Shown piece after piece: positions 1-64,000 of a DNA stretch of 64,000 bases. The position numbers and the translations under genes were made by a program. This stretch comes from Chloroflexota bacterium (GTDB lineage Bacteria > Chloroflexota > Anaerolineae > UBA2200): positions 1 to 64,000 of the forward strand of contig JACIWW010000014.1 of assembly GCA_014360905.1 (NCBI GenBank). The letters run 5' to 3'. How positions within the stretch are numbered: the stretch's first letter is position 1; the number at the start of each line of letters is the position of its first letter. The notes beneath the pieces were generated by a model. It was not told the origin of the DNA. It ran no database searches and saw only the letters and a program-made list of their open reading frames with translations.

Positions 1-172
1 GCCAGATCGGCCATAGGCGGTGCTCCTCCTGGTGCAGTTGTTTCCACAATTCTTTTACCACAGGAGCACCCCCTTTTGTCAAAATCGCCTGTACCACCTG
101 GTAACGATCTGTTGGCGCAAGCGCACTGACTTTGCTTTTGAAGATGATTTGTGCTATACTCGTTCGCTGCAT
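1..172 (-). CDS. 5' end of an unidentified gene leaving the left edge
   Basis: A minus-strand reading frame stays open from an ATG at 172 to the window edge (57 codons). Its composition is protein-like, with a hydrophilic, helix-prone stretch rich in Gln, Glu, Lys and Trp. No family is recognisable from this fragment. The start is uncertain: the ATG at 172 has no clear ribosome site, while an in-frame GTG at 61 has AGGGGG seven bases upstream (69-74). If the GTG is right, only about 20 codons lie in the window. The frame would run divergently from the nucleoside kinase gene. It could also be a chance open frame. Confidence 0.35.
   Translation of the reverse strand, partial: MQRTSIAQIIFKSKVSALAPTDRYQVVQAILTKGGAPVVKELWKQLHQEEHRLWPIW
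132..160 (+). promoter_or_regulatory. Sigma70-type promoter for the nucleoside kinase gene
   Basis: TTGCTT (132-137), a 17-bp spacer and TATACT (155-160), with an extended -10 TG at 152-153. The same GTGCTATACT-like string recurs at about 238-247 just before the start codon, where no matching -35 is seen. Transcription from the upstream site would give a leader of about 90 bases. Confidence 0.6.
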
Positions 173-258
173 CAATGCGTTTTATCAGTGCTATTACTTT
201 CTGTCCTAAGATAGGGCACGCTCAATAACTTATAAGGGTGCTATACTGTAAAGGGGAT

Positions 259-2037
259 ATGGTTCAACGTGAAGGCTCGGTTCAAATTGTAGAAAAGGTC
301 TCGATAGCAAGGCAGGGACGATGGCCACGACCTGCTCGACCTCGCGAGACGGTCCAGGTGCGCTTCCCAGATGGGCGCATCTTTGAAGCGCCGGTGGGTA
401 CATCTTTGGAATCCTTTATTCGAGCGGCGTACAACGAAGATTCAGTACCTATTGTGGCCGCGGTGGTTGATCGTTACAAACTATGTGAGTTAACTCAGCC
501 GCTAATGCGTGATGCAGAAGTGACTCCTGTTTCCATTGGCGACAGCGATGGCATGCGCATATACCGTCGTTCGCTGACCTTCGTCCTCGTGGTTGCTGCG
601 CATCAGCTATTCCCGGGCGTGCAGGTCTATGTGGATCACTCGCTGACTTTTGGTGGGCTTTTTTGCGAAGTGCAAGGTCGTGCCCCGCTCACACCGCAAG
701 AAGTAGCTCTGCTCGAGCAACGGATGAGGGAAATTGTTGCTGAGGATGTCCCCATCCGCAAACGGCGCGTGCCACTAGAGGAGGCACGTGCTCTGTTCCA
801 ATCTCGCGGCCAGGACGATAAAGTGCGCCTGCTGCGCTATCGGCAGAAGGATTACGTTACCCTCTACCGTTTGTACGACGTGGATGATTATTTCCATGGC
901 TACATGGTGCCCTCCACCGGCTATTTGCGCCACTTTGCACTGCAATACTACTCCAATGGCTTTATCCTGCGTTATCCGCGCCATGAGCAACCCACAGTGT
1001 TGCAGCCGGTCGTGGATTATCCGAAACTTGTGGCAGTTTTCCGTGAATATGGCCATTGGTTACGTGTGTTAGGCATCAGGGACGTGGGTGAACTAAACGA
1101 TGCTCTGAGTGCTGGTCGTGCTAGCGAGGTAGCATTGGTTTCGGAAGCCTTGCATGAGCAGCGGATTGCTCAAATTGCCACAGAAATCGCCAAGCGACGA
1201 GATACCGTACGCTTGGTGTTGATCGCGGGACCCTCTGCGTCGGGGAAGACCTCGTTTTCCAAGCGCCTGGCTATCCAGTTGTTGGCCAATGGTCTGCGTC
1301 CTGTGACCATAGAGTTGGATAACTACTTTGTGGACCGAGTGAACACGCCCCTGGATGAACAGGGCCAGTACGATTTTGAGCATTTGTGGGCGGTGGACTT
1401 GGACCTGCTCAACACGCAAATGCTCAAGTTGTTGGCCGGACAGGAAGTACGGCTGCCCCGCTATAATTTTCCGCTTGGCAAGCAGGAAGAAGGCGAATGG
1501 TTGAAGCTCAGCGAGGATCACATCATCTTATTGGAGGGCATTCACGGGCTAAATCCCGATTTGGTGCCTGGCGTGCCTAGAGAGCGTATCTACCGTATCT
1601 ACGTTTCTGCATTGACGCAACTGAACCTAGATCACTATAACCGTGTGCCTACCACAGAAACTCGTCTTATTCGGCGCATCGTGCGCGATGCCCGCGAACG
1701 TGGGTACTCTGCATTGGAAACAATCTGTCGCTGGGAAAGCGTGCGCAATGGTGAGAAGCGCTGGATCTTCCCATATCAAGAGCACGCAGATGTGATGTTC
1801 AATTCAGCGCTGGCCTACGAGCTATCTGCGCTGAAACCCATGGCAGAGCCATTGCTCTTCCAGATTGATCCCAATGTCCCAGAGTACAGGGAGGCACGTC
1901 GTCTGTTGGCTTTGCTACGCTGGTTCCTGCCTTTCCCAACAGAGCTCATCCCATTTAATTCCATCCTACGCGAGTTCATTGGTGGTTCTAGCCTGCGCGA
2001 TTTCATTGTCTGGCGACAAGGTGCCACGAAAGAGTAG
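259..2037 (+). CDS. TGS/ThrRS-like domain fused to uridine-kinase-type nucleoside kinase
   Basis: The protein of about 592 residues joins an N-terminal TGS (ubiquitin-like) domain and a threonyl-tRNA-synthetase-like second additional domain (roughly residues 30-230) to a C-terminal P-loop kinase of the uridine kinase/phosphoribulokinase superfamily. The Walker A motif GPSASGKT lies near residue 324. This arrangement is a known bacterial class annotated as nucleoside kinase; phosphorylation of uridine or cytidine is inferred. The first possible start is a GTG at 238, but the ATG at 259 directly follows AAGGGG (251-256) and is preferred, although the spacing is short. The phosphorylase gene follows 50 bases later on the same strand without a visible terminator, so co-transcription is likely. 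Confidence 0.85.
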   Translation: MVQREGSVQIVEKVSIARQGRWPRPARPRETVQVRFPDGRIFEAPVGTSLESFIRAAYNEDSVPIVAAVVDRYKLCELTQPLMRDAEVTPVSIGDSDGMRIYRRSLTFVLVVAAHQLFPGVQVYVDHSLTFGGLFCEVQGRAPLTPQEVALLEQRMREIVAEDVPIRKRRVPLEEARALFQSRGQDDKVRLLRYRQKDYVTLYRLYDVDDYFHGYMVPSTGYLRHFALQYYSNGFILRYPRHEQPTVLQPVVDYPKLVAVFREYGHWLRVLGIRDVGELNDALSAGRASEVALVSEALHEQRIAQIATEIAKRRDTVRLVLIAGPSASGKTSFSKRLAIQLLANGLRPVTIELDNYFVDRVNTPLDEQGQYDFEHLWAVDLDLLNTQMLKLLAGQEVRLPRYNFPLGKQEEGEWLKLSEDHIILLEGIHGLNPDLVPGVPRERIYRIYVSALTQLNLDHYNRVPTTETRLIRRIVRDARERGYSALETICRWESVRNGEKRWIFPYQEHADVMFNSALAYELSALKPMAEPLLFQIDPNVPEYREARRLLALLRWFLPFPTELIPFNSILREFIGGSSLRDFIVWRQGATKE

Positions 2038-2087
2038 TGACACTGTTAGCTTTATGAAAGAATTTTGGATCAAAGGGGATTCGTTTT

Positions 2088-4640
2088 ATGCGGCCAATGT
2101 TCCTGTTCAATGTTGTTCCTTCGTTGCCCCCAGCCCTTAAGGCGCTGAAGGAGTTGGCTTACAATTTATGGTGGACCTGGAATCCAGAGGCGATCGAACT
2201 ATTCCGCCGTTTGGATCGCGAGGGATGGGAAGCCTCCGGTCACAATCCCGTACGTATGCTGGGAATGATTGACCAAGATCGTCTCAACAGCGCAGCAAGT
2301 GACGATGGATTCCTTGCTCATCTGGAGCGCGTTTCCTCTGATTTTCAACACTACCTGACTGCTTCGAATACCTGGTACCGCAAAAATCATGGGCCACCCC
2401 CTGATCCCTTTATAGCCTATTTCTGTTTGGAATTTGGATTCACAGAGTGCTTGCCTATTTACTCTGGAGGTATGGGAGTACTGGCTGGTGACTATCTTAA
2501 ATCAGCCAGCGATTTAGGGCTGCCGTTGGTTGCAGTAGGTTTGCTGTACCAGCAAGGTTATTTTCGGCAGTATCTCAATGCGGATGGCTGGCAAGGCGAA
2601 CTCTATCCGGACAATGACTTTTACATGATGCCGGTGCAGCTCGAAAAACGCAATGGAGTACCAGTAACGATTGAAGTAGATTACCCTGGGCGACGTGTGA
2701 GCGCACAAGTTTGGCGTGTACAAGTAGGCAGGGTAGCACTCTATCTCTTAGATACGAATGTCCCACAGAATCGCGCTGAAGATCGGCGTATCACCCATCA
2801 GTTGTACGGTGGTGATGGCGAGATGCGCATCAGCCAGGAGATTATGCTTGGGATAGGGGGACTGAAAGCGTTACAGGCCTTGGGTATCAAGCCCCGTGTC
2901 TGTCACATGAACGAAGGACACTCTGCGTTCCTGGCAATCGAGCGCATACGACAGTTGGTGAATGAAAGCGGTCTGACCTTTGCTGAGGCAAAAGAGGTGG
3001 TCTGTGCGGGTTGTGTTTTCACTACTCACACCTCGGTACCGGCAGGAATTGATCTCTTTGCTCCCAATCTCATTGATAAGTACCTGGGGTCTTACTACGA
3101 TGCATTGGGGATTTCACGATCTGACTTCCTAGCGCTGGGACGACTGAATTCTTCAAACCAGGATGAGCCATTGAATATGGCTATCCTTGCTTTGCGTCTA
3201 GCAGCGCAAAGCAATGCGGTCAGTCGCTTGCATGGTAGAGTCTCGCGTAGGTTGTGGCAGAATATCTGGCCAGGAGTACCCGAATGGGAAGTGCCTATTA
3301 TCTCCATTAACAATGGTATTCACACGCGTTCTTGGATTTCGCAAGACATGGCCAGTCTCTTTGACCGTTATTTGGGCCTGAACTGGCGGGAACGACCAGC
3401 CGATCAGACCATATGGGAAGCAGTGGAAGAGATCCCCGACGAGGAGCTGTGGCGTCTGCATGAAAGGCGAAGGGTGCGTCTGGTTGCTTTCACCCGTCGT
3501 CGGCTGCGTGCACAGTTAGAAGAGCGTGGAGCTTCGCCGGCTGAGGTTGCACGCGCTGCGGAAGTGCTCAATCCAGAGGCATTCACCATCGGCTTTGCGC
3601 GTCGCATGGCAGTATACAAACGCCCCACTCTGCTGCTGCGCCATCCTGAGCGGCTAGCGCGAATCCTGGGGGATCAGGAACGTCCCGTGCAAGTCATTTT
3701 TGCCGGTAAGGCTCACCCACAAGACAATCCAGCCAAAGAACTGATCCGCCAGTTGATCCACTTAACACGGCGCAATGGATTGACGAATGTTGTTTTCATC
3801 GAGGATTATGATCTGAATGTGGCACGTTACCTGCTGCAGGGAGTAGATTTGTGGTTGAACAATCCCCGCCTGATGCAGGAAGCAAGTGGTACAAGTGGCA
3901 TGAAAGCAGCGGCGAATGGCGTGTTGAACCTCAGTGTGCTGGATGGATGGTGGGCTGAGGCCTATCAGCCAGATATCGGTTGGGCGATCGGACGGGGCGA
4001 AGTGTACCAAGACCTGGATTATCAGGACGAAGTAGAGTCGAACGCCATCTACGACCTGCTTGAAAAGGAGATCGTGCCACTATTCTATACTCGTGGGCCG
4101 GATGGATTGCCACGTGATTGGATTCGTCGCATGAAGAATGCGATGCGAACTATTATCCCTAAATACAATACAAATCGCATGGCTATGGAGTATATGGAGC
4201 AACTCTACCAGCCTGCGGATAGCCGCTATCAGCGCTTAACTGCGGACAAATTCGCCCGTGCCAGGCGTTTAGCAGAATGGAAAGCCTATGTGGTTCAGCA
4301 TTGGCCAGAGATACGGATTGTGGGCATAGAGACGGATGCTTCTGACGAGATTGCAGTCGGAACTGAGCTGGAAGTGCGTACAAGCGTGAACCTGAGTCAC
4401 TTGACCCCAGATGATGTTTCAGTAGAGCTGTACGAAGGGGCTCTGAACATGGATCAGGAAATTGGAGAAGGTCAAGCCATTCCCATGTCCTATGTGGGGA
4501 TGGAAAAGGGCTTGTCCTTATTTGCCGCTAAAGTGCAATTCCGAAGCAGTGGACGACGCGGGTACACTGTACGCGTTTTGCCCCGCCACGGCGATTTGTC
4601 CAATCCCTTTGAGCTAAGACTCATCACTTGGGGAGCATAG
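2088..4640 (+). CDS. glgP: Alpha-glucan phosphorylase (GT35)
   Basis: This 850-residue enzyme should release glucose 1-phosphate from glycogen or maltodextrin in the cytoplasm. The N-terminus is the short-form phosphorylase domain (DUF3417 type, with the NLWWTWNPEA motif near residue 25). The pyridoxal-phosphate lysine sits in EASGTSGMKAAANG near residue 600. A further C-terminal stretch of about 100 residues follows the catalytic core. The ATG is preceded by AAAGGGG (2072-2078) at good spacing. It belongs to the shorter bacterial/archaeal alpha-glucan phosphorylase group, not the classical 800-residue E. coli/mammalian group. Together with transketolase and the GH31 glucosidase it points to use of stored or imported alpha-glucans. 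Confidence 0.92.
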   Translation: MRPMFLFNVVPSLPPALKALKELAYNLWWTWNPEAIELFRRLDREGWEASGHNPVRMLGMIDQDRLNSAASDDGFLAHLERVSSDFQHYLTASNTWYRKNHGPPPDPFIAYFCLEFGFTECLPIYSGGMGVLAGDYLKSASDLGLPLVAVGLLYQQGYFRQYLNADGWQGELYPDNDFYMMPVQLEKRNGVPVTIEVDYPGRRVSAQVWRVQVGRVALYLLDTNVPQNRAEDRRITHQLYGGDGEMRISQEIMLGIGGLKALQALGIKPRVCHMNEGHSAFLAIERIRQLVNESGLTFAEAKEVVCAGCVFTTHTSVPAGIDLFAPNLIDKYLGSYYDALGISRSDFLALGRLNSSNQDEPLNMAILALRLAAQSNAVSRLHGRVSRRLWQNIWPGVPEWEVPIISINNGIHTRSWISQDMASLFDRYLGLNWRERPADQTIWEAVEEIPDEELWRLHERRRVRLVAFTRRRLRAQLEERGASPAEVARAAEVLNPEAFTIGFARRMAVYKRPTLLLRHPERLARILGDQERPVQVIFAGKAHPQDNPAKELIRQLIHLTRRNGLTNVVFIEDYDLNVARYLLQGVDLWLNNPRLMQEASGTSGMKAAANGVLNLSVLDGWWAEAYQPDIGWAIGRGEVYQDLDYQDEVESNAIYDLLEKEIVPLFYTRGPDGLPRDWIRRMKNAMRTIIPKYNTNRMAMEYMEQLYQPADSRYQRLTADKFARARRLAEWKAYVVQHWPEIRIVGIETDASDEIAVGTELEVRTSVNLSHLTPDDVSVELYEGALNMDQEIGEGQAIPMSYVGMEKGLSLFAAKVQFRSSGRRGYTVRVLPRHGDLSNPFELRLITWGA

Positions 4641-4672
4641 GGTAAAAGAGTGGATTGCCAAGCAAGTAGGAA

Positions 4673-4705
4673 CCCCGCTTTCTTTGGGAAAGCGGGGTTT
4701 TTATC
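4673..4705 (+). terminator. Rho-independent terminator after glgP
   Basis: A perfect 10-bp GC-rich stem, CCCCGCTTTC (4673-4682) with GAAAGCGGGG (4688-4697), has a 5-base loop and is followed by TTTTTATC. It sits 32 bases after the glgP stop, between convergent genes. Confidence 0.9.
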
Positions 4706-4724
4706 GTTCTTCCGCCACGATTGC

Positions 4725-6053
4725 TCACGGCACAGCGGGCTGGCTGGCCGGACGATGGAGAATGGCTTCTGCTTGTGCCTGTATGTTCCGCAAACGCTGC
4801 GCCGCTTCGGTTCGCTCTTGTGCTTCCAGATCTTCGGCTAGCGCTTGCAGAATCTCCAGGAAATCTGCATCCCATTCTGCTCGGCGCTCTTCCAAAAGCT
4901 TCTGCGTTCCCTCTGGGTAGTCTGTCGAAACCAACTCGTTTACCAGCCGCAATTCGGCTGGCAGTGCTTCTTGCAAGATAGTGCGCACGATCTCATTGAT
5001 TTCTGCCAGGTGTTTTGCTTGCTCCACCGATCCTTCTTGCTGAGCATTGCGCAGAGCTGTACCTAAAATGGCTAGGAAGAGAGCATCAAGCTCTTCTCGT
5101 TTCTCGCGCAGAACACTGGCTGGGTCCGGGCTATTCAGAGCCTCCTGAAGCAATTGAATCTTGCTCTCGCGCACTGCTTGCGCTTCTCGATCCAATTGTT
5201 CCGTCATTTCGAGCAGTTCATCGCGCAACTTGCGCAATGCCTCGGCCTCGTCTGGAGCAGCCTTTTCGATGCGCCTCGTTAACTCCTGGAAGAAAGCATA
5301 GTCCAACAAAGGTCGGTTATACACAACAAGAGCCCACCGGGTTTCTTTATCTTTGGCTGCTACCAGCCTATCTACAACCACTGCTGTGGGTGTATCCATC
5401 GGCAAGGGTTCTGGCAGCAGAATTGGTACGCGTTCTAGCAACACATCGCGTAGTTGCAGCAGTTTTTCTGTGACCTGCTGTTGACCGGCCACAGCGCTGC
5501 TCTCGGCAGCCGCAGCCAAGATTAGGAGGAATGGATAGTCAATATCCGCTTTGTTCTGCTCAATCAATGCCCGCAATTGTTCTTCATCGTCCAATGCATT
5601 CAGTAGGTCCTGCAGGAGACGATTCTTCTTACGCTGCTTCTCGATCATTTCCTTGGTCACGCCGTCGGCCTGGAGAATTTCGTCTATCAAGCCTTGCCTG
5701 GTGAGCACAGTGCGTGGGCTCAGGAAGTAGCCCTTGCGCTCTTCTGGCGGAACGGTGCTCATCAGGGCATTTACTAGATTGCCTGTAAGCCGCTCGCGTT
5801 CCGCCATAGGTAAGTTCAGTTCTGGCGGGATAAATAGCAGAAGAAGCTCCTTCGCGGGGTCATGGTAGAGCAGAGGAGCGTTCACAACGCCGGGTGTGCC
5901 ACACGAAGGGCAAATGACTGTGTTCAATTGCCCACGCAGAAGCAAGGCTTTGAGTCGAGGCTCTTGGCCCACATCCACGATGCTTTGTACTTGAGCAACG
6001 TATCTTGTGCCACAATTGGGGCAATTTACTTGGATGGGTAAAGTTGGTATCAT
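4725..6053 (-). CDS. CpXC-domain protein
   Basis: The roughly 442-residue protein begins with a CpXC zinc-ribbon-like domain. Two CPxCG knuckles lie near residues 11-15 and 49-53 and are followed by a sequence resembling other CpXC proteins. The rest is highly helical and charged (Glu/Gln/Arg/Leu-rich), with probable coiled-coil segments over residues 150-430. The biochemical role of the family is unknown. The ATG at 6053 is chosen because AGGAG stands five bases upstream; a longer frame from a TTG would bury that site. The gene has its own promoter and converges on glgP. The protein is probably cytoplasmic, with no signal peptide or membrane segment. Confidence 0.75.
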   Translation of the reverse strand: MIPTLPIQVNCPNCGTRYVAQVQSIVDVGQEPRLKALLLRGQLNTVICPSCGTPGVVNAPLLYHDPAKELLLLFIPPELNLPMAERERLTGNLVNALMSTVPPEERKGYFLSPRTVLTRQGLIDEILQADGVTKEMIEKQRKKNRLLQDLLNALDDEEQLRALIEQNKADIDYPFLLILAAAAESSAVAGQQQVTEKLLQLRDVLLERVPILLPEPLPMDTPTAVVVDRLVAAKDKETRWALVVYNRPLLDYAFFQELTRRIEKAAPDEAEALRKLRDELLEMTEQLDREAQAVRESKIQLLQEALNSPDPASVLREKREELDALFLAILGTALRNAQQEGSVEQAKHLAEINEIVRTILQEALPAELRLVNELVSTDYPEGTQKLLEERRAEWDADFLEILQALAEDLEAQERTEAAQRLRNIQAQAEAILHRPASQPAVP

Positions 6054-6124
6054 GTAACTCCTATTCATCAATTAGCTGATATGGAAAAATACTGCAGAAC
6101 TCTTTTCAGCAAAATAGATACAAT

Positions 6125-6153
6125 ATTGTAATACTAAATGCCTAGATTGACAA
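6125..6153 (-). promoter_or_regulatory. Promoter of the CpXC gene
   Basis: Read on the minus strand: TTGTCA (6148-6153), 17-bp spacer, TACAAT (6125-6130). The predicted start near 6118 gives a leader of about 65 bases. The surrounding 6072-6260 is AT-rich and holds no other recognisable gene. Confidence 0.7.
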
Positions 6154-6271
6154 AGTTAACTAGTCTTTATAGTGTGGTTCTATTCGAGGCTTGCCAGAGA
6201 TAATAGATTTCTGTCCTTGCTGACAAATCTTGTTCACTAAATCTGGCTTGTTCGGTGAGGAAAGGGATTCC

Positions 6272-6943
6272 TTACTCGTGGGCAAGTGTTAAACCCCATA
6301 CGGCGTGCGCATTCCCTCGCAGCAGCGCCTGTGCGCAGGCGCGCAGCGTTGCGCCTGTTGTGAGCACGTCGTCCACGAGCAACACGTTCATCCCATTGAG
6401 ACTGTCGTTAACACAGCGGAAAGCGTCGCGCACGTTCTCAGCTCTTTGTGCTGCATTCAATCCAACCTGTGGCGGAGTGGGGAGGATGCGCAACAAGGTG
6501 CGCTCAGCAACGGGTAATGTGGTATGGCGAGCCAGTTCCCTTGCTAAGAGTGCGGATTGGTTATAGCCACGCTCGCGCAGGCGTTGGGCATGTAAAGGCA
6601 CCGGCACGATCACATCTACGGGCCATGGCTCTACATTCCAACAGTTATACAGGATTTCGCCCAATGTGTTGGCTAGAACGCGCCAGCCTTTGTACTTGAA
6701 GCTATGGATGGCTTCGCGCAGTGGACCGCTCAGTTGGGCAGCTGCTCGTACGCTCTGCATGGGCCGTGTTTCTTCCAGAAAGGCGGGCCAGGGTGGCTCG
6801 AAGAACAGGATCTGGTCAATGCAATTAGGACATAGCCAGTACCCATCTTTGCTACAGGCTACACAATGGGGTGGAAAAAGCAGATTGAGCACTGCTTCGA
6901 TAAATGAAGGGCGTTTTGTCACAAATTGATGAACGATATTCAC
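6272..6943 (-). CDS. comF: ComF-family phosphoribosyltransferase-like protein
   Basis: The 223-residue protein has a short N-terminal four-cysteine zinc finger (HCVAC then CPNC, within residues 25-45) and a C-terminal phosphoribosyltransferase fold ending in the PRPP-binding loop VLLVDDVLTTGAT near residue 190. The family motif around RERGYNQS is also present. ComF proteins act in DNA uptake and single-stranded DNA handling in naturally competent bacteria; many genomes keep one without known competence. The start is a GTG with only a weak upstream ribosome site. The gene follows the lipoprotein gene by 43 bases on the same strand and is probably co-transcribed with it. Confidence 0.85.
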   Translation of the reverse strand: MNIVHQFVTKRPSFIEAVLNLLFPPHCVACSKDGYWLCPNCIDQILFFEPPWPAFLEETRPMQSVRAAAQLSGPLREAIHSFKYKGWRVLANTLGEILYNCWNVEPWPVDVIVPVPLHAQRLRERGYNQSALLARELARHTTLPVAERTLLRILPTPPQVGLNAAQRAENVRDAFRCVNDSLNGMNVLLVDDVLTTGATLRACAQALLRGNAHAVWGLTLAHE

Positions 6944-6986
6944 GTTGCAAACTCGTCTGTCAATGTTGACTCTTATGTTTCACACT

Positions 6987-7532
6987 TCACTGTTTAGACA
7001 AATCCCCCAGTACAAAAGTCACGCTGCCTGACCACGGCAAGAGTCCGCTACGGAAGACCCAACGAATGTGTTGAGCGTTGGCAGGGACCTGGTAGGCAGC
7101 AGCTCCATAGACCTTCTGCCCAGCGTCAAACCCGCCTTGGGGGACAAACCAGTTGTGCAAGCGCCCAGCCATCACGCTAGCGCTTGAATCCAAGACATAG
7201 GCATGGTTGTTTCTATCGAGCAACATCATCTGTTTCTCAGGCATGATATAACGAATCTGTCGGCTGTTGTTCTGCAACGTTAGCTCAACAGCGCAGAGAA
7301 CCTGGCTTTCTTGCGGCTGATGCCATTGGTCGGCCGGCAAGATGGAAAAACTGTGCACCGTGACCAACCAGTCATCTATCTCGGCTGTCTGGCCCAGTGT
7401 ATAGAGATGCTCTGTATCGTACTGCTTCGCGCAGGCCACACTCACGAAGAGGAGAAGCAAGCAGAGCAGTGCGCTTGTTGAGATTCCTCTGGGGGAGGTT
7501 AATTGATGGGATTGCTTTATCCATCTGTGCAT
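6987..7532 (-). CDS. DUF4352-like lipoprotein
   Basis: The product has about 181 residues. A basic N-terminus, a hydrophobic stretch (LLCLLLLFVSV) and a cysteine near residue 35 look like a lipoprotein signal, although Ser at -3 is not ideal. The exported part resembles the DUF4352 beta-sandwich: a domain that compares a protein's free and ligand state, with conserved hydrophobic and Asn/Asp positions around TLQNNS. Such domains are extracellular and of unknown ligand. The ATG at 7532 has GGAG eight bases upstream; a longer frame to 7622 would place non-signal-like residues in front and overlap the promoter. It is divergent from the DNRLRE gene. Confidence 0.6.
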   Translation of the reverse strand: MHRWIKQSHQLTSPRGISTSALLCLLLLFVSVACAKQYDTEHLYTLGQTAEIDDWLVTVHSFSILPADQWHQPQESQVLCAVELTLQNNSRQIRYIMPEKQMMLLDRNNHAYVLDSSASVMAGRLHNWFVPQGGFDAGQKVYGAAAYQVPANAQHIRWVFRSGLLPWSGSVTFVLGDLSKQ

Positions 7533-7562
7533 CAGCGTTGCTCCATTGAGAACTTCTGGTGT

Positions 7563-7591
7563 ATTATGGCATAGAAGGAGCAAGCAGTCAA
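7563..7591 (-). promoter_or_regulatory. Promoter of the lipoprotein-comF unit
   Basis: Minus strand: TTGACT (7586-7591), 17-bp spacer, CATAAT (7563-7568). It stands back to back with the rightward promoter at 7599-7627, the two -35 boxes only 7 bp apart. Confidence 0.75.
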
Positions 7592-7598
7592 AATCATT

Positions 7599-7627
7599 TT
7601 GCCAATTTGTCACTGCTGACATATAAT
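7599..7627 (+). promoter_or_regulatory. Promoter of the DNRLRE surface-protein gene
   Basis: TTGCCA (7599-7604), 17-bp spacer, TATAAT (7622-7627), giving a leader of about 34 bases before the ATG at 7668. Confidence 0.75.
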
Positions 7628-7667
7628 CGGCTACGTGCTATATAGCCTTTTTGAGGAGACCAACTTC

Positions 7668-9065
7668 ATGCCGCGATTGCTACTAGTGGTAGGCCTCATT
7701 GCTTTGGCCTTGGCTCTTCTTCTAACCGCTGCAGTTTCTGTGCTGCGCGGTGAGACGATCGTAGAAGTCTTTCCGGTGGATCCAGATATTCTGGAATTGC
7801 CATTGCCCACTGAGGAACCTTCCATTGCTTATGCCGCTGATGCATCTCCGACTGCGACTTCATATGTTCCAGCAGGCAAGCCCTCTGTTGCTACCCTGCA
7901 GCAGGGACTCGATGGCTACACAGGGTGTACAGATACGTATATCTACTATTACCTGCCGGACAGCAATTTCTGTAATACTGCTTCATTATATGTCGCCGCT
8001 ACCAACAAAGCCGCGACTTTGATCCGGTTTGATCTCACCAAATTACCGGAAACGGTGGTTGGGCTCAATAGCGAATCGCATATTCACGAGGCTACCTTAT
8101 TCCTCTATTCAATTCAGGGACAAGCTGGTACAGAGATCGGCATTTACCAACCCCGGCGTGAGTGGGATGCCTGTACTGTGACCTGGAATACGCCTTGGCA
8201 AGGGCCTGGGGCAGATGGGGCCTTGGACCGCGATGCGGAGCCTCGAGTCGAAGCGAAGGAGAAGGAGGTGCCAGGGTTCCTGGAGATCAATCTCATCGGC
8301 ATCATCCAGGAATGGCTGCGCGACCCTGATCAGAATTATGGTTTGATCCTCAAGATCTTGGAGTACCAGTGGCCATCGCACCACATCTTCTTTTCCAGCG
8401 AGCACTCGACTGTTGATTACCGACCTAGATTGGTCATCAAGTACGAACTTGCCCTACCCACCCCTACGGCAACGGCGACGCCAACACCTAGCGTGACACC
8501 CACTCCAACACACACGCCCACAAACACACCTACTGGTACCCCAACTCTTATACCTACGCGCACCGCCAGCCCTACACCGCTTCCCACATTTTCTCCGCGC
8601 GTAGTAGAAGTGCACTGGCGTGAGCAGATGGATGTCAACACGCCCTATTCCATCACCGTAGTATTTCGTCCAGCCACAAAAACCGCGGTGATAAATCCCG
8701 CACACCTTTATGTGCTGAGCGTGGATGCCCAATTGACCGCACCCACTTTCGAAGTGGTCAACTGTTCCCCACAGGAGCAAATACTGGAGGATCCAGCAGG
8801 TTCGCTTGCGTGGTCATGGCAGGTCACGCCTCGAATTGTCGGTCCACAACCTGTATCTATTGATTTGCTTTTCGCCTGGAAGCAGGCTTCAGGGGCGGCT
8901 CCGGTCGTTGGCAAGGAACCAGGTGTCTGGTATCGAACCAAGATCATCAAGGTGAGCAAACCCATTGTCCCTTGGTCGTGGTTAGAAATGCTGCGTAACG
9001 CAATGACAGTCGTGGGCTTTATTTGTCTCGCTGGCTGGTATGTGCTGAGGAGGCGCAGAGGCTAG
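7668..9065 (+). CDS. DNRLRE-domain cell-surface protein with Thr/Pro linker
   Basis: The 465-residue product starts with a hydrophobic signal or anchor (residues 5-27). A DNRLRE-type beta-sandwich follows (about residues 85-250), with a repeated pattern of Asp/Tyr-rich strands, EATLFLY, TVTWNTP and a final VIKYEL. Next come a linker of about 50 residues made mostly of Thr-Pro repeats, a further roughly 110-residue domain I cannot assign, and a C-terminal membrane helix with an Arg-rich end. This predicts an extracellular protein spanning the wall through the linker and anchored at the C-terminus. DNRLRE domains occur in surface and glycan-associated proteins; the ligand is unknown. GAGGAG (7652-7657) fixes the ATG at 7668 over a GTG at 7635. 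Confidence 0.75.
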   Translation: MPRLLLVVGLIALALALLLTAAVSVLRGETIVEVFPVDPDILELPLPTEEPSIAYAADASPTATSYVPAGKPSVATLQQGLDGYTGCTDTYIYYYLPDSNFCNTASLYVAATNKAATLIRFDLTKLPETVVGLNSESHIHEATLFLYSIQGQAGTEIGIYQPRREWDACTVTWNTPWQGPGADGALDRDAEPRVEAKEKEVPGFLEINLIGIIQEWLRDPDQNYGLILKILEYQWPSHHIFFSSEHSTVDYRPRLVIKYELALPTPTATATPTPSVTPTPTHTPTNTPTGTPTLIPTRTASPTPLPTFSPRVVEVHWREQMDVNTPYSITVVFRPATKTAVINPAHLYVLSVDAQLTAPTFEVVNCSPQEQILEDPAGSLAWSWQVTPRIVGPQPVSIDLLFAWKQASGAAPVVGKEPGVWYRTKIIKVSKPIVPWSWLEMLRNAMTVVGFICLAGWYVLRRRRG

Positions 9066-9073
9066 GGAATGAT

Positions 9074-9102
9074 TTGGCATTTTATGGTGCATGAGGCATA
9101 AT
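9074..9102 (+). promoter_or_regulatory. Promoter of glutamine synthetase
   Basis: TTGGCA (9074-9079), 17-bp spacer, CATAAT (9097-9102). The predicted transcript has a leader of about 107 bases that contains the hairpin described at 9158-9196. Confidence 0.6.
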
Positions 9103-9157
9103 AAATTGCCATAGACAGCAAGTTCAAAGGCCATTGTGGACCTAAAGGCGCAAGAGC

Positions 9158-9196
9158 AACGGTGATCTCAAAGATGGGGTCGCCGTTTCTATTTTT
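9158..9196 (+). promoter_or_regulatory. Terminator-like hairpin in the glnA leader
   Basis: AACGGTGA (9158-9165) can pair with TCGCCGTT (9180-9187), eight pairs including one G-U, followed by TTTCTATTTTT. It ends about ten bases before the glnA ribosome site, so it would be an attenuator or a partial terminator. The stem is modest and the call tentative. Confidence 0.35.
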
Positions 9197-9215
9197 GGGG
9201 ATGATTGGAGGTAAA

Positions 9216-10553
9216 ATGGACGAACGAGCAAAGGAGATTATGGCTAGGGCAGAGGCAGACCGCGTGTCTTTCATCAGCCTGCAATTTACCGATCTCTTTG
9301 GCACGGTCAAGAATGTGACTATTCCGGTGAATAGGTTAGCAGCGGCGCTAGAGCACGGGATCAATTTTGATGGGTCATCTATCGAGGGCTTTGCACGAAT
9401 CTGCGAAAGCGATATGATCCTTCATCCCGACTTTGGCACCTACAGTGTATTGCCCTGGACTGCTGAGCATGAGCGGACAGCGCGGCTTATTTGCGATGTG
9501 TATGACACAGAGGGGCAACCGTTTGCGGGAGATCCTCGCCATATACTCAAACGAGCTTTATCCCAAGCACGAGAGATGGGATTCACATACAATACCGGGC
9601 CTGAAGTGGAATTCTTTTTGTTCAAATTGGATGGCAAGCCGAGCCCAGTTCCTCAAGACGTAGGTAGTTATTTCGACTTCTCGCCCCGAGATCTTGCCTC
9701 TCAAGTGCGCAATCAGATAGCGTTGGACTTGCAGGCAATGAGCATTGAGGTAGAGGCTACACATCATGAAGTTGCACCAGGACAGCATGAGGTTGATTTC
9801 CGTTATACGGATGCCTTGGCAAGCGCTGACGCTGTGGTTACTTTGCGCTACACGATCAAAGCAGTTGCTCAGAGCCAGGGCCTTTATGCCACATTCATGC
9901 CCAAACCCCTGTTTGGTGTGAATGGTTCAGGGATGCATACCCATCAGAGCCTATACACCTTGGACGGGCGCAATGCCTTCTATGATCCCGATGACCCCTA
10001 CTATTTGTCGCGGTTGGCCTACAATTTCATTGCCGGGCAAATGGCACACGCCCGTGCTCTGGCTGCAATCGTGGCACCCACGGTGAATTCATACAAACGG
10101 TTAGTTCCAGGTTATGAGGCTCCTGTGTACATCTGCTGGGGACGGATTAACCGCTCGGCGTTGATCCGCATCCCTGCTCCTCTGCCTGGCATGGCGCAGC
10201 ACTCCGCGCGCTGCGAATTGCGCTGCCCCGATCCCAGCGCTAATCCCTACTTGGCGTTTGCAGCAATGTTGGTGGCTGGTTTGGATGGCATTCGCCGTGA
10301 CCTGATGCCTCCGCCACCGGTTGAAGAGAATGTCTATGAATTCGATTCACTGCAGTTGCGCTCGCACGAGATCGCTTCGCTGCCGGGCACTTTGGAAGAA
10401 GCGCTGCAGGAACTGGAGCGGGATCAAGTCATCGCAGAGGCATTGGGTGAACACACATTCCGCCGTTATCTGGATGTAAAGCGCCTCGAATGGGATGAAT
10501 ATCGCATCCAAGTCACGCCGTGGGAGTTGGACCGCTATTTGGCTTCCCTGTAA
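9216..10553 (+). CDS. glnA: Glutamine synthetase, type I
   Basis: This is the ATP-dependent enzyme that joins ammonia to glutamate. At about 445 residues it fits the short GSI-alpha class found in Firmicutes, Thermotogae and Chloroflexota, which lacks the adenylylation insertion. Visible motifs include NFDGSSIEGF near residue 50, the metal-ligand segment EVAPGQHEVDFRY near residue 190, the ammonium/ATP region NGSGMHTHQSL near 245 and the glutamate-binding KRLVPGYEAPV near 300. GGAGG (9207-9211) fixes the ATG at 9216; a longer open frame from 9162 runs through the leader hairpin and is not used. It has its own promoter. No glnB or glnR gene is adjacent. Confidence 0.95.
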   Translation: MDERAKEIMARAEADRVSFISLQFTDLFGTVKNVTIPVNRLAAALEHGINFDGSSIEGFARICESDMILHPDFGTYSVLPWTAEHERTARLICDVYDTEGQPFAGDPRHILKRALSQAREMGFTYNTGPEVEFFLFKLDGKPSPVPQDVGSYFDFSPRDLASQVRNQIALDLQAMSIEVEATHHEVAPGQHEVDFRYTDALASADAVVTLRYTIKAVAQSQGLYATFMPKPLFGVNGSGMHTHQSLYTLDGRNAFYDPDDPYYLSRLAYNFIAGQMAHARALAAIVAPTVNSYKRLVPGYEAPVYICWGRINRSALIRIPAPLPGMAQHSARCELRCPDPSANPYLAFAAMLVAGLDGIRRDLMPPPPVEENVYEFDSLQLRSHEIASLPGTLEEALQELERDQVIAEALGEHTFRRYLDVKRLEWDEYRIQVTPWELDRYLASL

Positions 10554-10602
10554 GACCTCTGATTGGGATGCGTGCCTGGAGAGCAGCATCTTTTGCAGGC
10601 AA

Positions 10603-11253
10603 CTAGGATTTTGTGAGAGATTGAGCCATTTCCAGCAGAGTGAGGAATTCAGCGAGGATCATCGCGGTAGCTCCCCAGACTTTGTATGAAGCAACTTGAT
10701 AAATGGGGACTTCAAATCTCTGGTTATCGCGAAAGTGCGTTTCCACCCGCCGTGTCGAAGGTTCGAGCAGAAGATCCAGAGGAACCTCGATAACCTCCGT
10801 CACTTCGTTTAGGTCAGGCCGCAGGGAGAAGGCTTGCTTGGCATAGCCGACATAAGGGTACACGCAGAAGCGACTGGATGGGATATACAATGGCGTAAGC
10901 GCTCCTAACACTTCGATGGCTTGTTCGGGGATGCCCAATTCCTCGCAAGTTTCGCGCAGCGCAGTATCTGCGAAAGTCTCATCCTGAGGTTCGCGCGCAC
11001 CACCTGGCAGGGAGATCTGCCCTTTGTGCAATTCCACTGTCTGCGTGCGGCAGGTAAGGGGCAGGACAAGACTGCCCTCTTTTTCATACAGCAGCGCCAG
11101 GACAGCGCCTTCGCGCGGGCATGGATTGGGCAGGTCTGGCTGATCCCCCGGCCGCGGACGAACGGCCATGGTTTGTTGCGCTGCACGTCCAGGAAGCGGA
11201 AGCTGCATTGCCGCGCGGACTGCTTCTATCGCGATGGGTTGTAGCCTCGCCAT
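10603..11253 (-). CDS. NUDIX hydrolase, CoA-pyrophosphatase type
   Basis: The protein of about 216 residues has a complete Nudix box near residue 100 (GGAREPQDETFADTALRETC then EELG). The short UPF0035-like segment SLPGG just before it is typical of NudL/NUDT7-type CoA pyrophosphatases, which cleave CoA or acyl-CoA to 4'-phosphopantetheine derivatives and 3',5'-ADP. The C-terminal sequence containing YKVWGATAMIL also fits that subgroup. No Shine-Dalgarno sequence precedes the ATG at 11253, and the promoter places transcription start at or next to it, so the mRNA is probably leaderless. CoA as substrate is inferred from the subgroup. Confidence 0.82.
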   Translation of the reverse strand: MARLQPIAIEAVRAAMQLPLPGRAAQQTMAVRPRPGDQPDLPNPCPREGAVLALLYEKEGSLVLPLTCRTQTVELHKGQISLPGGAREPQDETFADTALRETCEELGIPEQAIEVLGALTPLYIPSSRFCVYPYVGYAKQAFSLRPDLNEVTEVIEVPLDLLLEPSTRRVETHFRDNQRFEVPIYQVASYKVWGATAMILAEFLTLLEMAQSLTKS

Positions 11254-11260
11254 AAGTAAT

Positions 11261-11289
11261 ATTTTACTAGCGATAGGGGATTTGCACAA
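11261..11289 (-). promoter_or_regulatory. Promoter of the NUDIX gene, leaderless
   Basis: Minus strand: TTGTGC (11284-11289), 17-bp spacer, TAAAAT (11261-11266). The ATG begins seven bases past the -10, which is where transcription would start. Confidence 0.6.
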
Positions 11290-11327
11290 AACAACTATGG
11301 CCCTTGCATGTCATATTCCTGCACGTA

Positions 11328-11336
11328 TGCTATAAT
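11328..11336 (+). promoter_or_regulatory. Extended -10 promoter for the zinc-ribbon gene
   Basis: TGC followed by a perfect TATAAT (11331-11336). No good -35 is seen at 16-18 bp, as is common for extended -10 promoters. Confidence 0.55.
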
Positions 11337-11409
11337 CCATGCCGACAGGCTGAACACGGGCTTTCGCACTGAGCTCTATTTGGATGCTCTTGCCCGTCGT
11401 ATCGGATGA

Positions 11410-12126
11410 ATGACGATGAATTTCATTGGATGGGTAATCGTTTTGGCTGTACTCTGGTTGGTACTGACTGGTGGGCTAGCATATAGCGATGCGCGTCATC
11501 TGGGAGTCAACCACACTGCGGCATTCCGTCTGGCTATTGCTGCTCTGTTGCGTCCGCAGGTTTATTGGTATCAGGAACGAGTGCAATACCTACCTTCTGC
11601 AGAGCGCTCTCGTTTGCAGATGAAGGAGGCGCGACGGCTTGGCTTGCAAAAAGTGGATAACCTGCGCTGCCCACTTTGTGGGGCGGAAATAGAGCAAGCC
11701 TGGGCCCTTGACCCAAGCAGACGCCTGACAGTGCGCAAACGTCCCACTGCTTGCCCAAGATGTGACTTCCGCCTCGATTCCTGTCGTCACTGTCTCCATT
11801 TCAAGGCAGATAGTGGCCTGATGCATGGTGATGACTGGACCCAGGGGCGCTGCACAGCTCATAAAGCCGTACAACCTGTTGAGGAATTCTGCCCACCTAG
11901 TGTGACTCGAGAATTGCAGAAGCGCGGTTATACCCATTTACCTGCACCAATGCGCATTGTGGATTCCTATGTGCCTTTGGAAAACTGCTCAGCCTTCGTC
12001 TTCGATGAGCATCGCCTTAGGGCGAATGGTGTACATTGTCCTGGCCTTAGGCAGCGGGGGCTGTTAGACAGGACTGCAAATGACCCAGTATCGTGCTCTA
12101 CCAGTGACAATGCTTGGCTGGTGTAA
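11410..12126 (+). CDS. Membrane-anchored zinc-ribbon protein, function unknown
   Basis: I do not recognise a named family. The 238-residue protein begins with one membrane helix (residues 5-25) and is otherwise cytoplasmic or external. It carries two zinc-ribbon-like knuckle pairs between residues 85 and 140: CPLC paired with CPRC, then a further CRHC with a later cysteine in RCTAH. The last 60 residues are of mixed composition. The start is taken at the first ATG; an ATG six bases later is equally possible and neither has a strong ribosome site. The stop lies 17 bases before the truD start, so the two are probably co-transcribed. Confidence 0.6.
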   Translation: MTMNFIGWVIVLAVLWLVLTGGLAYSDARHLGVNHTAAFRLAIAALLRPQVYWYQERVQYLPSAERSRLQMKEARRLGLQKVDNLRCPLCGAEIEQAWALDPSRRLTVRKRPTACPRCDFRLDSCRHCLHFKADSGLMHGDDWTQGRCTAHKAVQPVEEFCPPSVTRELQKRGYTHLPAPMRIVDSYVPLENCSAFVFDEHRLRANGVHCPGLRQRGLLDRTANDPVSCSTSDNAWLV

Positions 12127-12143
12127 GAGAGGAGCCTCTTGGC

Positions 12144-13337
12144 ATGCGCATTAAATCTTCTCTAGAGGATTTCATCGTCGAGGAAATAATCGTTCTGCCG
12201 ATTCAACCCGATGGTGTGTATACCTTATATCGTCTGTACAAGCGTGGGATTACCACTCTGCAAGCCCAAACGCAGCTAGCTTCTCTATTGGGGGTGCCTC
12301 GTTCAGCTGTAGCGTTTCCGGCGCTGAAGGATAAGAATGCCCAGGCTACACAATATGGCACAGTGAAGGGAAGCCACCCGTCTCAAGTACAAGGAGCGGG
12401 ATTCCGTGTCGAGCGAGTAGGGATGAGCGTACGTCCTCTTTCACCGCGGGACCTCATCGGCAACCGCTTTACCATTGTCTTGAGGGATTTATCGCCGAAA
12501 CAGGCTGCGGACATTCCCGGGCGGGTGGCACGTGTGCAGCGCTTTGGTTTCCCCAACTACTTTGATGAGCAACGGTTTGGTTCGTATGCTGCAGGCCAAG
12601 ATTGGGCAGGCAAACGCATTCTTTTGCGCGACGCAGAAGGCGCATTGCGTGCCCATTTGGCAGAACCGTTTGCGGGAGATCCACCTCAGGTGCGGACGTT
12701 CAAGGCAAAAGTGCAGCATCATTGGGGTGAATGGGCAGAACTGCTAAAAGAGGCACCGAAACCTTCCAATTTCCGCAGCGTCTTGACTTTCTTGGTGGAT
12801 CACCCGCAGGACTATCGCAAGGCGTTGAATTTGGTCACGCCGCGCGTGCTTTCCTTATACCTGGCAGCATACACAAGCCTGCTGTGGAATCGCCTGGCGG
12901 CACGCTACTTGTGCGCTCTTCGAGATGAGGGTAACGTACAGCTTAGCGGCCAGTTGAGCGTGGCTGGTGAGCTGTTGCCATTCCATGACGAATTACCAGG
13001 GATGTATCTGGAGCAATTGAAGGCAGTACGCGTGCCACTGTTTCATCATCGCATGGTCACAACTGATCCCAAAATAGCAGCCATCAGTGAAGCCATTTTG
13101 GCTGAGGAGGGCATCCGTCGTGAGGATCTCAAGTCTCGTCTGCTACATCGAGCATATTTGCCACGCGGTGTCCGTTCATTGTTGGCTTTTCCCAGTGAGG
13201 CGACCGTTGGTGAGATGAAGAGCGATGACGCAACACCGAACCGCTACAAGCGGACGATTTCATTCATCCTGCCGCCTGGCAGTTATGCCACCCTAATGCT
13301 CAAGGTCTTAGCGAGGGGCGAATCCATCACGGTGTGA
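12144..13337 (+). CDS. truD: tRNA pseudouridine(13) synthase TruD
   Basis: TruD converts uridine 13 of certain tRNAs to pseudouridine. In this 397-residue protein the catalytic Asp is expected in the FPALKDKNA segment near residue 60, matching the KD(R/K) motif of the family. Other landmarks are the [15 protein letters not shown] motif near 140, the insertion (TRUD) domain in the middle and a C-terminal [17 protein letters not shown] block typical of TruD. The ATG at 12144 has AGAGGAG ten bases upstream; a TTG at 12114 would overlap the preceding gene. The family is patchily distributed in bacteria and commoner in archaea and eukaryotes (Pus7). Confidence 0.93.
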
Positions 13338-13434
13338 CTTCAGCATTGCGAAGCAACGAAAAGTATGCTTCTGGCCTATACTGTGGACTAGCACAATAAC
13401 ATACATTGCTCAATATCGAAAGGGGATACCAACT

Positions 13435-15444
13435 ATGCAAGATCTCGATCTAGACCAGCTGTGCATTAACACCATTCGCACTCTGTCCATGGATGCAGTG
13501 GAAAAGGCCAAGTCAGGCCATCCAGGCATGCCCATGGGAGCGGCAGCAATGGCTTACGTACTTTGGACGCGCTTTCTCAAGCACAATCCAGCCGATCCAA
13601 CCTGGCCAGACCGCGACCGTTTTGTGCTCTCAGCAGGTCATGGCTGCATGCTGCTCTATAGCTTGCTGCATCTGACTGGCTATGATTTGCCTCTTGACGA
13701 ATTGAAACAGTTCCGTCAATGGGGAAGCCGCACGCCCGGACACAGCGAGTACGGCAGGACGCCGGGTGTGGAGACCACCACTGGCCCGCTAGGGCAGGGT
13801 TTTGCCACTGGCGTAGGCATGGCCATCGCTGAACGCATGTTGGCAGCACACTTCAATCGCCCAGGGCATACGATCGTAGGCCATTATACCTATGCCATTG
13901 TCAGCGATGGCGATTTGATGGAGGGGGTGGCGTCGGAAGCCGCTTCTCTGGCAGGGCATTTGCGTCTGGGCAAATTGATTTACCTCTATGATGACAACAA
14001 AATTACTATTGAGGGCTCCACTGATTTGGCTTTTACTGAAAATGTGGCCCGTCGTTTTGAAGCCTATGGATGGCATGTGCAACGGGTAGATGGCAATGAC
14101 GTGAACGCTTTGGAGGCCGCTTTGCGCGCTGCGCAGGCTGAGCTAGAACGCCCCTCCTTAATCATTGCTCGTACGCATATTGCCTATGGCAGCCCCAACA
14201 AGCAGGATACGGCAGAGGCTCACGGCGCACCTCTAGGTGAGGAAGAGATCCGACTGACCAAGAAGGCGCTTGGTTGGCCTACTGATGAGCCTTTCTATAT
14301 CCCCGAAGCGGCATTGGCTCACTTCCGCCGTGCCTTGGAGACGGGCTCTGCCGCGCAAGCGGCATGGCAGGCTCGGTTTGCTGCCTATGAAAATGCCTAT
14401 CCAGAGTTGGCTGCAGAGTGGCGGCGCGTTATGCGCGGCGAGCTTCCCGAGGGTTGGGAGAGGCATCTCCCCAACTTTGACCCATCGACAGGACCTGTAG
14501 CCACCCGCGAGGCTTCGGGCAAAGTGCTGAATGCTCTGGCCCCACATATCCCGGAATTGGTGGGGGGTTCAGCCGACCTGGCTCCGTCCAATTTGACCTA
14601 TCTGGCTGGCATGGGAAATTTTCAGGCTGCCAATCGCGGTGGGCGCAATCTGCATTTCGGTGTGCGCGAACACGCCATGGGAGCCATTCTGAGCGGCATG
14701 GCTTTGCATGGCGGGCTCAGACCCTATGGAGGCACATTTCTCGTTTTCTCTGATTACATGCGCCCGGCCATACGCCTAGCGGCATTGATGGAATTGCCCG
14801 TAATCTATGTCTTCACCCATGACAGCATCGGCTTAGGCGAAGATGGGCCCACGCATCAGCCGGTGGAGCACTTGGCCTCTTTGCGCGCGATGCCCCATCT
14901 CACTGTAATCCGCCCAGCGGATGCTACAGAGACTGTCGTGGCCTGGAAAGTGGCATTACAGCATCGCACCGGACCAGTGGCACTTGCTCTGAGTCGGCAG
15001 AAATTGCCCATCATAGACCGTAGCACATACGCCGCGGCGGATGGCTTGGCGCTAGGCGCGTATGTTTTGGCTGATGCAGGCTCAGGCAACGTGGATCTCA
15101 TCCTAATTGCTACGGGCTCTGAGGTCTCGCTGGCACTAGAGGCACAGAAGAGGCTGGAGCAACAGGGTATTGGGACACGGGTTGTGAGCATGCCCAGTTG
15201 GGAGTTGTTCGAGGCGCAACCACAGGAGTACCGGGAGGCAGTGCTGCCTCCACACATTACGGCACGGTTGGCGATTGAAGCCGGTGTTGCTCAAGGCTGG
15301 TGCCGTTATGTCGGGGAGAGAGGCACCGTGCTGAGCATCGAGTGCTTTGGCGCATCAGCGCCGTACAAGGTGCTGTTCCAGAAGTATGGCTTTACGGTAG
15401 AGAACGTGGTGGAACACGCGCTGGATGTGCTGAAAAGAGACTAA
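13435..15444 (+). CDS. tkt: Transketolase
   Basis: This 669-residue, thiamine-diphosphate-dependent enzyme moves two-carbon units in the non-oxidative pentose phosphate pathway. The N-terminal ThDP domain carries [13 protein letters not shown]-like residues near 25 and the ThDP motif starting at SDGDLMEG near 155. The central pyrimidine-binding domain has the FVFSDY-like segment [16 protein letters not shown] near 440 and [11 protein letters not shown] near 465. The C-terminal domain is complete. AAAGGGG at good spacing fixes the ATG. The 97-base upstream gap contains a TATACT at 13377-13382 but no convincing -35. The stop codon overlaps that of the convergent GH31 gene by two bases. Confidence 0.96.
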
Positions 15445-17999
15445 TCTATTCCCATCGTATGCACCTCACCGCTCTCGAAGTGCAAGGTATGGCTGACTTC
15501 ATCCCATAACCAATTTGACACAGGCTTGCCATCGGCTAGCACTTGCTTGGGTGGATGAGGCAAGCTGTGAACATGCCATTCCCAGCGGGAGTAGTCAGGG
15601 CGGTATAGTCCCTGCACATAGCGGGTGATGCTCAGGGCACCCTCTCTCCTGCGCTGGCATTCAAAAGTGGTTATTCGGTATTCGCCGCGCTGATATGCCA
15701 GGCTGTGGCCATCATCCTCGTAGAGCCAGCTCCTCCCGTCACCCGGATAGACGTGCAGGATGAGCTGATCCACAGGGCGTTCGTCCGTATGCTGCATAAG
15801 GGGCCAGGTGGGCAGTACGGTACCAGCGCGCACGAACACAGGGATGCGTTCCAGTGGGGCCGAAACAGCCATGGTCTTCGGTCCTCCATGCCGCTCATCG
15901 GTCCAGAAGTCAAACCACTCCCCTGCCGGCAAATAGACCTGGCGGGAGGTTGTCTGCGGTATGCAGATAGGGGCGACAAGCAGCGCATCCCCGCAGAGGA
16001 ATTCATCGTCGAGCGAGTAGGTGCGCGTGTCCTCGGGATAGGACAGCACCAAGGGGCGAGCGATGGGCAATCCGCTTTGTGCGCATTGCCAGGTGGCCGT
16101 ATATAGATAGGGCAACAAGCGATAGCGCAACTCGATGGCACTGCGGTTCAGGCTCAGGTATGGCTCCCCGTAAGTCCAAGGCTCCTGGGCGCGACTCCAA
16201 AGGGAAGCATGGTTGCGGAAAAAGGGCAGAAAGGTGCCCATCTGCATCCAGCGCACGAGCAATTCCGCATCTGCCCCGCCAGAAAATCCCCCAACATCGG
16301 CGCCGGTAAAAGCCAACCCAGAGAGTCCTAACCCCATCACCATGGGCATGGTCAGGCGCAAGTGTTCCCAAGTACTTAGGTTGTCACCAGTCCAGGAAAG
16401 CGCATAGCGCTGCACCCCAGCCCAACCAGAACGAGTGAGCACAAAGGGGCGCTGGTCGGGCTGCAAACGCTGCAGCCCCTCTGCGGTGGCACGAACCATC
16501 TGCATGCCGTATACATTGTGTGCCTGGCGATGATCCGTTCCCTGTCCTTCCCAATCGTGGCGCACGCAGCCAGCTAGGGTATCGCCTTTCGGGCCGGTGA
16601 TGGTAGGCTCGTTCATATCGTTCCAGATACCATCCACGCCTGCCTGCACTAGTGAAGCATAAAGGTTTCCCCACCACTCGCGGACACGAGGATTGGTGAA
16701 ATCAGGAAAGTAGGATTCGCCTGGCCATACTGGTCCACCAGCGGGCGAGCCATCTGGATAGGTGCAGAACAAGCCTTTGGCAAGTCCCTCGCTGCATACA
16801 GAGTAATGGCGGTCTGCTTTGATGCCACAATCAATGATCACTACCACTTTGAAGCCCTGGTTGTGCAAATCAGCCAGCAGTGCGGAAGGATCTGGGAAAC
16901 GTACTGGATCCCAGGTGAAGCAGCGATAACCATCCATGTAGTGGATATCTAGGTAGATGGCGTCGCAGGGAATGCGATGCTCCCGACAAAGGCGTGCAAT
17001 CTCCCGCACTCTTGCATCGGGATAATAACTCCAACGGCTCTGATGATAGCCAAGTGCCCATAGCGGTGGAAGGGACATGCGGCCTGTTAGCTCTGTGTAA
17101 CGCTCTAGAATAGTAGTGAAAGACGGGCTGAAGAAGAAATAATAGCACAGTTCGCCACCATCTGCCTGATAGATTATCTCATTAGGCTGGCTTTCGCCAA
17201 CGTCGAAACGTGCACGATAACTGTTGTCGTAGAAAATGCCATAGCCCTGTCCATCTTGCCATCCAATGTAGAATGGGATATTGAGGTAGATAGGCTCATC
17301 AGCGGGGCCATAGTTCTGCGGGTCAATGTTCCATATGACATAACTATGTCCGCGTCGGTCTAGTGGAAAGGCTTTCTCTCCCAAGCCATAGATGTGCTCA
17401 TCGGGTGCAAGCCTAGCAAAGCGAGCGACCTTGCTCCCTTGCCAACCTAGGCCAGCGGTATCCGCGTGGATAAGCTGCCCCTGCGCATCGTAGAAAGATA
17501 AGCGGCAGGGTTGTTTCACAATGCGGCATGATATGCGCTCGGTACGTATCTCGATATCTTTCTCTGTCTCCAGCAGCGTGTAGGGGACTGGCAGCCACTC
17601 TCTATCTGGTTTCGCCACTGCATACGAGTTGAGCGGTGCAAAGTTGCCGGTTGGGCTCACCCGTACACGTACCAGGTCTGCAGCCAGGATGGTAATCTCG
17701 AGCACAGCGTTTTGGCAGTGGATCTGTACCGTTTGCTTTTCCTGGCAGTGGGAGAGGACATCCCCAAGCAGCACGAAATCCTGAGCATGCAATGGCGCTT
17801 CTGTAGTTGGCCTACGAAGCGCAGCAATCAAGCCAGCAAGTCCACGCAGCACAGAGCCGCGGTCATCACCCGTGCTGAACTTGGCTTCATAGTAGATGCG
17901 GCGCAGTGGATAGAGGGCGGATTGGACAGTCCGTCTAAAGCCAATGGTACGTATGCCCCGAAGGACATGAGCAATAGGGTTCTTTTGTGTTGTCGGCAC
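15441..17999 (-). CDS. GH31 alpha-glucosidase
   Basis: This 852-residue family 31 glycoside hydrolase probably releases glucose from the non-reducing ends of alpha-glucans or oligosaccharides. The catalytic nucleophile Asp lies in GIWNDMNEP near residue 460, and the second catalytic Asp region [12 protein letters not shown] near 565. An N-terminal beta-sandwich precedes the barrel and a C-terminal beta domain follows. No signal peptide is visible, so it is probably cytoplasmic, working with the glucan phosphorylase on maltodextrins. The GTG start has AAGGAG nine bases upstream. Alpha-xylosidase or related specificities in GH31 cannot be excluded. Confidence 0.9.
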
Positions 18000-18105
18000 A
18001 GTGTACTGCTCCTTTTGCTGGTATCTGAGAGTGGTGCTTACTTTTTCGTCCCGACTAACTCTCGCAAGTTATTGATTGTTTGACCGTGCATGAATTTGCT
18101 GTGCG

Positions 18106-18198
18106 CTAACGTAGCACTTGCAGTAATGTGCCAAAACCATTCACAATCATGGATACACCGATGGCGAACAGTAGGAGAAATAACAAGGCTTTGCGCAT
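18106..18198 (-). CDS. Putative 30-residue membrane peptide
   Basis: This short frame lies in the 280-base gap upstream of the GH31 gene. AGGAG stands nine bases before the ATG at 18198, an ideal ribosome site. The 30-residue product has a positively charged start (MRK), one hydrophobic helix of about 18 residues (LLFLLLFAIGVSMIVNGF) and a basic end. This is the architecture of a single-span small membrane protein. No family is recognised. It is in the same orientation as the flanking metallo-hydrolase and GH31 genes and may be co-transcribed with them. Confidence 0.5.
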   Translation of the reverse strand: MRKALLFLLLFAIGVSMIVNGFGTLLQVLR

Positions 18199-18278
18199 GA
18201 TCACATACTCCTGAGTCGTAGATGATGTCGTCAGATAGAGGACGTCTCATGCAAAGAGCGAGTTCCCCCAGGATGACT

Positions 18279-19136
18279 TCAGTGGCGCTTCTTTTCTGCT
18301 GCTTTCTTGAATTCGTCGTATACGTGTTCAACGCTGCTTCTAATGCGCCGTTCGATTGCCTCACGACGCGCTGGTGGTATGCTGAAAAAGTCCTGCATCC
18401 TAACCCGGTCCACCGTTTCACGCCGGGTATAGCCATTGCGGAAACATTCATGCACTCGTTCGCGCATTTTGACAATATAGTCCGTGAGCACTTCTGTAAC
18501 TGAGGGCTCGCAAGGCTCGCCAAAGCCAGGCACAATCATCTCCACATTTTCCATTTTGCGTATCATTTCCAAGGCATGCAACCAGTTCATCGTGTCTGCT
18601 TGGGCAAGGGACGGATGTTCTCCGTTGACAACCACATCACCAGTGAAAAGGATGCGTTCCTGTGGCAGGTGAACCATGATGCTCGCGGGGGTGTGCCCTC
18701 CAGCGTAAATCAAATGAAAAACGCGCTCACCTTTGTATAGAGTCATATCTCTGGTCATGGTGAGTTCGGGTAGTACGATGCGTGCTTTAATCAGGTCAGC
18801 TACGGTGCTGAAAGAATGATCTTTCTGGTGAGTGAGGTAACGTTGTAGGAACGCCTCATCATAGCGTTGTACCTCTGCCCAAGTTTGTTGATGAGCGATA
18901 GTGACATTGGCTGGGAAGAAGCAATTGCCGAGAATGCGCTCTACTTTGTAGTCTGTGTTGATAAGGAAGGCAACCCCTTTTTTCGTTTTAGAAGCAATCT
19001 TCTTCAGCCAGTCCCAGGCATCCTTGGGCAGCATCGGGCAATCAATGAGCACTGCCCCTTCTTCAGTGACCACGCAGCCCACATTGCCTGAACGGTAGCT
19101 ATCCTCAAAGTATATTCCCTTGGCTATCTCTTGCAT
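18279..19136 (-). CDS. Metallo-beta-lactamase-fold protein with degenerate metal site
   Basis: The 285-residue protein keeps the fold's landmarks: the strand VLIDCPM near residue 30, AGGHTPAS near 167, TGDVVV near 188 and a C-terminal helical extension with many charged residues. The HxHxDH zinc motif, expected after INT near residue 60, is replaced by DYKVER. The usual final histidine segment also reads VPGFGEP, so most zinc ligands are missing. It may be inactive as a hydrolase or bind metal differently. Its role is unknown. The ATG has AAGGA seven bases upstream. The gap upstream holds three AGGTCAT repeats. Confidence 0.75.
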   Translation of the reverse strand: MQEIAKGIYFEDSYRSGNVGCVVTEEGAVLIDCPMLPKDAWDWLKKIASKTKKGVAFLINTDYKVERILGNCFFPANVTIAHQQTWAEVQRYDEAFLQRYLTHQKDHSFSTVADLIKARIVLPELTMTRDMTLYKGERVFHLIYAGGHTPASIMVHLPQERILFTGDVVVNGEHPSLAQADTMNWLHALEMIRKMENVEMIVPGFGEPCEPSVTEVLTDYIVKMRERVHECFRNGYTRRETVDRVRMQDFFSIPPARREAIERRIRSSVEHVYDEFKKAAEKKRH

Positions 19137-19188
19137 GGTGATTCCTTCATCTTGTGATGAAAATCAATTTACAGGCAGAAAACCCAGC

Positions 19189-19245
19189 AGGTCATGCGAT
19201 GATAATGACCTCGCTGCCATGGGGGATGAGCTTTTGATAGGTCAT
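19189..19245. repeat. Three AGGTCAT half-sites upstream of the MBL-fold gene
   Basis: AGGTCAT occurs at 19189-19195 and 19239-19245 on the plus strand and inverted (ATGACCT) at 19205-19211. The first two form an inverted pair with a 9-bp spacer, as expected for a dimeric regulator. The third overlaps the stop codon of the upstream alaX gene. Confidence 0.4.
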
Positions 19246-20438
19246 CATTCTGAGATTAGAGTCTGATAAGCCCATTCCAAAGCTTCGCCTACTCTATCTC
19301 CTGGGAAGCCTCCTCCTTGCGCAATATGCGATTGCCCACCGCCGCTTCCCCTGAAAGAGGCACACGTCTTTTTCAGTAGAATTGCCATATCGGTCGGCAG
19401 GTCTTGACTGCGAGCAAAGACCAATCGAGCCTGTTTTCCGGATATGCCCAGCAAAGCGATCTGTTTGTCACCCGCAGTTAGGAGAGAAGCTAGTTTTCGT
19501 ACTTCCTGAGGCTCGCGCTCTTGAAAGGAGCGTACCACAATAGAGATATCATTCCACGGTGTTGCTTCCGCAAGCAGTTTGGCTGCTTCGGCAGCCAATA
19601 ATTCCTCCTGCAGGCGATGTAACTCACGGCGGTTCTCGGATGCTTCCTGCATTAGACGGAGCACCGCTGCAGCGAGTTCGCGATCCTTCACGCTGAAAGC
19701 CAGCGCCAATTCGTTGACTGTGGCTGTTTTCCAACGGTAATCATGCAAAGCACGCCAACCACAGACAAATTCTACACGGCTTTCCTGACCACGCCGCTCC
19801 CACTTGCGGATGGCGATGGGGCCTACTTCGCCTGTGCGGGCGCAGTGTGTGCCGCCACAGGGTGAGCGATCGAATCCCTCTATTTCTACAATGCGAATGT
19901 TCGCTTCCACTGCAGGGACTTTGCGCAGTTCAAGCGTGGCCACTTCCTCCGGTGACACGAAACGGGTCAATACGGGTCGGTTAGCAAAAACAATCTCATT
20001 CGCCAGGTCCTCGACCTTTTCGGCCTCGTCGGCTTCGAGGATGGCGCGATCCAGGTCAATAGTAGAGATCTCCTCACCGAGGTGAAAGGAGACGGTCTGT
20101 GCACCGAGGAGCCTCAAAAAAGCCTGCGACAGGATATGTTGGCCAGTGTGTTGCTGCATGTGGTCGAAGCGGCGTAGCCAAATGATGCGGCCGTGAACGA
20201 ATGGCTCCGCGATCTCTCCTGCAATCCAGTGCACAATTTCCCCATCTTCTTCAACCACGTCGAAAACAGGTTGAGAGTCCAGCGTGCCATGGTCACATGG
20301 CTGTCCGCCGGAAGTGGGGTAGAAACAGGTTTGATCTAGGATGATCCCTGTGGTACCTTTTTTGCCCGGTATGGCACGCATTATCTGTGCATCGAATTCG
20401 GTGCGGTAGGCATCGTGGTAGTACAAACGCAATGTCAT
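19245..20438 (-). CDS. alaX: AlaX-type alanyl-tRNA editing protein with DHHA1 domain
   Basis: This free-standing editing protein of about 397 residues is related to the C-terminal half of alanyl-tRNA synthetase. It should hydrolyse Ser-tRNA(Ala) or Gly-tRNA(Ala) in trans. The zinc-binding editing site shows QQHTGQHILSQAF (HxxxH) near residue 100 and CGGTHC near 200. A coiled-coil segment (about 235-290) leads to a DHHA1 domain with GSGGGQSHIAQGGG near 365, so it is the long AlaX-L form. The ATG at 20438 has GAGGAAG about seven bases upstream; a GTG five codons earlier overlaps that site. It has its own strong promoter. Confidence 0.88.
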   Translation of the reverse strand: MTLRLYYHDAYRTEFDAQIMRAIPGKKGTTGIILDQTCFYPTSGGQPCDHGTLDSQPVFDVVEEDGEIVHWIAGEIAEPFVHGRIIWLRRFDHMQQHTGQHILSQAFLRLLGAQTVSFHLGEEISTIDLDRAILEADEAEKVEDLANEIVFANRPVLTRFVSPEEVATLELRKVPAVEANIRIVEIEGFDRSPCGGTHCARTGEVGPIAIRKWERRGQESRVEFVCGWRALHDYRWKTATVNELALAFSVKDRELAAAVLRLMQEASENRRELHRLQEELLAAEAAKLLAEATPWNDISIVVRSFQEREPQEVRKLASLLTAGDKQIALLGISGKQARLVFARSQDLPTDMAILLKKTCASFRGSGGGQSHIAQGGGFPGDRVGEALEWAYQTLISE

Positions 20439-20477
20439 GGTGATCTTCCTCACTGCCCGATGCGATTTGGTGCTGAT

Positions 20478-20506
20478 ATTATATCATTGGGGTTGAGCCA
20501 GGTCAA
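20478..20506 (-). promoter_or_regulatory. Promoter of alaX
   Basis: Minus strand: TTGACC (20501-20506), 17-bp spacer ending in TGA (extended -10) and a perfect TATAAT (20478-20483). Leader of about 35 bases. Confidence 0.8.
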
Positions 20507-20540
20507 CATCCATTGATAGAGCGAAGTCAGTAACAGCGGA

Positions 20541-20575
20541 ATAAAAAGCAAAAGGCTGTCCTCGCAGACAGCCTT
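20541..20575 (-). terminator. Terminator after the rubredoxin-like gene
   Basis: Minus strand: AAGGCTGTC and GACAGCCTT form a perfect 9-bp stem (20567-20575 with 20552-20560), 6-base loop, followed by TTGCTTTTTAT. It separates the small gene from alaX. Confidence 0.85.
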
Positions 20576-20598
20576 CGCTACTTGACTATGTTCGGGGT

Positions 20599-20775
20599 CT
20601 ATTCCTCTTCTTCCTCTTCCCCGTATTCCTCTTCGAAGTCTTCGTCCTCGTCCCAATCTTCGATGTATTCTACCTTCTCCCAAGCACCTACTGCGCCACA
20701 ATCGGGGCATCGGCGCGGAGGATTCTTCCCCTCATGAAGGTATCCACATTCCATACATTCCCATTCCGTATCCAT
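20599..20775 (-). CDS. 58-residue rubredoxin-like zinc/iron-knuckle protein with acidic tail
   Basis: The first 30 residues hold two CxxC knuckles (ECMECG at 6-11 and RCPDCG at 22-27), the spacing of a rubredoxin-like domain such as the one at the end of rubrerythrin. Residues 34-58 are almost entirely Glu/Asp with a few aromatic residues. The ATG at 20775 has a perfect GGAGG seven bases upstream, and the gene ends at a strong terminator, so expression is likely. A longer Arg-rich frame on the same strand (20450-20710) is a shadow of this gene. Function is unknown; electron transfer or metal/RNA-polymerase-associated roles are possible. Confidence 0.8.
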   Translation of the reverse strand: MDTEWECMECGYLHEGKNPPRRCPDCGAVGAWEKVEYIEDWDEDEDFEEEYGEEEEEE

Positions 20776-20837
20776 TCCTTGACCTCCAAAATGCTTTGAT
20801 AATTTGTTCTACTTCTTAAACTAGCTCAAAATAGATA

Positions 20838-20850
20838 ATTGGGTCCCAAT
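20838..20850. promoter_or_regulatory. 13-bp palindrome upstream of the rubredoxin-like gene
   Basis: ATTGGG-T-CCCAAT is a perfect inverted repeat in the AT-rich 150-base gap between the ATP-grasp gene and the rubredoxin-like gene. It could be an operator. No promoter with good spacing was found beside it. Confidence 0.35.
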
Positions 20851-20927
20851 ATCCATTATTCAGCAGCATAGGAGCCCACCATCACTACCTTTGCAACAAC
20901 GGACTTGCCTGGTATGCAGTCTCCCTC

Positions 20928-21977
20928 TCATATCCCGTAGCGGCGCGCAGCTAACTGCAGAATATCGTTGACCAGTTGTGTGTATGACATGCCCTCTGCC
21001 CTGGCCATGATGCACAAATCGCTGATCTGCGGGTTCATCCCCGGTAAGGTGTTGATCTCCAGGATATGTGGATGCCCCTGCGAATCCAGGCGGAAATCCA
21101 CTCGCGCTACGTCCAGAGCATCAATAGCCAAGAAAGCCGCCACTGCCAGCCGTTTCAATTCGCTCTCCAACTCTGGCTCAATGCGCGCAGGGCAGAGATA
21201 GTTAATTGCCAACGGCATCTCAGACTTGATGCGATTGGTGTAAATCCCTCCTTCCGACTCTGCAAGCGGGCTGGTGTCAATTTCGAGCACCGGGAACAGA
21301 TGAAAACCGCGCTCATCATACCAATCTGATAAAGGCTTCTCGTCAGGAGCCAGCGCATTGCCCAATAGCCCCACGGTGAACTCCCGCCCCGGCAAGTAAG
21401 TCTCAACCAAAGCCGGCTGGCGATATGCTGAGATCAGCCACTCTACCCGTTGGCGCAGATGCGCTTCGTTATAGATGATGGCATCTGCATCAATGCCTTT
21501 GGCTGTTCCTTCGCGCAGGGGTTTGGCGAACAAAGGGTAAGTCAGCATGGGATGCAGTGGTTCATCAGCGTGCTGAAAGACCTGAAAAGCAGCAGTTGGC
21601 AGCCCATAGGACATCCAGATCCGTTTGGCCATGGCTTTATCCAGGGACAAAGCATGAGCCAAAATCTTGGACGCAGTATAAGGAATGCCGAGCATCTCTA
21701 GCATAGCTGGCACCTGGGACTCACGGCTGTCTCCTTGGTGTCCCTCGCAGATATTGAATGCGATGTCAATTTGCCCGCGTAGGCGTTGCAGTGTTGGATA
21801 GAGATGGATATCCCCTTCCAATGGGATTACCTGGTGACCTCCAGCCTCCAGGGCTTCCTGCAACGCCTGTGCGGTTTCTTCCGAATCCAGCTCGGCTGCT
21901 GCATCAGCAGGCTCGCCTGCGATGTGAGGAGCATTCTTCTTTAGATTGTAGAGCAAAGCTACTCGGAGCGAGCGCAT
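20928..21977 (-). CDS. D-Ala-D-Ala-ligase-like ATP-grasp protein
   Basis: The 349-residue protein has the full ATP-grasp architecture of the Ddl family: NICEGHQGDSRESQVPAMLE near residue 75, the ATP-binding FAKPLREGTAKG near 150, VETYLPGREFTVGLLG near 195, and the metal-binding end VDFRLDSQGHPHILEINTLP near 295-315 followed by a Ser/Tyr-rich C-terminus. It should form an amide or ester bond between carboxylate and amine substrates through an acyl-phosphate. Its start overlaps the end of the lysine 2,3-aminomutase gene by 19 bases, so the two are translationally coupled. That context is unusual for a cell-wall Ddl. A dedicated ligase acting on beta-lysine is one hypothesis; an ordinary Ddl is the alternative. 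Confidence 0.8.
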   Translation of the reverse strand: MRSLRVALLYNLKKNAPHIAGEPADAAAELDSEETAQALQEALEAGGHQVIPLEGDIHLYPTLQRLRGQIDIAFNICEGHQGDSRESQVPAMLEMLGIPYTASKILAHALSLDKAMAKRIWMSYGLPTAAFQVFQHADEPLHPMLTYPLFAKPLREGTAKGIDADAIIYNEAHLRQRVEWLISAYRQPALVETYLPGREFTVGLLGNALAPDEKPLSDWYDERGFHLFPVLEIDTSPLAESEGGIYTNRIKSEMPLAINYLCPARIEPELESELKRLAVAAFLAIDALDVARVDFRLDSQGHPHILEINTLPGMNPQISDLCIMARAEGMSYTQLVNDILQLAARRYGI

Positions 21978-23362
21978 GCTGACTCCTGCGCGATTACCAC
22001 AGGCAACTTGATCATCTGTGGCTTGCTTGCGACTTCCTGCCGCTCCACGGTTTGCTCTGTCGGGGTTCCTGCGCGCATGATGATGCCATGCCCATCCATC
22101 AGGCCGGCTACACCTACCTCATCCTCTGGCCTTTTGTGATGCTCACAACTGGGCGGGCATTCACCAGTGTATCCGTGAGGCAATGGATAAGCGCTAATAG
22201 CCCCTGCATAATTGCGCACCACAGCCACCTTGTCGGACATCGAGATCAGGTACTGAGGCATGATAGGGACTTTCCCCGCACCACCAGGTGCATCCAGCAC
22301 AAAGGTCGGGATCGCTAGCCCGCTGGTATGTCCGCGTAGATGCTCGATGATCTCAATGCCTTTGCTGATCGAGGTACGGAAATGCGAGATGCCTTGCGAT
22401 AGGTCGCATTGATACAGGTAGTAAGGGCGTACTCTGATTTTCAGCAGTTCATGCATCAATTTTTTGATAATGTGTGGGCAGTCGTTGATCCCGCGCAATA
22501 GCACGGTCTGGCTACCCAACGGAATGCCAACATTGGCAAGCCTTGCACACGCTTCTGCCGTTTCCGGCGTGATTTCTTTTGGATGGTTGAAGTGGATGTT
22601 CATCCACAACGGATGGTATTTACTGAGCATGGCTACCAATTCTGGCGTGATCCGTTGCGGTAACAAGACCGGCACACGAGTACCAATGCGAATGATCTCC
22701 ACATGAGGGATCGCACGCAAAGCCTGCAGCAGAGGTTCGAGAACGCTCTCGCTGAGCAGAAGCGGGTCACCCCCCGAGATCAGCACATCACGCACTTCAG
22801 AGTGTTGGGCGATGTACTGGACGGCGCGCCGCATCGTTTCCGGTGGCATCCGTTCTGCCTTGCCCCCCACCAATCGTCGCCTGGTACAATGTCGGCAATA
22901 CGATGCGCACTGATCCGTAACCAGAAGCAACACCCTATCTGGATAGCGGTGCACAAGGCCCGGCACAGGCGAATCCGCATCCTCGCTCAGCGGGTCGCGC
23001 AGCTCATCCTTGCTGACTACCAACTCATCTGTCGTTGGTACAACCTGACGACGGATAGGGCAGTGGGGATCCTTTGCATCCATCAGTGAAGCAAAGTAAG
23101 GTGTGATCGCCATCCGCAGTCGCTGGCAAGTTGTCTGTACCCCGGCTTCTTCCTCGGGCGTCATCTCGATGACATTTTTCAGTTGTTCTGGTGCGGTAAT
23201 GCGATGACGTAGTTGCCACCGCCAATCATTCCAATCTTTATCTGGCACATCACGCCATGGCGGTGCACGGCGAGAGATGAGTTGCGTTCTGTTACTACCA
23301 GGAGGCTCCTCGCTGCAACTGGGAGGTTCTTCTACTTCCGTATTCTGTTGTTGTGTGGTCAT
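21959..23362 (-). CDS. kamA: Lysine 2,3-aminomutase family radical SAM enzyme
   Basis: The 467-residue protein should interconvert L-alpha-lysine and L-beta-lysine using SAM, a [4Fe-4S] cluster and PLP. The radical SAM cysteines are in CASYCRHCTRRR near residue 152, and the PLP lysine is in APGGAGKVP near 361. The family's N-terminal segment with WNDWRWQLRHRI is also present. It keeps a C-terminal tail of about 70 residues, as full-length KamA does and the shorter EpmB does not. AGGAG seven bases before the ATG at 23362 fixes the start. No beta-lysine acetyltransferase (AblB) is beside it; instead it overlaps an ATP-grasp ligase gene. Glutamate 2,3-aminomutase activity cannot be excluded. Confidence 0.88.
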   Translation of the reverse strand: MTTQQQNTEVEEPPSCSEEPPGSNRTQLISRRAPPWRDVPDKDWNDWRWQLRHRITAPEQLKNVIEMTPEEEAGVQTTCQRLRMAITPYFASLMDAKDPHCPIRRQVVPTTDELVVSKDELRDPLSEDADSPVPGLVHRYPDRVLLLVTDQCASYCRHCTRRRLVGGKAERMPPETMRRAVQYIAQHSEVRDVLISGGDPLLLSESVLEPLLQALRAIPHVEIIRIGTRVPVLLPQRITPELVAMLSKYHPLWMNIHFNHPKEITPETAEACARLANVGIPLGSQTVLLRGINDCPHIIKKLMHELLKIRVRPYYLYQCDLSQGISHFRTSISKGIEIIEHLRGHTSGLAIPTFVLDAPGGAGKVPIMPQYLISMSDKVAVVRNYAGAISAYPLPHGYTGECPPSCEHHKRPEDEVGVAGLMDGHGIIMRAGTPTEQTVERQEVASKPQMIKLPVVIAQESACARSE

Positions 23363-23440
23363 CTTCCAACTCCTACCATACAGAATGTTTTTGGACTTAC
23401 ATGGCCAAAATCGCAGGCCAATGCCATTTTTCAACGGGCG

Positions 23441-23449
23441 ATTGTATCA
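23441..23449 (-). promoter_or_regulatory. Extended -10 promoter of kamA
   Basis: Minus strand: TGA-TACAAT (23441-23449). No -35 at normal spacing is convincing. Leader of about 70 bases. Confidence 0.5.
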
Positions 23450-23545
23450 CACATCCTACAAAGGTATGAACAAAACAAGTGTAATAGAAGAACGATTTTG
23501 GTGAAAATTTGGTGCATAACGGGAACGAGATCGAGTAACGAATTT

Positions 23546-23573
23546 TTGACAATTTTGCTTTTGTGGTTATCAT
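23546..23573 (+). promoter_or_regulatory. Promoter of the response-regulator gene
   Basis: A perfect TTGACA (23546-23551), 16-bp spacer and TATCAT (23568-23573). Transcription would begin near 23580, just before the hairpin at 23584. Confidence 0.7.
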
Positions 23574-23583
23574 TTTCATTAAT

Positions 23584-23606
23584 CCGTGTAAACACGGAAA
23601 TTTTTT
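23584..23606 (+). promoter_or_regulatory. Hairpin plus U-run at the 5' end of the regulator mRNA
   Basis: CCGTG-TAAA-CACGG (23584-23597) is followed by AAA and six T. It lies between the promoter and the ribosome site, so it could be a small attenuator or a 5'-stabilising stem. The stem has only five pairs. Confidence 0.35.
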
Positions 23607-23629
23607 ATTATCCCAAGGGGGGTCTCCCT

Positions 23630-24385
23630 GTGGATATCTTGATTGTGAATCCGCAGCCCGTTTGGGCTCAACGGATTCAGGCCAGGCTCAAAACTACAGG
23701 TGCCAGGGTATCCGTTGCCAGCGATTGGAGCGGTGCCATGACAATTTTGGAGGAAGTTTGGCCTGAGGTCCTTATTATTGAGCATCGTGTCTTGGAAAAG
23801 GAAGCAGGGACTCTGTTGGCCACCCTCAGACAAGGAGAGTGGCTACCCATTATTGTCCCAACCGCGCTTGCTCACCTGAGCGTGGATTCTGCGCAGGTTT
23901 CGTTGCGTGGCGAAGAAGTGCTGCGTCGCCTAGAGACGGTTATAGTTCGCCTGCAAGGCGTTTTCGAGCCCACGCCGCATCAGCGCATCCGAGTGGGGAA
24001 ACTAACTATCGATCCAGCGCGCAAAGAGGTAGTCTTTGCAGCCAGGCGTATACCACTGCCTCCTAACCAATTCCGTTTGCTCCTGTATCTGGCGCTCAAT
24101 GCTGACCGAGTAGTGAACCAGCACGAATTGGCGCGCGAAGTATGGGGACATGTAGGTTCAGAAAGCGAAGTCCGCGAGTTAATCAAGACTTATGTACGTT
24201 CTATCCGCAACAAGTTGGGTTGGACAGAGGAAAGCAACAACTACCTGCAATCTGTGCGCGGATTTGGCTATATGCTCACCACTCCCCCACGGGCGAGGAA
24301 AACAACGGAACACGGAGCAGAGCGGCCACCCAAGGCCAATGCCGTGGAGAAAGGGAGCGTTGAGAAACTGCCTCAAAATGAGTGA
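23630..24385 (+). CDS. OmpR-type winged-helix regulator with non-canonical receiver
   Basis: The product has about 251 residues. The N-terminal 110 residues fold like a receiver domain. The phospho-acceptor position in PEVLIIEHRVLE (near residue 48) is Glu instead of Asp, and the acidic pair at the end of the first strand is missing (ILIVNPQP). It should therefore not be phosphorylated in the usual way. The C-terminal half is a clear PhoB/OmpR winged helix (RVGKLTIDPARKEV near 125 to VRGFGYML near 215), followed by a 28-residue charged tail. The GTG at 23630 has AAGGGGGG seven bases upstream; the longer open frame from 23213 crosses kamA and its promoters. No sensor kinase gene is nearby. Confidence 0.8.
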   Translation: MDILIVNPQPVWAQRIQARLKTTGARVSVASDWSGAMTILEEVWPEVLIIEHRVLEKEAGTLLATLRQGEWLPIIVPTALAHLSVDSAQVSLRGEEVLRRLETVIVRLQGVFEPTPHQRIRVGKLTIDPARKEVVFAARRIPLPPNQFRLLLYLALNADRVVNQHELAREVWGHVGSESEVRELIKTYVRSIRNKLGWTEESNNYLQSVRGFGYMLTTPPRARKTTEHGAERPPKANAVEKGSVEKLPQNE

Positions 24386-24443
24386 ACGGTGTCCCATGGC
24401 TGACATTTGGCAGTATAGAGCTTATTTACACTCTTGATTTCTT

Positions 24444-25265
24444 CTACTGCTCGAGAAAGCAGAGCAGCCCAGCACCAATGCCTATAGCCAGTCTGTCAGG
24501 TTCATTGACCAAAATCCACTGGTCAGACAGCATAAACCCCAATTCGATAATCGCGCCGGGTGTGTCTGGGGCAATCTCCATAAAAGCATGATATTCGTGC
24601 ATGTCTGGGGTAATGCTGAAATCGTGGCGGTGTAACCCTGTAATGCGTTCATACTCCCGATAAAGGCATTCCACCAACTGATCTTCTATATCTGGGATAG
24701 CGCTGTGTGAAACACGTGCCACCTTGAAGCCTGTGGCTTCTGGTATGTCGCAGGAGTCAGAATGGATGGACAGAAAAGCATCTGCGCGGTAGCCCTTGAG
24801 CCTTTCATCGAATTCCTCGAGCAAGTCAACTTCATGCCCCCTCTTCCTCAAGAGGGACACAACCCTTTCAGCCACAGCCAGGTTGATGTCCACCTCGCGC
24901 AATCCATTAGGGCAAACCGCCCCGGGATCGTTCTGCGGCCCAGAATGCCCTGCCAAAATGCCTACATGCTTCGGCTTGGTGGTTGTGCCGGTTGGTAATA
25001 TAATCGGTGTCAAGGTAGGTTTGGGAGTCGGTGAGGGCATAACCATTGCTCGTGTTCCAATAGCACTAGGAACAGGTGTCACAGTGTTTAGGGTTGGTAC
25101 CTCCTTGTGCCAGACATTGTAGATGGCTACCACGACGACGGCAACTGCAATGACCACTAGCATCAGTTTTAGGTAACTCGCAGTGCGCCCGATCGTTCTC
25201 TTACGCAGAGCCCTTTTCCTTTTGCTCTGGCCAGGCTCGCTCCTCATATTCTTCACCCTTGGCAT
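24444..25265 (-). CDS. Membrane-anchored N-acetylmuramoyl-L-alanine amidase (Amidase_3)
   Basis: The 273-residue protein has a very basic N-terminus, one membrane helix (about 33-50), a Thr/Pro-rich linker and an Amidase_3 domain from about residue 100. Zinc ligands are visible in ILAGHSG, in the Glu of LREVDINLA and in SIHSDS. The catalytic Glu is in AIIELGFM. It should cut the amide bond between MurNAc and the stem peptide outside the membrane. It converges on the regulator gene. The promoter puts transcription start about six bases before the ATG at 25265, with no ribosome site; an ATG at 25247, after AAGGGTG, is an alternative start. Confidence 0.85.
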   Translation of the reverse strand: MPRVKNMRSEPGQSKRKRALRKRTIGRTASYLKLMLVVIAVAVVVVAIYNVWHKEVPTLNTVTPVPSAIGTRAMVMPSPTPKPTLTPIILPTGTTTKPKHVGILAGHSGPQNDPGAVCPNGLREVDINLAVAERVVSLLRKRGHEVDLLEEFDERLKGYRADAFLSIHSDSCDIPEATGFKVARVSHSAIPDIEDQLVECLYREYERITGLHRHDFSITPDMHEYHAFMEIAPDTPGAIIELGFMLSDQWILVNEPDRLAIGIGAGLLCFLEQ

Positions 25266-25277
25266 TATTTGAATAAA

Positions 25278-25306
25278 ATCATATCTGCATTTTCCCTTTG
25301 CGTCAA
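25278..25306 (-). promoter_or_regulatory. Promoter of the amidase gene, near-leaderless
   Basis: Minus strand: TTGACG (25301-25306), 17-bp spacer, TATGAT (25278-25283). The first ATG lies only 12 bases past the -10. Confidence 0.7.
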
Positions 25307-25382
25307 CAACTCAGCCCTAGGCTATCGTCAGCATTTGTTCCAGAACCAATTCGAGCTCGAGAGAAACCAACAACCTGATTGT

Positions 25383-25411
25383 TTGCGCTTTCGTCTAAAA
25401 TGCATTATGAT
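25383..25411 (+). promoter_or_regulatory. Promoter of the ADP-forming acyl-CoA synthetase operon
   Basis: TTGCGC (25383-25388), 17-bp spacer, TATGAT (25406-25411). Leader of about 42 bases, with GGAG before the ATG at 25460. Confidence 0.65.
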
Positions 25412-25459
25412 AGCGCGAGTTAGATTCTACTACGTTCAGATAAATCGGAGCGCATCACG

Positions 25460-27564
25460 ATGTTGAAAGCTTTCTTTACCCCGCAGTCTGTAGCGGTTAT
25501 TGGCGCCGCGCGTGAGCCCGGCAAATTGGGATACGGCGTGTTGAGCAATATCTTGAAATACGGCTACACCGGTCAGGTTTATCCCATTAACCCTAAGGCG
25601 GATGAAATCCTTGGTCTCAAATGCTATCCTTCCATTCTGGATGTCCCCGGACCAGTTGAGCTGGTGGTAATCGTTGTGCCTAACAAGTTCGTGCCGCAGG
25701 TCATGGAAGAATGCGGCAGAAAGGGCGTCCAGGGAGCCATCATTATCAGCGCCGGCTTTCGCGAGGCAGGAACGGACGGCATCAAACTAGAGCACCAGGT
25801 ATTGGATATCGCCAAGCAGTACGGGATTCGCGTTGTCGGCCCGAACTGCCTGGGCATCATCAGCACGCACACTCCGCTCAACGCTTCCTTCGCTGCTGGC
25901 ATGCCCCCGAAGGGGAGCATCGCTTTCATGTCGCAATCTGGCGCATTGTGCACCGCCATCCTGGACTGGGCTTTGGCCAAAGAAATTGGCTTCTCCTACT
26001 TTGTGAGCCTGGGCAACAAAGCCGACGTGAACGAAGTGGATCTGCTGCAAACCTGGAAGGATGATGAATATTCGCGTGTAATCATCGTCTATATGGAAGG
26101 CTTGAGCGATGGGCAGAAATTCATGAAGGTAGCACGTCAGGTTACACAACGTACACCAGTCATTGCTGTCAAGTCCGGCAACACTGCTGCTGGCTCGCGA
26201 GCCGTTTCTTCGCACACCGGTTCACTAGCTGGCTCGGAGCGGGCTTACCAGGCTGCTTTTGACCAAACAGGCGTCCTTCGCGCAAGTTCGATAGAGCAGT
26301 TGTTCGATTACTCGCTGGCTTTTGCCTATCAGCCGCAACTTAAAGGCAGGAGCATCGCCATTGTCACCAACGCTGGTGGCCCCGGCATCATGGCTACAGA
26401 TGCTCTGGAAAGCAGTGGCATGAAACTGGCTACATTGCAGCCAGAGACGATCGAGACCCTCAGGCAGGGCCTTCCCGCTGCTGCCAATGTGTACAACCCG
26501 GTTGATGTCATTGGTGATGCATTAGCCGATCGCTATGAGCACGCGCTGAAAGCGGTGCTGCAAGACGAAAACGTCCATGGCGTTCTGGTCATCCTGACCC
26601 CTCAGGTGTACACCCAAATCGAAGAGACGGCTGAAGTTGTCGGTCGCCTGGCTGCGATGCATGGCAAACCGGTGCTGGCCTGTTTCATGGGCGAAGAAAA
26701 AGTCGGCCCTGGCATCAGGATCCTCAATCGCTACAACATTCCCAACTACTCCTTTCCAGAGCGGGCAGTAGGCGCTCTACGCGCCATGGCTACCTTTAGC
26801 GAATGGCGCCAGCGACCTGCTCCACAGTACGAGCGGTTTGTTGTAGACCACGAACGCGTGAAGCAAATCTTTGCACGAGCACGCAACGAAGGCCGAGTCG
26901 CGCTGGGCGATGCGGAATCCCGGGAGATCATGGAAGCATATGGCCTGCGCATTCCCCGCTCCATACTGGCCAGAACTGTGGAAGAAGCAGTGGAAGCTGC
27001 TAGCACCATTGGTTACCCGGTAGTGATGAAAATAGCTTCACCAGATATTCTGCACAAATCGGATATCGGCGGCGTGCGCCTGAATGTGACTAATGCAGAG
27101 CAGGTACGCGACCTCTTTGACCTGCTCATTTTCCGCGCCCAGCGTTATATGCCCGAGGCACAGATATGGGGGGTGCTCGTACAGGAGATGGTACCAAAGG
27201 GCAAGGAAGTAATTATCGGCGTCAACCGTGACCCACAGTTCGGTCCGCTGCTGATGTTTGGTCTAGGTGGGATCTATGTCGAAGTGCTGAAGGATGTCAC
27301 TTTTCGCATCGCTCCTATTTCGCGCCAGGAAGCGATCGAAATGATTGATGACATTCGATCTTATCACCTGCTGCGCGGCGTGCGCGGCGAAAAGCCTTCC
27401 GATTTGGATGCCATTGTGGATGCGATTCTGCGCGTGTCGCAGTTGGTAACAGACTTTCCAGAAATTGTAGAGATGGATATCAATCCCTTGATGGTCCACG
27501 AAGCAGGAAAAGGTGCAGTTGCTGTGGACATGAGATTCGTCTTGAAAGAAAAGGAGAGCAAAGA

Positions 27565-27568
<4 letters not shown>
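25460..27568 (+). CDS. Acetate/acyl-CoA ligase (ADP-forming), fused alpha-beta form
   Basis: The 702-residue enzyme should convert acyl-CoA, ADP and phosphate into the free acid, CoA and ATP, a one-step energy-saving reaction typical of archaea and some anaerobic bacteria. Order of domains: CoA-binding Rossmann domain (VAVIGAAREPGKLGYGV near residue 11), succinyl-CoA-synthetase-like flavodoxin domains with the phospho-His motif SSHTGSLAGSE near 250, a second ligase-CoA domain, and a C-terminal ATP-grasp domain (GYPVVMKIASPDILHKSDIG near 515). It overlaps the next gene by four bases (ATGA), indicating coupling. Acetate versus longer or aromatic acids cannot be told from sequence; the beta-oxidation block nearby makes acetyl-CoA a plausible substrate. 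Confidence 0.9.
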
Positions 27569-29981
<2,413 letters not shown>

Positions 29982-30007
29982 CTAATATCACAGGAAAACC
30001 GTTCGTA

Positions 30008-30046
30008 GTGAGCGCTTGAGTACGTTCTCGGCAGGAAAGCGCTCAC
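30008..30046. repeat. Palindromic element between eno and map
   Basis: GTGAGCGCTT (30008-30017) and AAGCGCTCAC (30037-30046) form a perfect 10-bp stem around a 19-base loop. Flanking bases outside the stem also match partly (GTTCGTA against GTTTGTG on the reverse strand). There is no U-run, so it looks like a REP-type element more than a terminator. Confidence 0.6.
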
Positions 30047-30085
30047 CACAAACGCCTACGGCGCAAATTGACGGGAGCGTGAACT

Positions 30086-30856
30086 GTGGCTATCATCATC
30101 AAGACCCGCGAAGAAATTGCGGTGATGCGCGAGGCAGGGCGGATTACAGCCAAGGCACTGGAAGCGATGTGCAAAGCAGTGCGGCCGGGCATTACCACGG
30201 CTGAACTAGATGCCATTGCCAGGGACATTTTTCGTGCACATCATGCGATTCCTGCATTTTTGGGTTACCCCAATCCCAATTATGCCAATCGCCCCTATCC
30301 GGCTGTTATCACGGCCAGCATCAACGATGAATTGGTGCATGGCATCCCTGGCCGGCGGGTGTTGAAGGAAGGTGACATCATCAGCCTGGATTGTGGCTGC
30401 ATCTACAATGGCTTTGTGGGAGACGCGGCGGTAACTGTGGGCGTGGGATGCATTTCTGCCGAAGCAGCGCGTTTACTCCGTGTCACGGAAGAGGCACTGT
30501 ACAAAGCCATTGAGACCTCGCGAGTGGGCAAGCGCCTGGGGGATGTATCCGCAGCGATCCAGGAACATGCCGAGCGCCATGGCTACAACGTGGTGCGCGA
30601 GTACACGGGTCATGGTGTGGGACGTGAGATGCACGAAGATCCGCAAATTCCCAACTGGGGCAAGCCAGGTAGCGGTATCCCACTGCGTGCCGGCATGACC
30701 TATGCACTCGAACCAATGATCATCGCCGGACAACCTGAAGTTTACGTCAAAGGCGACGCGTGGACCGTAGCCACTAAGGATCATAGCCTCTGCGCTCACT
30801 TCGAGCACACTATCGCTGTCACAGATGGAGATCCAGAAATATTGACCCTGCCCTAG
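30086..30856 (+). CDS. map: Methionine aminopeptidase, type I
   Basis: The 256-residue enzyme removes the initiator methionine from new proteins. The five metal ligands are in place: Asp in SLDCGCIYNG near residue 97, Asp in VGDAAV near 108, His in TGHGVGREMHEDP near 171, Glu in ALEPM near 204 and Glu in FEHTIAVT near 235. The start is a GTG preceded by GGGAG. The gene follows enolase, separated by the palindromic element. It converges on the activase gene; the 100-base gap has a short T-run near 30930 but no good terminator stem. It is not next to ribosomal-protein genes, its common place in bacteria. Confidence 0.95.
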   Translation: MAIIIKTREEIAVMREAGRITAKALEAMCKAVRPGITTAELDAIARDIFRAHHAIPAFLGYPNPNYANRPYPAVITASINDELVHGIPGRRVLKEGDIISLDCGCIYNGFVGDAAVTVGVGCISAEAARLLRVTEEALYKAIETSRVGKRLGDVSAAIQEHAERHGYNVVREYTGHGVGREMHEDPQIPNWGKPGSGIPLRAGMTYALEPMIIAGQPEVYVKGDAWTVATKDHSLCAHFEHTIAVTDGDPEILTLP

Positions 30857-30958
30857 CAGGAATTATGAACCTGACAGCGGTCGTCGTCGGCTCTCCTCGT
30901 GCTTAGCAATGTAGCCTGTGCCGCTCCCAGATTTTTATTACTTCTATGCTTGCTTCTC

Positions 30959-31747
30959 TCACCGCCTTGCCTTGTGCCATGCATAAAGTGCTGCTCCCAG
31001 AGCACCCACTGTCTGCGGATCGGAGGGCACACTGATAGAGTAGGCAGATTGCCTGGCCAACGCCGTTACTACCCCAACGTTGAGTGCTACTCCTCCAGTA
31101 AGCATGACTTCCGCTTCGAGGCCAACCCGTACTGCTAATCCCAGCACCCGGCTGGCAATCGCTTGATGCAATCCTGCCGCGACGTCCTGTTTGGCTGCCC
31201 CACGCGCTATATGGGAAATCGCCTCTGATTCAGCGAAGACCGTACAAGTGCTACTAATGACTAACGGATGCTCGGATTGAAGTGCAAAGGATCCAAACTG
31301 CTCGATGGGCACATCCAAGGCTGCTGCCATCACTTCCAAGAAACGGCCGGTGCCTGCCGCACATTTGTCATTCATAGCAAAATCAACCACTCTCCCTTGC
31401 GCATCCAAGCGGATTGCTTTGCTATCCTGTCCTCCAATGTCAATCACCGTGCGCACAGCAGGGCACAAGTGAAAAGCCCCCCGAGCATGACATGAAATCT
31501 CAGAGACCTCTTCATCTGCTGCCGTAAAGCGCACGCGTCCATAGCCAGTGACCACGGTATAGGCGATCTCAGCGAGCGTCAGACTATGTTCGGTCAACAA
31601 TCGTGCGACCAGCGCTTCAGCCGCTTCCTGGCCACCGTAGCCAGCGGGCATTATTCTCTTCGCCAGCACATGTTGGTCAGCGTCAAGCAGCACAGCCTTG
31701 ACCGTAAGCGATCCAATATCCACACCTAAAAAACATGGTCTGGTCAT
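30959..31747 (-). CDS. 2-Hydroxyacyl-CoA dehydratase activase (BadF/BadG/HgdC family)
   Basis: The 262-residue ATPase has the sugar-kinase/actin-like fold: phosphate loop GVDIGSLTVKAVLLD near residue 8 and VIDIGGQDSKAI near 100. Two cysteines, in NDKCAAGTG near 126 and SSTCTVFAESE near 165, match those that hold the [4Fe-4S] cluster between the subunits of the homodimer. It should use ATP hydrolysis to drive single low-potential electrons into the dehydratase. The ATG at 31747 overlaps the stop of the preceding dehydratase-subunit gene (ATGA), so the two are coupled. A longer frame from 31825 lies inside that gene and is rejected. Confidence 0.9.
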   Translation of the reverse strand: MTRPCFLGVDIGSLTVKAVLLDADQHVLAKRIMPAGYGGQEAAEALVARLLTEHSLTLAEIAYTVVTGYGRVRFTAADEEVSEISCHARGAFHLCPAVRTVIDIGGQDSKAIRLDAQGRVVDFAMNDKCAAGTGRFLEVMAAALDVPIEQFGSFALQSEHPLVISSTCTVFAESEAISHIARGAAKQDVAAGLHQAIASRVLGLAVRVGLEAEVMLTGGVALNVGVVTALARQSAYSISVPSDPQTVGALGAALYAWHKARR

Positions 31748-32961
31748 TTTCTCTCTGCTAAAGTTTCCATGAAAGCCTGAATTCTTGTCCTCACCGCTTC
31801 GGCGGCAAAAGCCCGCGTATCGCACATATCAGATTCGATGATCAAGCCTGGCGTGCCAGTGCGTGCGGTAACAAGGCGCTTGATAGCGTACTGTCCCAGG
31901 GAATATGGTTTGCAACTGCGATTGCAGTGCATCACAAACCCATCTACGTTGTACTCTTGAATCAACTGCTCCATCAATCGGCTCCGATACTCCAGGCTTT
32001 GATTGAGGAACACAGTAGCATAGGCTATGGCAATGCCTTCCATTATTCCCATTGTTTCTTCAGGAATTGTCTGTGACCAACCACCCGTGTATGTGTCCAC
32101 CACAAAGCATGCACCGTGATCAACGAAGTAGTTATAAAAGCGATAGAGGTGATGCCAGACAGCAATATTATCCCAAAGCAGTCGATACTTCTCCTCTGGA
32201 ATAGCTCCTACACCGTTCTTCACGCGCATCTCTACCTCAGCCTTGAGATGACGGTAAAAGCGCACTGCTTCTTCGGTACCCCGCAAGACAACAATCGGAG
32301 CCATGTTCACAAATAAATCAGGCGCATTCAGTGGCGAAGGCCGTGCTTTGCACAAAGTACGTATCTCGCTCCATAGCCGCACTGTTTCGTTCGCCAAGCG
32401 GGCAGTCCTCTCCAAACGCTGGTTGCCCAATCGGCGTCTGGTCGTCCTCTCCACAAAGCGGATCATCTCTTCCAGTTGAGTAACTATATAGGACAGCATC
32501 TGTGGCTCAAAACCATCGTGGATAAAAGGGGTGTCGAGGATAAAAAGCGGCACCTGGTAATGCGCGGAAACTGCTTCATACCACTTGATTACAGTGCCAC
32601 AGATATTGTTGCAGGCAATGAGCAAATCCGGCCGTGGCAGTCCTCCCATCGGCGCGCGTTCGCTTTGAAACATAGAGCCTAAACTGGTGCGCGCATAAGA
32701 GCAGAGATCAGGCGAGTATCCTTGCGCCTCCGCTGCTTCACACAGAGGAACCGCTTCCCGGCGTGCACCGCAAAGAGCGCCATAGTTCTCCGGATACGCC
32801 ACCATCACGCCCATAGCGCGCAAGATCTCCACTGGCGCACCACTTGTCACCCAGGCCAAGGGCCTGCCCAGCCGCGGGAGACGCATCCTAGTATAGTGCC
32901 ACTGCATAAGGCGCTGTAGCTCCGCCGCTGTCTTCAGTTTCTTGTACCTTTTCTCAGCCAT
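31744..32961 (-). CDS. 2-Hydroxyacyl-CoA dehydratase-like subunit (HgdB/BcrB family)
   Basis: The 405-residue protein belongs to the HGD-D family, which includes 2-hydroxyglutaryl-CoA and lactoyl-CoA dehydratase subunits and benzoyl-CoA reductase B/C. Family traits are PENYGALCGARR near residue 57, DLCSYARTSLG near 85, an ICGTV segment near 120 and the C-terminal MHCNRSCKPYSLGQ near 345, whose cysteines are candidates for the [4Fe-4S] cluster. Its partner lies immediately upstream and its activase immediately downstream. The substrate is unknown. Since only one activase-type subunit is present, a dehydratase is more likely than a four-subunit benzoyl-CoA reductase. Confidence 0.85.
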   Translation of the reverse strand: MAEKRYKKLKTAAELQRLMQWHYTRMRLPRLGRPLAWVTSGAPVEILRAMGVMVAYPENYGALCGARREAVPLCEAAEAQGYSPDLCSYARTSLGSMFQSERAPMGGLPRPDLLIACNNICGTVIKWYEAVSAHYQVPLFILDTPFIHDGFEPQMLSYIVTQLEEMIRFVERTTRRRLGNQRLERTARLANETVRLWSEIRTLCKARPSPLNAPDLFVNMAPIVVLRGTEEAVRFYRHLKAEVEMRVKNGVGAIPEEKYRLLWDNIAVWHHLYRFYNYFVDHGACFVVDTYTGGWSQTIPEETMGIMEGIAIAYATVFLNQSLEYRSRLMEQLIQEYNVDGFVMHCNRSCKPYSLGQYAIKRLVTARTGTPGLIIESDMCDTRAFAAEAVRTRIQAFMETLAERK

Positions 32962-32993
32962 TCCCCGACCTTGTCACGAAGAACTAGTCGTTC

Positions 32994-34142
32994 TTAGGCA
33001 CTGCGCAACATTTCGATGAATGCTTGGATGCGGGTGCGCAACTGACCACTGGGCATAGTGAGGTCGGTTTCAATCAGCAAATGCGGCACTCCGGCACCTG
33101 TGAGCGCTTTGGAGAGCAATACGTAGTCGAAAGCATGGGGTTCGCAGAATTTGGGCAACGCAAGGATTACGCCCTGGGCTCCTGTACTGTGCACTAAGTC
33201 TAGTAGACGTCTGGCACGGGAATTTGTGTCATCGTGCTTGGCCGGGCAGGGCACACGCCGTAAATAACGCTCCGTCAGCGATTCAAATGGCTCTTTCGCT
33301 TCGTCAACCAGCACATCAAAATAACGGCTGCCAGTGCACAAATCGTCCCATACCAACTGCCCGCCCAGTTCGTCGATCAACTGGGGAACGGTGGGGTCAT
33401 CGAGGATAGCGCCAACCAGAATCACCGTCGGCCTCTTAGGGCTGGCGCCCTTCTCTTCCCTTACTCCCCTCAAAAACGAGTGCAACAAGATATTGTACTC
33501 CTCCACAGGCATTACCATACCTGCTAGGGTGAGAGACCAAAATTGATCCACTGTGAAAGCCCACCGCTGTTGATAGAGCGCGGCCATAAGGCGGCGCTGC
33601 TCATTATACAAGGCAATACTGTCGCGCAGTGCATTTTCTGTTATTGGTGAACCACATTCTGACCCCAAAACAGCTGCCAAACGGTGCAGTTCTTTTAGCC
33701 AATAGTCCCGTGCACCAGGGTTGCTCAGCACAGTGGGCAAAGAGAAATGGATTACCTTGAACCGTGGACTTGCCATGCGCCAGATGTCGGTGACACATTG
33801 CATCGTGTCGCAAGTGTGCACCAATAAAAGCCCAAAGAGGCAATCAAGTTCTCCACTTAGCAACCGCTCCGTTACCATCCGAACTAGTGCGCAGGAAAAG
33901 GATGGCAGGTGCGCATTGGCTAGCGCCACTGGCCCAGACCCCTGCAGCAAACGCACTGGCACAAACCCCGCCGCATGCAACAGCTCAACTGGAGCATAGG
34001 TGCACAAGTAACCAAAAGCTCGCTTGGTAGGATAACGCACCTGCCACTCCTTACACGGGTGCATCAAGAAGTTCACCAAATCCCAGTCGACTTGGTTACT
34101 CAGCGAGGGTTCCACCAAATGAATGCACACATCCTGAGCCAT
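32994..34142 (-). CDS. 2-Hydroxyacyl-CoA dehydratase-like subunit, second (HGD-D family)
   Basis: The 382-residue protein is the likely partner of the neighbouring HgdB-like subunit. It shows GYLCTYAPVELLHAAG near residue 45, SFSCALVRMV near 80, the VHTCDTM motif near 107 and the C-terminal LPKFCEPHAFDYV near 325. This pattern of cysteines is characteristic of the dehydratase/benzoyl-CoA reductase subunits. The closing segment (ETDLTMPSGQLRTRIQAFIE) strongly resembles that of the first subunit, consistent with paralogous halves of a heterodimer. Only 32 bases separate the two genes. It lies 17 bases after the DUF362 gene on the same strand. Confidence 0.82.
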   Translation of the reverse strand: MAQDVCIHLVEPSLSNQVDWDLVNFLMHPCKEWQVRYPTKRAFGYLCTYAPVELLHAAGFVPVRLLQGSGPVALANAHLPSFSCALVRMVTERLLSGELDCLFGLLLVHTCDTMQCVTDIWRMASPRFKVIHFSLPTVLSNPGARDYWLKELHRLAAVLGSECGSPITENALRDSIALYNEQRRLMAALYQQRWAFTVDQFWSLTLAGMVMPVEEYNILLHSFLRGVREEKGASPKRPTVILVGAILDDPTVPQLIDELGGQLVWDDLCTGSRYFDVLVDEAKEPFESLTERYLRRVPCPAKHDDTNSRARRLLDLVHSTGAQGVILALPKFCEPHAFDYVLLSKALTGAGVPHLLIETDLTMPSGQLRTRIQAFIEMLRSA

Positions 34143-34159
34143 AAGGCATCATCCATATT

Positions 34160-35239
34160 CTAGAGCAGCTTGAGCACATCTTCCACAGTAGGCGGACAGC
34201 CACATGCCAAAGGTAACCCATGCTCCTCGGCAAACTGGCGCGCACAATCGCCCATGCAAATGACCTTGCCGTGCCCTGACGGCAACTGGCTGGCGTGACC
34301 CATCACAATATCCAAACGTCGCCACACCCCACGGTATAAGAACTTGATCCGACGCCAACGGCTGCTCTTCATTGCCTTGAAGGCATAATACAATACCCAA
34401 TTGCAGCCACTGCACGAGTCGTTGATATGCTCGTAAACATTTTTGTATACGAAATAGCCCTTATAATCAAAGGCAAAAGTCCTCTGGGCTTCTGCAATGC
34501 TCACACCCACCGTTTCCACTGTCGGAAGAAATGGGACGTGTGGCGCATGTTCCGGAGGAAAGCCCATCAATTGCCGGCAGACATTGTCCACCTCAATGAG
34601 ATCCGTACCGGCTACCAGCACGTTCATTGCCACTGGTCGTCCGTACCGCCATGGCCCATTGCCCTCTAGGGCTACAATGCCATCCACAATCGTCAGCGCA
34701 GGTTGCGCGATATCCGCTAAAGCCCGAATGCATGCGTTTAGGCCAAGGCGGTGGAAGCGGCGCTTGTCGGCAGAAGTAAGCAAGCCCTTCTGGTTCTTCA
34801 TGCCCAATGTCACACCAGTCTGGACGTGCGTCTTCATCTTGGCAATATTGATGTACTCGTGAGTCAGCAAGTAGTTTGGCAATTTGAGCAGGCCATGAGG
34901 CCAAGGGATACTAAATCGCTCTGCGTGTTCCAGATTGACCAGCGTAGCTCCATAGCGCTCAGCTACGGATGCGTATCCATTCTTGCGCAAAGCAATCTCG
35001 GCATCGCGACCGACAATACCTCCTTCGCCAATGACCACGGGTCTACCTGGAAACAACTTCAAGAAAGCATCAACGACAGCGGGATCGGTGTACAACCCTT
35101 GTCCTGGCGACCCTGAATCAGGAACGTTGGGTTTGATAAATAATGCCTCGCGTTGAGGGCGGTAGCCAATTAAGCGAAGCAATTCAGCCATGCTCTGGTC
35201 TATGTCGTTTAGCGTGGCCCGCACAATCCCAACAGTCAT
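34160..35239 (-). CDS. DUF362-domain protein
   Basis: The 359-residue protein has the DUF362 core (FIKPNV near residue 35, INIAKMKTH and GVTLGMKNQKG near 135-150, and an ADIAQPALTIVDGI segment near 170). A cysteine-rich C-terminal region follows, with CSGC, CMGDC and CGC clusters (residues about 285-350). DUF362 proteins are often fused to or associated with ferredoxin domains; their reaction is not established. The clustered cysteines suggest an iron-sulfur centre. Its ATG overlaps the stop of the MBL hydrolase gene, and it sits directly upstream of the dehydratase genes. A role in electron supply or cofactor handling for the dehydratase is a guess from context. Confidence 0.8.
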   Translation of the reverse strand: MTVGIVRATLNDIDQSMAELLRLIGYRPQREALFIKPNVPDSGSPGQGLYTDPAVVDAFLKLFPGRPVVIGEGGIVGRDAEIALRKNGYASVAERYGATLVNLEHAERFSIPWPHGLLKLPNYLLTHEYINIAKMKTHVQTGVTLGMKNQKGLLTSADKRRFHRLGLNACIRALADIAQPALTIVDGIVALEGNGPWRYGRPVAMNVLVAGTDLIEVDNVCRQLMGFPPEHAPHVPFLPTVETVGVSIAEAQRTFAFDYKGYFVYKNVYEHINDSCSGCNWVLYYAFKAMKSSRWRRIKFLYRGVWRRLDIVMGHASQLPSGHGKVICMGDCARQFAEEHGLPLACGCPPTVEDVLKLL

Positions 35240-36072
35240 ATGCCCCTGCTTCCCTTTGCTGAGGACCCACGCAGATAGGCTTGGATGAGATACGACCTGC
35301 GGAAATGCCCCTGCGTGAGGTACGTGATGCTTGGCATACCTCCCAGCAAGCGTCTCTGGATCTCCTGGACGCTATACCCTTGCCGGTATAGTGCTTGCAC
35401 TTTTGCCCCCAATTCCTCCAAATAGGTGATTTTCTGCTGGATCTCAGCAACAGGATTATTCACTCGGACTGAGCCGCTCCCCGGGAACAGCGCGGTCAAT
35501 TCCAACGCTGCAAGCCTTTTGAGCGAAGCAATCACTTCATAGATATCATAGTCAGGCCTGGCAGCACGATCTCGGCCACCAATATACGCATCGCCGGTAA
35601 AGAGCCACCCCAAATTGGGTTCATAGAGGCAGACATGGTCCGGGCTGTGCCCTGGTGTGTGAAGCACTTGAAAACGGCAATGCGCTGTCTCCACCCATTC
35701 GCCCAGAGGCTGGCCCTGAGAGGGTTGCGGCCTTCCCCAGAAAAATCGGCGATAGGGTTGTAGATATTGTAACTTGGGATTGGCCAAAATGGGCAAAGTC
35801 AAGGGATGCGCCAAGACAGGAATGCCATAGGCCTGCTGTAACAGCCCATTGCCCCCGATATGATCCTCATGGCAATGGGTATTGACAATTTGCTCCACAG
35901 CAAGACCCCGTGTGGATAGAGCGTCCAGCAATTCTCGGGCAGTATAGGCGCAGGTAGTATCAACTAGCAGACCGTCTATCCAGTAAGCTGCCGTGTGATA
36001 AAAAGCGTGCCCTAAGACGCTGCGAGCGGCGCGAAATAAAACCACCGGGGCATATTCCCTCACCTCAAGCAT
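35236..36072 (-). CDS. Metallo-beta-lactamase-fold hydrolase
   Basis: The 278-residue protein keeps the complete zinc motif NTHCHEDHIGGN near residue 64, HTPGHSPDHV near 137 and FTGDAYIGG near 158. It is therefore expected to be an active binuclear metal hydrolase, in contrast to the degenerate paralogue at 18279. The C-terminal 70 residues form a helical extension (LEELGAKVQALYRQGYSVQE and following). Thioester or lactone hydrolysis would fit its place between an acyl-CoA thioesterase gene and a dehydratase module, but the substrate is unknown. It is coupled to the DUF362 gene by a four-base overlap. Confidence 0.82.
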   Translation of the reverse strand: MLEVREYAPVVLFRAARSVLGHAFYHTAAYWIDGLLVDTTCAYTARELLDALSTRGLAVEQIVNTHCHEDHIGGNGLLQQAYGIPVLAHPLTLPILANPKLQYLQPYRRFFWGRPQPSQGQPLGEWVETAHCRFQVLHTPGHSPDHVCLYEPNLGWLFTGDAYIGGRDRAARPDYDIYEVIASLKRLAALELTALFPGSGSVRVNNPVAEIQQKITYLEELGAKVQALYRQGYSVQEIQRRLLGGMPSITYLTQGHFRRSYLIQAYLRGSSAKGSRGI

Positions 36073-36098
36073 GGAGCGCCTCCTATGCAGCCATCATG

Positions 36099-36533
36099 TC
36101 ATTGTTCATCTTGTCGACCTAATGCAGCGCATAGGGCTTCGCGTACTTCGAGTGGCAACCGAATCGGTCTCAGATCGCGCAGCTCAACCAGTACTTGCAC
36201 CGTGCGCCCATTGGCTAGCAACCGTCCATCTTCAGCGTTCGCAATCTCATATGCCAGTGCGAAACTGGAGCGACGCACTTCTTCTACCCAAGTGTGGATA
36301 ATCAAGCGGTCGTCAAAATATGCCGGGGCATGGTAACGACAGGATGCCTCCACAATGACAAGACCTAGTCCGCTTTGCTGCCAGATGCGGCGATCCAGAC
36401 CCAAGGCTCGTAAGTAGTTAACGCGTCCTACTTCCATGTAAATAAAGTAGTTGGCGTAGTAAACCACGCCTTCTGCATCCGTTTCAGCATAGCGCACGCG
36501 GACTTCGGATTCGACAATGCGCGGCTTTGTCAC
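36099..36533 (-). CDS. Acyl-CoA thioesterase, 4HBT/YbgC family
   Basis: The 144-residue hotdog-fold enzyme should hydrolyse an acyl-CoA to acid and CoA. The family motif with the catalytic Asp is YAETDAEGVVYYANYF near residue 15, and the following MEVGRVNYLRALG helix is typical of the 4-hydroxybenzoyl-CoA thioesterase/YbgC group. The GTG start has AGGAAG about eight bases upstream. In this operon-like block it may remove dead-end acyl-CoAs or set the acid product free. Chain-length preference cannot be read from sequence. Confidence 0.85.
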   Translation of the reverse strand: MTKPRIVESEVRVRYAETDAEGVVYYANYFIYMEVGRVNYLRALGLDRRIWQQSGLGLVIVEASCRYHAPAYFDDRLIIHTWVEEVRRSSFALAYEIANAEDGRLLANGRTVQVLVELRDLRPIRLPLEVREALCAALGRQDEQ

Positions 36534-36571
36534 AGTTTATCTTCCTAGCACTCCTTTAGCTTCATCTTGCA

Positions 36572-36632
36572 AATAGCAGGGCAAGTTCCTTGCGAAACAC
36601 TCTCATCTTCATGAGGGACATGCCCTGCTATT
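36572..36632. repeat. Large palindromic element between etfA and the thioesterase gene
   Basis: AATAGCAGGGCA (36572-36583) and TGCCCTGCTATT (36621-36632) form a perfect 12-bp stem. Inside, CTCAT-CTTC-ATGAG forms a second small stem, so the RNA would fold as a branched hairpin. There is no U-run beside it. Confidence 0.65.
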
Positions 36633-36730
36633 CGGCTGCTTTTACACGTTTGGGGAGAAAGCCCTTTTCTCACTCACGCTCTTATCCCTCCCCTCTGCAT
36701 ACAAGTGAGAGGGACGCAAAGAACGTTTTT

Positions 36731-37933
36731 CTATATCTTGCTTCCAGCTCCCACGGCTTTCAGTTGCTTGATGATTTCTGGGATCACCTTGTACAGATCG
36801 CCCACAATGCCCACGTCAGCGATCTGGAAAATTGGGGCGGCGGGGTCCTTGTTGATGGCGACAATAAACTTGGACTCCTTCATCCCCGCCTGGTGCTGTA
36901 TTGCTCCGGAGATACCACAAGCTATATAGAGATCAGGGTGTACGGTTTTCCCTGTCTGTCCCACCTGATGATCGTGGTCAATCCAGCCAGCATCTACGGC
37001 AGCGCGTGAAGCACCGACCTCTCCGCCTAGAGCTTCAGCCAACTCCTCGATGAGTTTGAAACCTTCAGGACCTCCCAAACCACGTCCACCGGACACGATG
37101 ATCTTGGCGTCCTCCAGGTTGACGCGGCGTCGTGCCTCCTTAACCACCCGCAGGATGTTGATGTTTAAATCTTCCTCGCCGATGTTCACTGGGAAACGCT
37201 CGATCTCACCCTGTCGCGATGGATCAGGCTGTGGCGCACGCATAACGCCCGGACGCACAGTGGCCATCTGGGGCCTATGGCGTGGACAAACAATGGTCGC
37301 CATGATATTGCCACCGAAAGCAGGGCGAGTCTGCAGGAGGAGACGCTCGCTTTCGTCAATATCCAGCCCCGTGCAATCAGCGGTCAAACCAGTGTAAATG
37401 CGCTGTGAGATACGCGGTGCTAGATCCCGGCCAACCGTCGTCGCACCGAAGAGCACGATCTCAGGCTTCTTGCTCTGGATCAAATCCGCCAGCACCTTGG
37501 CATAGGCATCCGTACGATAGTGCTCCAACAGAGGGTCGTCAGCTAGATAGACTGTGTCCGCACCATCGGCTATGAGTTCCTGTGCCAGATGCTCCACGTT
37601 ATAGCCAAGCAGAACCGCTTCCGCTTTAGCCCCCAGCGTATCTGCTAACTCACGCGCCTTGCCCATCAACTGGTGCGCTACTTTGGTCAGCACGCCTTCC
37701 CGCTGCTCGGCAAATACCCACACGTTGCGATATTCTTGAACCCTAACCTCGCCAGCTACTCGTACGCCGATGAACAGCGCTCCTTCGGGGCACTGGTCCA
37801 CGCACGCACCACAATCCACACAACTCTCGTAGACCTTGGCTTTCCCGTTTACCACTTCTATCGCCCCAAAGGGACAGGCAAAGACGCAGTTACCGCACCC
37901 TGTACACTTTTCTAGATCTACTTTTAACTCCAT
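36731..37933 (-). CDS. etfA: Electron-transfer flavoprotein alpha subunit with N-terminal 2[4Fe-4S] ferredoxin
   Basis: The 400-residue subunit starts with a bacterial ferredoxin domain carrying two CxxCxxCxxxCP motifs (residues 10-21 and 38-49). The EtfA domains follow, including the FAD-binding end SRAAVDAGWIDHDHQVGQTG near 315 and IACGISGAIQHQAGM near 345. Ferredoxin-fused EtfA proteins are known from anaerobes such as the caffeyl-CoA reductase complex of Acetobacterium, where ETF takes part in flavin-based electron bifurcation. GGAGG before the ATG supports the start. The beta subunit lies four genes upstream, which is unusual because etfB and etfA are normally adjacent. Bifurcation itself is inferred. 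Confidence 0.92.
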   Translation of the reverse strand: MELKVDLEKCTGCGNCVFACPFGAIEVVNGKAKVYESCVDCGACVDQCPEGALFIGVRVAGEVRVQEYRNVWVFAEQREGVLTKVAHQLMGKARELADTLGAKAEAVLLGYNVEHLAQELIADGADTVYLADDPLLEHYRTDAYAKVLADLIQSKKPEIVLFGATTVGRDLAPRISQRIYTGLTADCTGLDIDESERLLLQTRPAFGGNIMATIVCPRHRPQMATVRPGVMRAPQPDPSRQGEIERFPVNIGEEDLNINILRVVKEARRRVNLEDAKIIVSGGRGLGGPEGFKLIEELAEALGGEVGASRAAVDAGWIDHDHQVGQTGKTVHPDLYIACGISGAIQHQAGMKESKFIVAINKDPAAPIFQIADVGIVGDLYKVIPEIIKQLKAVGAGSKI

Positions 37934-38060
37934 GTGTTGCCCTCCTTCAATAATGTAGATTGCTGTCAGCTACATCGTTCTCACGTATTCTTCGTACCTT
38001 TGAACTGAGCCAAACAAGGGATTCCCTTGCAGATGCGCGAAATGAGCCTGCGTTGTGCGC

Positions 38061-39302
38061 TTATGCCTTCGCACATAGGGCAAGTTGTCTCTCAATTGCT
38101 TTCCCTAACCTCTTAATACCCTCCTCAATCATCTCTGGGCTAGCGGTTGAAAAGGTCAAGCGCAGTGTGTTTTGCCCGCTCACTCCATCCGGATAGAAAG
38201 CAGTGCCTGGTATAAAAGCAACCTTCTCCTCCAGTGCAGCCTTTAATAACTCCATCGAATTCGTGCCTTCAGGCAGCATCACCCACAGGAAAAGACCCCC
38301 TTGAGGCCGAGTCCAACGCACACCAGGCGGGAAATACTTCTCCATAGCGGAAAGCATAACCGCACAGCGTTCTCTGTACAGATTCCGGATGTTTTTGACA
38401 TGCTGTCGCAAGAAGCCCCGTTGGCAGATGTCATTGGCGATCATCTGGTCAAAAATGCTGGTGTGCAAGTCGGCTGCCTGCTTGGCCTGCACCAGCCTGC
38501 CCAGTACTCTAGCTGGGGCCACAATCCATCCTAGACGGATGCCTGGCGCGAGGGTCTTGGAAAAAGTGCTCAAATAGATAGTGTTTTCCTTGTGCAGGAC
38601 GATGATGGGGGTGAGATCCTCCCCCTCGAAACGCAATTCGCCATAAGGGTCGTCCTCAACGATGAACACGCCATGCCGCGCAGCCAGTTCCACTAGTCTG
38701 TGCCGACGCTCCAAAGAGAGCGTCACGCCAGCCGGGTTGTGGAAATTAGGCAGCGAATAAATAAATTTGACTCGCTCCCGTTTCAGTATGTCTTCTATCA
38801 GATCAACCTGCGTCCCGTCATCATCCAATGGAACGGTTACGAAACGCGCCTCATATGAGCTCCAGGCTTGGATTGCCCCTAGATAGGTGGGACGGTCCGT
38901 GAGAATCGTATCGCCCGGATTGAGAAAGACCTTGCCAATCAGATCAAGGGCCTGCTGTGAGCCATTCACGATCAAAATGTTCTCTTCTTCAGCAGGGACG
39001 CCATACTTCTGCATCTTGGCTACCAGATACCTCTTCAGGGGAGGATACCCCTCCGTCACGCTGTACTGCAAGGCCTGTGCCCCTTCGTGTTCGAGGATAT
39101 AACGACAGGCCTCCTGAAATTCCCGGATGGGGAACAACTCTGGCGCCGGCATGCCTCCTCCAAGGGAAATGATCCCCGGTGTGGACATCAGTTTCAACGT
39201 CTCACGGATGATGGAACTGGTCATGCGCTCCGTGCGTTTAGCAAGGGCTCCTTCCCAATCTGTAGTCCATTTGCCATCCCAATTGACAACGCTGTCAGTC
39301 AT
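38061..39302 (-). CDS. PLP-dependent aminotransferase, class I/II (LysN/AraT-like)
   Basis: The 413-residue enzyme has the fold-type I layout of the 2-aminoadipate/broad-specificity aminotransferases: ISLGGGMPAPELFP near residue 45, NGSQQALDLIGK near 110, the LPNFHNPAGVT motif near 185, DDPYGELRF near 215 and the PLP lysine in STFSKTLAPGIRLGW near 250. It should transfer amino groups between 2-oxoglutarate and branched, aromatic or dicarboxylic amino acids. GGAGG fixes the ATG at 39302. In this block it could feed 2-oxo acids towards 2-hydroxyacyl-CoA dehydration, but no 2-hydroxyacid dehydrogenase or CoA-transferase is present to complete that route. Confidence 0.85.
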   Translation of the reverse strand: MTDSVVNWDGKWTTDWEGALAKRTERMTSSIIRETLKLMSTPGIISLGGGMPAPELFPIREFQEACRYILEHEGAQALQYSVTEGYPPLKRYLVAKMQKYGVPAEEENILIVNGSQQALDLIGKVFLNPGDTILTDRPTYLGAIQAWSSYEARFVTVPLDDDGTQVDLIEDILKRERVKFIYSLPNFHNPAGVTLSLERRHRLVELAARHGVFIVEDDPYGELRFEGEDLTPIIVLHKENTIYLSTFSKTLAPGIRLGWIVAPARVLGRLVQAKQAADLHTSIFDQMIANDICQRGFLRQHVKNIRNLYRERCAVMLSAMEKYFPPGVRWTRPQGGLFLWVMLPEGTNSMELLKAALEEKVAFIPGTAFYPDGVSGQNTLRLTFSTASPEMIEEGIKRLGKAIERQLALCAKA

Positions 39303-39386
39303 GGCTTTTTCCTCCATAATCTTTATCCCGGGCTTCATCGCCCTGTATCTGCTCTAACGAATGAAACATGGTCGCTGTCCTGTTTC

Positions 39387-40052
39387 CTATGCTACTTCCG
39401 TCTCCCGCAGCATGATCTGGCGGGCCACGGCGAGGCTCTCCTCAATACGGGTTATGGCCCAATCCACACCATTCACCTCCTGTGCAGATCCCACAAACAC
39501 GGTAACCATACCCAACTCTGACGCTACGCGTAGATTGGGCAAGGAATCATCGAACACAATGCATTCCTCAGCCCGGACTCCAAGCGCATCGAGCAGGCTT
39601 TGATAGGTGGAAAGATGCGGCTTGCCAATATACCCGCTATCTTTGATGTCAAATATGCGCTCAAAATGATGCGCTACTCCCAAGGCTTTCAAAACTTGCT
39701 GTGCGTGCTCCTTGGGCGAATTGGTGAAGATCACCTTGCGCCATGGCAAACAGGCTAGTACTCGATTCAACTCCTCGTTTGGTGCCAGAAATTCCTCTAC
39801 TGAGAAATCATGGACATAGACGAGATAATCTTCTGGATCGATCTGAAATTCTACTACGAGGCCGCGCATTGTCGAGCCGTATTCGCGCCAGTAGCGCGGC
39901 CGAAGACTGTTGATTAGCGCATCATCCATGCCCAGGCGTGTAGCCATGTATTCGTTGATGCGTTGGCTCACCATCTCCATCACTCCTATCCTCTTGGGAT
40001 ATAGAGTGTCATCCAGGTCAAATAGTGCGTATTGCAACCTGAGCTCTCTCAC
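39387..40052 (-). CDS. HAD-superfamily phosphatase, pyrimidine 5'-nucleotidase-like
   Basis: The 221-residue protein has the HAD motifs in order: FDLDDTLYPKRIG near residue 10, IFTNSPKEHA near 105, the Lys in GKPHLSTYQ near 140 and FDDSLPNLRVASELGM near 165. The helical cap resembles that of the Sdt1-type pyrimidine 5'-nucleotidases and beta-phosphoglucomutase relatives. The GTG at 40052 overlaps the stop of the upstream EamA remnant by four bases (GTGA) and has a GGGGG site nearby; a longer frame to 40115 lies inside the remnant. The substrate is unknown. Confidence 0.78.
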   Translation of the reverse strand: MRELRLQYALFDLDDTLYPKRIGVMEMVSQRINEYMATRLGMDDALINSLRPRYWREYGSTMRGLVVEFQIDPEDYLVYVHDFSVEEFLAPNEELNRVLACLPWRKVIFTNSPKEHAQQVLKALGVAHHFERIFDIKDSGYIGKPHLSTYQSLLDALGVRAEECIVFDDSLPNLRVASELGMVTVFVGSAQEVNGVDWAITRIEESLAVARQIMLRETEVA

Positions 40053-40327
40053 ACCACGCCCCCTATCACCTTGAAGTGCGATCCCAGAAACACTCCGGCT
40101 GCTATGATGAGCCATAGGCCCCCTCTAATGAGACACAGCAGTTCTTCACGGTTTTGCCACAAGGCGAAAGGCGTCAGGATAATAGATGCCCGTGTCAAGC
40201 GATACGCTTCTGTGACCAAGGCTGGAGCAGCCACGAGACGGATAAGGATAGCCCCGCAGGAAACTGCCAATACTCCCAGTGCCAGCACCAAGTATGGCAG
40301 CCAATAATGCTTGTTAGCCTGTGCCAT
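40049..40327 (-). pseudogene. Truncated EamA/DMT-family transporter remnant
   Basis: The 92 residues align by pattern with only the N-terminal third of a drug/metabolite transporter: a first membrane helix (YLVLALGVLAVSCGAILIRL), the family-typical turn TEAYRLTRASIILTPFALW and a third helix ending at GSHFKVIGG. Normal members have about ten helices and 290-300 residues. The frame then stops and the HAD gene begins at once, so the remaining two thirds are missing rather than frameshifted. The stop overlaps the HAD start, so the remnant may persist as a translated leader. It could instead be a genuine short membrane protein, but the family match argues against it. Confidence 0.6.
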
Positions 40328-40360
40328 GCAGCCCACTCGAAAGATGTCGCAGCATAGGAT

Positions 40361-41179
40361 TTACTCATCAACCAAGGCGGCTAGTCCTACCATAGCTCGC
40401 CAAGCACGGTAGAGCGTAGGCATGTCATCATGTATAAACTCAACAGTACGGCCATCCAAGCGACGGCTGCCAGGTATCAGCTCTGCCATTTCAGCATGAA
40501 CGCTCTGCTGAAAACTCACGGTCAGGGTAAGCGGGGGCGAGACGACAAAGGGAAGGCCGCCTTTTTGCACTGCCCGCCTCGCCGCTTCCTTAATCAAGTT
40601 ATGTACCCTGCTCGGAGCCAAGCAGCGTGCAGCGCGCATTCCGTAGGCACGCTTGACCGCTACCGTCTCAATGTCCCCCAAAAGCGAGCGTGCTTCTTCA
40701 ACCAGTGACTCGTCACCAGTTACCAGGATTACAGGGACGCCAAAATGGCCTGCTAAAGCAGCATTAAGCCCAAGCTCCCCAACTAGCCTGCCATTCAGCG
40801 CCACACTGTGCACTCGCCCACTGTACACGTGGTTTAACACCCCATACATGGCACCTGCCTGGGCGTGGTAGCCAATGAAGAAAGCAGCGTCGCAACCTTC
40901 ATCCACTCCTTGCATCATTGAGAGTGGCTTGGGCGAGCCACTGATCAATTGGGCAACTGGATTCAGTTTCTCGTGCAAGATATTGCGCATTGACCCATGC
41001 GCGTCGTTGACCAAGACCTCAGTCACTCCTGCCGCCAGAGCTCCCTCGATAGCCGCATTGACTTCATCGGCCATCAAGTTGCAGGCACGCTCATATTCCT
41101 TTTCCTTGCTACTGGTCTGAGCAAAATTCACAACACCTGACACGCCTTCCATGTCAGCCGATATGTAAATCTTTTTCAT
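40361..41179 (-). CDS. dppA: D-aminopeptidase, M55 family (DppA)
   Basis: The 272-residue zinc peptidase matches DppA of Bacillus, which cleaves D-amino-acid peptides such as D-Ala-D-Ala. The metal and catalytic regions are visible: ISADMEGVSGV near residue 6, the His in LVNDAHGSM near 58, IGYHAQAG near 100 and the NHVYSG-containing loop near 115. The protein is cytoplasmic and probably forms the family's decameric ring. No dpp transporter genes are beside it; it sits between etfB and the EamA remnant in the leftward block. Its link to acyl-CoA metabolism is unclear. Confidence 0.9.
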   Translation of the reverse strand: MKKIYISADMEGVSGVVNFAQTSSKEKEYERACNLMADEVNAAIEGALAAGVTEVLVNDAHGSMRNILHEKLNPVAQLISGSPKPLSMMQGVDEGCDAAFFIGYHAQAGAMYGVLNHVYSGRVHSVALNGRLVGELGLNAALAGHFGVPVILVTGDESLVEEARSLLGDIETVAVKRAYGMRAARCLAPSRVHNLIKEAARRAVQKGGLPFVVSPPLTLTVSFQQSVHAEMAELIPGSRRLDGRTVEFIHDDMPTLYRAWRAMVGLAALVDE

Positions 41180-41198
41180 CGTACCTCTTAGAGTAATT

Positions 41199-41224
41199 GC
41201 CCTTCACCTACAAGGTGGCAGGGC
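41199..41224. repeat. Short double-stem hairpin between dppA and etfB
   Basis: GCCCT (41199-41203) pairs with AGGGC (41220-41224), and inside it CACCT pairs with AGGTG. No U-run follows in either direction, so it is not a classical terminator. Confidence 0.4.
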
Positions 41225-41227
41225 TAG

Positions 41228-42013
41228 CTAAATGATATTCTTCTGGCGAAGTATCGCTACCAATTCTTTGGCTGCCTCCGAGGGCCCACTCTTGATGATC
41301 TGCCCTGGTTCCTTCGGCGGTGGAGAGAAACTCCGTTTCACTTGAGTCGGGGAACCCTGCAGACCAACCTGCTCTGGGTTTGCGTCCACATCCTTCACGC
41401 CCCAGAAGGTCACTTTTCGCTCACGATAGGCAGTCATAATCGCTCCCGCATGTGGATAGCGTGGCGAATTTGCTTCTTTCGTGATAGTCAAAAGCGCAGG
41501 CAACTGGGCTTCGATTTCCTCATAGCCATCCTCAATCGCCCTTTTTACCCTCACCCTGCCGTTTTCTATAACTAACTCGCGCACGTAAGTGATCTGTGGG
41601 ATCTTGAGGTACTCAGCCACTTGTGGTCCAACTTGAGCTGTATCGCCGTCAATTGCCTGCCGCCCTGCCAATACTAGATCGAAATCGCCAATCTTTTTCA
41701 AAGCGAGTCCCAAAGTGGTTGCTGTCGCCCAGGTGTCTGCACCAGCAAAGGCGCGGTCGGTCAACAGGATGGCCTCATCTACACCCATCGCCAGGGCTTC
41801 CCGCAGCGCATCCTCTGCCTGGGGTGGCCCCATAGAGATAGCAATAACCTGGCCTCCCATTTGCTCCTTTAACTTTAGCGCCTCTTCAAGGGCATTTTTG
41901 TCCTCGGGATTGATGATGCTAGGCACGCCCTCGCGAATCAGGGTGCCTGTTCTGGGGTCAAGTTTGACTTCAGTAGTGTCCGGAACCTGCTTAATCAATA
42001 CGACAATCTTCAT
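41228..42013 (-). CDS. etfB: Electron-transfer flavoprotein beta subunit
   Basis: The 261-residue subunit is full length: MKIVVLIKQVPDT at the start, the NPEDKNALEEAL segment near residue 35, VDEAILLTDRAFAGADTWAT near 75-95 and the nucleotide-binding signature GRQAIDGDTAQVGPQ near 118. It pairs with EtfA to move electrons from acyl-CoA dehydrogenase. GGAGG 11 bases upstream fixes the ATG at 42013. The gene directly follows the acyl-CoA dehydrogenase gene, its natural partner, whereas etfA is separated by four unrelated genes. Confidence 0.92.
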   Translation of the reverse strand: MKIVVLIKQVPDTTEVKLDPRTGTLIREGVPSIINPEDKNALEEALKLKEQMGGQVIAISMGPPQAEDALREALAMGVDEAILLTDRAFAGADTWATATTLGLALKKIGDFDLVLAGRQAIDGDTAQVGPQVAEYLKIPQITYVRELVIENGRVRVKRAIEDGYEEIEAQLPALLTITKEANSPRYPHAGAIMTAYRERKVTFWGVKDVDANPEQVGLQGSPTQVKRSFSPPPKEPGQIIKSGPSEAAKELVAILRQKNII

Positions 42014-42055
42014 GGGTAGCTTTTCCTCCCTCTCCGTGATCAATGGCGTAGGCAA

Positions 42056-43228
42056 TTATCTGAGCCGCAGTCCAATGTTGCGGAACAAGTTGCGGGCAAT
42101 GATCTCGCGTTGTATCTCGTTGGTTCCCTCAAAGATACGCGTGATGCGTACATCACGGTACATGCGCTCAATGGGATACTTCTTCATATAACCCATTCCA
42201 CCGTGAATCTGCACGGCCACATCAGCGGCGCGGCAGGCCACCTCTGAACCGAAAACTTTGCACATGGCTGCCATTGTACTGAATTCGCGTCCCATATTTC
42301 CGCTATCCATCATCCAGGCTGTACGATAGACCAGGGAACGCAACGCCTCTATCTCGATTGCCATATCCGCAATCATCCATTGAATAGCTTGCTTGGCCGC
42401 GATTGGCGCCCCAAACTGATAGCGACTCTTGGCAAATTCCATACTCATTTTCAACGCCTGCTGTGCCGCTCCGAGACATCCTGCGGCAAGGCTAATGCGA
42501 CCTACATCCAGAGTTTTCATAAACGTGAGGAATCCAGCACCGAACTGGCCCAATACGTTTTCCGCGGGGACCCGGCAGTCTTCGAAGAACAACTCCGCTG
42601 TAGGGGAGCCGCGGATGCCCATTTTCTCTTCCCTGCGTCCTACTTTGAACCCTGGGAAGTCTTTCTCCACGATAAAGGCTGTCACTCCACCCCTTGCACC
42701 CAAAGCTGGGTCGGTGACTGCCAAGACACTAATGACATCGGCAATGTCTCCGTTCGTAATCCACAGTTTCGAGCCATTTAGGATGAAGTAATTGCCATCA
42801 CGAATTGCTCTTGTTTGAATCGCCGCGGCGTCCGAACCAGCATTGGGTTCTGTCAGGGCAAATGCCGCGATCTTTTCGCCGCGGGCCAGAGGGACGAGGT
42901 ACTTCTGCTTCTGCTCCTCAGTGCCATCCAAATAGATGGCCATAGCCCCAATGCCGGTGTGCGCACCAATAATGGTCGCCGTGGAGCCACATACCTTATT
43001 CATTTCCTCCATGAGAATGCAATAGCCAATCTCACCTGCACCTGCCCCACCGTATTTCTGCGGAAATGGAACTCCCATAAGTCCCAGCTTGGCTGCCTTC
43101 TTGATGATTTCGAACGGAACCCGTTCATCACGATCGATCTCTTCAGCGAGAGGCGCCACCTCTTTCTCCGCAAATTCCCTGATCATACGGCGGAGCAATT
43201 CATACTCCTTGGGGAACGTAAAGTCCAT
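42056..43228 (-). CDS. Acyl-CoA dehydrogenase
   Basis: The 390-residue FAD enzyme should introduce the 2,3 double bond into short- or medium-chain acyl-CoAs. The FAD/substrate motifs FALTEPNAGSDAA near residue 130 and WITNGDIADV near 160, the QFGAPIAAKQAIQWMIADM region near 270 and the C-terminal HGGMGYMKKYPIERMYRDVR are all present. The probable catalytic base is the Glu of FEGTNEIQR near 368. GGAGG five bases before the ATG at 43228 fixes the start. It lies between the acyl-CoA ligase and etfB genes, a textbook beta-oxidation arrangement. Confidence 0.93.
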   Translation of the reverse strand: MDFTFPKEYELLRRMIREFAEKEVAPLAEEIDRDERVPFEIIKKAAKLGLMGVPFPQKYGGAGAGEIGYCILMEEMNKVCGSTATIIGAHTGIGAMAIYLDGTEEQKQKYLVPLARGEKIAAFALTEPNAGSDAAAIQTRAIRDGNYFILNGSKLWITNGDIADVISVLAVTDPALGARGGVTAFIVEKDFPGFKVGRREEKMGIRGSPTAELFFEDCRVPAENVLGQFGAGFLTFMKTLDVGRISLAAGCLGAAQQALKMSMEFAKSRYQFGAPIAAKQAIQWMIADMAIEIEALRSLVYRTAWMMDSGNMGREFSTMAAMCKVFGSEVACRAADVAVQIHGGMGYMKKYPIERMYRDVRITRIFEGTNEIQREIIARNLFRNIGLRLR

Positions 43229-43254
43229 TGCTTCCTCCTTCATTCGATTCTTTA

Positions 43255-44766
43255 CTATTCTTTTAGTTGCCTTTTGATGACCTTGCCAGCAGCATCTTTG
43301 GGCAACTCAGTGCGGAATTCGATATACCGCGGATATTTGTATGCTGCCATCTGCCCGCGTGCATATTCGATGATTTCCTCAGCATCTACTGCTTCGTCCG
43401 GCTCGAGCACTACAAAAGCCTTGATTTCCTCTCCCATGACTTCATCGGGAATGCCAACGACAGCAACCTCAGCGATCGCCGGGTGAGCAAGCAGCACGTC
43501 CTCTACTTCACGGGGATAGATATTGAGTCCACCGCGCTTGATTAGATCCTTCTTTCGGCCTACTATGTGGAAGTAACCATCTTCATCCCTACGTCCCAGA
43601 TCACCGGTATGAAACCACCCACCGCGCATAGCTTCTGCGGTCAGCCCTGGCCGTTTGTAATAGCCCTTCATTACGTTGTGTCCACGGATCACGATTTCCC
43701 CCACTGTACCCGGTGGTACTTCGTGGTCATTTTCATCCACGATCCTCATCTGTACACCATAGATGGGTTGCCCGATAGAGCCAGGACGTGGGGGCTTATC
43801 CGTGGGATTAAACGACGCGACGGGCGAGGTTTCTGATAGACCATAGCCTTCGAAAATCGGCAAGCCGTATCTCTCCCCAAATGCGCGCATCAAATCCACC
43901 GGCAATGCTGCCCCACCTGAGCAGCAGAGACGCAATGAGCTCCAATCGTATCTCTCAGCCCTCGGATAGTGTTGCAGATACCAGTACATAGTCGGTACAC
44001 CCAACAGTAGGGTGACACGGTCGCGCTGGATAGTCTGCAAAACCTTGTCCGTATCGAAGCGAGCCAGCAGAGTGAGCGTGCCACCTGCATACAATGTGGC
44101 GTTCATCACACAGGTTTGCCCAAAGGCGTGGAATAGGGGCAGCACTGCCAGTGAGATATCCTGTGGAGTGATCTTGCACAGCCGATCCGCAGTGAGCGCA
44201 GCGTTATAGAACATGTTAAAGTGGGTTAGTTCTGCACCTCTGGGATATCCCATAGCTCCTGCGGTGTACAGGATAACCGCAGTGTCATCTGACCTTGTCT
44301 GGACCGTATCGAAGTCAGGCTGGCCGCTCTCCAATAGATCGGCAAAGCGTTTCCAGCCAGGCGGCGCCTGCTTGCCCACAACGATCAAATGGCGGCAGGC
44401 TTCTACTCGCTTAAGCGCCTGTTGAGCTTCTGGCAACAATGTTTCTTCTACGATCAACGCCACCGCGTCGGAATCTTCCAACTGATAGGCAATTTCAGCC
44501 GCTTTGAACAGGGTGTTCAAAGGGACGACACAGCCACCAGTTTTCAATGCCCCGAAGTAGGCTATGATGAACTCAGGGACATTTGGTAGCATAATAGCTA
44601 CCTTATCCCCTGGACGCACCCCGAGCTGTGCCAGTCCAGCAGCACAACGATTCGCCGCTTCGTTGAGCTGCCCGTAGCTCATGCGGTAGCCATTGGAAAT
44701 GAGCGCAGTATGTTGAGGCCGGCTGAAAGCCCCAGTCTCGAGCACAGTTGTCAGATTTAGACTCAT
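43255..44766 (-). CDS. Acyl-CoA ligase (AMP-forming) with altered P-loop
   Basis: The 503-residue enzyme belongs to the adenylate-forming family and should activate a fatty or aromatic acid to its CoA thioester. Motifs from the middle onward are normal: GYGLSETSPVASFNP near residue 305, the GWFHTGDLGRRDEDGYF hinge near 385, GRKKDLIKRGGLNIYPREVE near 405 and the C-terminal LPKDAAGKVIKRQL with the catalytic Lys. The phosphate-binding loop near 160 reads YTAGAMGYPRG instead of the usual YTSGTTGxPKG. No good ribosome site precedes the ATG at 44766, and the upstream 120 bases hold a palindromic repeat. Confidence 0.85.
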   Translation of the reverse strand: MSLNLTTVLETGAFSRPQHTALISNGYRMSYGQLNEAANRCAAGLAQLGVRPGDKVAIMLPNVPEFIIAYFGALKTGGCVVPLNTLFKAAEIAYQLEDSDAVALIVEETLLPEAQQALKRVEACRHLIVVGKQAPPGWKRFADLLESGQPDFDTVQTRSDDTAVILYTAGAMGYPRGAELTHFNMFYNAALTADRLCKITPQDISLAVLPLFHAFGQTCVMNATLYAGGTLTLLARFDTDKVLQTIQRDRVTLLLGVPTMYWYLQHYPRAERYDWSSLRLCCSGGAALPVDLMRAFGERYGLPIFEGYGLSETSPVASFNPTDKPPRPGSIGQPIYGVQMRIVDENDHEVPPGTVGEIVIRGHNVMKGYYKRPGLTAEAMRGGWFHTGDLGRRDEDGYFHIVGRKKDLIKRGGLNIYPREVEDVLLAHPAIAEVAVVGIPDEVMGEEIKAFVVLEPDEAVDAEEIIEYARGQMAAYKYPRYIEFRTELPKDAAGKVIKRQLKE

Positions 44767-44802
44767 ATCATAATCTAGTAGCGAATGATAAGTGACAAGT
44801 AG

Positions 44803-44876
44803 GAGTGACGAGAACGAGTGCAGCAGAGAGTCGCTAACAGCGGGCAAGCACGCGGATCACTCGTTGCTCGTCACTC
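44803..44876. repeat. Inverted repeat of the GTGACGAG type upstream of the ligase gene
   Basis: GAGTGACGAGAACGAGTG (44803-44820) is inverted at 44858-44876 with one extra base, around a 37-base loop. A related TGACGAGTGG palindrome occurs at 58073-58118. Confidence 0.6.
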
Positions 44877-44889
44877 GTTACACATCAAT

Positions 44890-45690
44890 TTATCTATCTT
44901 GGAACCTGGGTTGCCGTTTTTCCAGGAATGCGGTGACTCCTTCGTAGCCATCATGGGTGGCGCACAATGCTACGAACTTCTCCTCCTCCATCTTGAGGGC
45001 CTCAAGCAGGCTTACCTCCATGCCATGGTTAATGGCTTCCAAGATGGCCGCAGTAGCCAGCCCGCTCTTGGAGATGATCTTTTTGGCCAAATCCTGGGCT
45101 GTCTTGACCACCTGGCCGGCAGGTACTACTTTGTTCACTAAGCCGAGGCGTGCTGCTTCTTGAGCGGGGATCATATCGCCCGTCAGAATCAACTCGATTG
45201 CCTTGCCTCTGCCAACTAGGCGCGGGAGCCTTGCTGTCCCACCCCAGGCGGGCAGTAACCCCAGGTTGACCTCTGGCTGGCCAAAGCGCGCCGTATCGGA
45301 TGCGATGCGCATGTGGCAGGCCATGGCCAATTCCATGCCTCCGCCAAGGCAGACGGCGTTGATAGCAGCGATGACGGGCTTGGTGCTCTTCTCAATGCGG
45401 TTGAAGAGTTGCTGCCCCTTGACTATCAAATCCCTCTTCACTTCATGCCCTGCCCGGGCCAGATCGATTTGTGCTTTGATCTCGTTGATATCTGCCCCGG
45501 CCACGAAGGCGAACTGCCCGGCGCCCGTAATAATGATGGCCTTGACCTCGGGATTGTTGTAAACCTCCTCGAAAGCACTAGCCAGATCATTCACGGTCTG
45601 CTCATTGAAAGCATTCGCCGGAGGATGATCAATGGTGAGGGTAGCAATGCGCTCCTCTACCGAAACCTTGACATACTGGCGATCTGCCAT
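44890..45690 (-). CDS. Enoyl-CoA hydratase
   Basis: The 266-residue crotonase-fold enzyme should hydrate 2-enoyl-CoA to 3-hydroxyacyl-CoA. The oxyanion-hole strand is in FVAGADINEIK near residue 65, the first catalytic Glu in CLGGGMELAMACHMRIA near 115 and the second in FGQPEVNLGLLPAWGGTARL near 135, so both acid residues are kept. AAAGGAG eight bases before the ATG at 45690 fixes the start; a frame up to 45774 runs through a hairpin and is not used. It lies between the ligase and 3-hydroxyacyl-CoA dehydrogenase genes. Confidence 0.93.
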   Translation of the reverse strand: MADRQYVKVSVEERIATLTIDHPPANAFNEQTVNDLASAFEEVYNNPEVKAIIITGAGQFAFVAGADINEIKAQIDLARAGHEVKRDLIVKGQQLFNRIEKSTKPVIAAINAVCLGGGMELAMACHMRIASDTARFGQPEVNLGLLPAWGGTARLPRLVGRGKAIELILTGDMIPAQEAARLGLVNKVVPAGQVVKTAQDLAKKIISKSGLATAAILEAINHGMEVSLLEALKMEEEKFVALCATHDGYEGVTAFLEKRQPRFQDR

Positions 45691-45729
45691 TTGACATACT
45701 CCTTTCTTCAGTGATTTGAATTGCGATAG

Positions 45730-45772
45730 GAGCGGAGGGGCACGAGAAACGATCGCATGCCCTTCTCCGCTC
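45730..45772. repeat. Palindromic element between the hydratase and dehydrogenase genes
   Basis: GAGCGGAG (45730-45737) with CTCCGCTC (45765-45772), plus GGGCA (45738-45742) with TGCCC (45758-45762), form a 13-pair stem with a two-base bulge. The loop contains ACGAGAAACG, also found in the hairpin at 47025-47064. No U-run follows. Confidence 0.65.
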
Positions 45773-45776
45773 ACTG

Positions 45777-46997
45777 CTATGTTGTATACTCGAAGAACCC
45801 CTTGCCGACTTTCTTGCCGAGATGTCCGGCCCGTACTTTCGTCTTGAGCAAACGCGCTGGGCGGAAACGATTGCCAAACTTTTCCTGTAGCCTCTGCAAT
45901 TCGGAAAGCACCACATCTAGCCCCAACACATCCGCGAGCTGCAAAGGTCCCATGCGCTCTTCGCCGTACTTCATGCCCGTGCCGGCAATCATGGCCATGT
46001 CGATCTTGTCAGGTGGAGCGATATTCTCGGTCACACATTGCACTGCTTCATTAATCAGTGGCATCATCAGACGCTGCCAACTGAATTCAGTGCCTTTCTG
46101 TACTTTGCCCTCATCCTGCAGTTTCTTGATCATGGCCCTGACTGGTTCATCCGTTTGGTCTCCGTATCCGTAGAAGCCGGCGCCTGCTTTCTCCCCGAGC
46201 CGACCAGCTTCGAACATCATCTGGAATAGCGGTGGTATCTCTACACCGTATTCCTCGCCCAGGTACCTGGCCGTATGGTAGACCACGTCAATGCCCAACA
46301 TGTCCATCAGAGTAAAGGGCCCCATTGGCCAGCCAAACTGAACCATAGTCTCGTCAATCTCGCGTGCTGTCGCAGCTCCTTCCTGAAGCGCGAACGTAGC
46401 CTCACCAAGATAGGGCATCAGCAGACGATTTACCAAAAAACCAGGGCACTCCTGCACCACCACTGGGATCTTGCGCAGCGACTCGGTGAACATGACCACA
46501 TCGTCAATCGTTTCCTGTGAGGTATCCAGTCCCGGGATGATCTCGACCAGTTTCATCACATGCGCTGGGCTGAAAAAGTGCATCCCGATCATCTTCTGTG
46601 GCCGTTTGGTCGCGGCACCCATCTCAGAAATGGACAGGGCAGAGGTATTCGAGGCAAAGATTGTATGTTCGGGACAGACCGCATCCAACTCAGCCCAGAC
46701 CTTCTTCTTAAGGCTCATGACCTCGGGCACGGCCTCGATAACGATGTCTACATCGGAGAATTCATCATACGAGAGCGTAGGGGTTACCAGGCTGACTTTC
46801 TCCTGCATCTCGCCTGCACTCATCTTACCACTGTCCACGCGTCGTTGATAGATGCTCCGCAATTGCTCCATACCCTTATCCAGCATCTTCTGGTCCACAT
46901 CTTTCAATACCACTGGCAGGCCAGAATAGGTGATGACTTGAGCAATGCCAGCACCCATGAAACCTGCCCCAACCACTGCAGCTTTAAAAATATACAT
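45777..46997 (-). CDS. 3-Hydroxyacyl-CoA dehydrogenase
   Basis: The 406-residue NAD-dependent enzyme oxidises 3-hydroxyacyl-CoA to 3-oxoacyl-CoA. The Rossmann motif AAVVGAGFMGAGIAQ is near residue 6, the catalytic region SNTSALSIS near 115 and GMHFFSPAHVMKLVEII near 140. Two C-terminal 3HCDH domains follow, the second ending GKKVGKGFFEY, so this is the long form resembling the dehydrogenase half of FadB without its hydratase half. AAAGGAGG before the ATG at 46997 fixes the start. It lies between the thiolase and hydratase genes. Confidence 0.93.
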   Translation of the reverse strand: MYIFKAAVVGAGFMGAGIAQVITYSGLPVVLKDVDQKMLDKGMEQLRSIYQRRVDSGKMSAGEMQEKVSLVTPTLSYDEFSDVDIVIEAVPEVMSLKKKVWAELDAVCPEHTIFASNTSALSISEMGAATKRPQKMIGMHFFSPAHVMKLVEIIPGLDTSQETIDDVVMFTESLRKIPVVVQECPGFLVNRLLMPYLGEATFALQEGAATAREIDETMVQFGWPMGPFTLMDMLGIDVVYHTARYLGEEYGVEIPPLFQMMFEAGRLGEKAGAGFYGYGDQTDEPVRAMIKKLQDEGKVQKGTEFSWQRLMMPLINEAVQCVTENIAPPDKIDMAMIAGTGMKYGEERMGPLQLADVLGLDVVLSELQRLQEKFGNRFRPARLLKTKVRAGHLGKKVGKGFFEYTT

Positions 46998-47024
46998 TGG
47001 CTCTCCTCCTTTCAAGTTATTCTG

Positions 47025-47064
47025 AAAAAGCCAGGTGCGTACGAGAAACGCCCTGTTTTGGCTT
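47025..47064 (-). terminator. Terminator-like hairpin between thiolase and dehydrogenase genes
   Basis: On the minus strand AAGCCA (47059-47064) pairs with TGGCTT (47028-47033), with an inner stem of CAG/CTG and GCGT/ACGC, followed by TTTTTC. It ends 27 bases before the dehydrogenase ATG, so it would only partly stop transcription or serve as an mRNA processing/stability element. Confidence 0.5.
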
Positions 47065-47070
47065 CTTTGT

Positions 47071-48270
47071 TCACTTCCTCTCTAGCACAATGGCAGCACC
47101 TTGCCCGCCACCAACGCACTCTGTGGCCAGACCCAATGACAAGCCGCGTTTCTGCATTTCATACAACAAGGTGACCACAATGCGCGTTCCAGAGCAGCCG
47201 ACCGGGTGACCGAGGGCGATAGCCCCGCCATTGACGTTCACCTTATCCCAATTCCAACCATATTGGGCCAATTCTTTTCCCACTGACAGGACTTGGGCGG
47301 CGAAAGCTTCGTTCAGTTCAATTAGCTCCATGTCTGTCAGTTTCAGACCTGCTTTCTTCAATGCCTTGGGCACAGCGTATGCCGGCCCGATGCCCATGAT
47401 AGCCGGATCTACGCCAGCATAGGCATAACCCCGAATATAGGCCATGGGCTCCAGTCCCAACTCCTTCGCCTTATCCGCGGTCATCACGAGACAAGCCGCA
47501 GCCCCATCAGAAATGGGACAAGCATTGGCTGGAGTTACTGTGCCTCCCTCTTTAAATACCGCAGGGTACAAAGCAGCCTTTTGTACTGTGAGCCCAGGAT
47601 TGATGCATTCATCTTGGGTAATCAGCTCAGAAGCCACTTCCTGTCCTGCAACCTTCTTTTTCACCTCTACCGGCACGATCTCATCTTTGAACCTGCCCGT
47701 GCGCGTGGCCATGAAAGCCTTTTTGTGCGACTGGACCGCGTATTCGTCTTGCTCCTGGCGGGAGATATGATACATTTCGGCCAGGTTCTCAGCGGTGCGG
47801 CCCATGATCTGGTTACAGATGGGATCCGTAAGCCCCTCCCACAAGGAATCGATGAATGTGGTATGACGCAGTTTAAGTCCCCAGCGTGCACCCCGTACCA
47901 TGTACGGAGCATTGGACATGCTCTCAGTACCACCACACATGAAAATCTCGCCGTCTTCGGCTTGAATAGCCTGAAATGCATTAGTGATTGCTACTTGTCC
48001 CGAAGCACAGTTACGCTGCACGGTGTAGCCAGGCACTTCTTTGGGAATGCCAGCCATCAACGCTGCTACCCGCCCTAGATTGGGTGCGTCGCTGAGCTGA
48101 CCACAACAGCCAAAGATCACGTCATCAATCAGCGCAGGATCGAGCTTGGTTCGATTCAGCACCTCCTTGATCACTCGAGCAGCCAGATCTTGGGCGGTGA
48201 TGTCTTTGAGCCCACCGCCGTGTCGTCCAATGGGTGTCCGTACTCCTCCGACAATGACAACTTCTTTCAT
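47071..48270 (-). CDS. Acetyl-CoA acetyltransferase / 3-ketoacyl-CoA thiolase
   Basis: The 399-residue thiolase cleaves 3-oxoacyl-CoA with CoA, or condenses two acetyl-CoA. The nucleophilic Cys is in VQRNCASGQVA near residue 88, the His in ELNEAFAAQ near 345 (NEAF motif) and GGAIALGHPVGCSG near 350-365, and the acid/base Cys in ECVGGGQGAA near 387. GGAGG five bases before the ATG fixes the start. It is the first gene of the 17-gene leftward block, preceded by a roughly 240-base leader containing a terminator-like hairpin. Confidence 0.94.
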   Translation of the reverse strand: MKEVVIVGGVRTPIGRHGGGLKDITAQDLAARVIKEVLNRTKLDPALIDDVIFGCCGQLSDAPNLGRVAALMAGIPKEVPGYTVQRNCASGQVAITNAFQAIQAEDGEIFMCGGTESMSNAPYMVRGARWGLKLRHTTFIDSLWEGLTDPICNQIMGRTAENLAEMYHISRQEQDEYAVQSHKKAFMATRTGRFKDEIVPVEVKKKVAGQEVASELITQDECINPGLTVQKAALYPAVFKEGGTVTPANACPISDGAAACLVMTADKAKELGLEPMAYIRGYAYAGVDPAIMGIGPAYAVPKALKKAGLKLTDMELIELNEAFAAQVLSVGKELAQYGWNWDKVNVNGGAIALGHPVGCSGTRIVVTLLYEMQKRGLSLGLATECVGGGQGAAIVLERK

Positions 48271-48330
48271 CTAACCCTCCTTGGCATAGTTTTTTGGCTT
48301 TGTCTTATATTAACTGAGCACTGGCGACTT

Positions 48331-48511
48331 AAAAACAACCGGCAAGAGCCCCGCATGGGAAATGATTCCCGTGACGGATTCTTGCCGGTCATTGGGTAGA
48401 TGCGATAAACTAAAACAAGGAGAAGTACTAAAGTGCACCTTCCTCCTTTCAAGCATCGTTGCTCATCTCCTCAGCTTTGCTCATCATTGTGGCATGACAC
48501 GTTTGGAAAGC
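48331..48511 (-). promoter_or_regulatory. Structured leader RNA of the thiolase block, riboswitch/attenuator candidate
   Basis: From the predicted transcription start near 48511 the leader can form a 5-bp stem (GATGC 48399-48403 with GCATC 48453-48457). This encloses a nine-pair hairpin (48417-48425 with 48439-48448, one bulge) that holds an AAAGGAGG sequence. A perfect 10-bp stem follows (ACCGGCAAGA 48338-48347 with TCTTGCCGGT 48380-48389), then TGTTTTT on the minus strand. The last stem looks like an intrinsic terminator placed about 60 bases before the thiolase ATG. I do not recognise a known riboswitch class. Confidence 0.5.
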
Positions 48512-48517
48512 AGCAGT

Positions 48518-48546
48518 ATTCTACAACAAATTCGTGAAAAAGGCAA
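48518..48546 (-). promoter_or_regulatory. Promoter of the thiolase block
   Basis: Minus strand: TTGCCT (48541-48546), 17-bp spacer, TAGAAT (48518-48523). Confidence 0.6.
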
Positions 48547-48610
48547 CTTGGTGATAGAATTCACAATCTCCCCCGGTGGGCTCTTTTGCTCACGCTTTCG
48601 CTGCGGTTAC

Positions 48611-48624
48611 TTGCATCTATGCAA
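48611..48624. promoter_or_regulatory. 14-bp palindrome between divergent promoters
   Basis: TTGCAT-CT-ATGCAA is a perfect inverted repeat lying between the thiolase-block promoter and the mutL promoter, a position suited to an operator. The rest of the 480-base gap 48271-48752 holds the two promoters and the leader RNA; no gene is seen in it. Confidence 0.4.
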
Positions 48625-48659
48625 ATGGAATCGGGCAAGAGCCAGCGCCTTGGCTGCTT

Positions 48660-48687
48660 TTGAGAATTATCTGTCATATGGTACAAT
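48660..48687 (+). promoter_or_regulatory. Promoter of mutL
   Basis: TTGAGA (48660-48665), 16-bp spacer, TACAAT (48682-48687). Leader of about 60 bases. Confidence 0.6.
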
Positions 48688-48752
48688 GTAACATCCTCCA
48701 CAGAAATTAGTGTGGCCGAAAGCAGGTTTTGAGTGTTTCTGGAGCACATATT

Positions 48753-50531
48753 ATGCCTATCCGAATATTGCCACCCCAGGTAGCGAGCAAGATCGCAGCT
48801 GGGGAAGTGGTAGAGCGACCAGCCTCTGTGGTCAAAGAACTAGTCGAAAATGCCATTGATGCTGGCGCGACCGATATTCGCATTGAGCTAAGAAATGGCG
48901 GGCGCCGTCTTATTCGCGTCAATGACAACGGTTGTGGCATTCCCGAAGATGAGGCAGCTTTGGCTTTTGCACGGCATGCAACAAGCAAGATCTCCAGTGA
49001 ACAAGACCTCTTGCGCATCCAAACTCTGGGCTTCCGTGGCGAGGCCCTAGCCAGCATAGCGGCTGTATCTCAAGTAACTATGCTCACCTCCGTACGAGAT
49101 GGGGGAGCAGGCATCTTATTGCGTTTAGAGGGCGGCGAACTCGTACAAAGAGAAAAACATGCCAGTCGCCCAGGAACTGTGGTCACCGTGGAGAATCTTT
49201 TCTACAACACCCCTGCCAGGCTCAAATTCCTGCGTTCAGAAGCCACAGAAAGCAGCCATATTATCAAACTCGTCGGCGCTTATGCCATTGCCTACCCTGA
49301 ATTACGCTTTACTCTGATCGAGAATGGCAAGCTAGTCCTGCAAACATCCGGCACCGGCAAATTGTACGATGTGCTGGTCAAAGTCTTTGGATTGGAGATA
49401 GCCCAGCAGATGCTGGAGATTCAACCGGAGGAGAGTGTGCCAAACCACGATCTCCCACCCCAACCTAGCAGCGAAGTGCGCGTGCAGGGGTATATTGGAA
49501 GCCCCAGCCTACATCGGGCTACACGGGATTACCAACTCTTTTTCGTCAACCGTCGCTGGATAAAGGATCGTTCGCTCAGCTATGCAGTCGAGGAAGCCTA
49601 CCGTACCATTTTGCCAACTGGACGTTATCCCGTAGCCATTTTGAACATTACGATGCCACCAGCCGATGTGGATGTCAATGTGCATCCGACCAAGCGTGAG
49701 GTACGTTTCCGCGAGCCAAGAGGGGTCTTTGCCGCTGTCCAGCGTGCAGTGCGCTACACTGTGTTGCAACAATCTCCCGTGGCTACAGCGACTGGCCGAC
49801 CTGCAGCAATGCTACCTCGCGAATGGGAGAGGTATCAACCACAACTTCTCAAGCCTCTTGCCTCGGAAGCAGGCCTTACCCCTGCACAGATGGCATTGGA
49901 GATACAACGCACTGCCGATGTAGAGCCAGCCATGATCAGCAGCGTTCCCATGTTGGAGCGGCTGCCTATGCTTCGTGTGCTTGGACAGGTTCGGCAAACG
50001 TACATCATCGCCGAAGGGCCAGATGGTCTCTACCTGATTGACCAGCACGCTGCTCATGAACGGGTCCTTTTTGAACAATTGCAAGCGGAGCATGCCAGCA
50101 TGACTGCATCTGCACAGAATCTACTGCAGCCATTGCCCATTGAATTGCCACCTCACCAACGCAGCTTGCTGGATGCCATTTTGGAACCCCTGAGCGCGCT
50201 TGGTTTTGACATTGCACCTTTTGGTGGTGACACCTATCTGGTTCGTGCTATCCCCTCAACTTTACAACCAGCGGATGTGCCAGACGTGATCGCCGAACTG
50301 CTCGATGTGGCCAGCGAGGGACGTGACACAACTCTATCGGCCGAGCGTCTGTTGACCATCATTGCTTGCCACGGCGCAGTACGTGCTGGTCAGACCCTTA
50401 CGCTAGATGAAGCGCGTGAACTGGTCCGGCTATTGGAAAAAACCACTTCCCCTTACACCTGTCCACATGGGCGGCCTACCATGATCCACCTGAGCTCAGC
50501 GCAACTAGAACGAAGCTTCAATCGGCGATAG
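48753..50531 (+). CDS. mutL: DNA mismatch repair protein MutL
   Basis: The 592-residue protein couples mismatch recognition by MutS to strand incision. The N-terminal GHKL ATPase shows KIAAGEVVERPASVVKELVE near residue 14, DNGCGIP near 58 and GFRGEALASI near 93. The C-terminal domain holds the metal-dependent endonuclease motif DQHAAHERVLFEQ near 430, along with ACHGAVRAGQ near 540 and CPHGRPT near 570. It is thus a nicking MutL, as in bacteria without MutH. TGGAG eight bases upstream fixes the ATG at 48753. No mutS gene is adjacent. Confidence 0.95.
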   Translation: MPIRILPPQVASKIAAGEVVERPASVVKELVENAIDAGATDIRIELRNGGRRLIRVNDNGCGIPEDEAALAFARHATSKISSEQDLLRIQTLGFRGEALASIAAVSQVTMLTSVRDGGAGILLRLEGGELVQREKHASRPGTVVTVENLFYNTPARLKFLRSEATESSHIIKLVGAYAIAYPELRFTLIENGKLVLQTSGTGKLYDVLVKVFGLEIAQQMLEIQPEESVPNHDLPPQPSSEVRVQGYIGSPSLHRATRDYQLFFVNRRWIKDRSLSYAVEEAYRTILPTGRYPVAILNITMPPADVDVNVHPTKREVRFREPRGVFAAVQRAVRYTVLQQSPVATATGRPAAMLPREWERYQPQLLKPLASEAGLTPAQMALEIQRTADVEPAMISSVPMLERLPMLRVLGQVRQTYIIAEGPDGLYLIDQHAAHERVLFEQLQAEHASMTASAQNLLQPLPIELPPHQRSLLDAILEPLSALGFDIAPFGGDTYLVRAIPSTLQPADVPDVIAELLDVASEGRDTTLSAERLLTIIACHGAVRAGQTLTLDEARELVRLLEKTTSPYTCPHGRPTMIHLSSAQLERSFNRR

Positions 50532-50587
50532 GGTGAGCTGCTAGACACAGGTTTGACTAGAGCATGCCCTTATAAGAGGAGGGCTAT

Positions 50588-51067
50588 ATGGAGGATACTT
50601 TCTATCGAGATAGGAGCAAAGGGATCATTGCGGGCGTGTGCGCTGGCCTGGCAGAGTATTTCGGTGTCAGCCCAGTATTATTGCGCCTTATCTTCATTCT
50701 GGTCGCTTTGGCAAACGGACCGGCAGTATTATCTTATATCGTTTTGTGGATTATTTTGCCAGAAAGGTCAACCATTGGCTCTCCACAGCGGGAGACAGTG
50801 CGCGATAATGTGCGCGAGATGGGTGCGGAGGCACGCAGCCTGGGTCGAGAGCTGCAGGCAATGTTTGGCGGCGAGAGCCAAGCAGTTGGCTCAAGCAACC
50901 GCGTTATCTGGCTGGGCGCCCTGCTCATCCTTATTGGCGTGGCCTTTCTAGTGGACAGCCTTCACTTATTTAGCTGGTTCCGCCTAGATCAGTTATGGGC
51001 AATCGCCTTGATTCTAGCAGGTATAGTGCTGTTGAGTCGGGCACTGCGCAATATAAGAAAGGAATAG
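50588..51067 (+). CDS. PspC-domain membrane protein
   Basis: The 159-residue protein starts with a complete PspC domain (RDRSKGIIAGVCAGLAEYFG near residue 7, followed by a membrane helix ending in VLWIILPE). After a charged segment come two further hydrophobic helices resembling the DUF5668/LiaF N-terminal region. PspC proteins take part in envelope-stress responses at the cytoplasmic membrane. AGGAGG before the ATG supports the start. The LiaF-like gene follows six bases later, so both are in one operon, possibly with mutL upstream (56-base gap). Confidence 0.85.
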   Translation: MEDTFYRDRSKGIIAGVCAGLAEYFGVSPVLLRLIFILVALANGPAVLSYIVLWIILPERSTIGSPQRETVRDNVREMGAEARSLGRELQAMFGGESQAVGSSNRVIWLGALLILIGVAFLVDSLHLFSWFRLDQLWAIALILAGIVLLSRALRNIRKE

Positions 51068-51073
51068 AGATTT

Positions 51074-52000
51074 ATGGAAGAAAGACGATATCGTCCTAGC
51101 ATCGTTGGCCCTCTGCTTTTGATCGCCGCAGGCGTTCTGCTTTTGCTCAACCAGATGGGTAAGCTCCCCTGGAGTGTATGGGGAACCCTGTGGCGCTTTT
51201 GGCCGGTTATCCTGATCTTGATCGGCCTGGAAATTTTGATCAGCATGGGTCGCTCAATCATCTGGTACATCGTAGGCTTGCTCATCGCGCTTGTAGTCCT
51301 GGCCGGCGTGATTGGTTACGCAGTGTATCAAGGGGAGAAAGTCGCTGTTACATCGCCCGTGACCCGGACGGAAACGATATCGGAGGCAATGCAAGATGCA
51401 GACACCGGCCACATCACATTGAAATTTGGAGCCGGAAGAGTCGACATTGGCGTTTTGGCTGATTCGCCGAAATTCATGGAAGGCGAGCTGGTATACGCCC
51501 GGTATTTATTGCAAGCGGAGAGGACTTTTCGCATCCAGAATGGTCGTGCCGAGTTTTCCCTGTTTGCCCGAAGTCAACCGATTCCTTTCTGGATACCTGG
51601 AGATGTCGCGGGCGAGCATTGGGTTCTCCGATTCACTCCGCGCATTCCTCTCGAAATGGATGTGAGCACAGGCGTGGGCGAAGTGGATATGGATTTGAGT
51701 GGTCTTAGGGTTACTCGCCTCGACATTCGTACTGGCGTTGGCGAGACAGTCATTACTTTTCCCGCCGCTGCCGGACTGACCCAAGCCTCCATTGAAGCTG
51801 GCGTTGGGGCCATCACAGTGCAGATACCCAAGACCGTGGGAGCGAGGATCCATGTATCCAAAGGTTTGGGCTCGGTGCAGGTTGGCAAACCGCGTTTCAT
51901 TCGCACGGACGGTGTATATCTGAGCACAGACTACACGACAGCGGAAAACAAACTAGAATTGGAGATCAGAGGAGGATTAGGGGCTATCACGATCAGATAG
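51074..52000 (+). CDS. LiaF-like envelope-stress protein
   Basis: The 308-residue protein has four hydrophobic helices at the N-terminus (residues 10-90, DUF5668-like). The C-terminal half is beta-rich with repeated GVGEVDMDLSGL, GVGETVITFP and GVGAITVQIP units, matching the toast-rack fold of LiaF C-terminal and related DUF2154 domains. In Firmicutes LiaF restrains the LiaSR response to cell-wall damage. No LiaS or LiaR homologue is in the window, so only the family resemblance is firm. AAAGGA nine bases before the ATG supports the start, and a strong bidirectional terminator follows. Confidence 0.8.
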   Translation: MEERRYRPSIVGPLLLIAAGVLLLLNQMGKLPWSVWGTLWRFWPVILILIGLEILISMGRSIIWYIVGLLIALVVLAGVIGYAVYQGEKVAVTSPVTRTETISEAMQDADTGHITLKFGAGRVDIGVLADSPKFMEGELVYARYLLQAERTFRIQNGRAEFSLFARSQPIPFWIPGDVAGEHWVLRFTPRIPLEMDVSTGVGEVDMDLSGLRVTRLDIRTGVGETVITFPAAAGLTQASIEAGVGAITVQIPKTVGARIHVSKGLGSVQVGKPRFIRTDGVYLSTDYTTAENKLELEIRGGLGAITIR

Positions 52001-52009
52001 ATCTCTAGA

Positions 52010-52060
52010 AAAAGTGTCTCCAATCCTATTGCTCGCAAGGATGGGAGACACTTTTGCTGC
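52010..52060. terminator. Bidirectional terminator between convergent genes
   Basis: AAAAGTGTCTCC (52010-52021) and GGAGACACTTTT (52044-52055) form a perfect 12-bp stem, extended inside by ATCCT with AGGAT. A T-run follows on the plus strand, and five T follow on the minus strand, so it can serve both flanking genes. Confidence 0.9.
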
Positions 52061-52112
52061 TTATCAGACAAGGAGACTGTAACGAAATAGCTCAGTCTAG
52101 CTAACTGATGAC

Positions 52113-53438
52113 CTAGATTTCTTCCTCTGCTTTAGTAAGCGCTCGCTCAAAAATCTCCAATCCCTCATCTACTAGGTCTGCCGTAACGTTCAACGCAGGC
52201 ATAAACCGCACAGTGCTCATTCCGCAACCCAGGATCAGCAGTCCCATTTGGAAGCAATTTTGCACGATGGCATCGCGCAGTTCTACCGCGGGTTCCTTCG
52301 TATCCTTATCCTTGACCAACTCAACGCCGATCATCAATCCCAGGCCCCGCACATCACCTATAGAGGAGTGTTTACCCTGCATGTGTTTGAGTTTTTCTAT
52401 TAACCTCTCACCCATCCGGGCAGCGTTTTGCATATAGCCTCCCTCGATGAGACGAATCGTTGCCAATGCCGCTGCACACGAGATGGGGTTGCCTCCAAAA
52501 GTATTGCCGTGTGCACCAGAAGGCCACGTCATTTGACGCTTGCTTGCCACCATGGCTCCCAATGGCATCCCTGAGGCGATGCCCTTTGCAATGCAAACGA
52601 TATCCGGCTCCACGCCCCAGTGCTCAATGGCGAACATTTTGCCCGTGCGCCCCATGCCGGCTTGTATCTCGTCGTCAACGAGCAAAATGTCGTACTTATC
52701 AGTCAGTTCGCGCAGCCGCTGATGATAGAGAGGCGGAGGAACCACATACCCACCTTCGCCTTGGATTGGTTCAACAAAGATGGCAGCTACCTCTTCAGGA
52801 GAAACAAGCCTCCTGAAAAGAGTATCCTCAATGTATTTCACACAATAGACATCGCAAGAGGGGTATTCGAGATTGTAAGCACAGCGGTAACAGTAGCCAT
52901 AGGGCACGTGTGTCACCCCTGGCACCAGAGGCGAAAAACCTGCCCGATGCACATACTTAGATGCTGTCAATGACAGGGCACCCATACTGCGTCCGTGAAA
53001 TGCTCCGAGAAAAGCAATCATCCGTGTGCACCCTGTGGAATAGCGCGCTAGCTTGAACGCCGCTTCGACCGCTTCCGTACCGGAATTGGTGAAAAAGACT
53101 TGTTTTTGCTCTCGTCCTGGCACAATGGCATTGAGTTTCTCAGCCAACTCTATCTGCACCTTGTAGTAAAAATCGGTCCCAGACATGTGGATGAACCTGT
53201 CCGCCTGGTCCTTGATTGCCTGTACTACTTCGGGATGGCAATGTCCGGTAGCGTTGACCGCAATGCCTGCAGTAAAGTCGATGAATTGGTTTCCATCTAT
53301 ATCCCATACCAGAGAGCCTCTGCCATGATCCATCACGAAAGGATACGATCTTGTATACGATGGCGAAATGACCTCGGCATCCCTCTTTACATACTGCTGA
53401 GCCAGAGGCCCAGGAATTTCCCGCTTTGTTTCTGACAT
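52113..53438 (-). CDS. Class III aminotransferase (acetylornithine/4-aminobutyrate type or amino-acid racemase relative)
   Basis: The 441-residue PLP enzyme has FTNSGTEAVEAAFKLAR near residue 115, the FHGRSMGALSLT motif near 147, EPIQGEGGY near 225, DDEIQAGMGRTG near 255 and the PLP lysine in CIAKGIASGMPLGA near 285. A cysteine-rich insertion (GYCYRCAYNLEYPSCDVYC, about 180-200) is shared by pattern with archaeal Thermococcales homologues, some of which act as amino-acid racemases. Substrate is therefore open: ornithine, 4-aminobutyrate or racemisation. No arg or gab genes are adjacent. AAGGAGG fixes the ATG. It has its own promoter and is divergent from the glycerate kinase gene. Confidence 0.85.
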   Translation of the reverse strand: MSETKREIPGPLAQQYVKRDAEVISPSYTRSYPFVMDHGRGSLVWDIDGNQFIDFTAGIAVNATGHCHPEVVQAIKDQADRFIHMSGTDFYYKVQIELAEKLNAIVPGREQKQVFFTNSGTEAVEAAFKLARYSTGCTRMIAFLGAFHGRSMGALSLTASKYVHRAGFSPLVPGVTHVPYGYCYRCAYNLEYPSCDVYCVKYIEDTLFRRLVSPEEVAAIFVEPIQGEGGYVVPPPLYHQRLRELTDKYDILLVDDEIQAGMGRTGKMFAIEHWGVEPDIVCIAKGIASGMPLGAMVASKRQMTWPSGAHGNTFGGNPISCAAALATIRLIEGGYMQNAARMGERLIEKLKHMQGKHSSIGDVRGLGLMIGVELVKDKDTKEPAVELRDAIVQNCFQMGLLILGCGMSTVRFMPALNVTADLVDEGLEIFERALTKAEEEI

Positions 53439-53473
53439 AATTCGCTATCCTCCTTGATATGTGGTTATGCGCT

Positions 53474-53503
53474 ATTATAACCTCCAAAAACGGTATTCTC
53501 CAA
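53474..53503 (-). promoter_or_regulatory. Promoter of the class III aminotransferase gene
   Basis: Minus strand: TTGGAG (53498-53503), 18-bp spacer, perfect TATAAT (53474-53479). Confidence 0.55.
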
Positions 53504-53538
53504 AAGAGCAAGGCATGTTGGTAACGTCGGCCTAGACT

Positions 53539-53566
53539 TTGACATCCCCTGCTTTTGCATTAGAAT
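53539..53566 (+). promoter_or_regulatory. Promoter of the lower-glycolysis group
   Basis: Perfect TTGACA (53539-53544), 16-bp spacer, TAGAAT (53561-53566). Leader of about 15 bases before the ATG at 53588. Confidence 0.75.
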
Positions 53567-53587
53567 CAAAACAATGAGGTAAGGCTC

Positions 53588-54952
53588 ATGAAACTTGCGC
53601 AACAACCTGTTGCATTCGAACTTGACTTGCCAGGCACAGCAACCGAGCATGTAGTGGCCATCATGGAGGCAGCGCTTCTGGCAGCAGACCCAGTCGAAGC
53701 AGTGAAACGCAATGTCGGCCTGCAGGGAAATACTCTGCGTGTTGGCACTGCATCTTATGAACTGCACAGGTACGAGCACATCTACGTCGTGGGAGCAGGC
53801 AAGGCAAGTGCCGCCATGGCCTTGGCCTTGGAGGACATCCTGGGCGAGCGCATCACGGCAGGCTGGATAAATGTCAAGGATGGCTACACAGCACCGACGC
53901 GTCGGATTACTATCCATGAAGCTGGCCACCCGCTTCCTGATGTGCGCAGCGTAGAGGGTACCCGCCAAACGGTCTCCTTGCTGAAGCAGGCAGAGGCAAC
54001 AGATTTGGTATTCTGTCTCATTTCTGGCGGTGGTTCTGCCTTGATGACATTGCCTGTGGATGGCATCTCTCTCAGTGATATCGAGCTCTTGACTCAGGCT
54101 CTGTTGCGCAGTGGTGCTACCATCACCGAAATGAACACCGTTCGGAAACACCTGTCTCAGGTCAAGGGCGGTCAGCTTGCCAGACTCGCTTATCCGGCAC
54201 AAGTCATTTCCCTGATCCTCTCTGATGTCATTGGCAGTCCTTTGGATGTCATCGCTTCAGGGCCGACAAGCCCTGACCCCACGACATTCGCCCAGGCTTA
54301 TGAGGTGTTACAGAAATACCACTTGCTCCAGGACGTGCCTGATTCAATTGTGCGTCATCTTCAGCAAGGCATGGAAGGACAGATCCCTGAAACACCCAAA
54401 GCGCAGGATGAAGCCTTTGGTCGCGTACAGAACCTAGTCATCGCCAGCAACGAACACGCCGCTCACGCAGCTCTGGACAGGGCACGCCAGGTCGGCCTGA
54501 ACAGCCTGCTTCTGTCAACGTTTGTCGAGGGTGAAGCACGAGAGGTGGCCAAGGTCTTTGCTGCCATAGCCAGAGAGATTGTTCACTCCGGCCAGCCAGT
54601 ATCCCGCCCCGCTTGCATAATTGCTGGAGGGGAGACCACGGTTTCTGTGCGTGGTCAAGGCCTTGGCGGACGGAATCAGGAATTGGCCTTGGCAGCAACA
54701 CCGCTCATCGCTGGTTTGGACAAGGTGGCCATTATTTCACTGGGTACGGATGGTACGGATGGACCAACCGATGCTGCCGGTGCAATCGCTACAGGCAGCA
54801 CAATCAGCCGGGCGGCTCAAAAAGGACTATCAGTTGCCAGCTATCTAGCTAATAACGATGCCTATCACTTTTTCCAGATTCTGGGAGATTTGTTTATTAC
54901 CGGTCCCACCAATACGAACGTAAATGATCTTATCTTTGTCTTTGCATTTTAG
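53588..54952 (+). CDS. Glycerate 2-kinase (MOFRL/GckA family)
   Basis: The 454-residue enzyme should phosphorylate glycerate to 2-phosphoglycerate, feeding enolase. The N-terminal DUF4147 domain shows VVGAGKASAAMALALE near residue 67, HPLPDVRSVEGT near 118 and CLISGGGSALM near 145. The C-terminal MOFRL domain has GGETTVSVRGQGLGGRNQEL near 345 and GTDGTDGPTDAAGA near 380. It opens a rightward group with pyruvate kinase, phosphoglycerate kinase and phosphoglycerate mutase, consistent with glycerate entering lower glycolysis. The family is also annotated as hydroxypyruvate reductase TtuD, an older name. Confidence 0.9.
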   Translation: MKLAQQPVAFELDLPGTATEHVVAIMEAALLAADPVEAVKRNVGLQGNTLRVGTASYELHRYEHIYVVGAGKASAAMALALEDILGERITAGWINVKDGYTAPTRRITIHEAGHPLPDVRSVEGTRQTVSLLKQAEATDLVFCLISGGGSALMTLPVDGISLSDIELLTQALLRSGATITEMNTVRKHLSQVKGGQLARLAYPAQVISLILSDVIGSPLDVIASGPTSPDPTTFAQAYEVLQKYHLLQDVPDSIVRHLQQGMEGQIPETPKAQDEAFGRVQNLVIASNEHAAHAALDRARQVGLNSLLLSTFVEGEAREVAKVFAAIAREIVHSGQPVSRPACIIAGGETTVSVRGQGLGGRNQELALAATPLIAGLDKVAIISLGTDGTDGPTDAAGAIATGSTISRAAQKGLSVASYLANNDAYHFFQILGDLFITGPTNTNVNDLIFVFAF

Positions 54953-55051
54953 AAATGAGCAAAGTCAGCGAAGGGAACAACTCCGCCGAATATCAGGCAC
55001 GGAATCTCGATCAGCTTGTAGCATGGGGAGATAGCGTAGAGAGGCGTGCTT

Positions 55052-56809
55052 ATGCTGCGCACTAAAATTGTATGTACTATTGGTCCTGCCAGCCGCTCAC
55101 CAGAGATGCTCAGGGAGATGATTGCCAGCGGCATGAATGTAGCACGCCTCAATTTCTCCCATGGGGATCAGGATTACCATGCAGAGAACATAGCGAGGAT
55201 CCGCAAGGCATCAGAGGAAGTGGGAAAACCAGTAGCCATCCTCACCGATCTACAAGGTCCAAAGCTGCGCGTTGGCGAGATGGAAGGCGAGGGTATCCTG
55301 CTAAGCGAAGGTGAAGAGGTCATCCTAACCATAAGGCCTATCGCGGGGCACGCGGGAGAAATCCCCGTACAGTACAGTGCATTGCCCAGACTCGTTCAGC
55401 CAGGCGATCGCATCTTGATGGATGACGGGCTTTTGGAGGTAGTGGTCCTCAGTTCTACAGAGACGGATATTCGCTGCAAGGTCATCACTGGAGGGCTGCT
55501 ACAGAGCAACAAGGGCATGAATTTACCCCGTGCCCATACTAGCATCCCGGCTATCACGGAGAAGGACAAAAAAGACCTCGCCTTTGCGTTAGAACACCAC
55601 GTGGATTGGATCGCATTATCCTTCGTGCGGAACGCGAATGAAGTGATAGCCTTACAAGAGCTCATCCAGCGTCAATGCGCTTTTGGACGCCCTACGCCTG
55701 TCATTGCCAAAATCGAAAAACCCGAAGCAATGAAGAATATCGATGCTATCATTGCAGCAGCAGATGGCATCATGGTCGCGCGGGGAGATCTGGGTATAGA
55801 GGCCTCGCCAGAAGAAGTCCCAATGATGCAGAAAGAAATCATCAAAAAGTGCAACGAAGCAGGAGTGCCGGTTATCACCGCTACGCAGATGCTCGAATCC
55901 ATGATCCACAATCCGCGTCCCACGCGTGCTGAAGCCAGCGATGTGGCCAATGCTATACTGGATGGTACGGATGCTATCATGCTCTCCGGTGAAACAGCCA
56001 TAGGGCGCTATCCATTGGAAGCCCTGCACATCATGGTGAAAATTGCCCAACGCACTGAAGCCGAGATATTACGAACGGCCAAGTTTTTCTCGGTGCCACC
56101 GCCAAAGACAAAAAGTATTGCAGAAGCAGTGAGCCATGCTACTTGCGAGACAGCTCGAGATTTGGATGCGGCGGCGATTATTACCCCTACGGTATCCGGA
56201 TACACCGCCCATATGGTAGCGAAATACCGGCCCCACATGCCTATTGTTGCAGTTACGCCCAGCCCTATGGTGCAAAGACAACTCTGTCTGTATTGGGGTG
56301 TTTATCCCTTACTGGCGCCCAGGACAGCGAATACCGATCAGATGCTTGCTGATGCTATTCATGCAGCAAGAGAGCATGGATATGTCCAACCTGGTGAACT
56401 CATCGTGGCTACAGGAGGAGCAGCAGGCAGTGCTCCAGGTACCACAAATCTGATTAAGGTCCAGGAGGTAGAACGCATCCTGGCCACCGGTGTGGGAATC
56501 GGGAGCAGTAGAGTCCAGGGACAGCTCAAGTTGATTAGGGATATTCTGCCTAATCCCCAGGATATAACCTCTTCGGACATCCTGGTTGTGCGACGCACCA
56601 CGCGGGAACACGTTCCTCTGGCACGTCGCGCAGGAGGACTGATCGTAGAGGAAGGCGGAATGGATTCACACGCAGCGCAGATGGCCCTGGAGCTGGGTTT
56701 GACCGCGATCATCGGTGCGCAGGGCGCTCTGTCCTCGCTGCAGGATGGCCAAATCGTCACATTGGACCCGATCCATGGCAGAGTTTACGAAGGTCGTATG
56801 GAAATGTAG
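55052..56809 (+). CDS. pyk: Pyruvate kinase with C-terminal PEP-utilising domain
   Basis: The 585-residue enzyme makes pyruvate and ATP from phosphoenolpyruvate and ADP. Core motifs are TKIVCTIGPAS at residue 4, NFSHGD near 34, the catalytic Lys in VIAKIEKPEA near 217 and the MVARGDLGIE segment near 243. After the allosteric domain there is an extra C-terminal domain of about 110 residues of the PEP-utilising (phosphohistidine) type, with GGMDSHAAQMALELG near 535. Such an extension is known from Bacillus/Geobacillus pyruvate kinases. The ATG at 55052 follows GAGAGG at good spacing; a GTG two codons earlier is less likely. Confidence 0.95.
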   Translation: MLRTKIVCTIGPASRSPEMLREMIASGMNVARLNFSHGDQDYHAENIARIRKASEEVGKPVAILTDLQGPKLRVGEMEGEGILLSEGEEVILTIRPIAGHAGEIPVQYSALPRLVQPGDRILMDDGLLEVVVLSSTETDIRCKVITGGLLQSNKGMNLPRAHTSIPAITEKDKKDLAFALEHHVDWIALSFVRNANEVIALQELIQRQCAFGRPTPVIAKIEKPEAMKNIDAIIAAADGIMVARGDLGIEASPEEVPMMQKEIIKKCNEAGVPVITATQMLESMIHNPRPTRAEASDVANAILDGTDAIMLSGETAIGRYPLEALHIMVKIAQRTEAEILRTAKFFSVPPPKTKSIAEAVSHATCETARDLDAAAIITPTVSGYTAHMVAKYRPHMPIVAVTPSPMVQRQLCLYWGVYPLLAPRTANTDQMLADAIHAAREHGYVQPGELIVATGGAAGSAPGTTNLIKVQEVERILATGVGIGSSRVQGQLKLIRDILPNPQDITSSDILVVRRTTREHVPLARRAGGLIVEEGGMDSHAAQMALELGLTAIIGAQGALSSLQDGQIVTLDPIHGRVYEGRMEM

Positions 56810-56878
56810 TAAAGACTCTCCAACGGGCTTGAAGGCTAGGCCCTGTCGAAGCAGAATACTAGGAACAAGGAGGAAAAA

Positions 56879-58054
56879 GTGAACAAGAAGACAATTCGAG
56901 ATATCGAGGTTGCAGGAAAACGTGTTCTGGTCCGTGTGGATTTCAATGTGCCTCTGGACAAAGACGGCCAGATTACAGATGACACCCGCATTCGGGCTGC
57001 TTTGCCCACGATAGAATACCTACGTGACAAGGGTGCCAAAGTTATCGTCTGCTCACATCTTGGCCGTCCAAAGGGCAAGGTGGCTGAGGAATTCCGTTTG
57101 ACCCCAGTCGCCAGGCGTCTCTCGGAGTTGCTAGGAACGACTGTGCAGAAAACGGATGACTGCATTGGCCCGGAAGTCGAAAAGGCCGTGGCAGCGCTGA
57201 AGCCGGGCGACGTGCTGTTGCTGGAGAACCTGCGCTTCCATGCGGAAGAAGAAGCAAACGATCCTGAGTTCGCCCGGCAATTGGCAGCACTCGCAGACAT
57301 CTATGTCAACGATGCCTTTGGTGCTGCCCATCGTGCCCATGCCTCTACCGAAGGAATAGCCCATTTCCTGCCTGCTGTGGCTGGTTTCCTCATGGAGCGC
57401 GAGCTCACCTTCCTGGGCAAAGCTCTAGCTGAGCCAGCGCGCCCCTTTGTCGCGATCCTGGGCGGCGCCAAAGTTTCAGACAAGATCGGCGTAATCGAGA
57501 ATCTGCTGCCCAAGGTGGATTGGCTCATCGTTGGCGGTGGCATGGCCAATACTTTTCTGAAAGCTCTAGGGTATGAGGTGGGGGCATCCCTGGTAGAAGA
57601 CGACAAGGTGGAACTGGCTAAGGATCTGCTCAAACGTGCGGGCAATAAGCTCATGCTCCCCATTGACGTCGTGATTGCCGATGCTTTCGCAGCCGATGCT
57701 CGGTACCAGACTGTCCCGGTCGAGCAGGTCCTGCCTGGCTGGCGTATCCTAGACATTGGCCCACAGAGCGTGAAGAGATTCAACAAGGTATTGAAAAACG
57801 CCAAGACGGTGGTCTGGAATGGTCCCATGGGCGTCTTTGAGTTCCCTGTCTTTGCTGCCGCCACTGTGGCTATTGCCAAATCCCTAGCAGAAACAGACGC
57901 AACGACCATCATTGGCGGTGGGGACTCGGCTGCCGCCGTTGAGCAGGCCGGAGTAGCCGACAAAATGACTCATATTTCGACCGGCGGTGGAGCTTCGCTT
58001 GAGTTCCTGGAAGGCCGGGTGTTGCCCGGCGTGGCAGCATTACAAGATAAGTAG
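56879..58054 (+). CDS. pgk: Phosphoglycerate kinase
   Basis: The 391-residue enzyme moves phosphate from 1,3-bisphosphoglycerate to ADP. The N-terminal substrate site is RVDFNVPLD near residue 19, with [10 protein letters not shown] near 57. Other motifs are [12 protein letters not shown] near 113, [10 protein letters not shown] near 196 and the C-terminal nucleotide loop [13 protein letters not shown] near 343. Length is normal. The start is a GTG five bases after GGAGG. It lies 69 bases after pyk in the same direction. No gap (GAPDH) gene is beside it, although gap-pgk is a frequent pair. Confidence 0.96.
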
Positions 58055-58072
58055 CGTATACCAAGTAGTGCG

Positions 58073-58118
58073 TGACGAGTGGTCAGGGAGCAGAAGTCTC
58101 AGCTCTCGCCACTCGTCA
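58073..58118. repeat. TGACGAGTGG palindrome between pgk and apgM
   Basis: TGACGAGTGG (58073-58082) is inverted at 58109-58118 around a 26-base loop that itself contains GAGC/GCTC. It is related in sequence to the repeat at 44803-44876. Confidence 0.55.
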
Positions 58119-58146
58119 TTTCCAATTCGACGTTGAGGAATTGCTC

Positions 58147-59370
58147 ATGGCTGACTTGGATTTCATTCGCAAACTAGTCATTCCAGCGGACAGTAAAATT
58201 GTGTTCCTGGTGATGGACGGAATCGGTGGGTTGCCTATGGAAGAGGGTGGCCCAACTGAGCTGGAAGCAGCACGAACCCCTAATCTAGATGCATTGGCAG
58301 CAAAATCCATCTGTGGCTTCACTATTCCTATCTCACCAGGTATTACACCCGGCAGTGGACCGGGGCACCTGGCCATATTTGGCTATGACCCCTGCCGCTA
58401 TGTGATCGGACGTGGCGTATTGGAAGCGCTGGGAATAGACTTTGATCTGCAACCACAAGATGTTGCTGGTCGTGGCAACTTTTGCTCGGTAGATGAACTT
58501 GGCCGCGTCACAGACCGTCGGGCAGGTCGTATCTCCACAGAGAAGTGCATCGAACTGACGGCTCTTTTGCGCGAGAGCGTCAAACTGCCAGGAGTAGAGC
58601 TTTTCATTGAGCCGGTGAAAGAGCATCGCTTCGTGCTCGTCCTGCGCGGCGAGGGTTTGGCTGGCGATCTGACCGAATCAGATCCACAACAACTTGGTGT
58701 TCCGCCATTGCCCATTCAGCCTTTAGAGGATGCTCCGCAACCCGAGGCATCGCAGCGGACAGCAAACATGGTCAACCAATTCATTGCTCAGGCCCAACAA
58801 GTTTTGAAAGACCAATACCCGGCCAACATGGTTCTGCTGCGCGGTTTAGACAAGCGACCAGCCATTCCCAGCATGAAGGAAGTCTTTGGACTGCGTGCCG
58901 CTGCTATCGCCGTGTATCCCATGTACCGCGGATTGGCCAAGCTCGTGGGTATGACTGCACTGCCTAGTGGAACGAGCCTGGCTGATGAATTCAATGCATT
59001 GGAAAAAGCCTGGCTAGACTATGACTTCTTCTACTTGCACTTCAAATACACGGATAGCCGCGGCGAGGATGGTGATTTCCAGGCAAAGGTGGCTGTAATT
59101 GAAGAGTTTGACTCTTATATCCCCCGCGTTTTGGCTTTGAAACCGGATGTGGTAGTAGTTACTGGCGATCATTCAACACCATCGCTGTTGAAAGCGCATA
59201 GTTGGCATCCCGTGCCCACCATGCTATACTCGCGTTACTGCCGCTGCGACGAGGCACATGCGTACAATGAGCGTGCTTGCGCCCGGGGAGCGCTTGGAAA
59301 TATACCCGCTGTTGAGTTGATGCCGCTTGCACTGGCCAATGCACTGCGCTTGACCAAATTTGGTGCCTGA
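58147..59370 (+). CDS. apgM: 2,3-Bisphosphoglycerate-independent phosphoglycerate mutase, archaeal type
   Basis: The 407-residue enzyme of the alkaline-phosphatase superfamily interconverts 3- and 2-phosphoglycerate. Metal and catalytic motifs: VFLVMDGIGGLP near residue 20, the catalytic Ser region ITPGSGPGHLAIFGYDP near 62, the RGNFC segment near 112, KYTDSRGEDGD near 302 and VTGDHSTPS near 340. It belongs to the archaeal ApgM group and not to the longer GpmI form. The ATG at 58147 follows GAGGA; a longer frame from 58072 runs through a palindromic repeat. It overlaps the next gene by one base. Confidence 0.93.
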   Translation: MADLDFIRKLVIPADSKIVFLVMDGIGGLPMEEGGPTELEAARTPNLDALAAKSICGFTIPISPGITPGSGPGHLAIFGYDPCRYVIGRGVLEALGIDFDLQPQDVAGRGNFCSVDELGRVTDRRAGRISTEKCIELTALLRESVKLPGVELFIEPVKEHRFVLVLRGEGLAGDLTESDPQQLGVPPLPIQPLEDAPQPEASQRTANMVNQFIAQAQQVLKDQYPANMVLLRGLDKRPAIPSMKEVFGLRAAAIAVYPMYRGLAKLVGMTALPSGTSLADEFNALEKAWLDYDFFYLHFKYTDSRGEDGDFQAKVAVIEEFDSYIPRVLALKPDVVVVTGDHSTPSLLKAHSWHPVPTMLYSRYCRCDEAHAYNERACARGALGNIPAVELMPLALANALRLTKFGA

Positions 59371-60407
59371 TGAGGAGTCCTTTGGCAACATCCGCATCTC
59401 GCTACCTGCCCGTAGGCAAATTAAGCCCAGAGCTGATGGCACAATTGCTTCAACTCCAAGGATGGCCTGATGAGCGTGTCGTACTTGGGCCCAGGATAGG
59501 CGAAGATGCAGCTGTCATTGATTTTGGTGATCGCTACTTGGTGGCCAAGACCGACCCCATCACCTTTGCCACCGAAGAAATTGGCTGGTACTTGGTGCAG
59601 GTCAATGCCAATGACCTAGCTACAACCGGTGCTATGCCCCGCTGGCTGCTGGTGACTCTGCTCCTGCCAGAGAACAAGACGACGCCTGAATTGGCTCATA
59701 GCATTTTGGCACAGATTGATGCTGCTTGCCAAGAGCTACGCATGGCCCTCGTAGGCGGTCACACGGAGGTCACCTATGGCCTCGACCGCCCTATTGCCGT
59801 TGGACAAATGCTTGGAGAGGTAGCCAAAGAGAAGCTGATCACCACCGCGGGAGCCCGCGTGGGCGACGACCTGGTGTTGGTGAAAGGAATTGCCATCGAG
59901 GGCACTGCCATCATCGCACGGGAAATGAGCGAGGAATTGCTACGACGTGGCTATACCTCGGATTTCATTACGCGAGCCAAAAACTACCTCTACCATCCCG
60001 GCATCAGCATTGTGCGTGAGGCCATGCTGGCAACCAATTCAGCCATTGTACATGCCATGCACGATCCTACTGAAGGCGGCCTAGCCACTGGTTTGCACGA
60101 ATTAGCAATGGCCGCACATGTAGGAGTTTGGGTGGATGAAGAAGCGATTCCAATCTGGCCAGAGTGCACTGCTCTGTGTTCCACCTTCGATTTGAATCCC
60201 TTAGGGCTCATTGCCTCAGGATCGTTGCTGATTGCTCTCCCCCCACAGCAAACCCCCGCCCTGCTTGCTGCCTATCAGAAGGCTAATGTGCCTTGTGCTG
60301 TAATTGGACGCGTCACACCTGCTGACGAGGGATTGAAATTGAAAAGCGGGGCGTCAATCACCGATTTGCCCCGCTTTGACCAAGATGAAATCACCAGACT
60401 TTTTTAG
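59370..60407 (+). CDS. AIR-synthase/HypE-like protein
   Basis: The 345-residue protein has the two-domain fold of the PurM/HypE/ThiL/SelD superfamily: GPRIGEDAAVIDFGDRYLV near residue 38, VNANDLATTGAMPRWLL near 78, the GGHTEVTYG region near 128 and the C-terminal HDPTEGGLATGLHELA near 231. It lacks the C-terminal cysteine of HypE, so it is probably not a hydrogenase maturation factor. Similar proteins in archaea and Chloroflexota are annotated only as AIR synthase-related. Binding of ATP and a small substrate is inferred from the fold. Its TGATG overlap with apgM indicates translational coupling. Confidence 0.8.
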   Translation: MRSPLATSASRYLPVGKLSPELMAQLLQLQGWPDERVVLGPRIGEDAAVIDFGDRYLVAKTDPITFATEEIGWYLVQVNANDLATTGAMPRWLLVTLLLPENKTTPELAHSILAQIDAACQELRMALVGGHTEVTYGLDRPIAVGQMLGEVAKEKLITTAGARVGDDLVLVKGIAIEGTAIIAREMSEELLRRGYTSDFITRAKNYLYHPGISIVREAMLATNSAIVHAMHDPTEGGLATGLHELAMAAHVGVWVDEEAIPIWPECTALCSTFDLNPLGLIASGSLLIALPPQQTPALLAAYQKANVPCAVIGRVTPADEGLKLKSGASITDLPRFDQDEITRLF

Positions 60408-60423
60408 AAGGCTTAGATCGAAG

Positions 60424-63069
60424 TCAAGCCTTTGCCTGCAAGGAAGCAAGCAAATCTCTGGCCATCGCCTCTTCTTCTGAGGTGGTGCTTATCAGACCAT
60501 CGAGCCGAGCATAGAGCAACTTGTCCAGAATCTGCCGATAGATGGGGCCAGGTGGGATGCCCTGTTTCTTGAAAAAGTCCCCTCGAATATGAGGCCGTAC
60601 CCAACGCAGCCGATTCAGGTAAAGCAGCACGTTCTCTCGAGCCACAGGTGAATCCAAAGCGATGGAAAAAGCCACAATCGCACGTGGCGAATAGCCGCGC
60701 AATAGCCGATAGATGCGACTAGGCTTCAAGTTTGGCCGGCTCAGGCGCGCAGCTAAAGCATGAAGTTCTCGAACTTCGCGGAGATATTTCGCCATTTCCT
60801 GGCTAAACTTCAGCCTTTCTAGAAAACGGTCCAGTTGCGGCCTGGTCAAACGGTATGTAAGGAGTGCAAGGAACAAGTACTTTTGCTGGAACCCAACCTC
60901 AATCTGCGTCAGAACTGCAGCCTCGTGATCAGCCTCAGCTCCTTCTTTGGTTCTCGCACTCTCGCGCTCCACTAACTGCTCGGCTTGCCGGAATTTCTCC
61001 CGAAGCCAGGCATCGCACTTCAACGCCGGCTCCAAATGCCGCAGTACACCTAATTGGGCTAGGCGCTCGATGATCGCCCCAGGTTCCCGTTCATCTAGGA
61101 TCAACTCTAATTCGTGACGCAGCCGCTCCCCCGTTACTTTATCCAGCAGGCCTAGGGCGTCATCGATCAACTCTGCCGTGCGTGCCTCTATTGCAAAACC
61201 AAGACGTTGTTCCAGGCGCACCGCGCGGAGGATGCGCGTGGGATCCTCGATGAAACTTAGATTATGCAGTACTCGGATTAGTTTATCCCGTAGATCTCGC
61301 TCCCCGCCATAAAAGTCCAACAACTCGCCACAGCGGTCCCGATCCAAGGAAATGGCCATGGTGTTAATGGTAAAATCACGCCGATAGAGGTCTTGTTTGA
61401 TCGAGCTTCGCTCTACCTCCGGCAATGCCGTGGGATGATGGTAGAACTCCGTGCGCGCCGTGACGAAATCGAGCGATGGTGGCAAATTTGTTCCAGCAGT
61501 GCCATTCAAAATTACCTTGGCCGTGCCAAAGCGTGCATGGCTACGCACCCTAGCTTTCAATTGCTTACCCAATGCCTTGGCCAAGGTGATGGCGTCCCCT
61601 TCCACGACCAAATCCAGATCAAGTGTTGGTGAGCCCAGCAGTAGGTCACGCACAAACCCACCAACCACATAGAGCGAGTAGCCTAGTTCGTTTGCCGTGT
61701 CTCGGGCTTGCATCAGCAAATTGAGCAGAGGAGCAGGCAGAGTCTGGCGCAGCCGCTGTTGAATCTCGTCACGCCGCCCAGGGTGTGTGGGTGCGCTCCA
61801 CAGTTTGATCAAATCTGTGCGGGTCACAATGCCCAGAACTCGTCCATTTTCAACCACTGGCACCTGGCCAACGCCATGGTTGGTCATAATCTGCTGTACC
61901 GTAGCCACGCTGTCTGCTGGCGATACTGCCATGTCCCCAGTATGCATGAACGAACGCACTGGAGCGTTCCCCAGGCGGTGCTGCAATGCCCGATCGATCT
62001 CGCGTCGGGTCAACACGCCCACAAGTTGACCATCCTCAACCACAGGGAATCCCTCATGGCCATAGCGGCGCATATACGCCTCTGCCTCCGACAGCGTCAT
62101 ATCCGGGTGCAAGGTATGTACACCATAGGACATGATCTGCCTGACCGTGACGGCTGGCTTTACATATTTCTCCAAAGCCGCGATCAATTGCTCGCGAACC
62201 TTAGCTGCATCAGCCTCTTGAATCAATGCTGCTGCCGCTGCACTGTGGCCACCGCCGCCAAAGGCACGCGCAATCTCACCGACATCAATCGCTTTGCTGG
62301 AGCTCCGGGCAATCAGTTGTATTTGATCCTTAAAGACGAAGAGGAGAAAAGACGCATCTGGGTCATATACATCATCCAATTTATGAGCCAGAGTAGAGAG
62401 CTCTTCCAGATACTCGTCCAGGTATGCAGTGGCAATCAGAATTGCCTGGTCGTGCAGGTTGTGCCACTCCACGTTTTCCACTAACTGCCCATAGACCGCC
62501 TGGTAGTGCTCATCCAAAGGATGGCGCAAGAAATCATTCACGACGGAGAGGCTAGCCTTTTGCTCCAGCAGCCAGGCAGCGCTGCGCAGGTCACGGGGAG
62601 TCGTGGTCGAGTACGACAGCGATCCAGTATCCTCATAAATTCCCAACAAGAGCAGGGTAGCTTCCAATGGAGTAAGGGAAATACGCCGCTCGCGCAGCTT
62701 CTCCACTAACAAAGAGGTGACTGCTCCCACTTCGTCAATCATGTAGGCTGTACCTGGCTTCGGCTCGCCACGCAGGGGATGGTGGTCAATGATGGTAAAA
62801 ACAGTGTTGGCATCCACACCTCTGATGGATGGCACGAATTGTGCATCCACAATGATGACCTCTGCAACGCGCCGACGAGGCAATTCATCCACGGATACAA
62901 ACGGCAATTGTTCGCCATACAGAGCCAGGAAATCGCGTAGCTCGCGGTTCAGTCGTCGCGGCAGAACCGGCTTCGCATCCGGATAGAGCTTGGATGCCGC
63001 CAACTGCGCCGCCAAGGCATCAAAATCTGTGTTTTCGTGTGTCAGAATAATTTTCAAGGCAACCCCCAT
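60424..63069 (-). CDS. DHH-CBS-tRNA nucleotidyltransferase fusion (CCA- or A-adding)
   Basis: The 881-residue protein joins an N-terminal DHH phosphoesterase domain (HENTDFDALAAQ near residue 11, IIDHHP near 93), a DHHA1 domain (FGGGGHSAAAAA near 270), two CBS domains (about 310-430) and a class II nucleotidyltransferase with GGFVRDLLLG near 467, the metal Asp pair LDLDLVVEGD near 481 and RRDFTINTMA near 560. A helical tRNA-binding C-terminus follows. This arrangement is known from deep-branching bacteria, cyanobacteria and deltaproteobacteria, where such proteins complete or repair tRNA 3' CCA ends, sometimes adding only A. The ATG at 63069 lacks a strong ribosome site; a TTG at 63057 after GGGGG is an alternative. 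Confidence 0.9.
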   Translation of the reverse strand: MGVALKIILTHENTDFDALAAQLAASKLYPDAKPVLPRRLNRELRDFLALYGEQLPFVSVDELPRRRVAEVIIVDAQFVPSIRGVDANTVFTIIDHHPLRGEPKPGTAYMIDEVGAVTSLLVEKLRERRISLTPLEATLLLLGIYEDTGSLSYSTTTPRDLRSAAWLLEQKASLSVVNDFLRHPLDEHYQAVYGQLVENVEWHNLHDQAILIATAYLDEYLEELSTLAHKLDDVYDPDASFLLFVFKDQIQLIARSSSKAIDVGEIARAFGGGGHSAAAAALIQEADAAKVREQLIAALEKYVKPAVTVRQIMSYGVHTLHPDMTLSEAEAYMRRYGHEGFPVVEDGQLVGVLTRREIDRALQHRLGNAPVRSFMHTGDMAVSPADSVATVQQIMTNHGVGQVPVVENGRVLGIVTRTDLIKLWSAPTHPGRRDEIQQRLRQTLPAPLLNLLMQARDTANELGYSLYVVGGFVRDLLLGSPTLDLDLVVEGDAITLAKALGKQLKARVRSHARFGTAKVILNGTAGTNLPPSLDFVTARTEFYHHPTALPEVERSSIKQDLYRRDFTINTMAISLDRDRCGELLDFYGGERDLRDKLIRVLHNLSFIEDPTRILRAVRLEQRLGFAIEARTAELIDDALGLLDKVTGERLRHELELILDEREPGAIIERLAQLGVLRHLEPALKCDAWLREKFRQAEQLVERESARTKEGAEADHEAAVLTQIEVGFQQKYLFLALLTYRLTRPQLDRFLERLKFSQEMAKYLREVRELHALAARLSRPNLKPSRIYRLLRGYSPRAIVAFSIALDSPVARENVLLYLNRLRWVRPHIRGDFFKKQGIPPGPIYRQILDKLLYARLDGLISTTSEEEAMARDLLASLQAKA

Positions 63070-63112
63070 GCCATAAGCCGCGCCACATTTCTCTACGAAT
63101 TATAGCGACCCA

Positions 63113-63141
63113 ATTATGGCACAAGACAGCTTCGTTGTCAA
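63113..63141 (-). promoter_or_regulatory. Promoter of the tRNA nucleotidyltransferase gene
   Basis: Minus strand: perfect TTGACA (63136-63141), 17-bp spacer, CATAAT (63113-63118). A perfect TATAAT also occurs at 63099-63104 but lacks a -35 at normal spacing. Confidence 0.75.
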
Positions 63142-63198
63142 TGCAGTGGATACTGAGATTCGGGTGACCAATGAATGTCCAATAATGGTTGTGCATCT

Positions 63199-63227
63199 TT
63201 GACGCAGTGAAAAATCTAGCGTATAAT
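63199..63227 (+). promoter_or_regulatory. Promoter of the yvcK-like gene
   Basis: TTGACG (63199-63204), 17-bp spacer, perfect TATAAT (63222-63227). Leader of about 15 bases, with AGGAGG before the GTG. Confidence 0.8.
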
Positions 63228-63248
63228 GTTCACAGGAGGAACACTGCA

Positions 63249-64000
63249 GTGCATCTCCGAGATAGAATTGGCTCGGCGTGGAAGTGGCTTTACCCTGGCA
63301 TGGGCGTGAAGCGCTGGCTAGTGTTGCTGGCCATAGGGCTTTTGTTGCTCAGCCTAGGGGTCAGCTTCTTCTATGTCCAAATCTATCGCACATTGGAGTT
63401 CACAGGCCCAGCTTCGCCCATCGCTTATGCCGTTACGCTGCAGTTCTTGCCACGTTGGTTGCGTGGCGTCATTCTGGCTACCTTGGGTATCCTATGTGTC
63501 GCTGTGGCTGTTTTCCGCTTAAGCCGATCTCTGGTCTCTGCTTTTTTCGAATCCGATCGCGAAAGCGTGGTAGATGTCATTTACCGCCGCCGTATGCGTA
63601 AGCGAGGACCGAAAATCGTGGCGATCGGCGGTGGCACGGGTCTTTCAACTCTGTTGCGTGGCCTGAAGGAATGCACGGACAACCTGACGGCAATTGTAAC
63701 TGTGGCTGATGACGGAGGCAGCTCGGGGCGCTTGCGCAGGGAATTGGGGCTTTTGCCTCCTGGCGACTTTCGCAACTGCATCACTGCTCTGGCTGAAGCG
63801 GAACCTCTGATGACCTTGCTGTTTGAGTACCGCTTTGGTCAGGGTCAGGGGTTAAATGGCCACAGCTTTGGCAATTTATTCATCGCTGCTATGGCCGGGG
63901 TGACAGGTGACTTTGGGCAGGCAATCCGCCAATCGAGCAAAGTGCTCGCTGTGCGCGGACGCGTCCTGCCGTCCACCATGCACAGCGTGACGCTCTGCGC
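63249..64000 (+). CDS. yvcK: YvcK/CofD-family protein with N-terminal membrane segment, cut by the window edge
   Basis: The open frame starts at a GTG nine bases after AGGAGG and is still open at the right edge (250 codons seen). Residues 20-45 and about 75-95 are hydrophobic, predicting two membrane helices. From about residue 120 comes the YvcK core: KIVAIGGGTGLSTLLRGLK, TVADDGGSSGRLRRELG, PPGDFRNCITALAE and LNGHSFGNLFIAAM. YvcK (gluconeogenesis factor) binds UDP-sugars and affects cell shape and growth on gluconeogenic carbon in Bacillus. The membrane extension is not part of the Bacillus protein. The usual neighbours rapZ and whiA, if present, would be outside the window. Confidence 0.88.
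   Translation, partial: MHLRDRIGSAWKWLYPGMGVKRWLVLLAIGLLLLSLGVSFFYVQIYRTLEFTGPASPIAYAVTLQFLPRWLRGVILATLGILCVAVAVFRLSRSLVSAFFESDRESVVDVIYRRRMRKRGPKIVAIGGGTGLSTLLRGLKECTDNLTAIVTVADDGGSSGRLRRELGLLPPGDFRNCITALAEAEPLMTLLFEYRFGQGQGLNGHSFGNLFIAAMAGVTGDFGQAIRQSSKVLAVRGRVLPSTMHSVTLC

Follow-up and report, generated by a model that had tools for sequence, protein, structure and literature searches.

The closest described systems to the genes analysed here are the (R)-2-hydroxyisocaproyl-CoA dehydratase HadBC with its activator (PDB 3o3m, 4eht), the BZD-type class I benzoyl-CoA reductase BzdNO (PDB 8s02), and DCCP with DCCP-R (PDB 6eno, 7yyl). The family scheme of PMC11971306 places double cubanes in DCCP, a homodimer with one double cubane per monomer, and in BzdN, for which the paper names Cys36, Cys73, Cys100, Cys263, Cys293 and Cys327 as the [8Fe-9S] ligands; the scheme has none in the dehydratases, and the Discussion describes the [8Fe-9S] clusters as abolished in HADs. 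Since the dehydratase recycles a single electron according to the same paper, a cluster able to hold two electrons would be unexpected in it and would suit a reductase. A dehydratase-type alpha subunit combined with a double-cubane beta subunit is not described for dehydratases in the scheme and Discussion of PMC11971306, and a widespread pair of this kind would be the combination missing from that scheme. Such a hybrid would allow the role of the [8Fe-9S] cluster to be asked directly, as storage for two-electron reduction versus plain delivery of a low-potential electron. Our literature search (most subscription journals lay outside it) found no paper joining a 2-hydroxyacyl-CoA dehydratase with DUF362, with an acyl-CoA ligase, or with Anaerolineae and an amino acid.

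The window, by which we mean the whole 64-kb stretch of DNA analysed (30 ORFs put to Pfam), lies on contig C14 of an uncultured bacterium, probably a member of the Anaerolineae, and contains a five-gene dehydratase module. All five genes are found on the minus strand and Pfam upholds the domain of each; as the preliminary description had it, ATGA overlaps couple the dehydratase subunit to the activase (31744–31747) and the MBL gene to the DUF362 gene (35236–35239). Four-base overlaps are nothing special here, as an ACD/DRTGG pair has one at 27565–27568. The module closes a longer run of genes on this strand, from thiolase to activase, that reaches up to 48270 (Table 1); the limits first drawn, 30959–36072, omit the upstream part. 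The activase ORF as listed begins at 31825, and its likely start is the ATG at 31747. The protein scores 259 bits against TIGR00241 (cut-off 125) and matches the activator of 2-hydroxyisocaproyl-CoA dehydratase at 1e-74; HadBC, too, has one activase of this family. Counts of promoters and terminators were at chance level.

Table 1. Genes of the same-strand run, listed from its downstream end
Feature	Position	Strand	Evidence
Activase (BadF/BadG/BcrA/BcrD ATPase)	30959..31747	-	Pfam BcrAD_BadFG 3e-63
HGD-D alpha subunit, HadB-like	31744..32961	-	Pfam HGD-D 9e-83
HGD-D beta subunit	32994..34142	-	Pfam HGD-D 6e-83
DUF362 protein	34160..35239	-	Pfam DUF362 6e-37
MBL-fold hydrolase	35236..36072	-	Pfam Lactamase_B 2e-24
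4HBT (YbgC/FadM-type) acyl-CoA thioesterase	36099..36533	-	
Ferredoxin-domain EtfA	36731..37933	-	Nearest NCBIfam model acryloyl-CoA reductase electron transfer subunit, 433 bits (cut-off 600)
Class I/II PLP aminotransferase	38061..39338	-	
EtfB	41228..42055	-	
Acyl-CoA dehydrogenase	42056..43243	-	Nearest model acryloyl-CoA reductase, 459 bits (cut-off 640)
AMP-forming acyl-CoA ligase	43255..44847	-	
Enoyl-CoA hydratase, 3-hydroxyacyl-CoA dehydrogenase and thiolase	44890..48270	-	Upstream end of the run

The alpha subunit resembles HadB. HadB is its best solved match (5e-71, versus 3e-42 for BzdO) and leads by profile (533 versus 214 bits), at ~35% identity. Its scores stay below the NCBIfam equivalog cut-offs of HadB (280/750 bits), BcrB (175/487) and BzdO (155/449), and below the curated cut-off of the DCCP model (double_cubane NF040772, 93/350). 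It shares with HadB three cluster cysteines and a glutamate. Among 96 homologues, a set that takes in outlying loci and some identical copies, Cys87, Cys121 and Glu58 are invariant, Cys350 is kept in 95 and Ser40 in 90, and these residues predict a catalytic [4Fe-4S] site. Ser40 is paired with BzdO Ser44 by HMMER and left unpaired by MAFFT. The catalytic subunit of a class I benzoyl-CoA reductase has His131, which adjoins Fe-OH2; alpha has Val124 at this place, as do 85/96 homologues with Val. HadB also has Val there in our alignments, unlike the Ala stated for HadB in the account of PMC11971306. BzdO Trp46 falls on Ala42 in the HMMER alignment, and MAFFT places Ile there. In a quick tree, in which HadB and MbdO sit on long branches and the placement of HadB stays open, alpha fell inside a group with support, 74 rows in size and without any solved reference. 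The preliminary description had held that a firm position inside a characterised dehydratase clade, with the partner genes elsewhere in the genome, would refute it; this was not observed, since the group of alpha has no solved reference, although a ligase orthologue does sit elsewhere in this genome (see below).

The beta subunit matches BzdN at all ten cluster positions compared. Its Cys47, Cys84, Cys111, Cys269, Cys299 and Cys333 align one to one with the six [8Fe-9S] ligands, and BzdN Arg53, Arg267, Arg290 and His330 have identical partners in R64, R273, R296 and H336. HadC differs from beta at five of these ten positions; it keeps four of the six cysteines and has Pro and Ala in place of the other two. 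All six cysteines are present in 70/80 distinct relatives of beta. Eight of the remainder share the pattern xCCDTC, in which the same three cysteines are missing together; of the other two, one is truncated and one reads PCCCCC. On the alpha tree the xCCDTC loss maps as a single change (SH-aLRT 100), and the subclade would make a natural comparison for the role of the cluster. The 80 sequences exclude five outlying loci (L080–L083 and L172), the four solved references, P0003 itself, loci whose beta match falls short of 280 residues or is missing, and copies identical over long stretches. When outlying loci and duplicates are taken in, the count is 80/97, and Arg stands at the Arg290 position in only 51/97; the 75 six-cysteine rows of the tree include BzdO, L082 and L083. 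From these ligands, read in the sequence, we infer that beta would hold a BzdN-type [8Fe-9S] double cubane. DCCP likewise has the six cysteines and an activase of the same family, but this module has two diverged subunits in place of a homodimer, and its alpha keeps just three cluster cysteines.

The whole-protein scores of beta do not separate the families. Four models were nearly level and all below cut-off (BcrC 167.0 bits, cut-off 421; HadC 166.7, 700; DCCP, NF040772, 162.6, 350; BzdN 158.5, 454), and the fold comparison was tied (HadC Z 44.5, BzdN Z 44.2). The near-equal scores, the fold tie, the HadB-like alpha and a gene set that we take to resemble the fld/had operons would all fit an ordinary 2-hydroxyacyl-CoA dehydratase in a plain Stickland-type reductive branch, with the six cysteines an ancestral leftover or common in characterised dehydratases outside our comparison. 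Among characterised dehydratases our comparison covered HadBC alone, and the beta subunits of HgdAB, LcdAB and FldBC may carry the same cysteine set. According to PMC11971306, a HAD-type beta has a single [4Fe-5S] cluster with the double cubane abolished; the present beta has 6/6 double-cubane cysteines by sequence alignment, HadC being the only such beta in the comparison. Conservation of the six cysteines extends across phyla, and a single subclade has lost three of them together, a pattern that drift would not give, and the abolished clusters of HADs in the Discussion of PMC11971306 also speak against an ordinary dehydratase. We consider this explanation unlikely.

The same ligand set, complete with its Arg/His shell, is what a BzdN-like subunit would bring to an ATP-dependent acyl-CoA reductase of the benzoyl-CoA reductase type. 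In such an enzyme the double cubane would store two electrons and alpha would reduce a CoA-bound aromatic or unsaturated substrate, the product passing to the enoyl-CoA hydratase, 3-hydroxyacyl-CoA dehydrogenase and thiolase; the ligase and beta-oxidation genes in the run are consistent with this. Alpha argues against it, since it scores highest on the HadB model and lacks His131 and Trp46. So does the activase. It is the sole match above the Pfam cut-off in the 96% complete genome, with one further weak match under it, whereas a benzoyl-CoA reductase has two different ATPase subunits as a P/Q pair. For three dehydratase-linked ligases that we tested, the top-scoring model was a fatty-acid CoA ligase, with scores under the cut-off, and some relatives have 2-hydroxyacid dehydrogenase genes nearby. 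We therefore hold a reductase to be rather unlikely, and the ligands of beta lend some ground to the earlier suggestion of reduction instead of dehydration, while dehydration is the best reading. On balance, the core is probably an ATP-activated 2-hydroxyacyl-CoA dehydratase with a double-cubane beta, and its group within the benzoyl-CoA reductase/2-hydroxyacyl-CoA dehydratase family is an uncharacterised one.

Dehydration is preferred in part because some relatives have genes for 2-hydroxyacid dehydrogenases in the vicinity. L116 has an Ldh_2 gene ~0.4 kb after alpha, and in L167 (Desulfobacteraceae) genes for CCG, GlcD-like FAD and CCG/4Fe-4S proteins come after the activase; several related loci have ORFs of similar sizes at that place. 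In the window itself no such dehydrogenase was recognised among the 30 ORFs, in agreement with the preliminary description, and a genome search with PF02826 (D-2-hydroxyacid dehydrogenase) gave seven matches on seven other contigs, six of them above cut-off, and none on C14. No clear partner candidate emerged from these proteins. By our own reading, without a family call, one is SerA-sized; another, on C20, adjoins an FGGY kinase gene and lies near an aldehyde ferredoxin oxidoreductase gene.

Likewise, no CoA-transferase was recognised beside the genes, either among the 30 ORFs or by a class III search of the genome. The one class III match, on contig C35 outside the window, is unlinked, and its closest models (succinate-glutarate, formyl-CoA and oxalate transferases) reach at most half their cut-offs, so we rejected it as a hidden partner. 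The had operon carries a CoA-transferase; in relatives of the present module an AMP-forming ligase is linked instead. Such a ligase is next downstream in G001, G002, G003, G004 and G022, and a ligase lies within 1.7 kb in 29 of the 79 named loci, which are the best of at least 560 confirmed. A same-strand ORF of at least 250 aa was scored here as a ligase if, of all entries in the reference set made from the window, it matched the window ligase best (28–47% identity), and a few of the 29 may be other AMP-forming enzymes. In this genome the orthologue of this second, dehydratase-linked type is unlinked, on contig C10, with a close paralogue present, and what holds for linkage in other phyla may not apply here. 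Because one ligase lies in the run and a second type lies beside the dehydratase genes of relatives, ATP probably drives CoA activation, with no call for a CoA-transferase; the substrate need not already be a CoA thioester, a possibility raised earlier from the missing transferase. A class I CoA-transferase pair (PF01144) does lie inside the orthologous locus of G022, G045 has a 545-aa ORF with a weak PF01144 match, and a pair in G011 resembles class I CoA-transferases by ORF comparison only.

The sequence itself establishes the genes, their residues, conservation and linkage, and from these we infer the clusters, the chemistry, the substrate and the direction of the pathway. For the dehydratase with a double-cubane beta, the gene content suggests the following pathway. 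An amino acid would be transaminated to the 2-oxo acid, which would be reduced to the 2-hydroxy acid by an enzyme not recognised at the locus. An AMP-forming ligase, rather than a CoA-transferase, would then attach the 2-hydroxy acid to CoA. The activase and ATP would send a low-potential electron into beta, where the [8Fe-9S] double cubane would take it up or store it and hand it on to alpha, at whose HadB-type [4Fe-4S] site water would be eliminated. The neighbouring acyl-CoA dehydrogenase, together with EtfB and the ferredoxin-EtfA, could then reduce the resulting enoyl-CoA, and a thioesterase or ligase could release the product.

The DUF362 protein had been put forward as an iron-sulfur candidate, and this was borne out by prediction: a LarA-fold domain (about residues 7–259) is followed by a NuoB-like Fe-S domain (about 265–359) with C276, C279, C332 and C348. 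As a partner of the dehydratase it fared less well. The two genes adjoin in G000, G001, G004 and G005, and this adjacency together with the Fe-S domain would fit docking to the dehydratase as a dedicated electron carrier. However, DUF362 stands apart from the dehydratase in six of the ten genomes with a near-full-length orthologue, including G027, which has no match to beta, and it is missing from five similarly arranged dehydratase loci, those of G002, G003, G022, G034 and G094. We regard a dedicated carrier as very improbable; DUF362 and MBL are features of the wider locus rather than of the dehydratase itself.

The LarA superfamily (DUF2088) includes lactate racemase with its nickel-pincer nucleotide. 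The predicted DUF362 model has the LarA fold (Z 17.3, 2.7 Å over 207 residues; hhalign E 7e-6, probability 84). A DUF362 profile run against solved structures gave no LarA match up to E 10 and only a weak MbhJ match to the C-terminal domain. His138, Lys148 and His163 are spaced nearly as H174, K184 and H200 of LarA1. Lys148 pairs with the Lys tether of LarA in the profile alignment, which stops at residue 158; His163 corresponds to H200 by spacing (15 versus 16), and both Lys148 and His163 are present in 25/25 DUF362 rows. Arg75 and the second catalytic His108, kept in 12/12 LarA rows, found no DUF362 counterpart in that alignment (Ser44 and Ile75 stand in their places), and the NuoB-like domain is an addition unlike LarA. 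In its passages on lactate racemase, PMC11770544 puts DUF362 and the LarA superfamily in the same Pfam clan, CL0471, and uses DUF362 as an outgroup. This genome has a LarC gene. LarC co-occurrence was non-discriminating as a test of DUF362, since LarC was found in 9/10 orthologue genomes (not G027) versus 4/5 compared dehydratase genomes without an orthologue; G015 and G124 have distant DUF362 matches and no LarC or LarA match. It is conceivable, if quite improbable, that DUF362 is a redox cousin of lactate racemase that supplies the missing 2-hydroxyacid dehydrogenase of the locus for the double-cubane-run dehydratase. Lys148 and His163 would then hold a pincer-type nucleotide, a hydride would be swapped with the 2-hydroxy/2-oxo acid through the single catalytic His138, and the [4Fe-4S] cluster of the NuoB-like domain would trade electrons with ferredoxin. 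The fusion of a LarA fold to a NuoB-like Fe-S domain gives the DUF362 protein a testable function.

The beta subunit carries the complete set of residues associated with a double cubane. In BzdN, of the BZD-type benzoyl-CoA reductase, PMC11971306 gives Cys36, 73, 100, 263, 293, and 327 as ligands of the [8Fe-9S] cluster and Arg53, Arg267, Arg290, and His330 as residues of the distal sub-cluster. Beta matches BzdN at all ten positions (Cys47, 84, 111, 269, 299, and 333; Arg64, 273, and 296; His336), whereas HadC of 2-hydroxyisocaproyl-CoA dehydratase differs at five (Pro at Cys47, Ala at Cys269, Gly at Arg64, Ile at Arg296, and Glu at His336) and MbdN has no counterparts of Cys47, 269, and 299. 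Since Cys84, 111, and 333 are common to HadC and MbdN, the other three are the probable distal ligands. All six cysteines were present in 70 of 80 distinct beta relatives drawn from both the 74-row and 18-row groups of the alpha tree; eight read xCCDTC in positional order, one was cut short, and one read PCCCCC. At the xCCDTC loci (L127, L143, L145, L151, L152, L153, L159, and L162), the three ligands are swapped together, for Ser/Thr/Asn, Asp, and Thr. These rows form one side of a single branch (SH-aLRT 100 in our quick alpha tree), which argues that the ligands were lost together and once. Of the sequence evidence that the three would act as a unit, this joint loss is the strongest, and the xCCDTC subunits provide a natural comparison group for the six-cysteine ones. 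The Arg/His shell is less constant (Arg64 84/97, Arg273 95/97, Arg296 51/97, and His336 84/97 homologues, outlying loci and duplicates included). Neither fold nor sequence-model score decides, because the matches are nearly tied: the predicted beta model (pLDDT 88) resembles HadC, BzdN, and the double-cubane cluster protein about equally (Z 44.5, 44.2, and 41.7), and four sequence models score beta within nine bits of one another.

The closest solved match of alpha is HadB (profile score 533 bits, versus 214 for BzdO and 210 for MbdO). Its Cys87, Cys121, and Cys350 align with cluster ligands and Glu58 with BzdO Glu65; Ser40 pairs with BzdO Ser44 in the HMMER alignment, and MAFFT places Asp there. 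BzdO His131 aligns with Val124, and Val occurs in 85 of 96 homologues (outlying loci and identical copies included). HadB also has Val here in our alignments, unlike the Ala given in PMC11971306. Alpha (P0002) lies in a 74-row group (SH-aLRT 97) that contains no solved reference. One unresolved fork gives rise to the second group (18 rows), HadB, L172, L080, and the MbdO/L081 pair, HadB and MbdO being on long branches with unsure positions; BzdO, L082, and L083 are separated by a long branch. Because the Discussion of PMC11971306 has both double cubanes abolished in heterodimeric 2-hydroxyacyl-CoA dehydratases, its scheme has no place for a pairing of HadB-like alpha and BzdN-like beta, HadBC being the sole characterised dehydratase compared.

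It had been suggested that the complex may reduce rather than dehydrate. The double-cubane set of beta leaves room for reduction, but the HadB-type site in alpha, together with genes near some relatives that point to 2-hydroxy acids, leads us to favour dehydration on sequence grounds. At L167 (Desulfobacteraceae), the activase is followed by genes for a CCG-domain protein, a GlcD-like FAD-linked oxidase, and a CCG/4Fe-4S protein, a layout known from D-2-hydroxyacid dehydrogenases; related loci have ORFs of similar size at the same place, as judged by size alone. At L116, a gene of the Ldh_2 family (malate/L-lactate dehydrogenase) is found ~ 0.4 kb past alpha. Both sets of neighbours point to 2-hydroxy acids.

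As reported, no CoA-transferase was recognised beside the module (a genome-wide search for class III enzymes gave one match, unlinked), but AMP-forming ligases linked to dehydratase genes in relatives probably remove the need for one. In the nearest genomes the ligase gene lies downstream of the activase (G001, G002, G003, and G004) or of alpha (G022, where no activase was seen within the stretch). Their counterpart in the window's genome (78–94% identity) is a gene on contig C10 that has a close paralogue on C5; the 94% refers to an 88-residue fragment in G001. Among the 79 named relatives, the best of at least 560 confirmed loci, 29 have a ligase gene within 1.7 kb of alpha/beta on the same strand (25 Bacillota records, e.g., Desulfosporosinus and Desulfotomaculum, and four Chloroflexota), a count in which many contigs stop too soon to judge.

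The five-gene module and its ATGA overlaps were confirmed, each family being verified by Pfam. The overlaps are not special to the module, since the ADP-forming ligase and DRTGG genes also overlap by four bases. The same-strand run extends upstream of the module. Twelve of its 15 intergenic gaps, overlaps included, are < 60 bases; the other three measure 127, 197, and 245, so the run could comprise more than one transcript. The top models of its acyl-CoA dehydrogenase and EtfA are acryloyl-CoA reductase, both below cut-offs. In the window's genome (2.83 Mb, 49 contigs, 96% complete), alpha and beta are the only HGD-D matches; for the activase family, one match lies above cut-off and a weak one below.

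Features of the window around the dehydratase genes
Feature	Position	Strand	Remark
MBL-domain, tRNA_SAD (tRNA-synthetase editing), D-Ala-D-Ala-ligase-like ATP-grasp, lysine-2,3-aminomutase-like radical SAM	18279-23434	-	consecutive
ADP-forming acyl-CoA ligase, DRTGG-domain protein	25460-28641	+	near module; possibly energy-conserving end of same catabolism
Five-gene module	30959-36072	-	
Activase	30959-31747	-	
Alpha/activase overlap	31744-31747	-	ATGA
Alpha (P0002)	31744-32961	-	HGD-D
Beta (P0003)	32994-34142	-	HGD-D
DUF362	34160-35239	-	
MBL/DUF362 overlap	35236-35239	-	ATGA
MBL	35236-36072	-	
Thioesterase, ferredoxin-domain EtfA, aminotransferase, HAD hydrolase, M55 peptidase, EtfB		-	run, in order
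Acyl-CoA dehydrogenase, AMP-forming CoA ligase, enoyl-CoA hydratase, 3-hydroxyacyl-CoA dehydrogenase, thiolase	ends 48270	-	run continued, in order
M55 peptidase, pyrimidine-5′-nucleotidase-type HAD hydrolase	39387-41179	-	within run
Short ORF	40049-40336	-	between M55 and HAD genes

The M55 and HAD hydrolase genes, also present in several relatives, have no obvious role in a catabolic run. The short ORF between them has no Pfam match; at this place G002 has a gene for a 339-aa EamA transporter (L054:14686-15705), of which the ORF, judged from its position, may be a remnant.

The DUF362 protein, proposed earlier as a partner of the dehydratase, goes with the wider locus rather than with the dehydratase by itself, because the orthologue occurs away from dehydratase genes and dehydratase loci occur without it. 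Of the 396 genomes of the class, 10 contain near-full-length orthologues (54–100% identity); ranked by E-value, the following match is 34% identical over residues 26–350, and G029 has a 58-residue piece at 53%. The orthologue adjoins dehydratase genes in G000, G001, G004, and G005. In the other six genomes, other genes occupy the dehydratase position, and the orthologue lies close to genes for an aminotransferase, EtfA, and a thioesterase (G045, G076, and G027), close to aminotransferase and ligase genes (G011), or beside a ligase gene (G079 and G006, on short contigs). The fragmented G027 assembly, where the orthologue stands beside the thioesterase, EtfA, and aminotransferase genes at L208, gave no match to beta (P0003) or to LarC. 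Conversely, DUF362 is missing from five similarly arranged dehydratase loci (G002, G003, G022, L176 in G034, and L135 in G094).

In the predicted DUF362 model (pLDDT 92), the N-terminal domain has a LarA fold. Its eleven top structure matches (Z 15.5–17.3) comprise chains of LarA, LarA-like chains, and the Thermotoga protein 4nar; the next (Z 7.0) cover the other domain. Comparison with a profile of 12 LarA sequences from the compared genomes (E 7e-6, probability 84) pairs His138 and Lys148 with an invariant LarA His and Lys, and leaves LarA Arg75 and His108 with no partner. From motif and spacing, His138 and Lys148 probably correspond to H174 and K184 of LarA1, a protein absent from the alignment and numbered as in PMC11770544, where DUF362 and DUF2088 are already placed in one clan. 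Lys148 and His163 occur in all 25 DUF362 rows and His138 in 23. The C-terminal domain is similar to NuoB/PSST of complex I (Z 7.0 over 85 residues, a value that may reflect a common arrangement) and MbhJ (profile E 0.083). Cys276, 279, 332, and 348 are kept in 19 of the 25 rows, three of which (L013, L015, and L187) resemble ordinary ferredoxin motifs.
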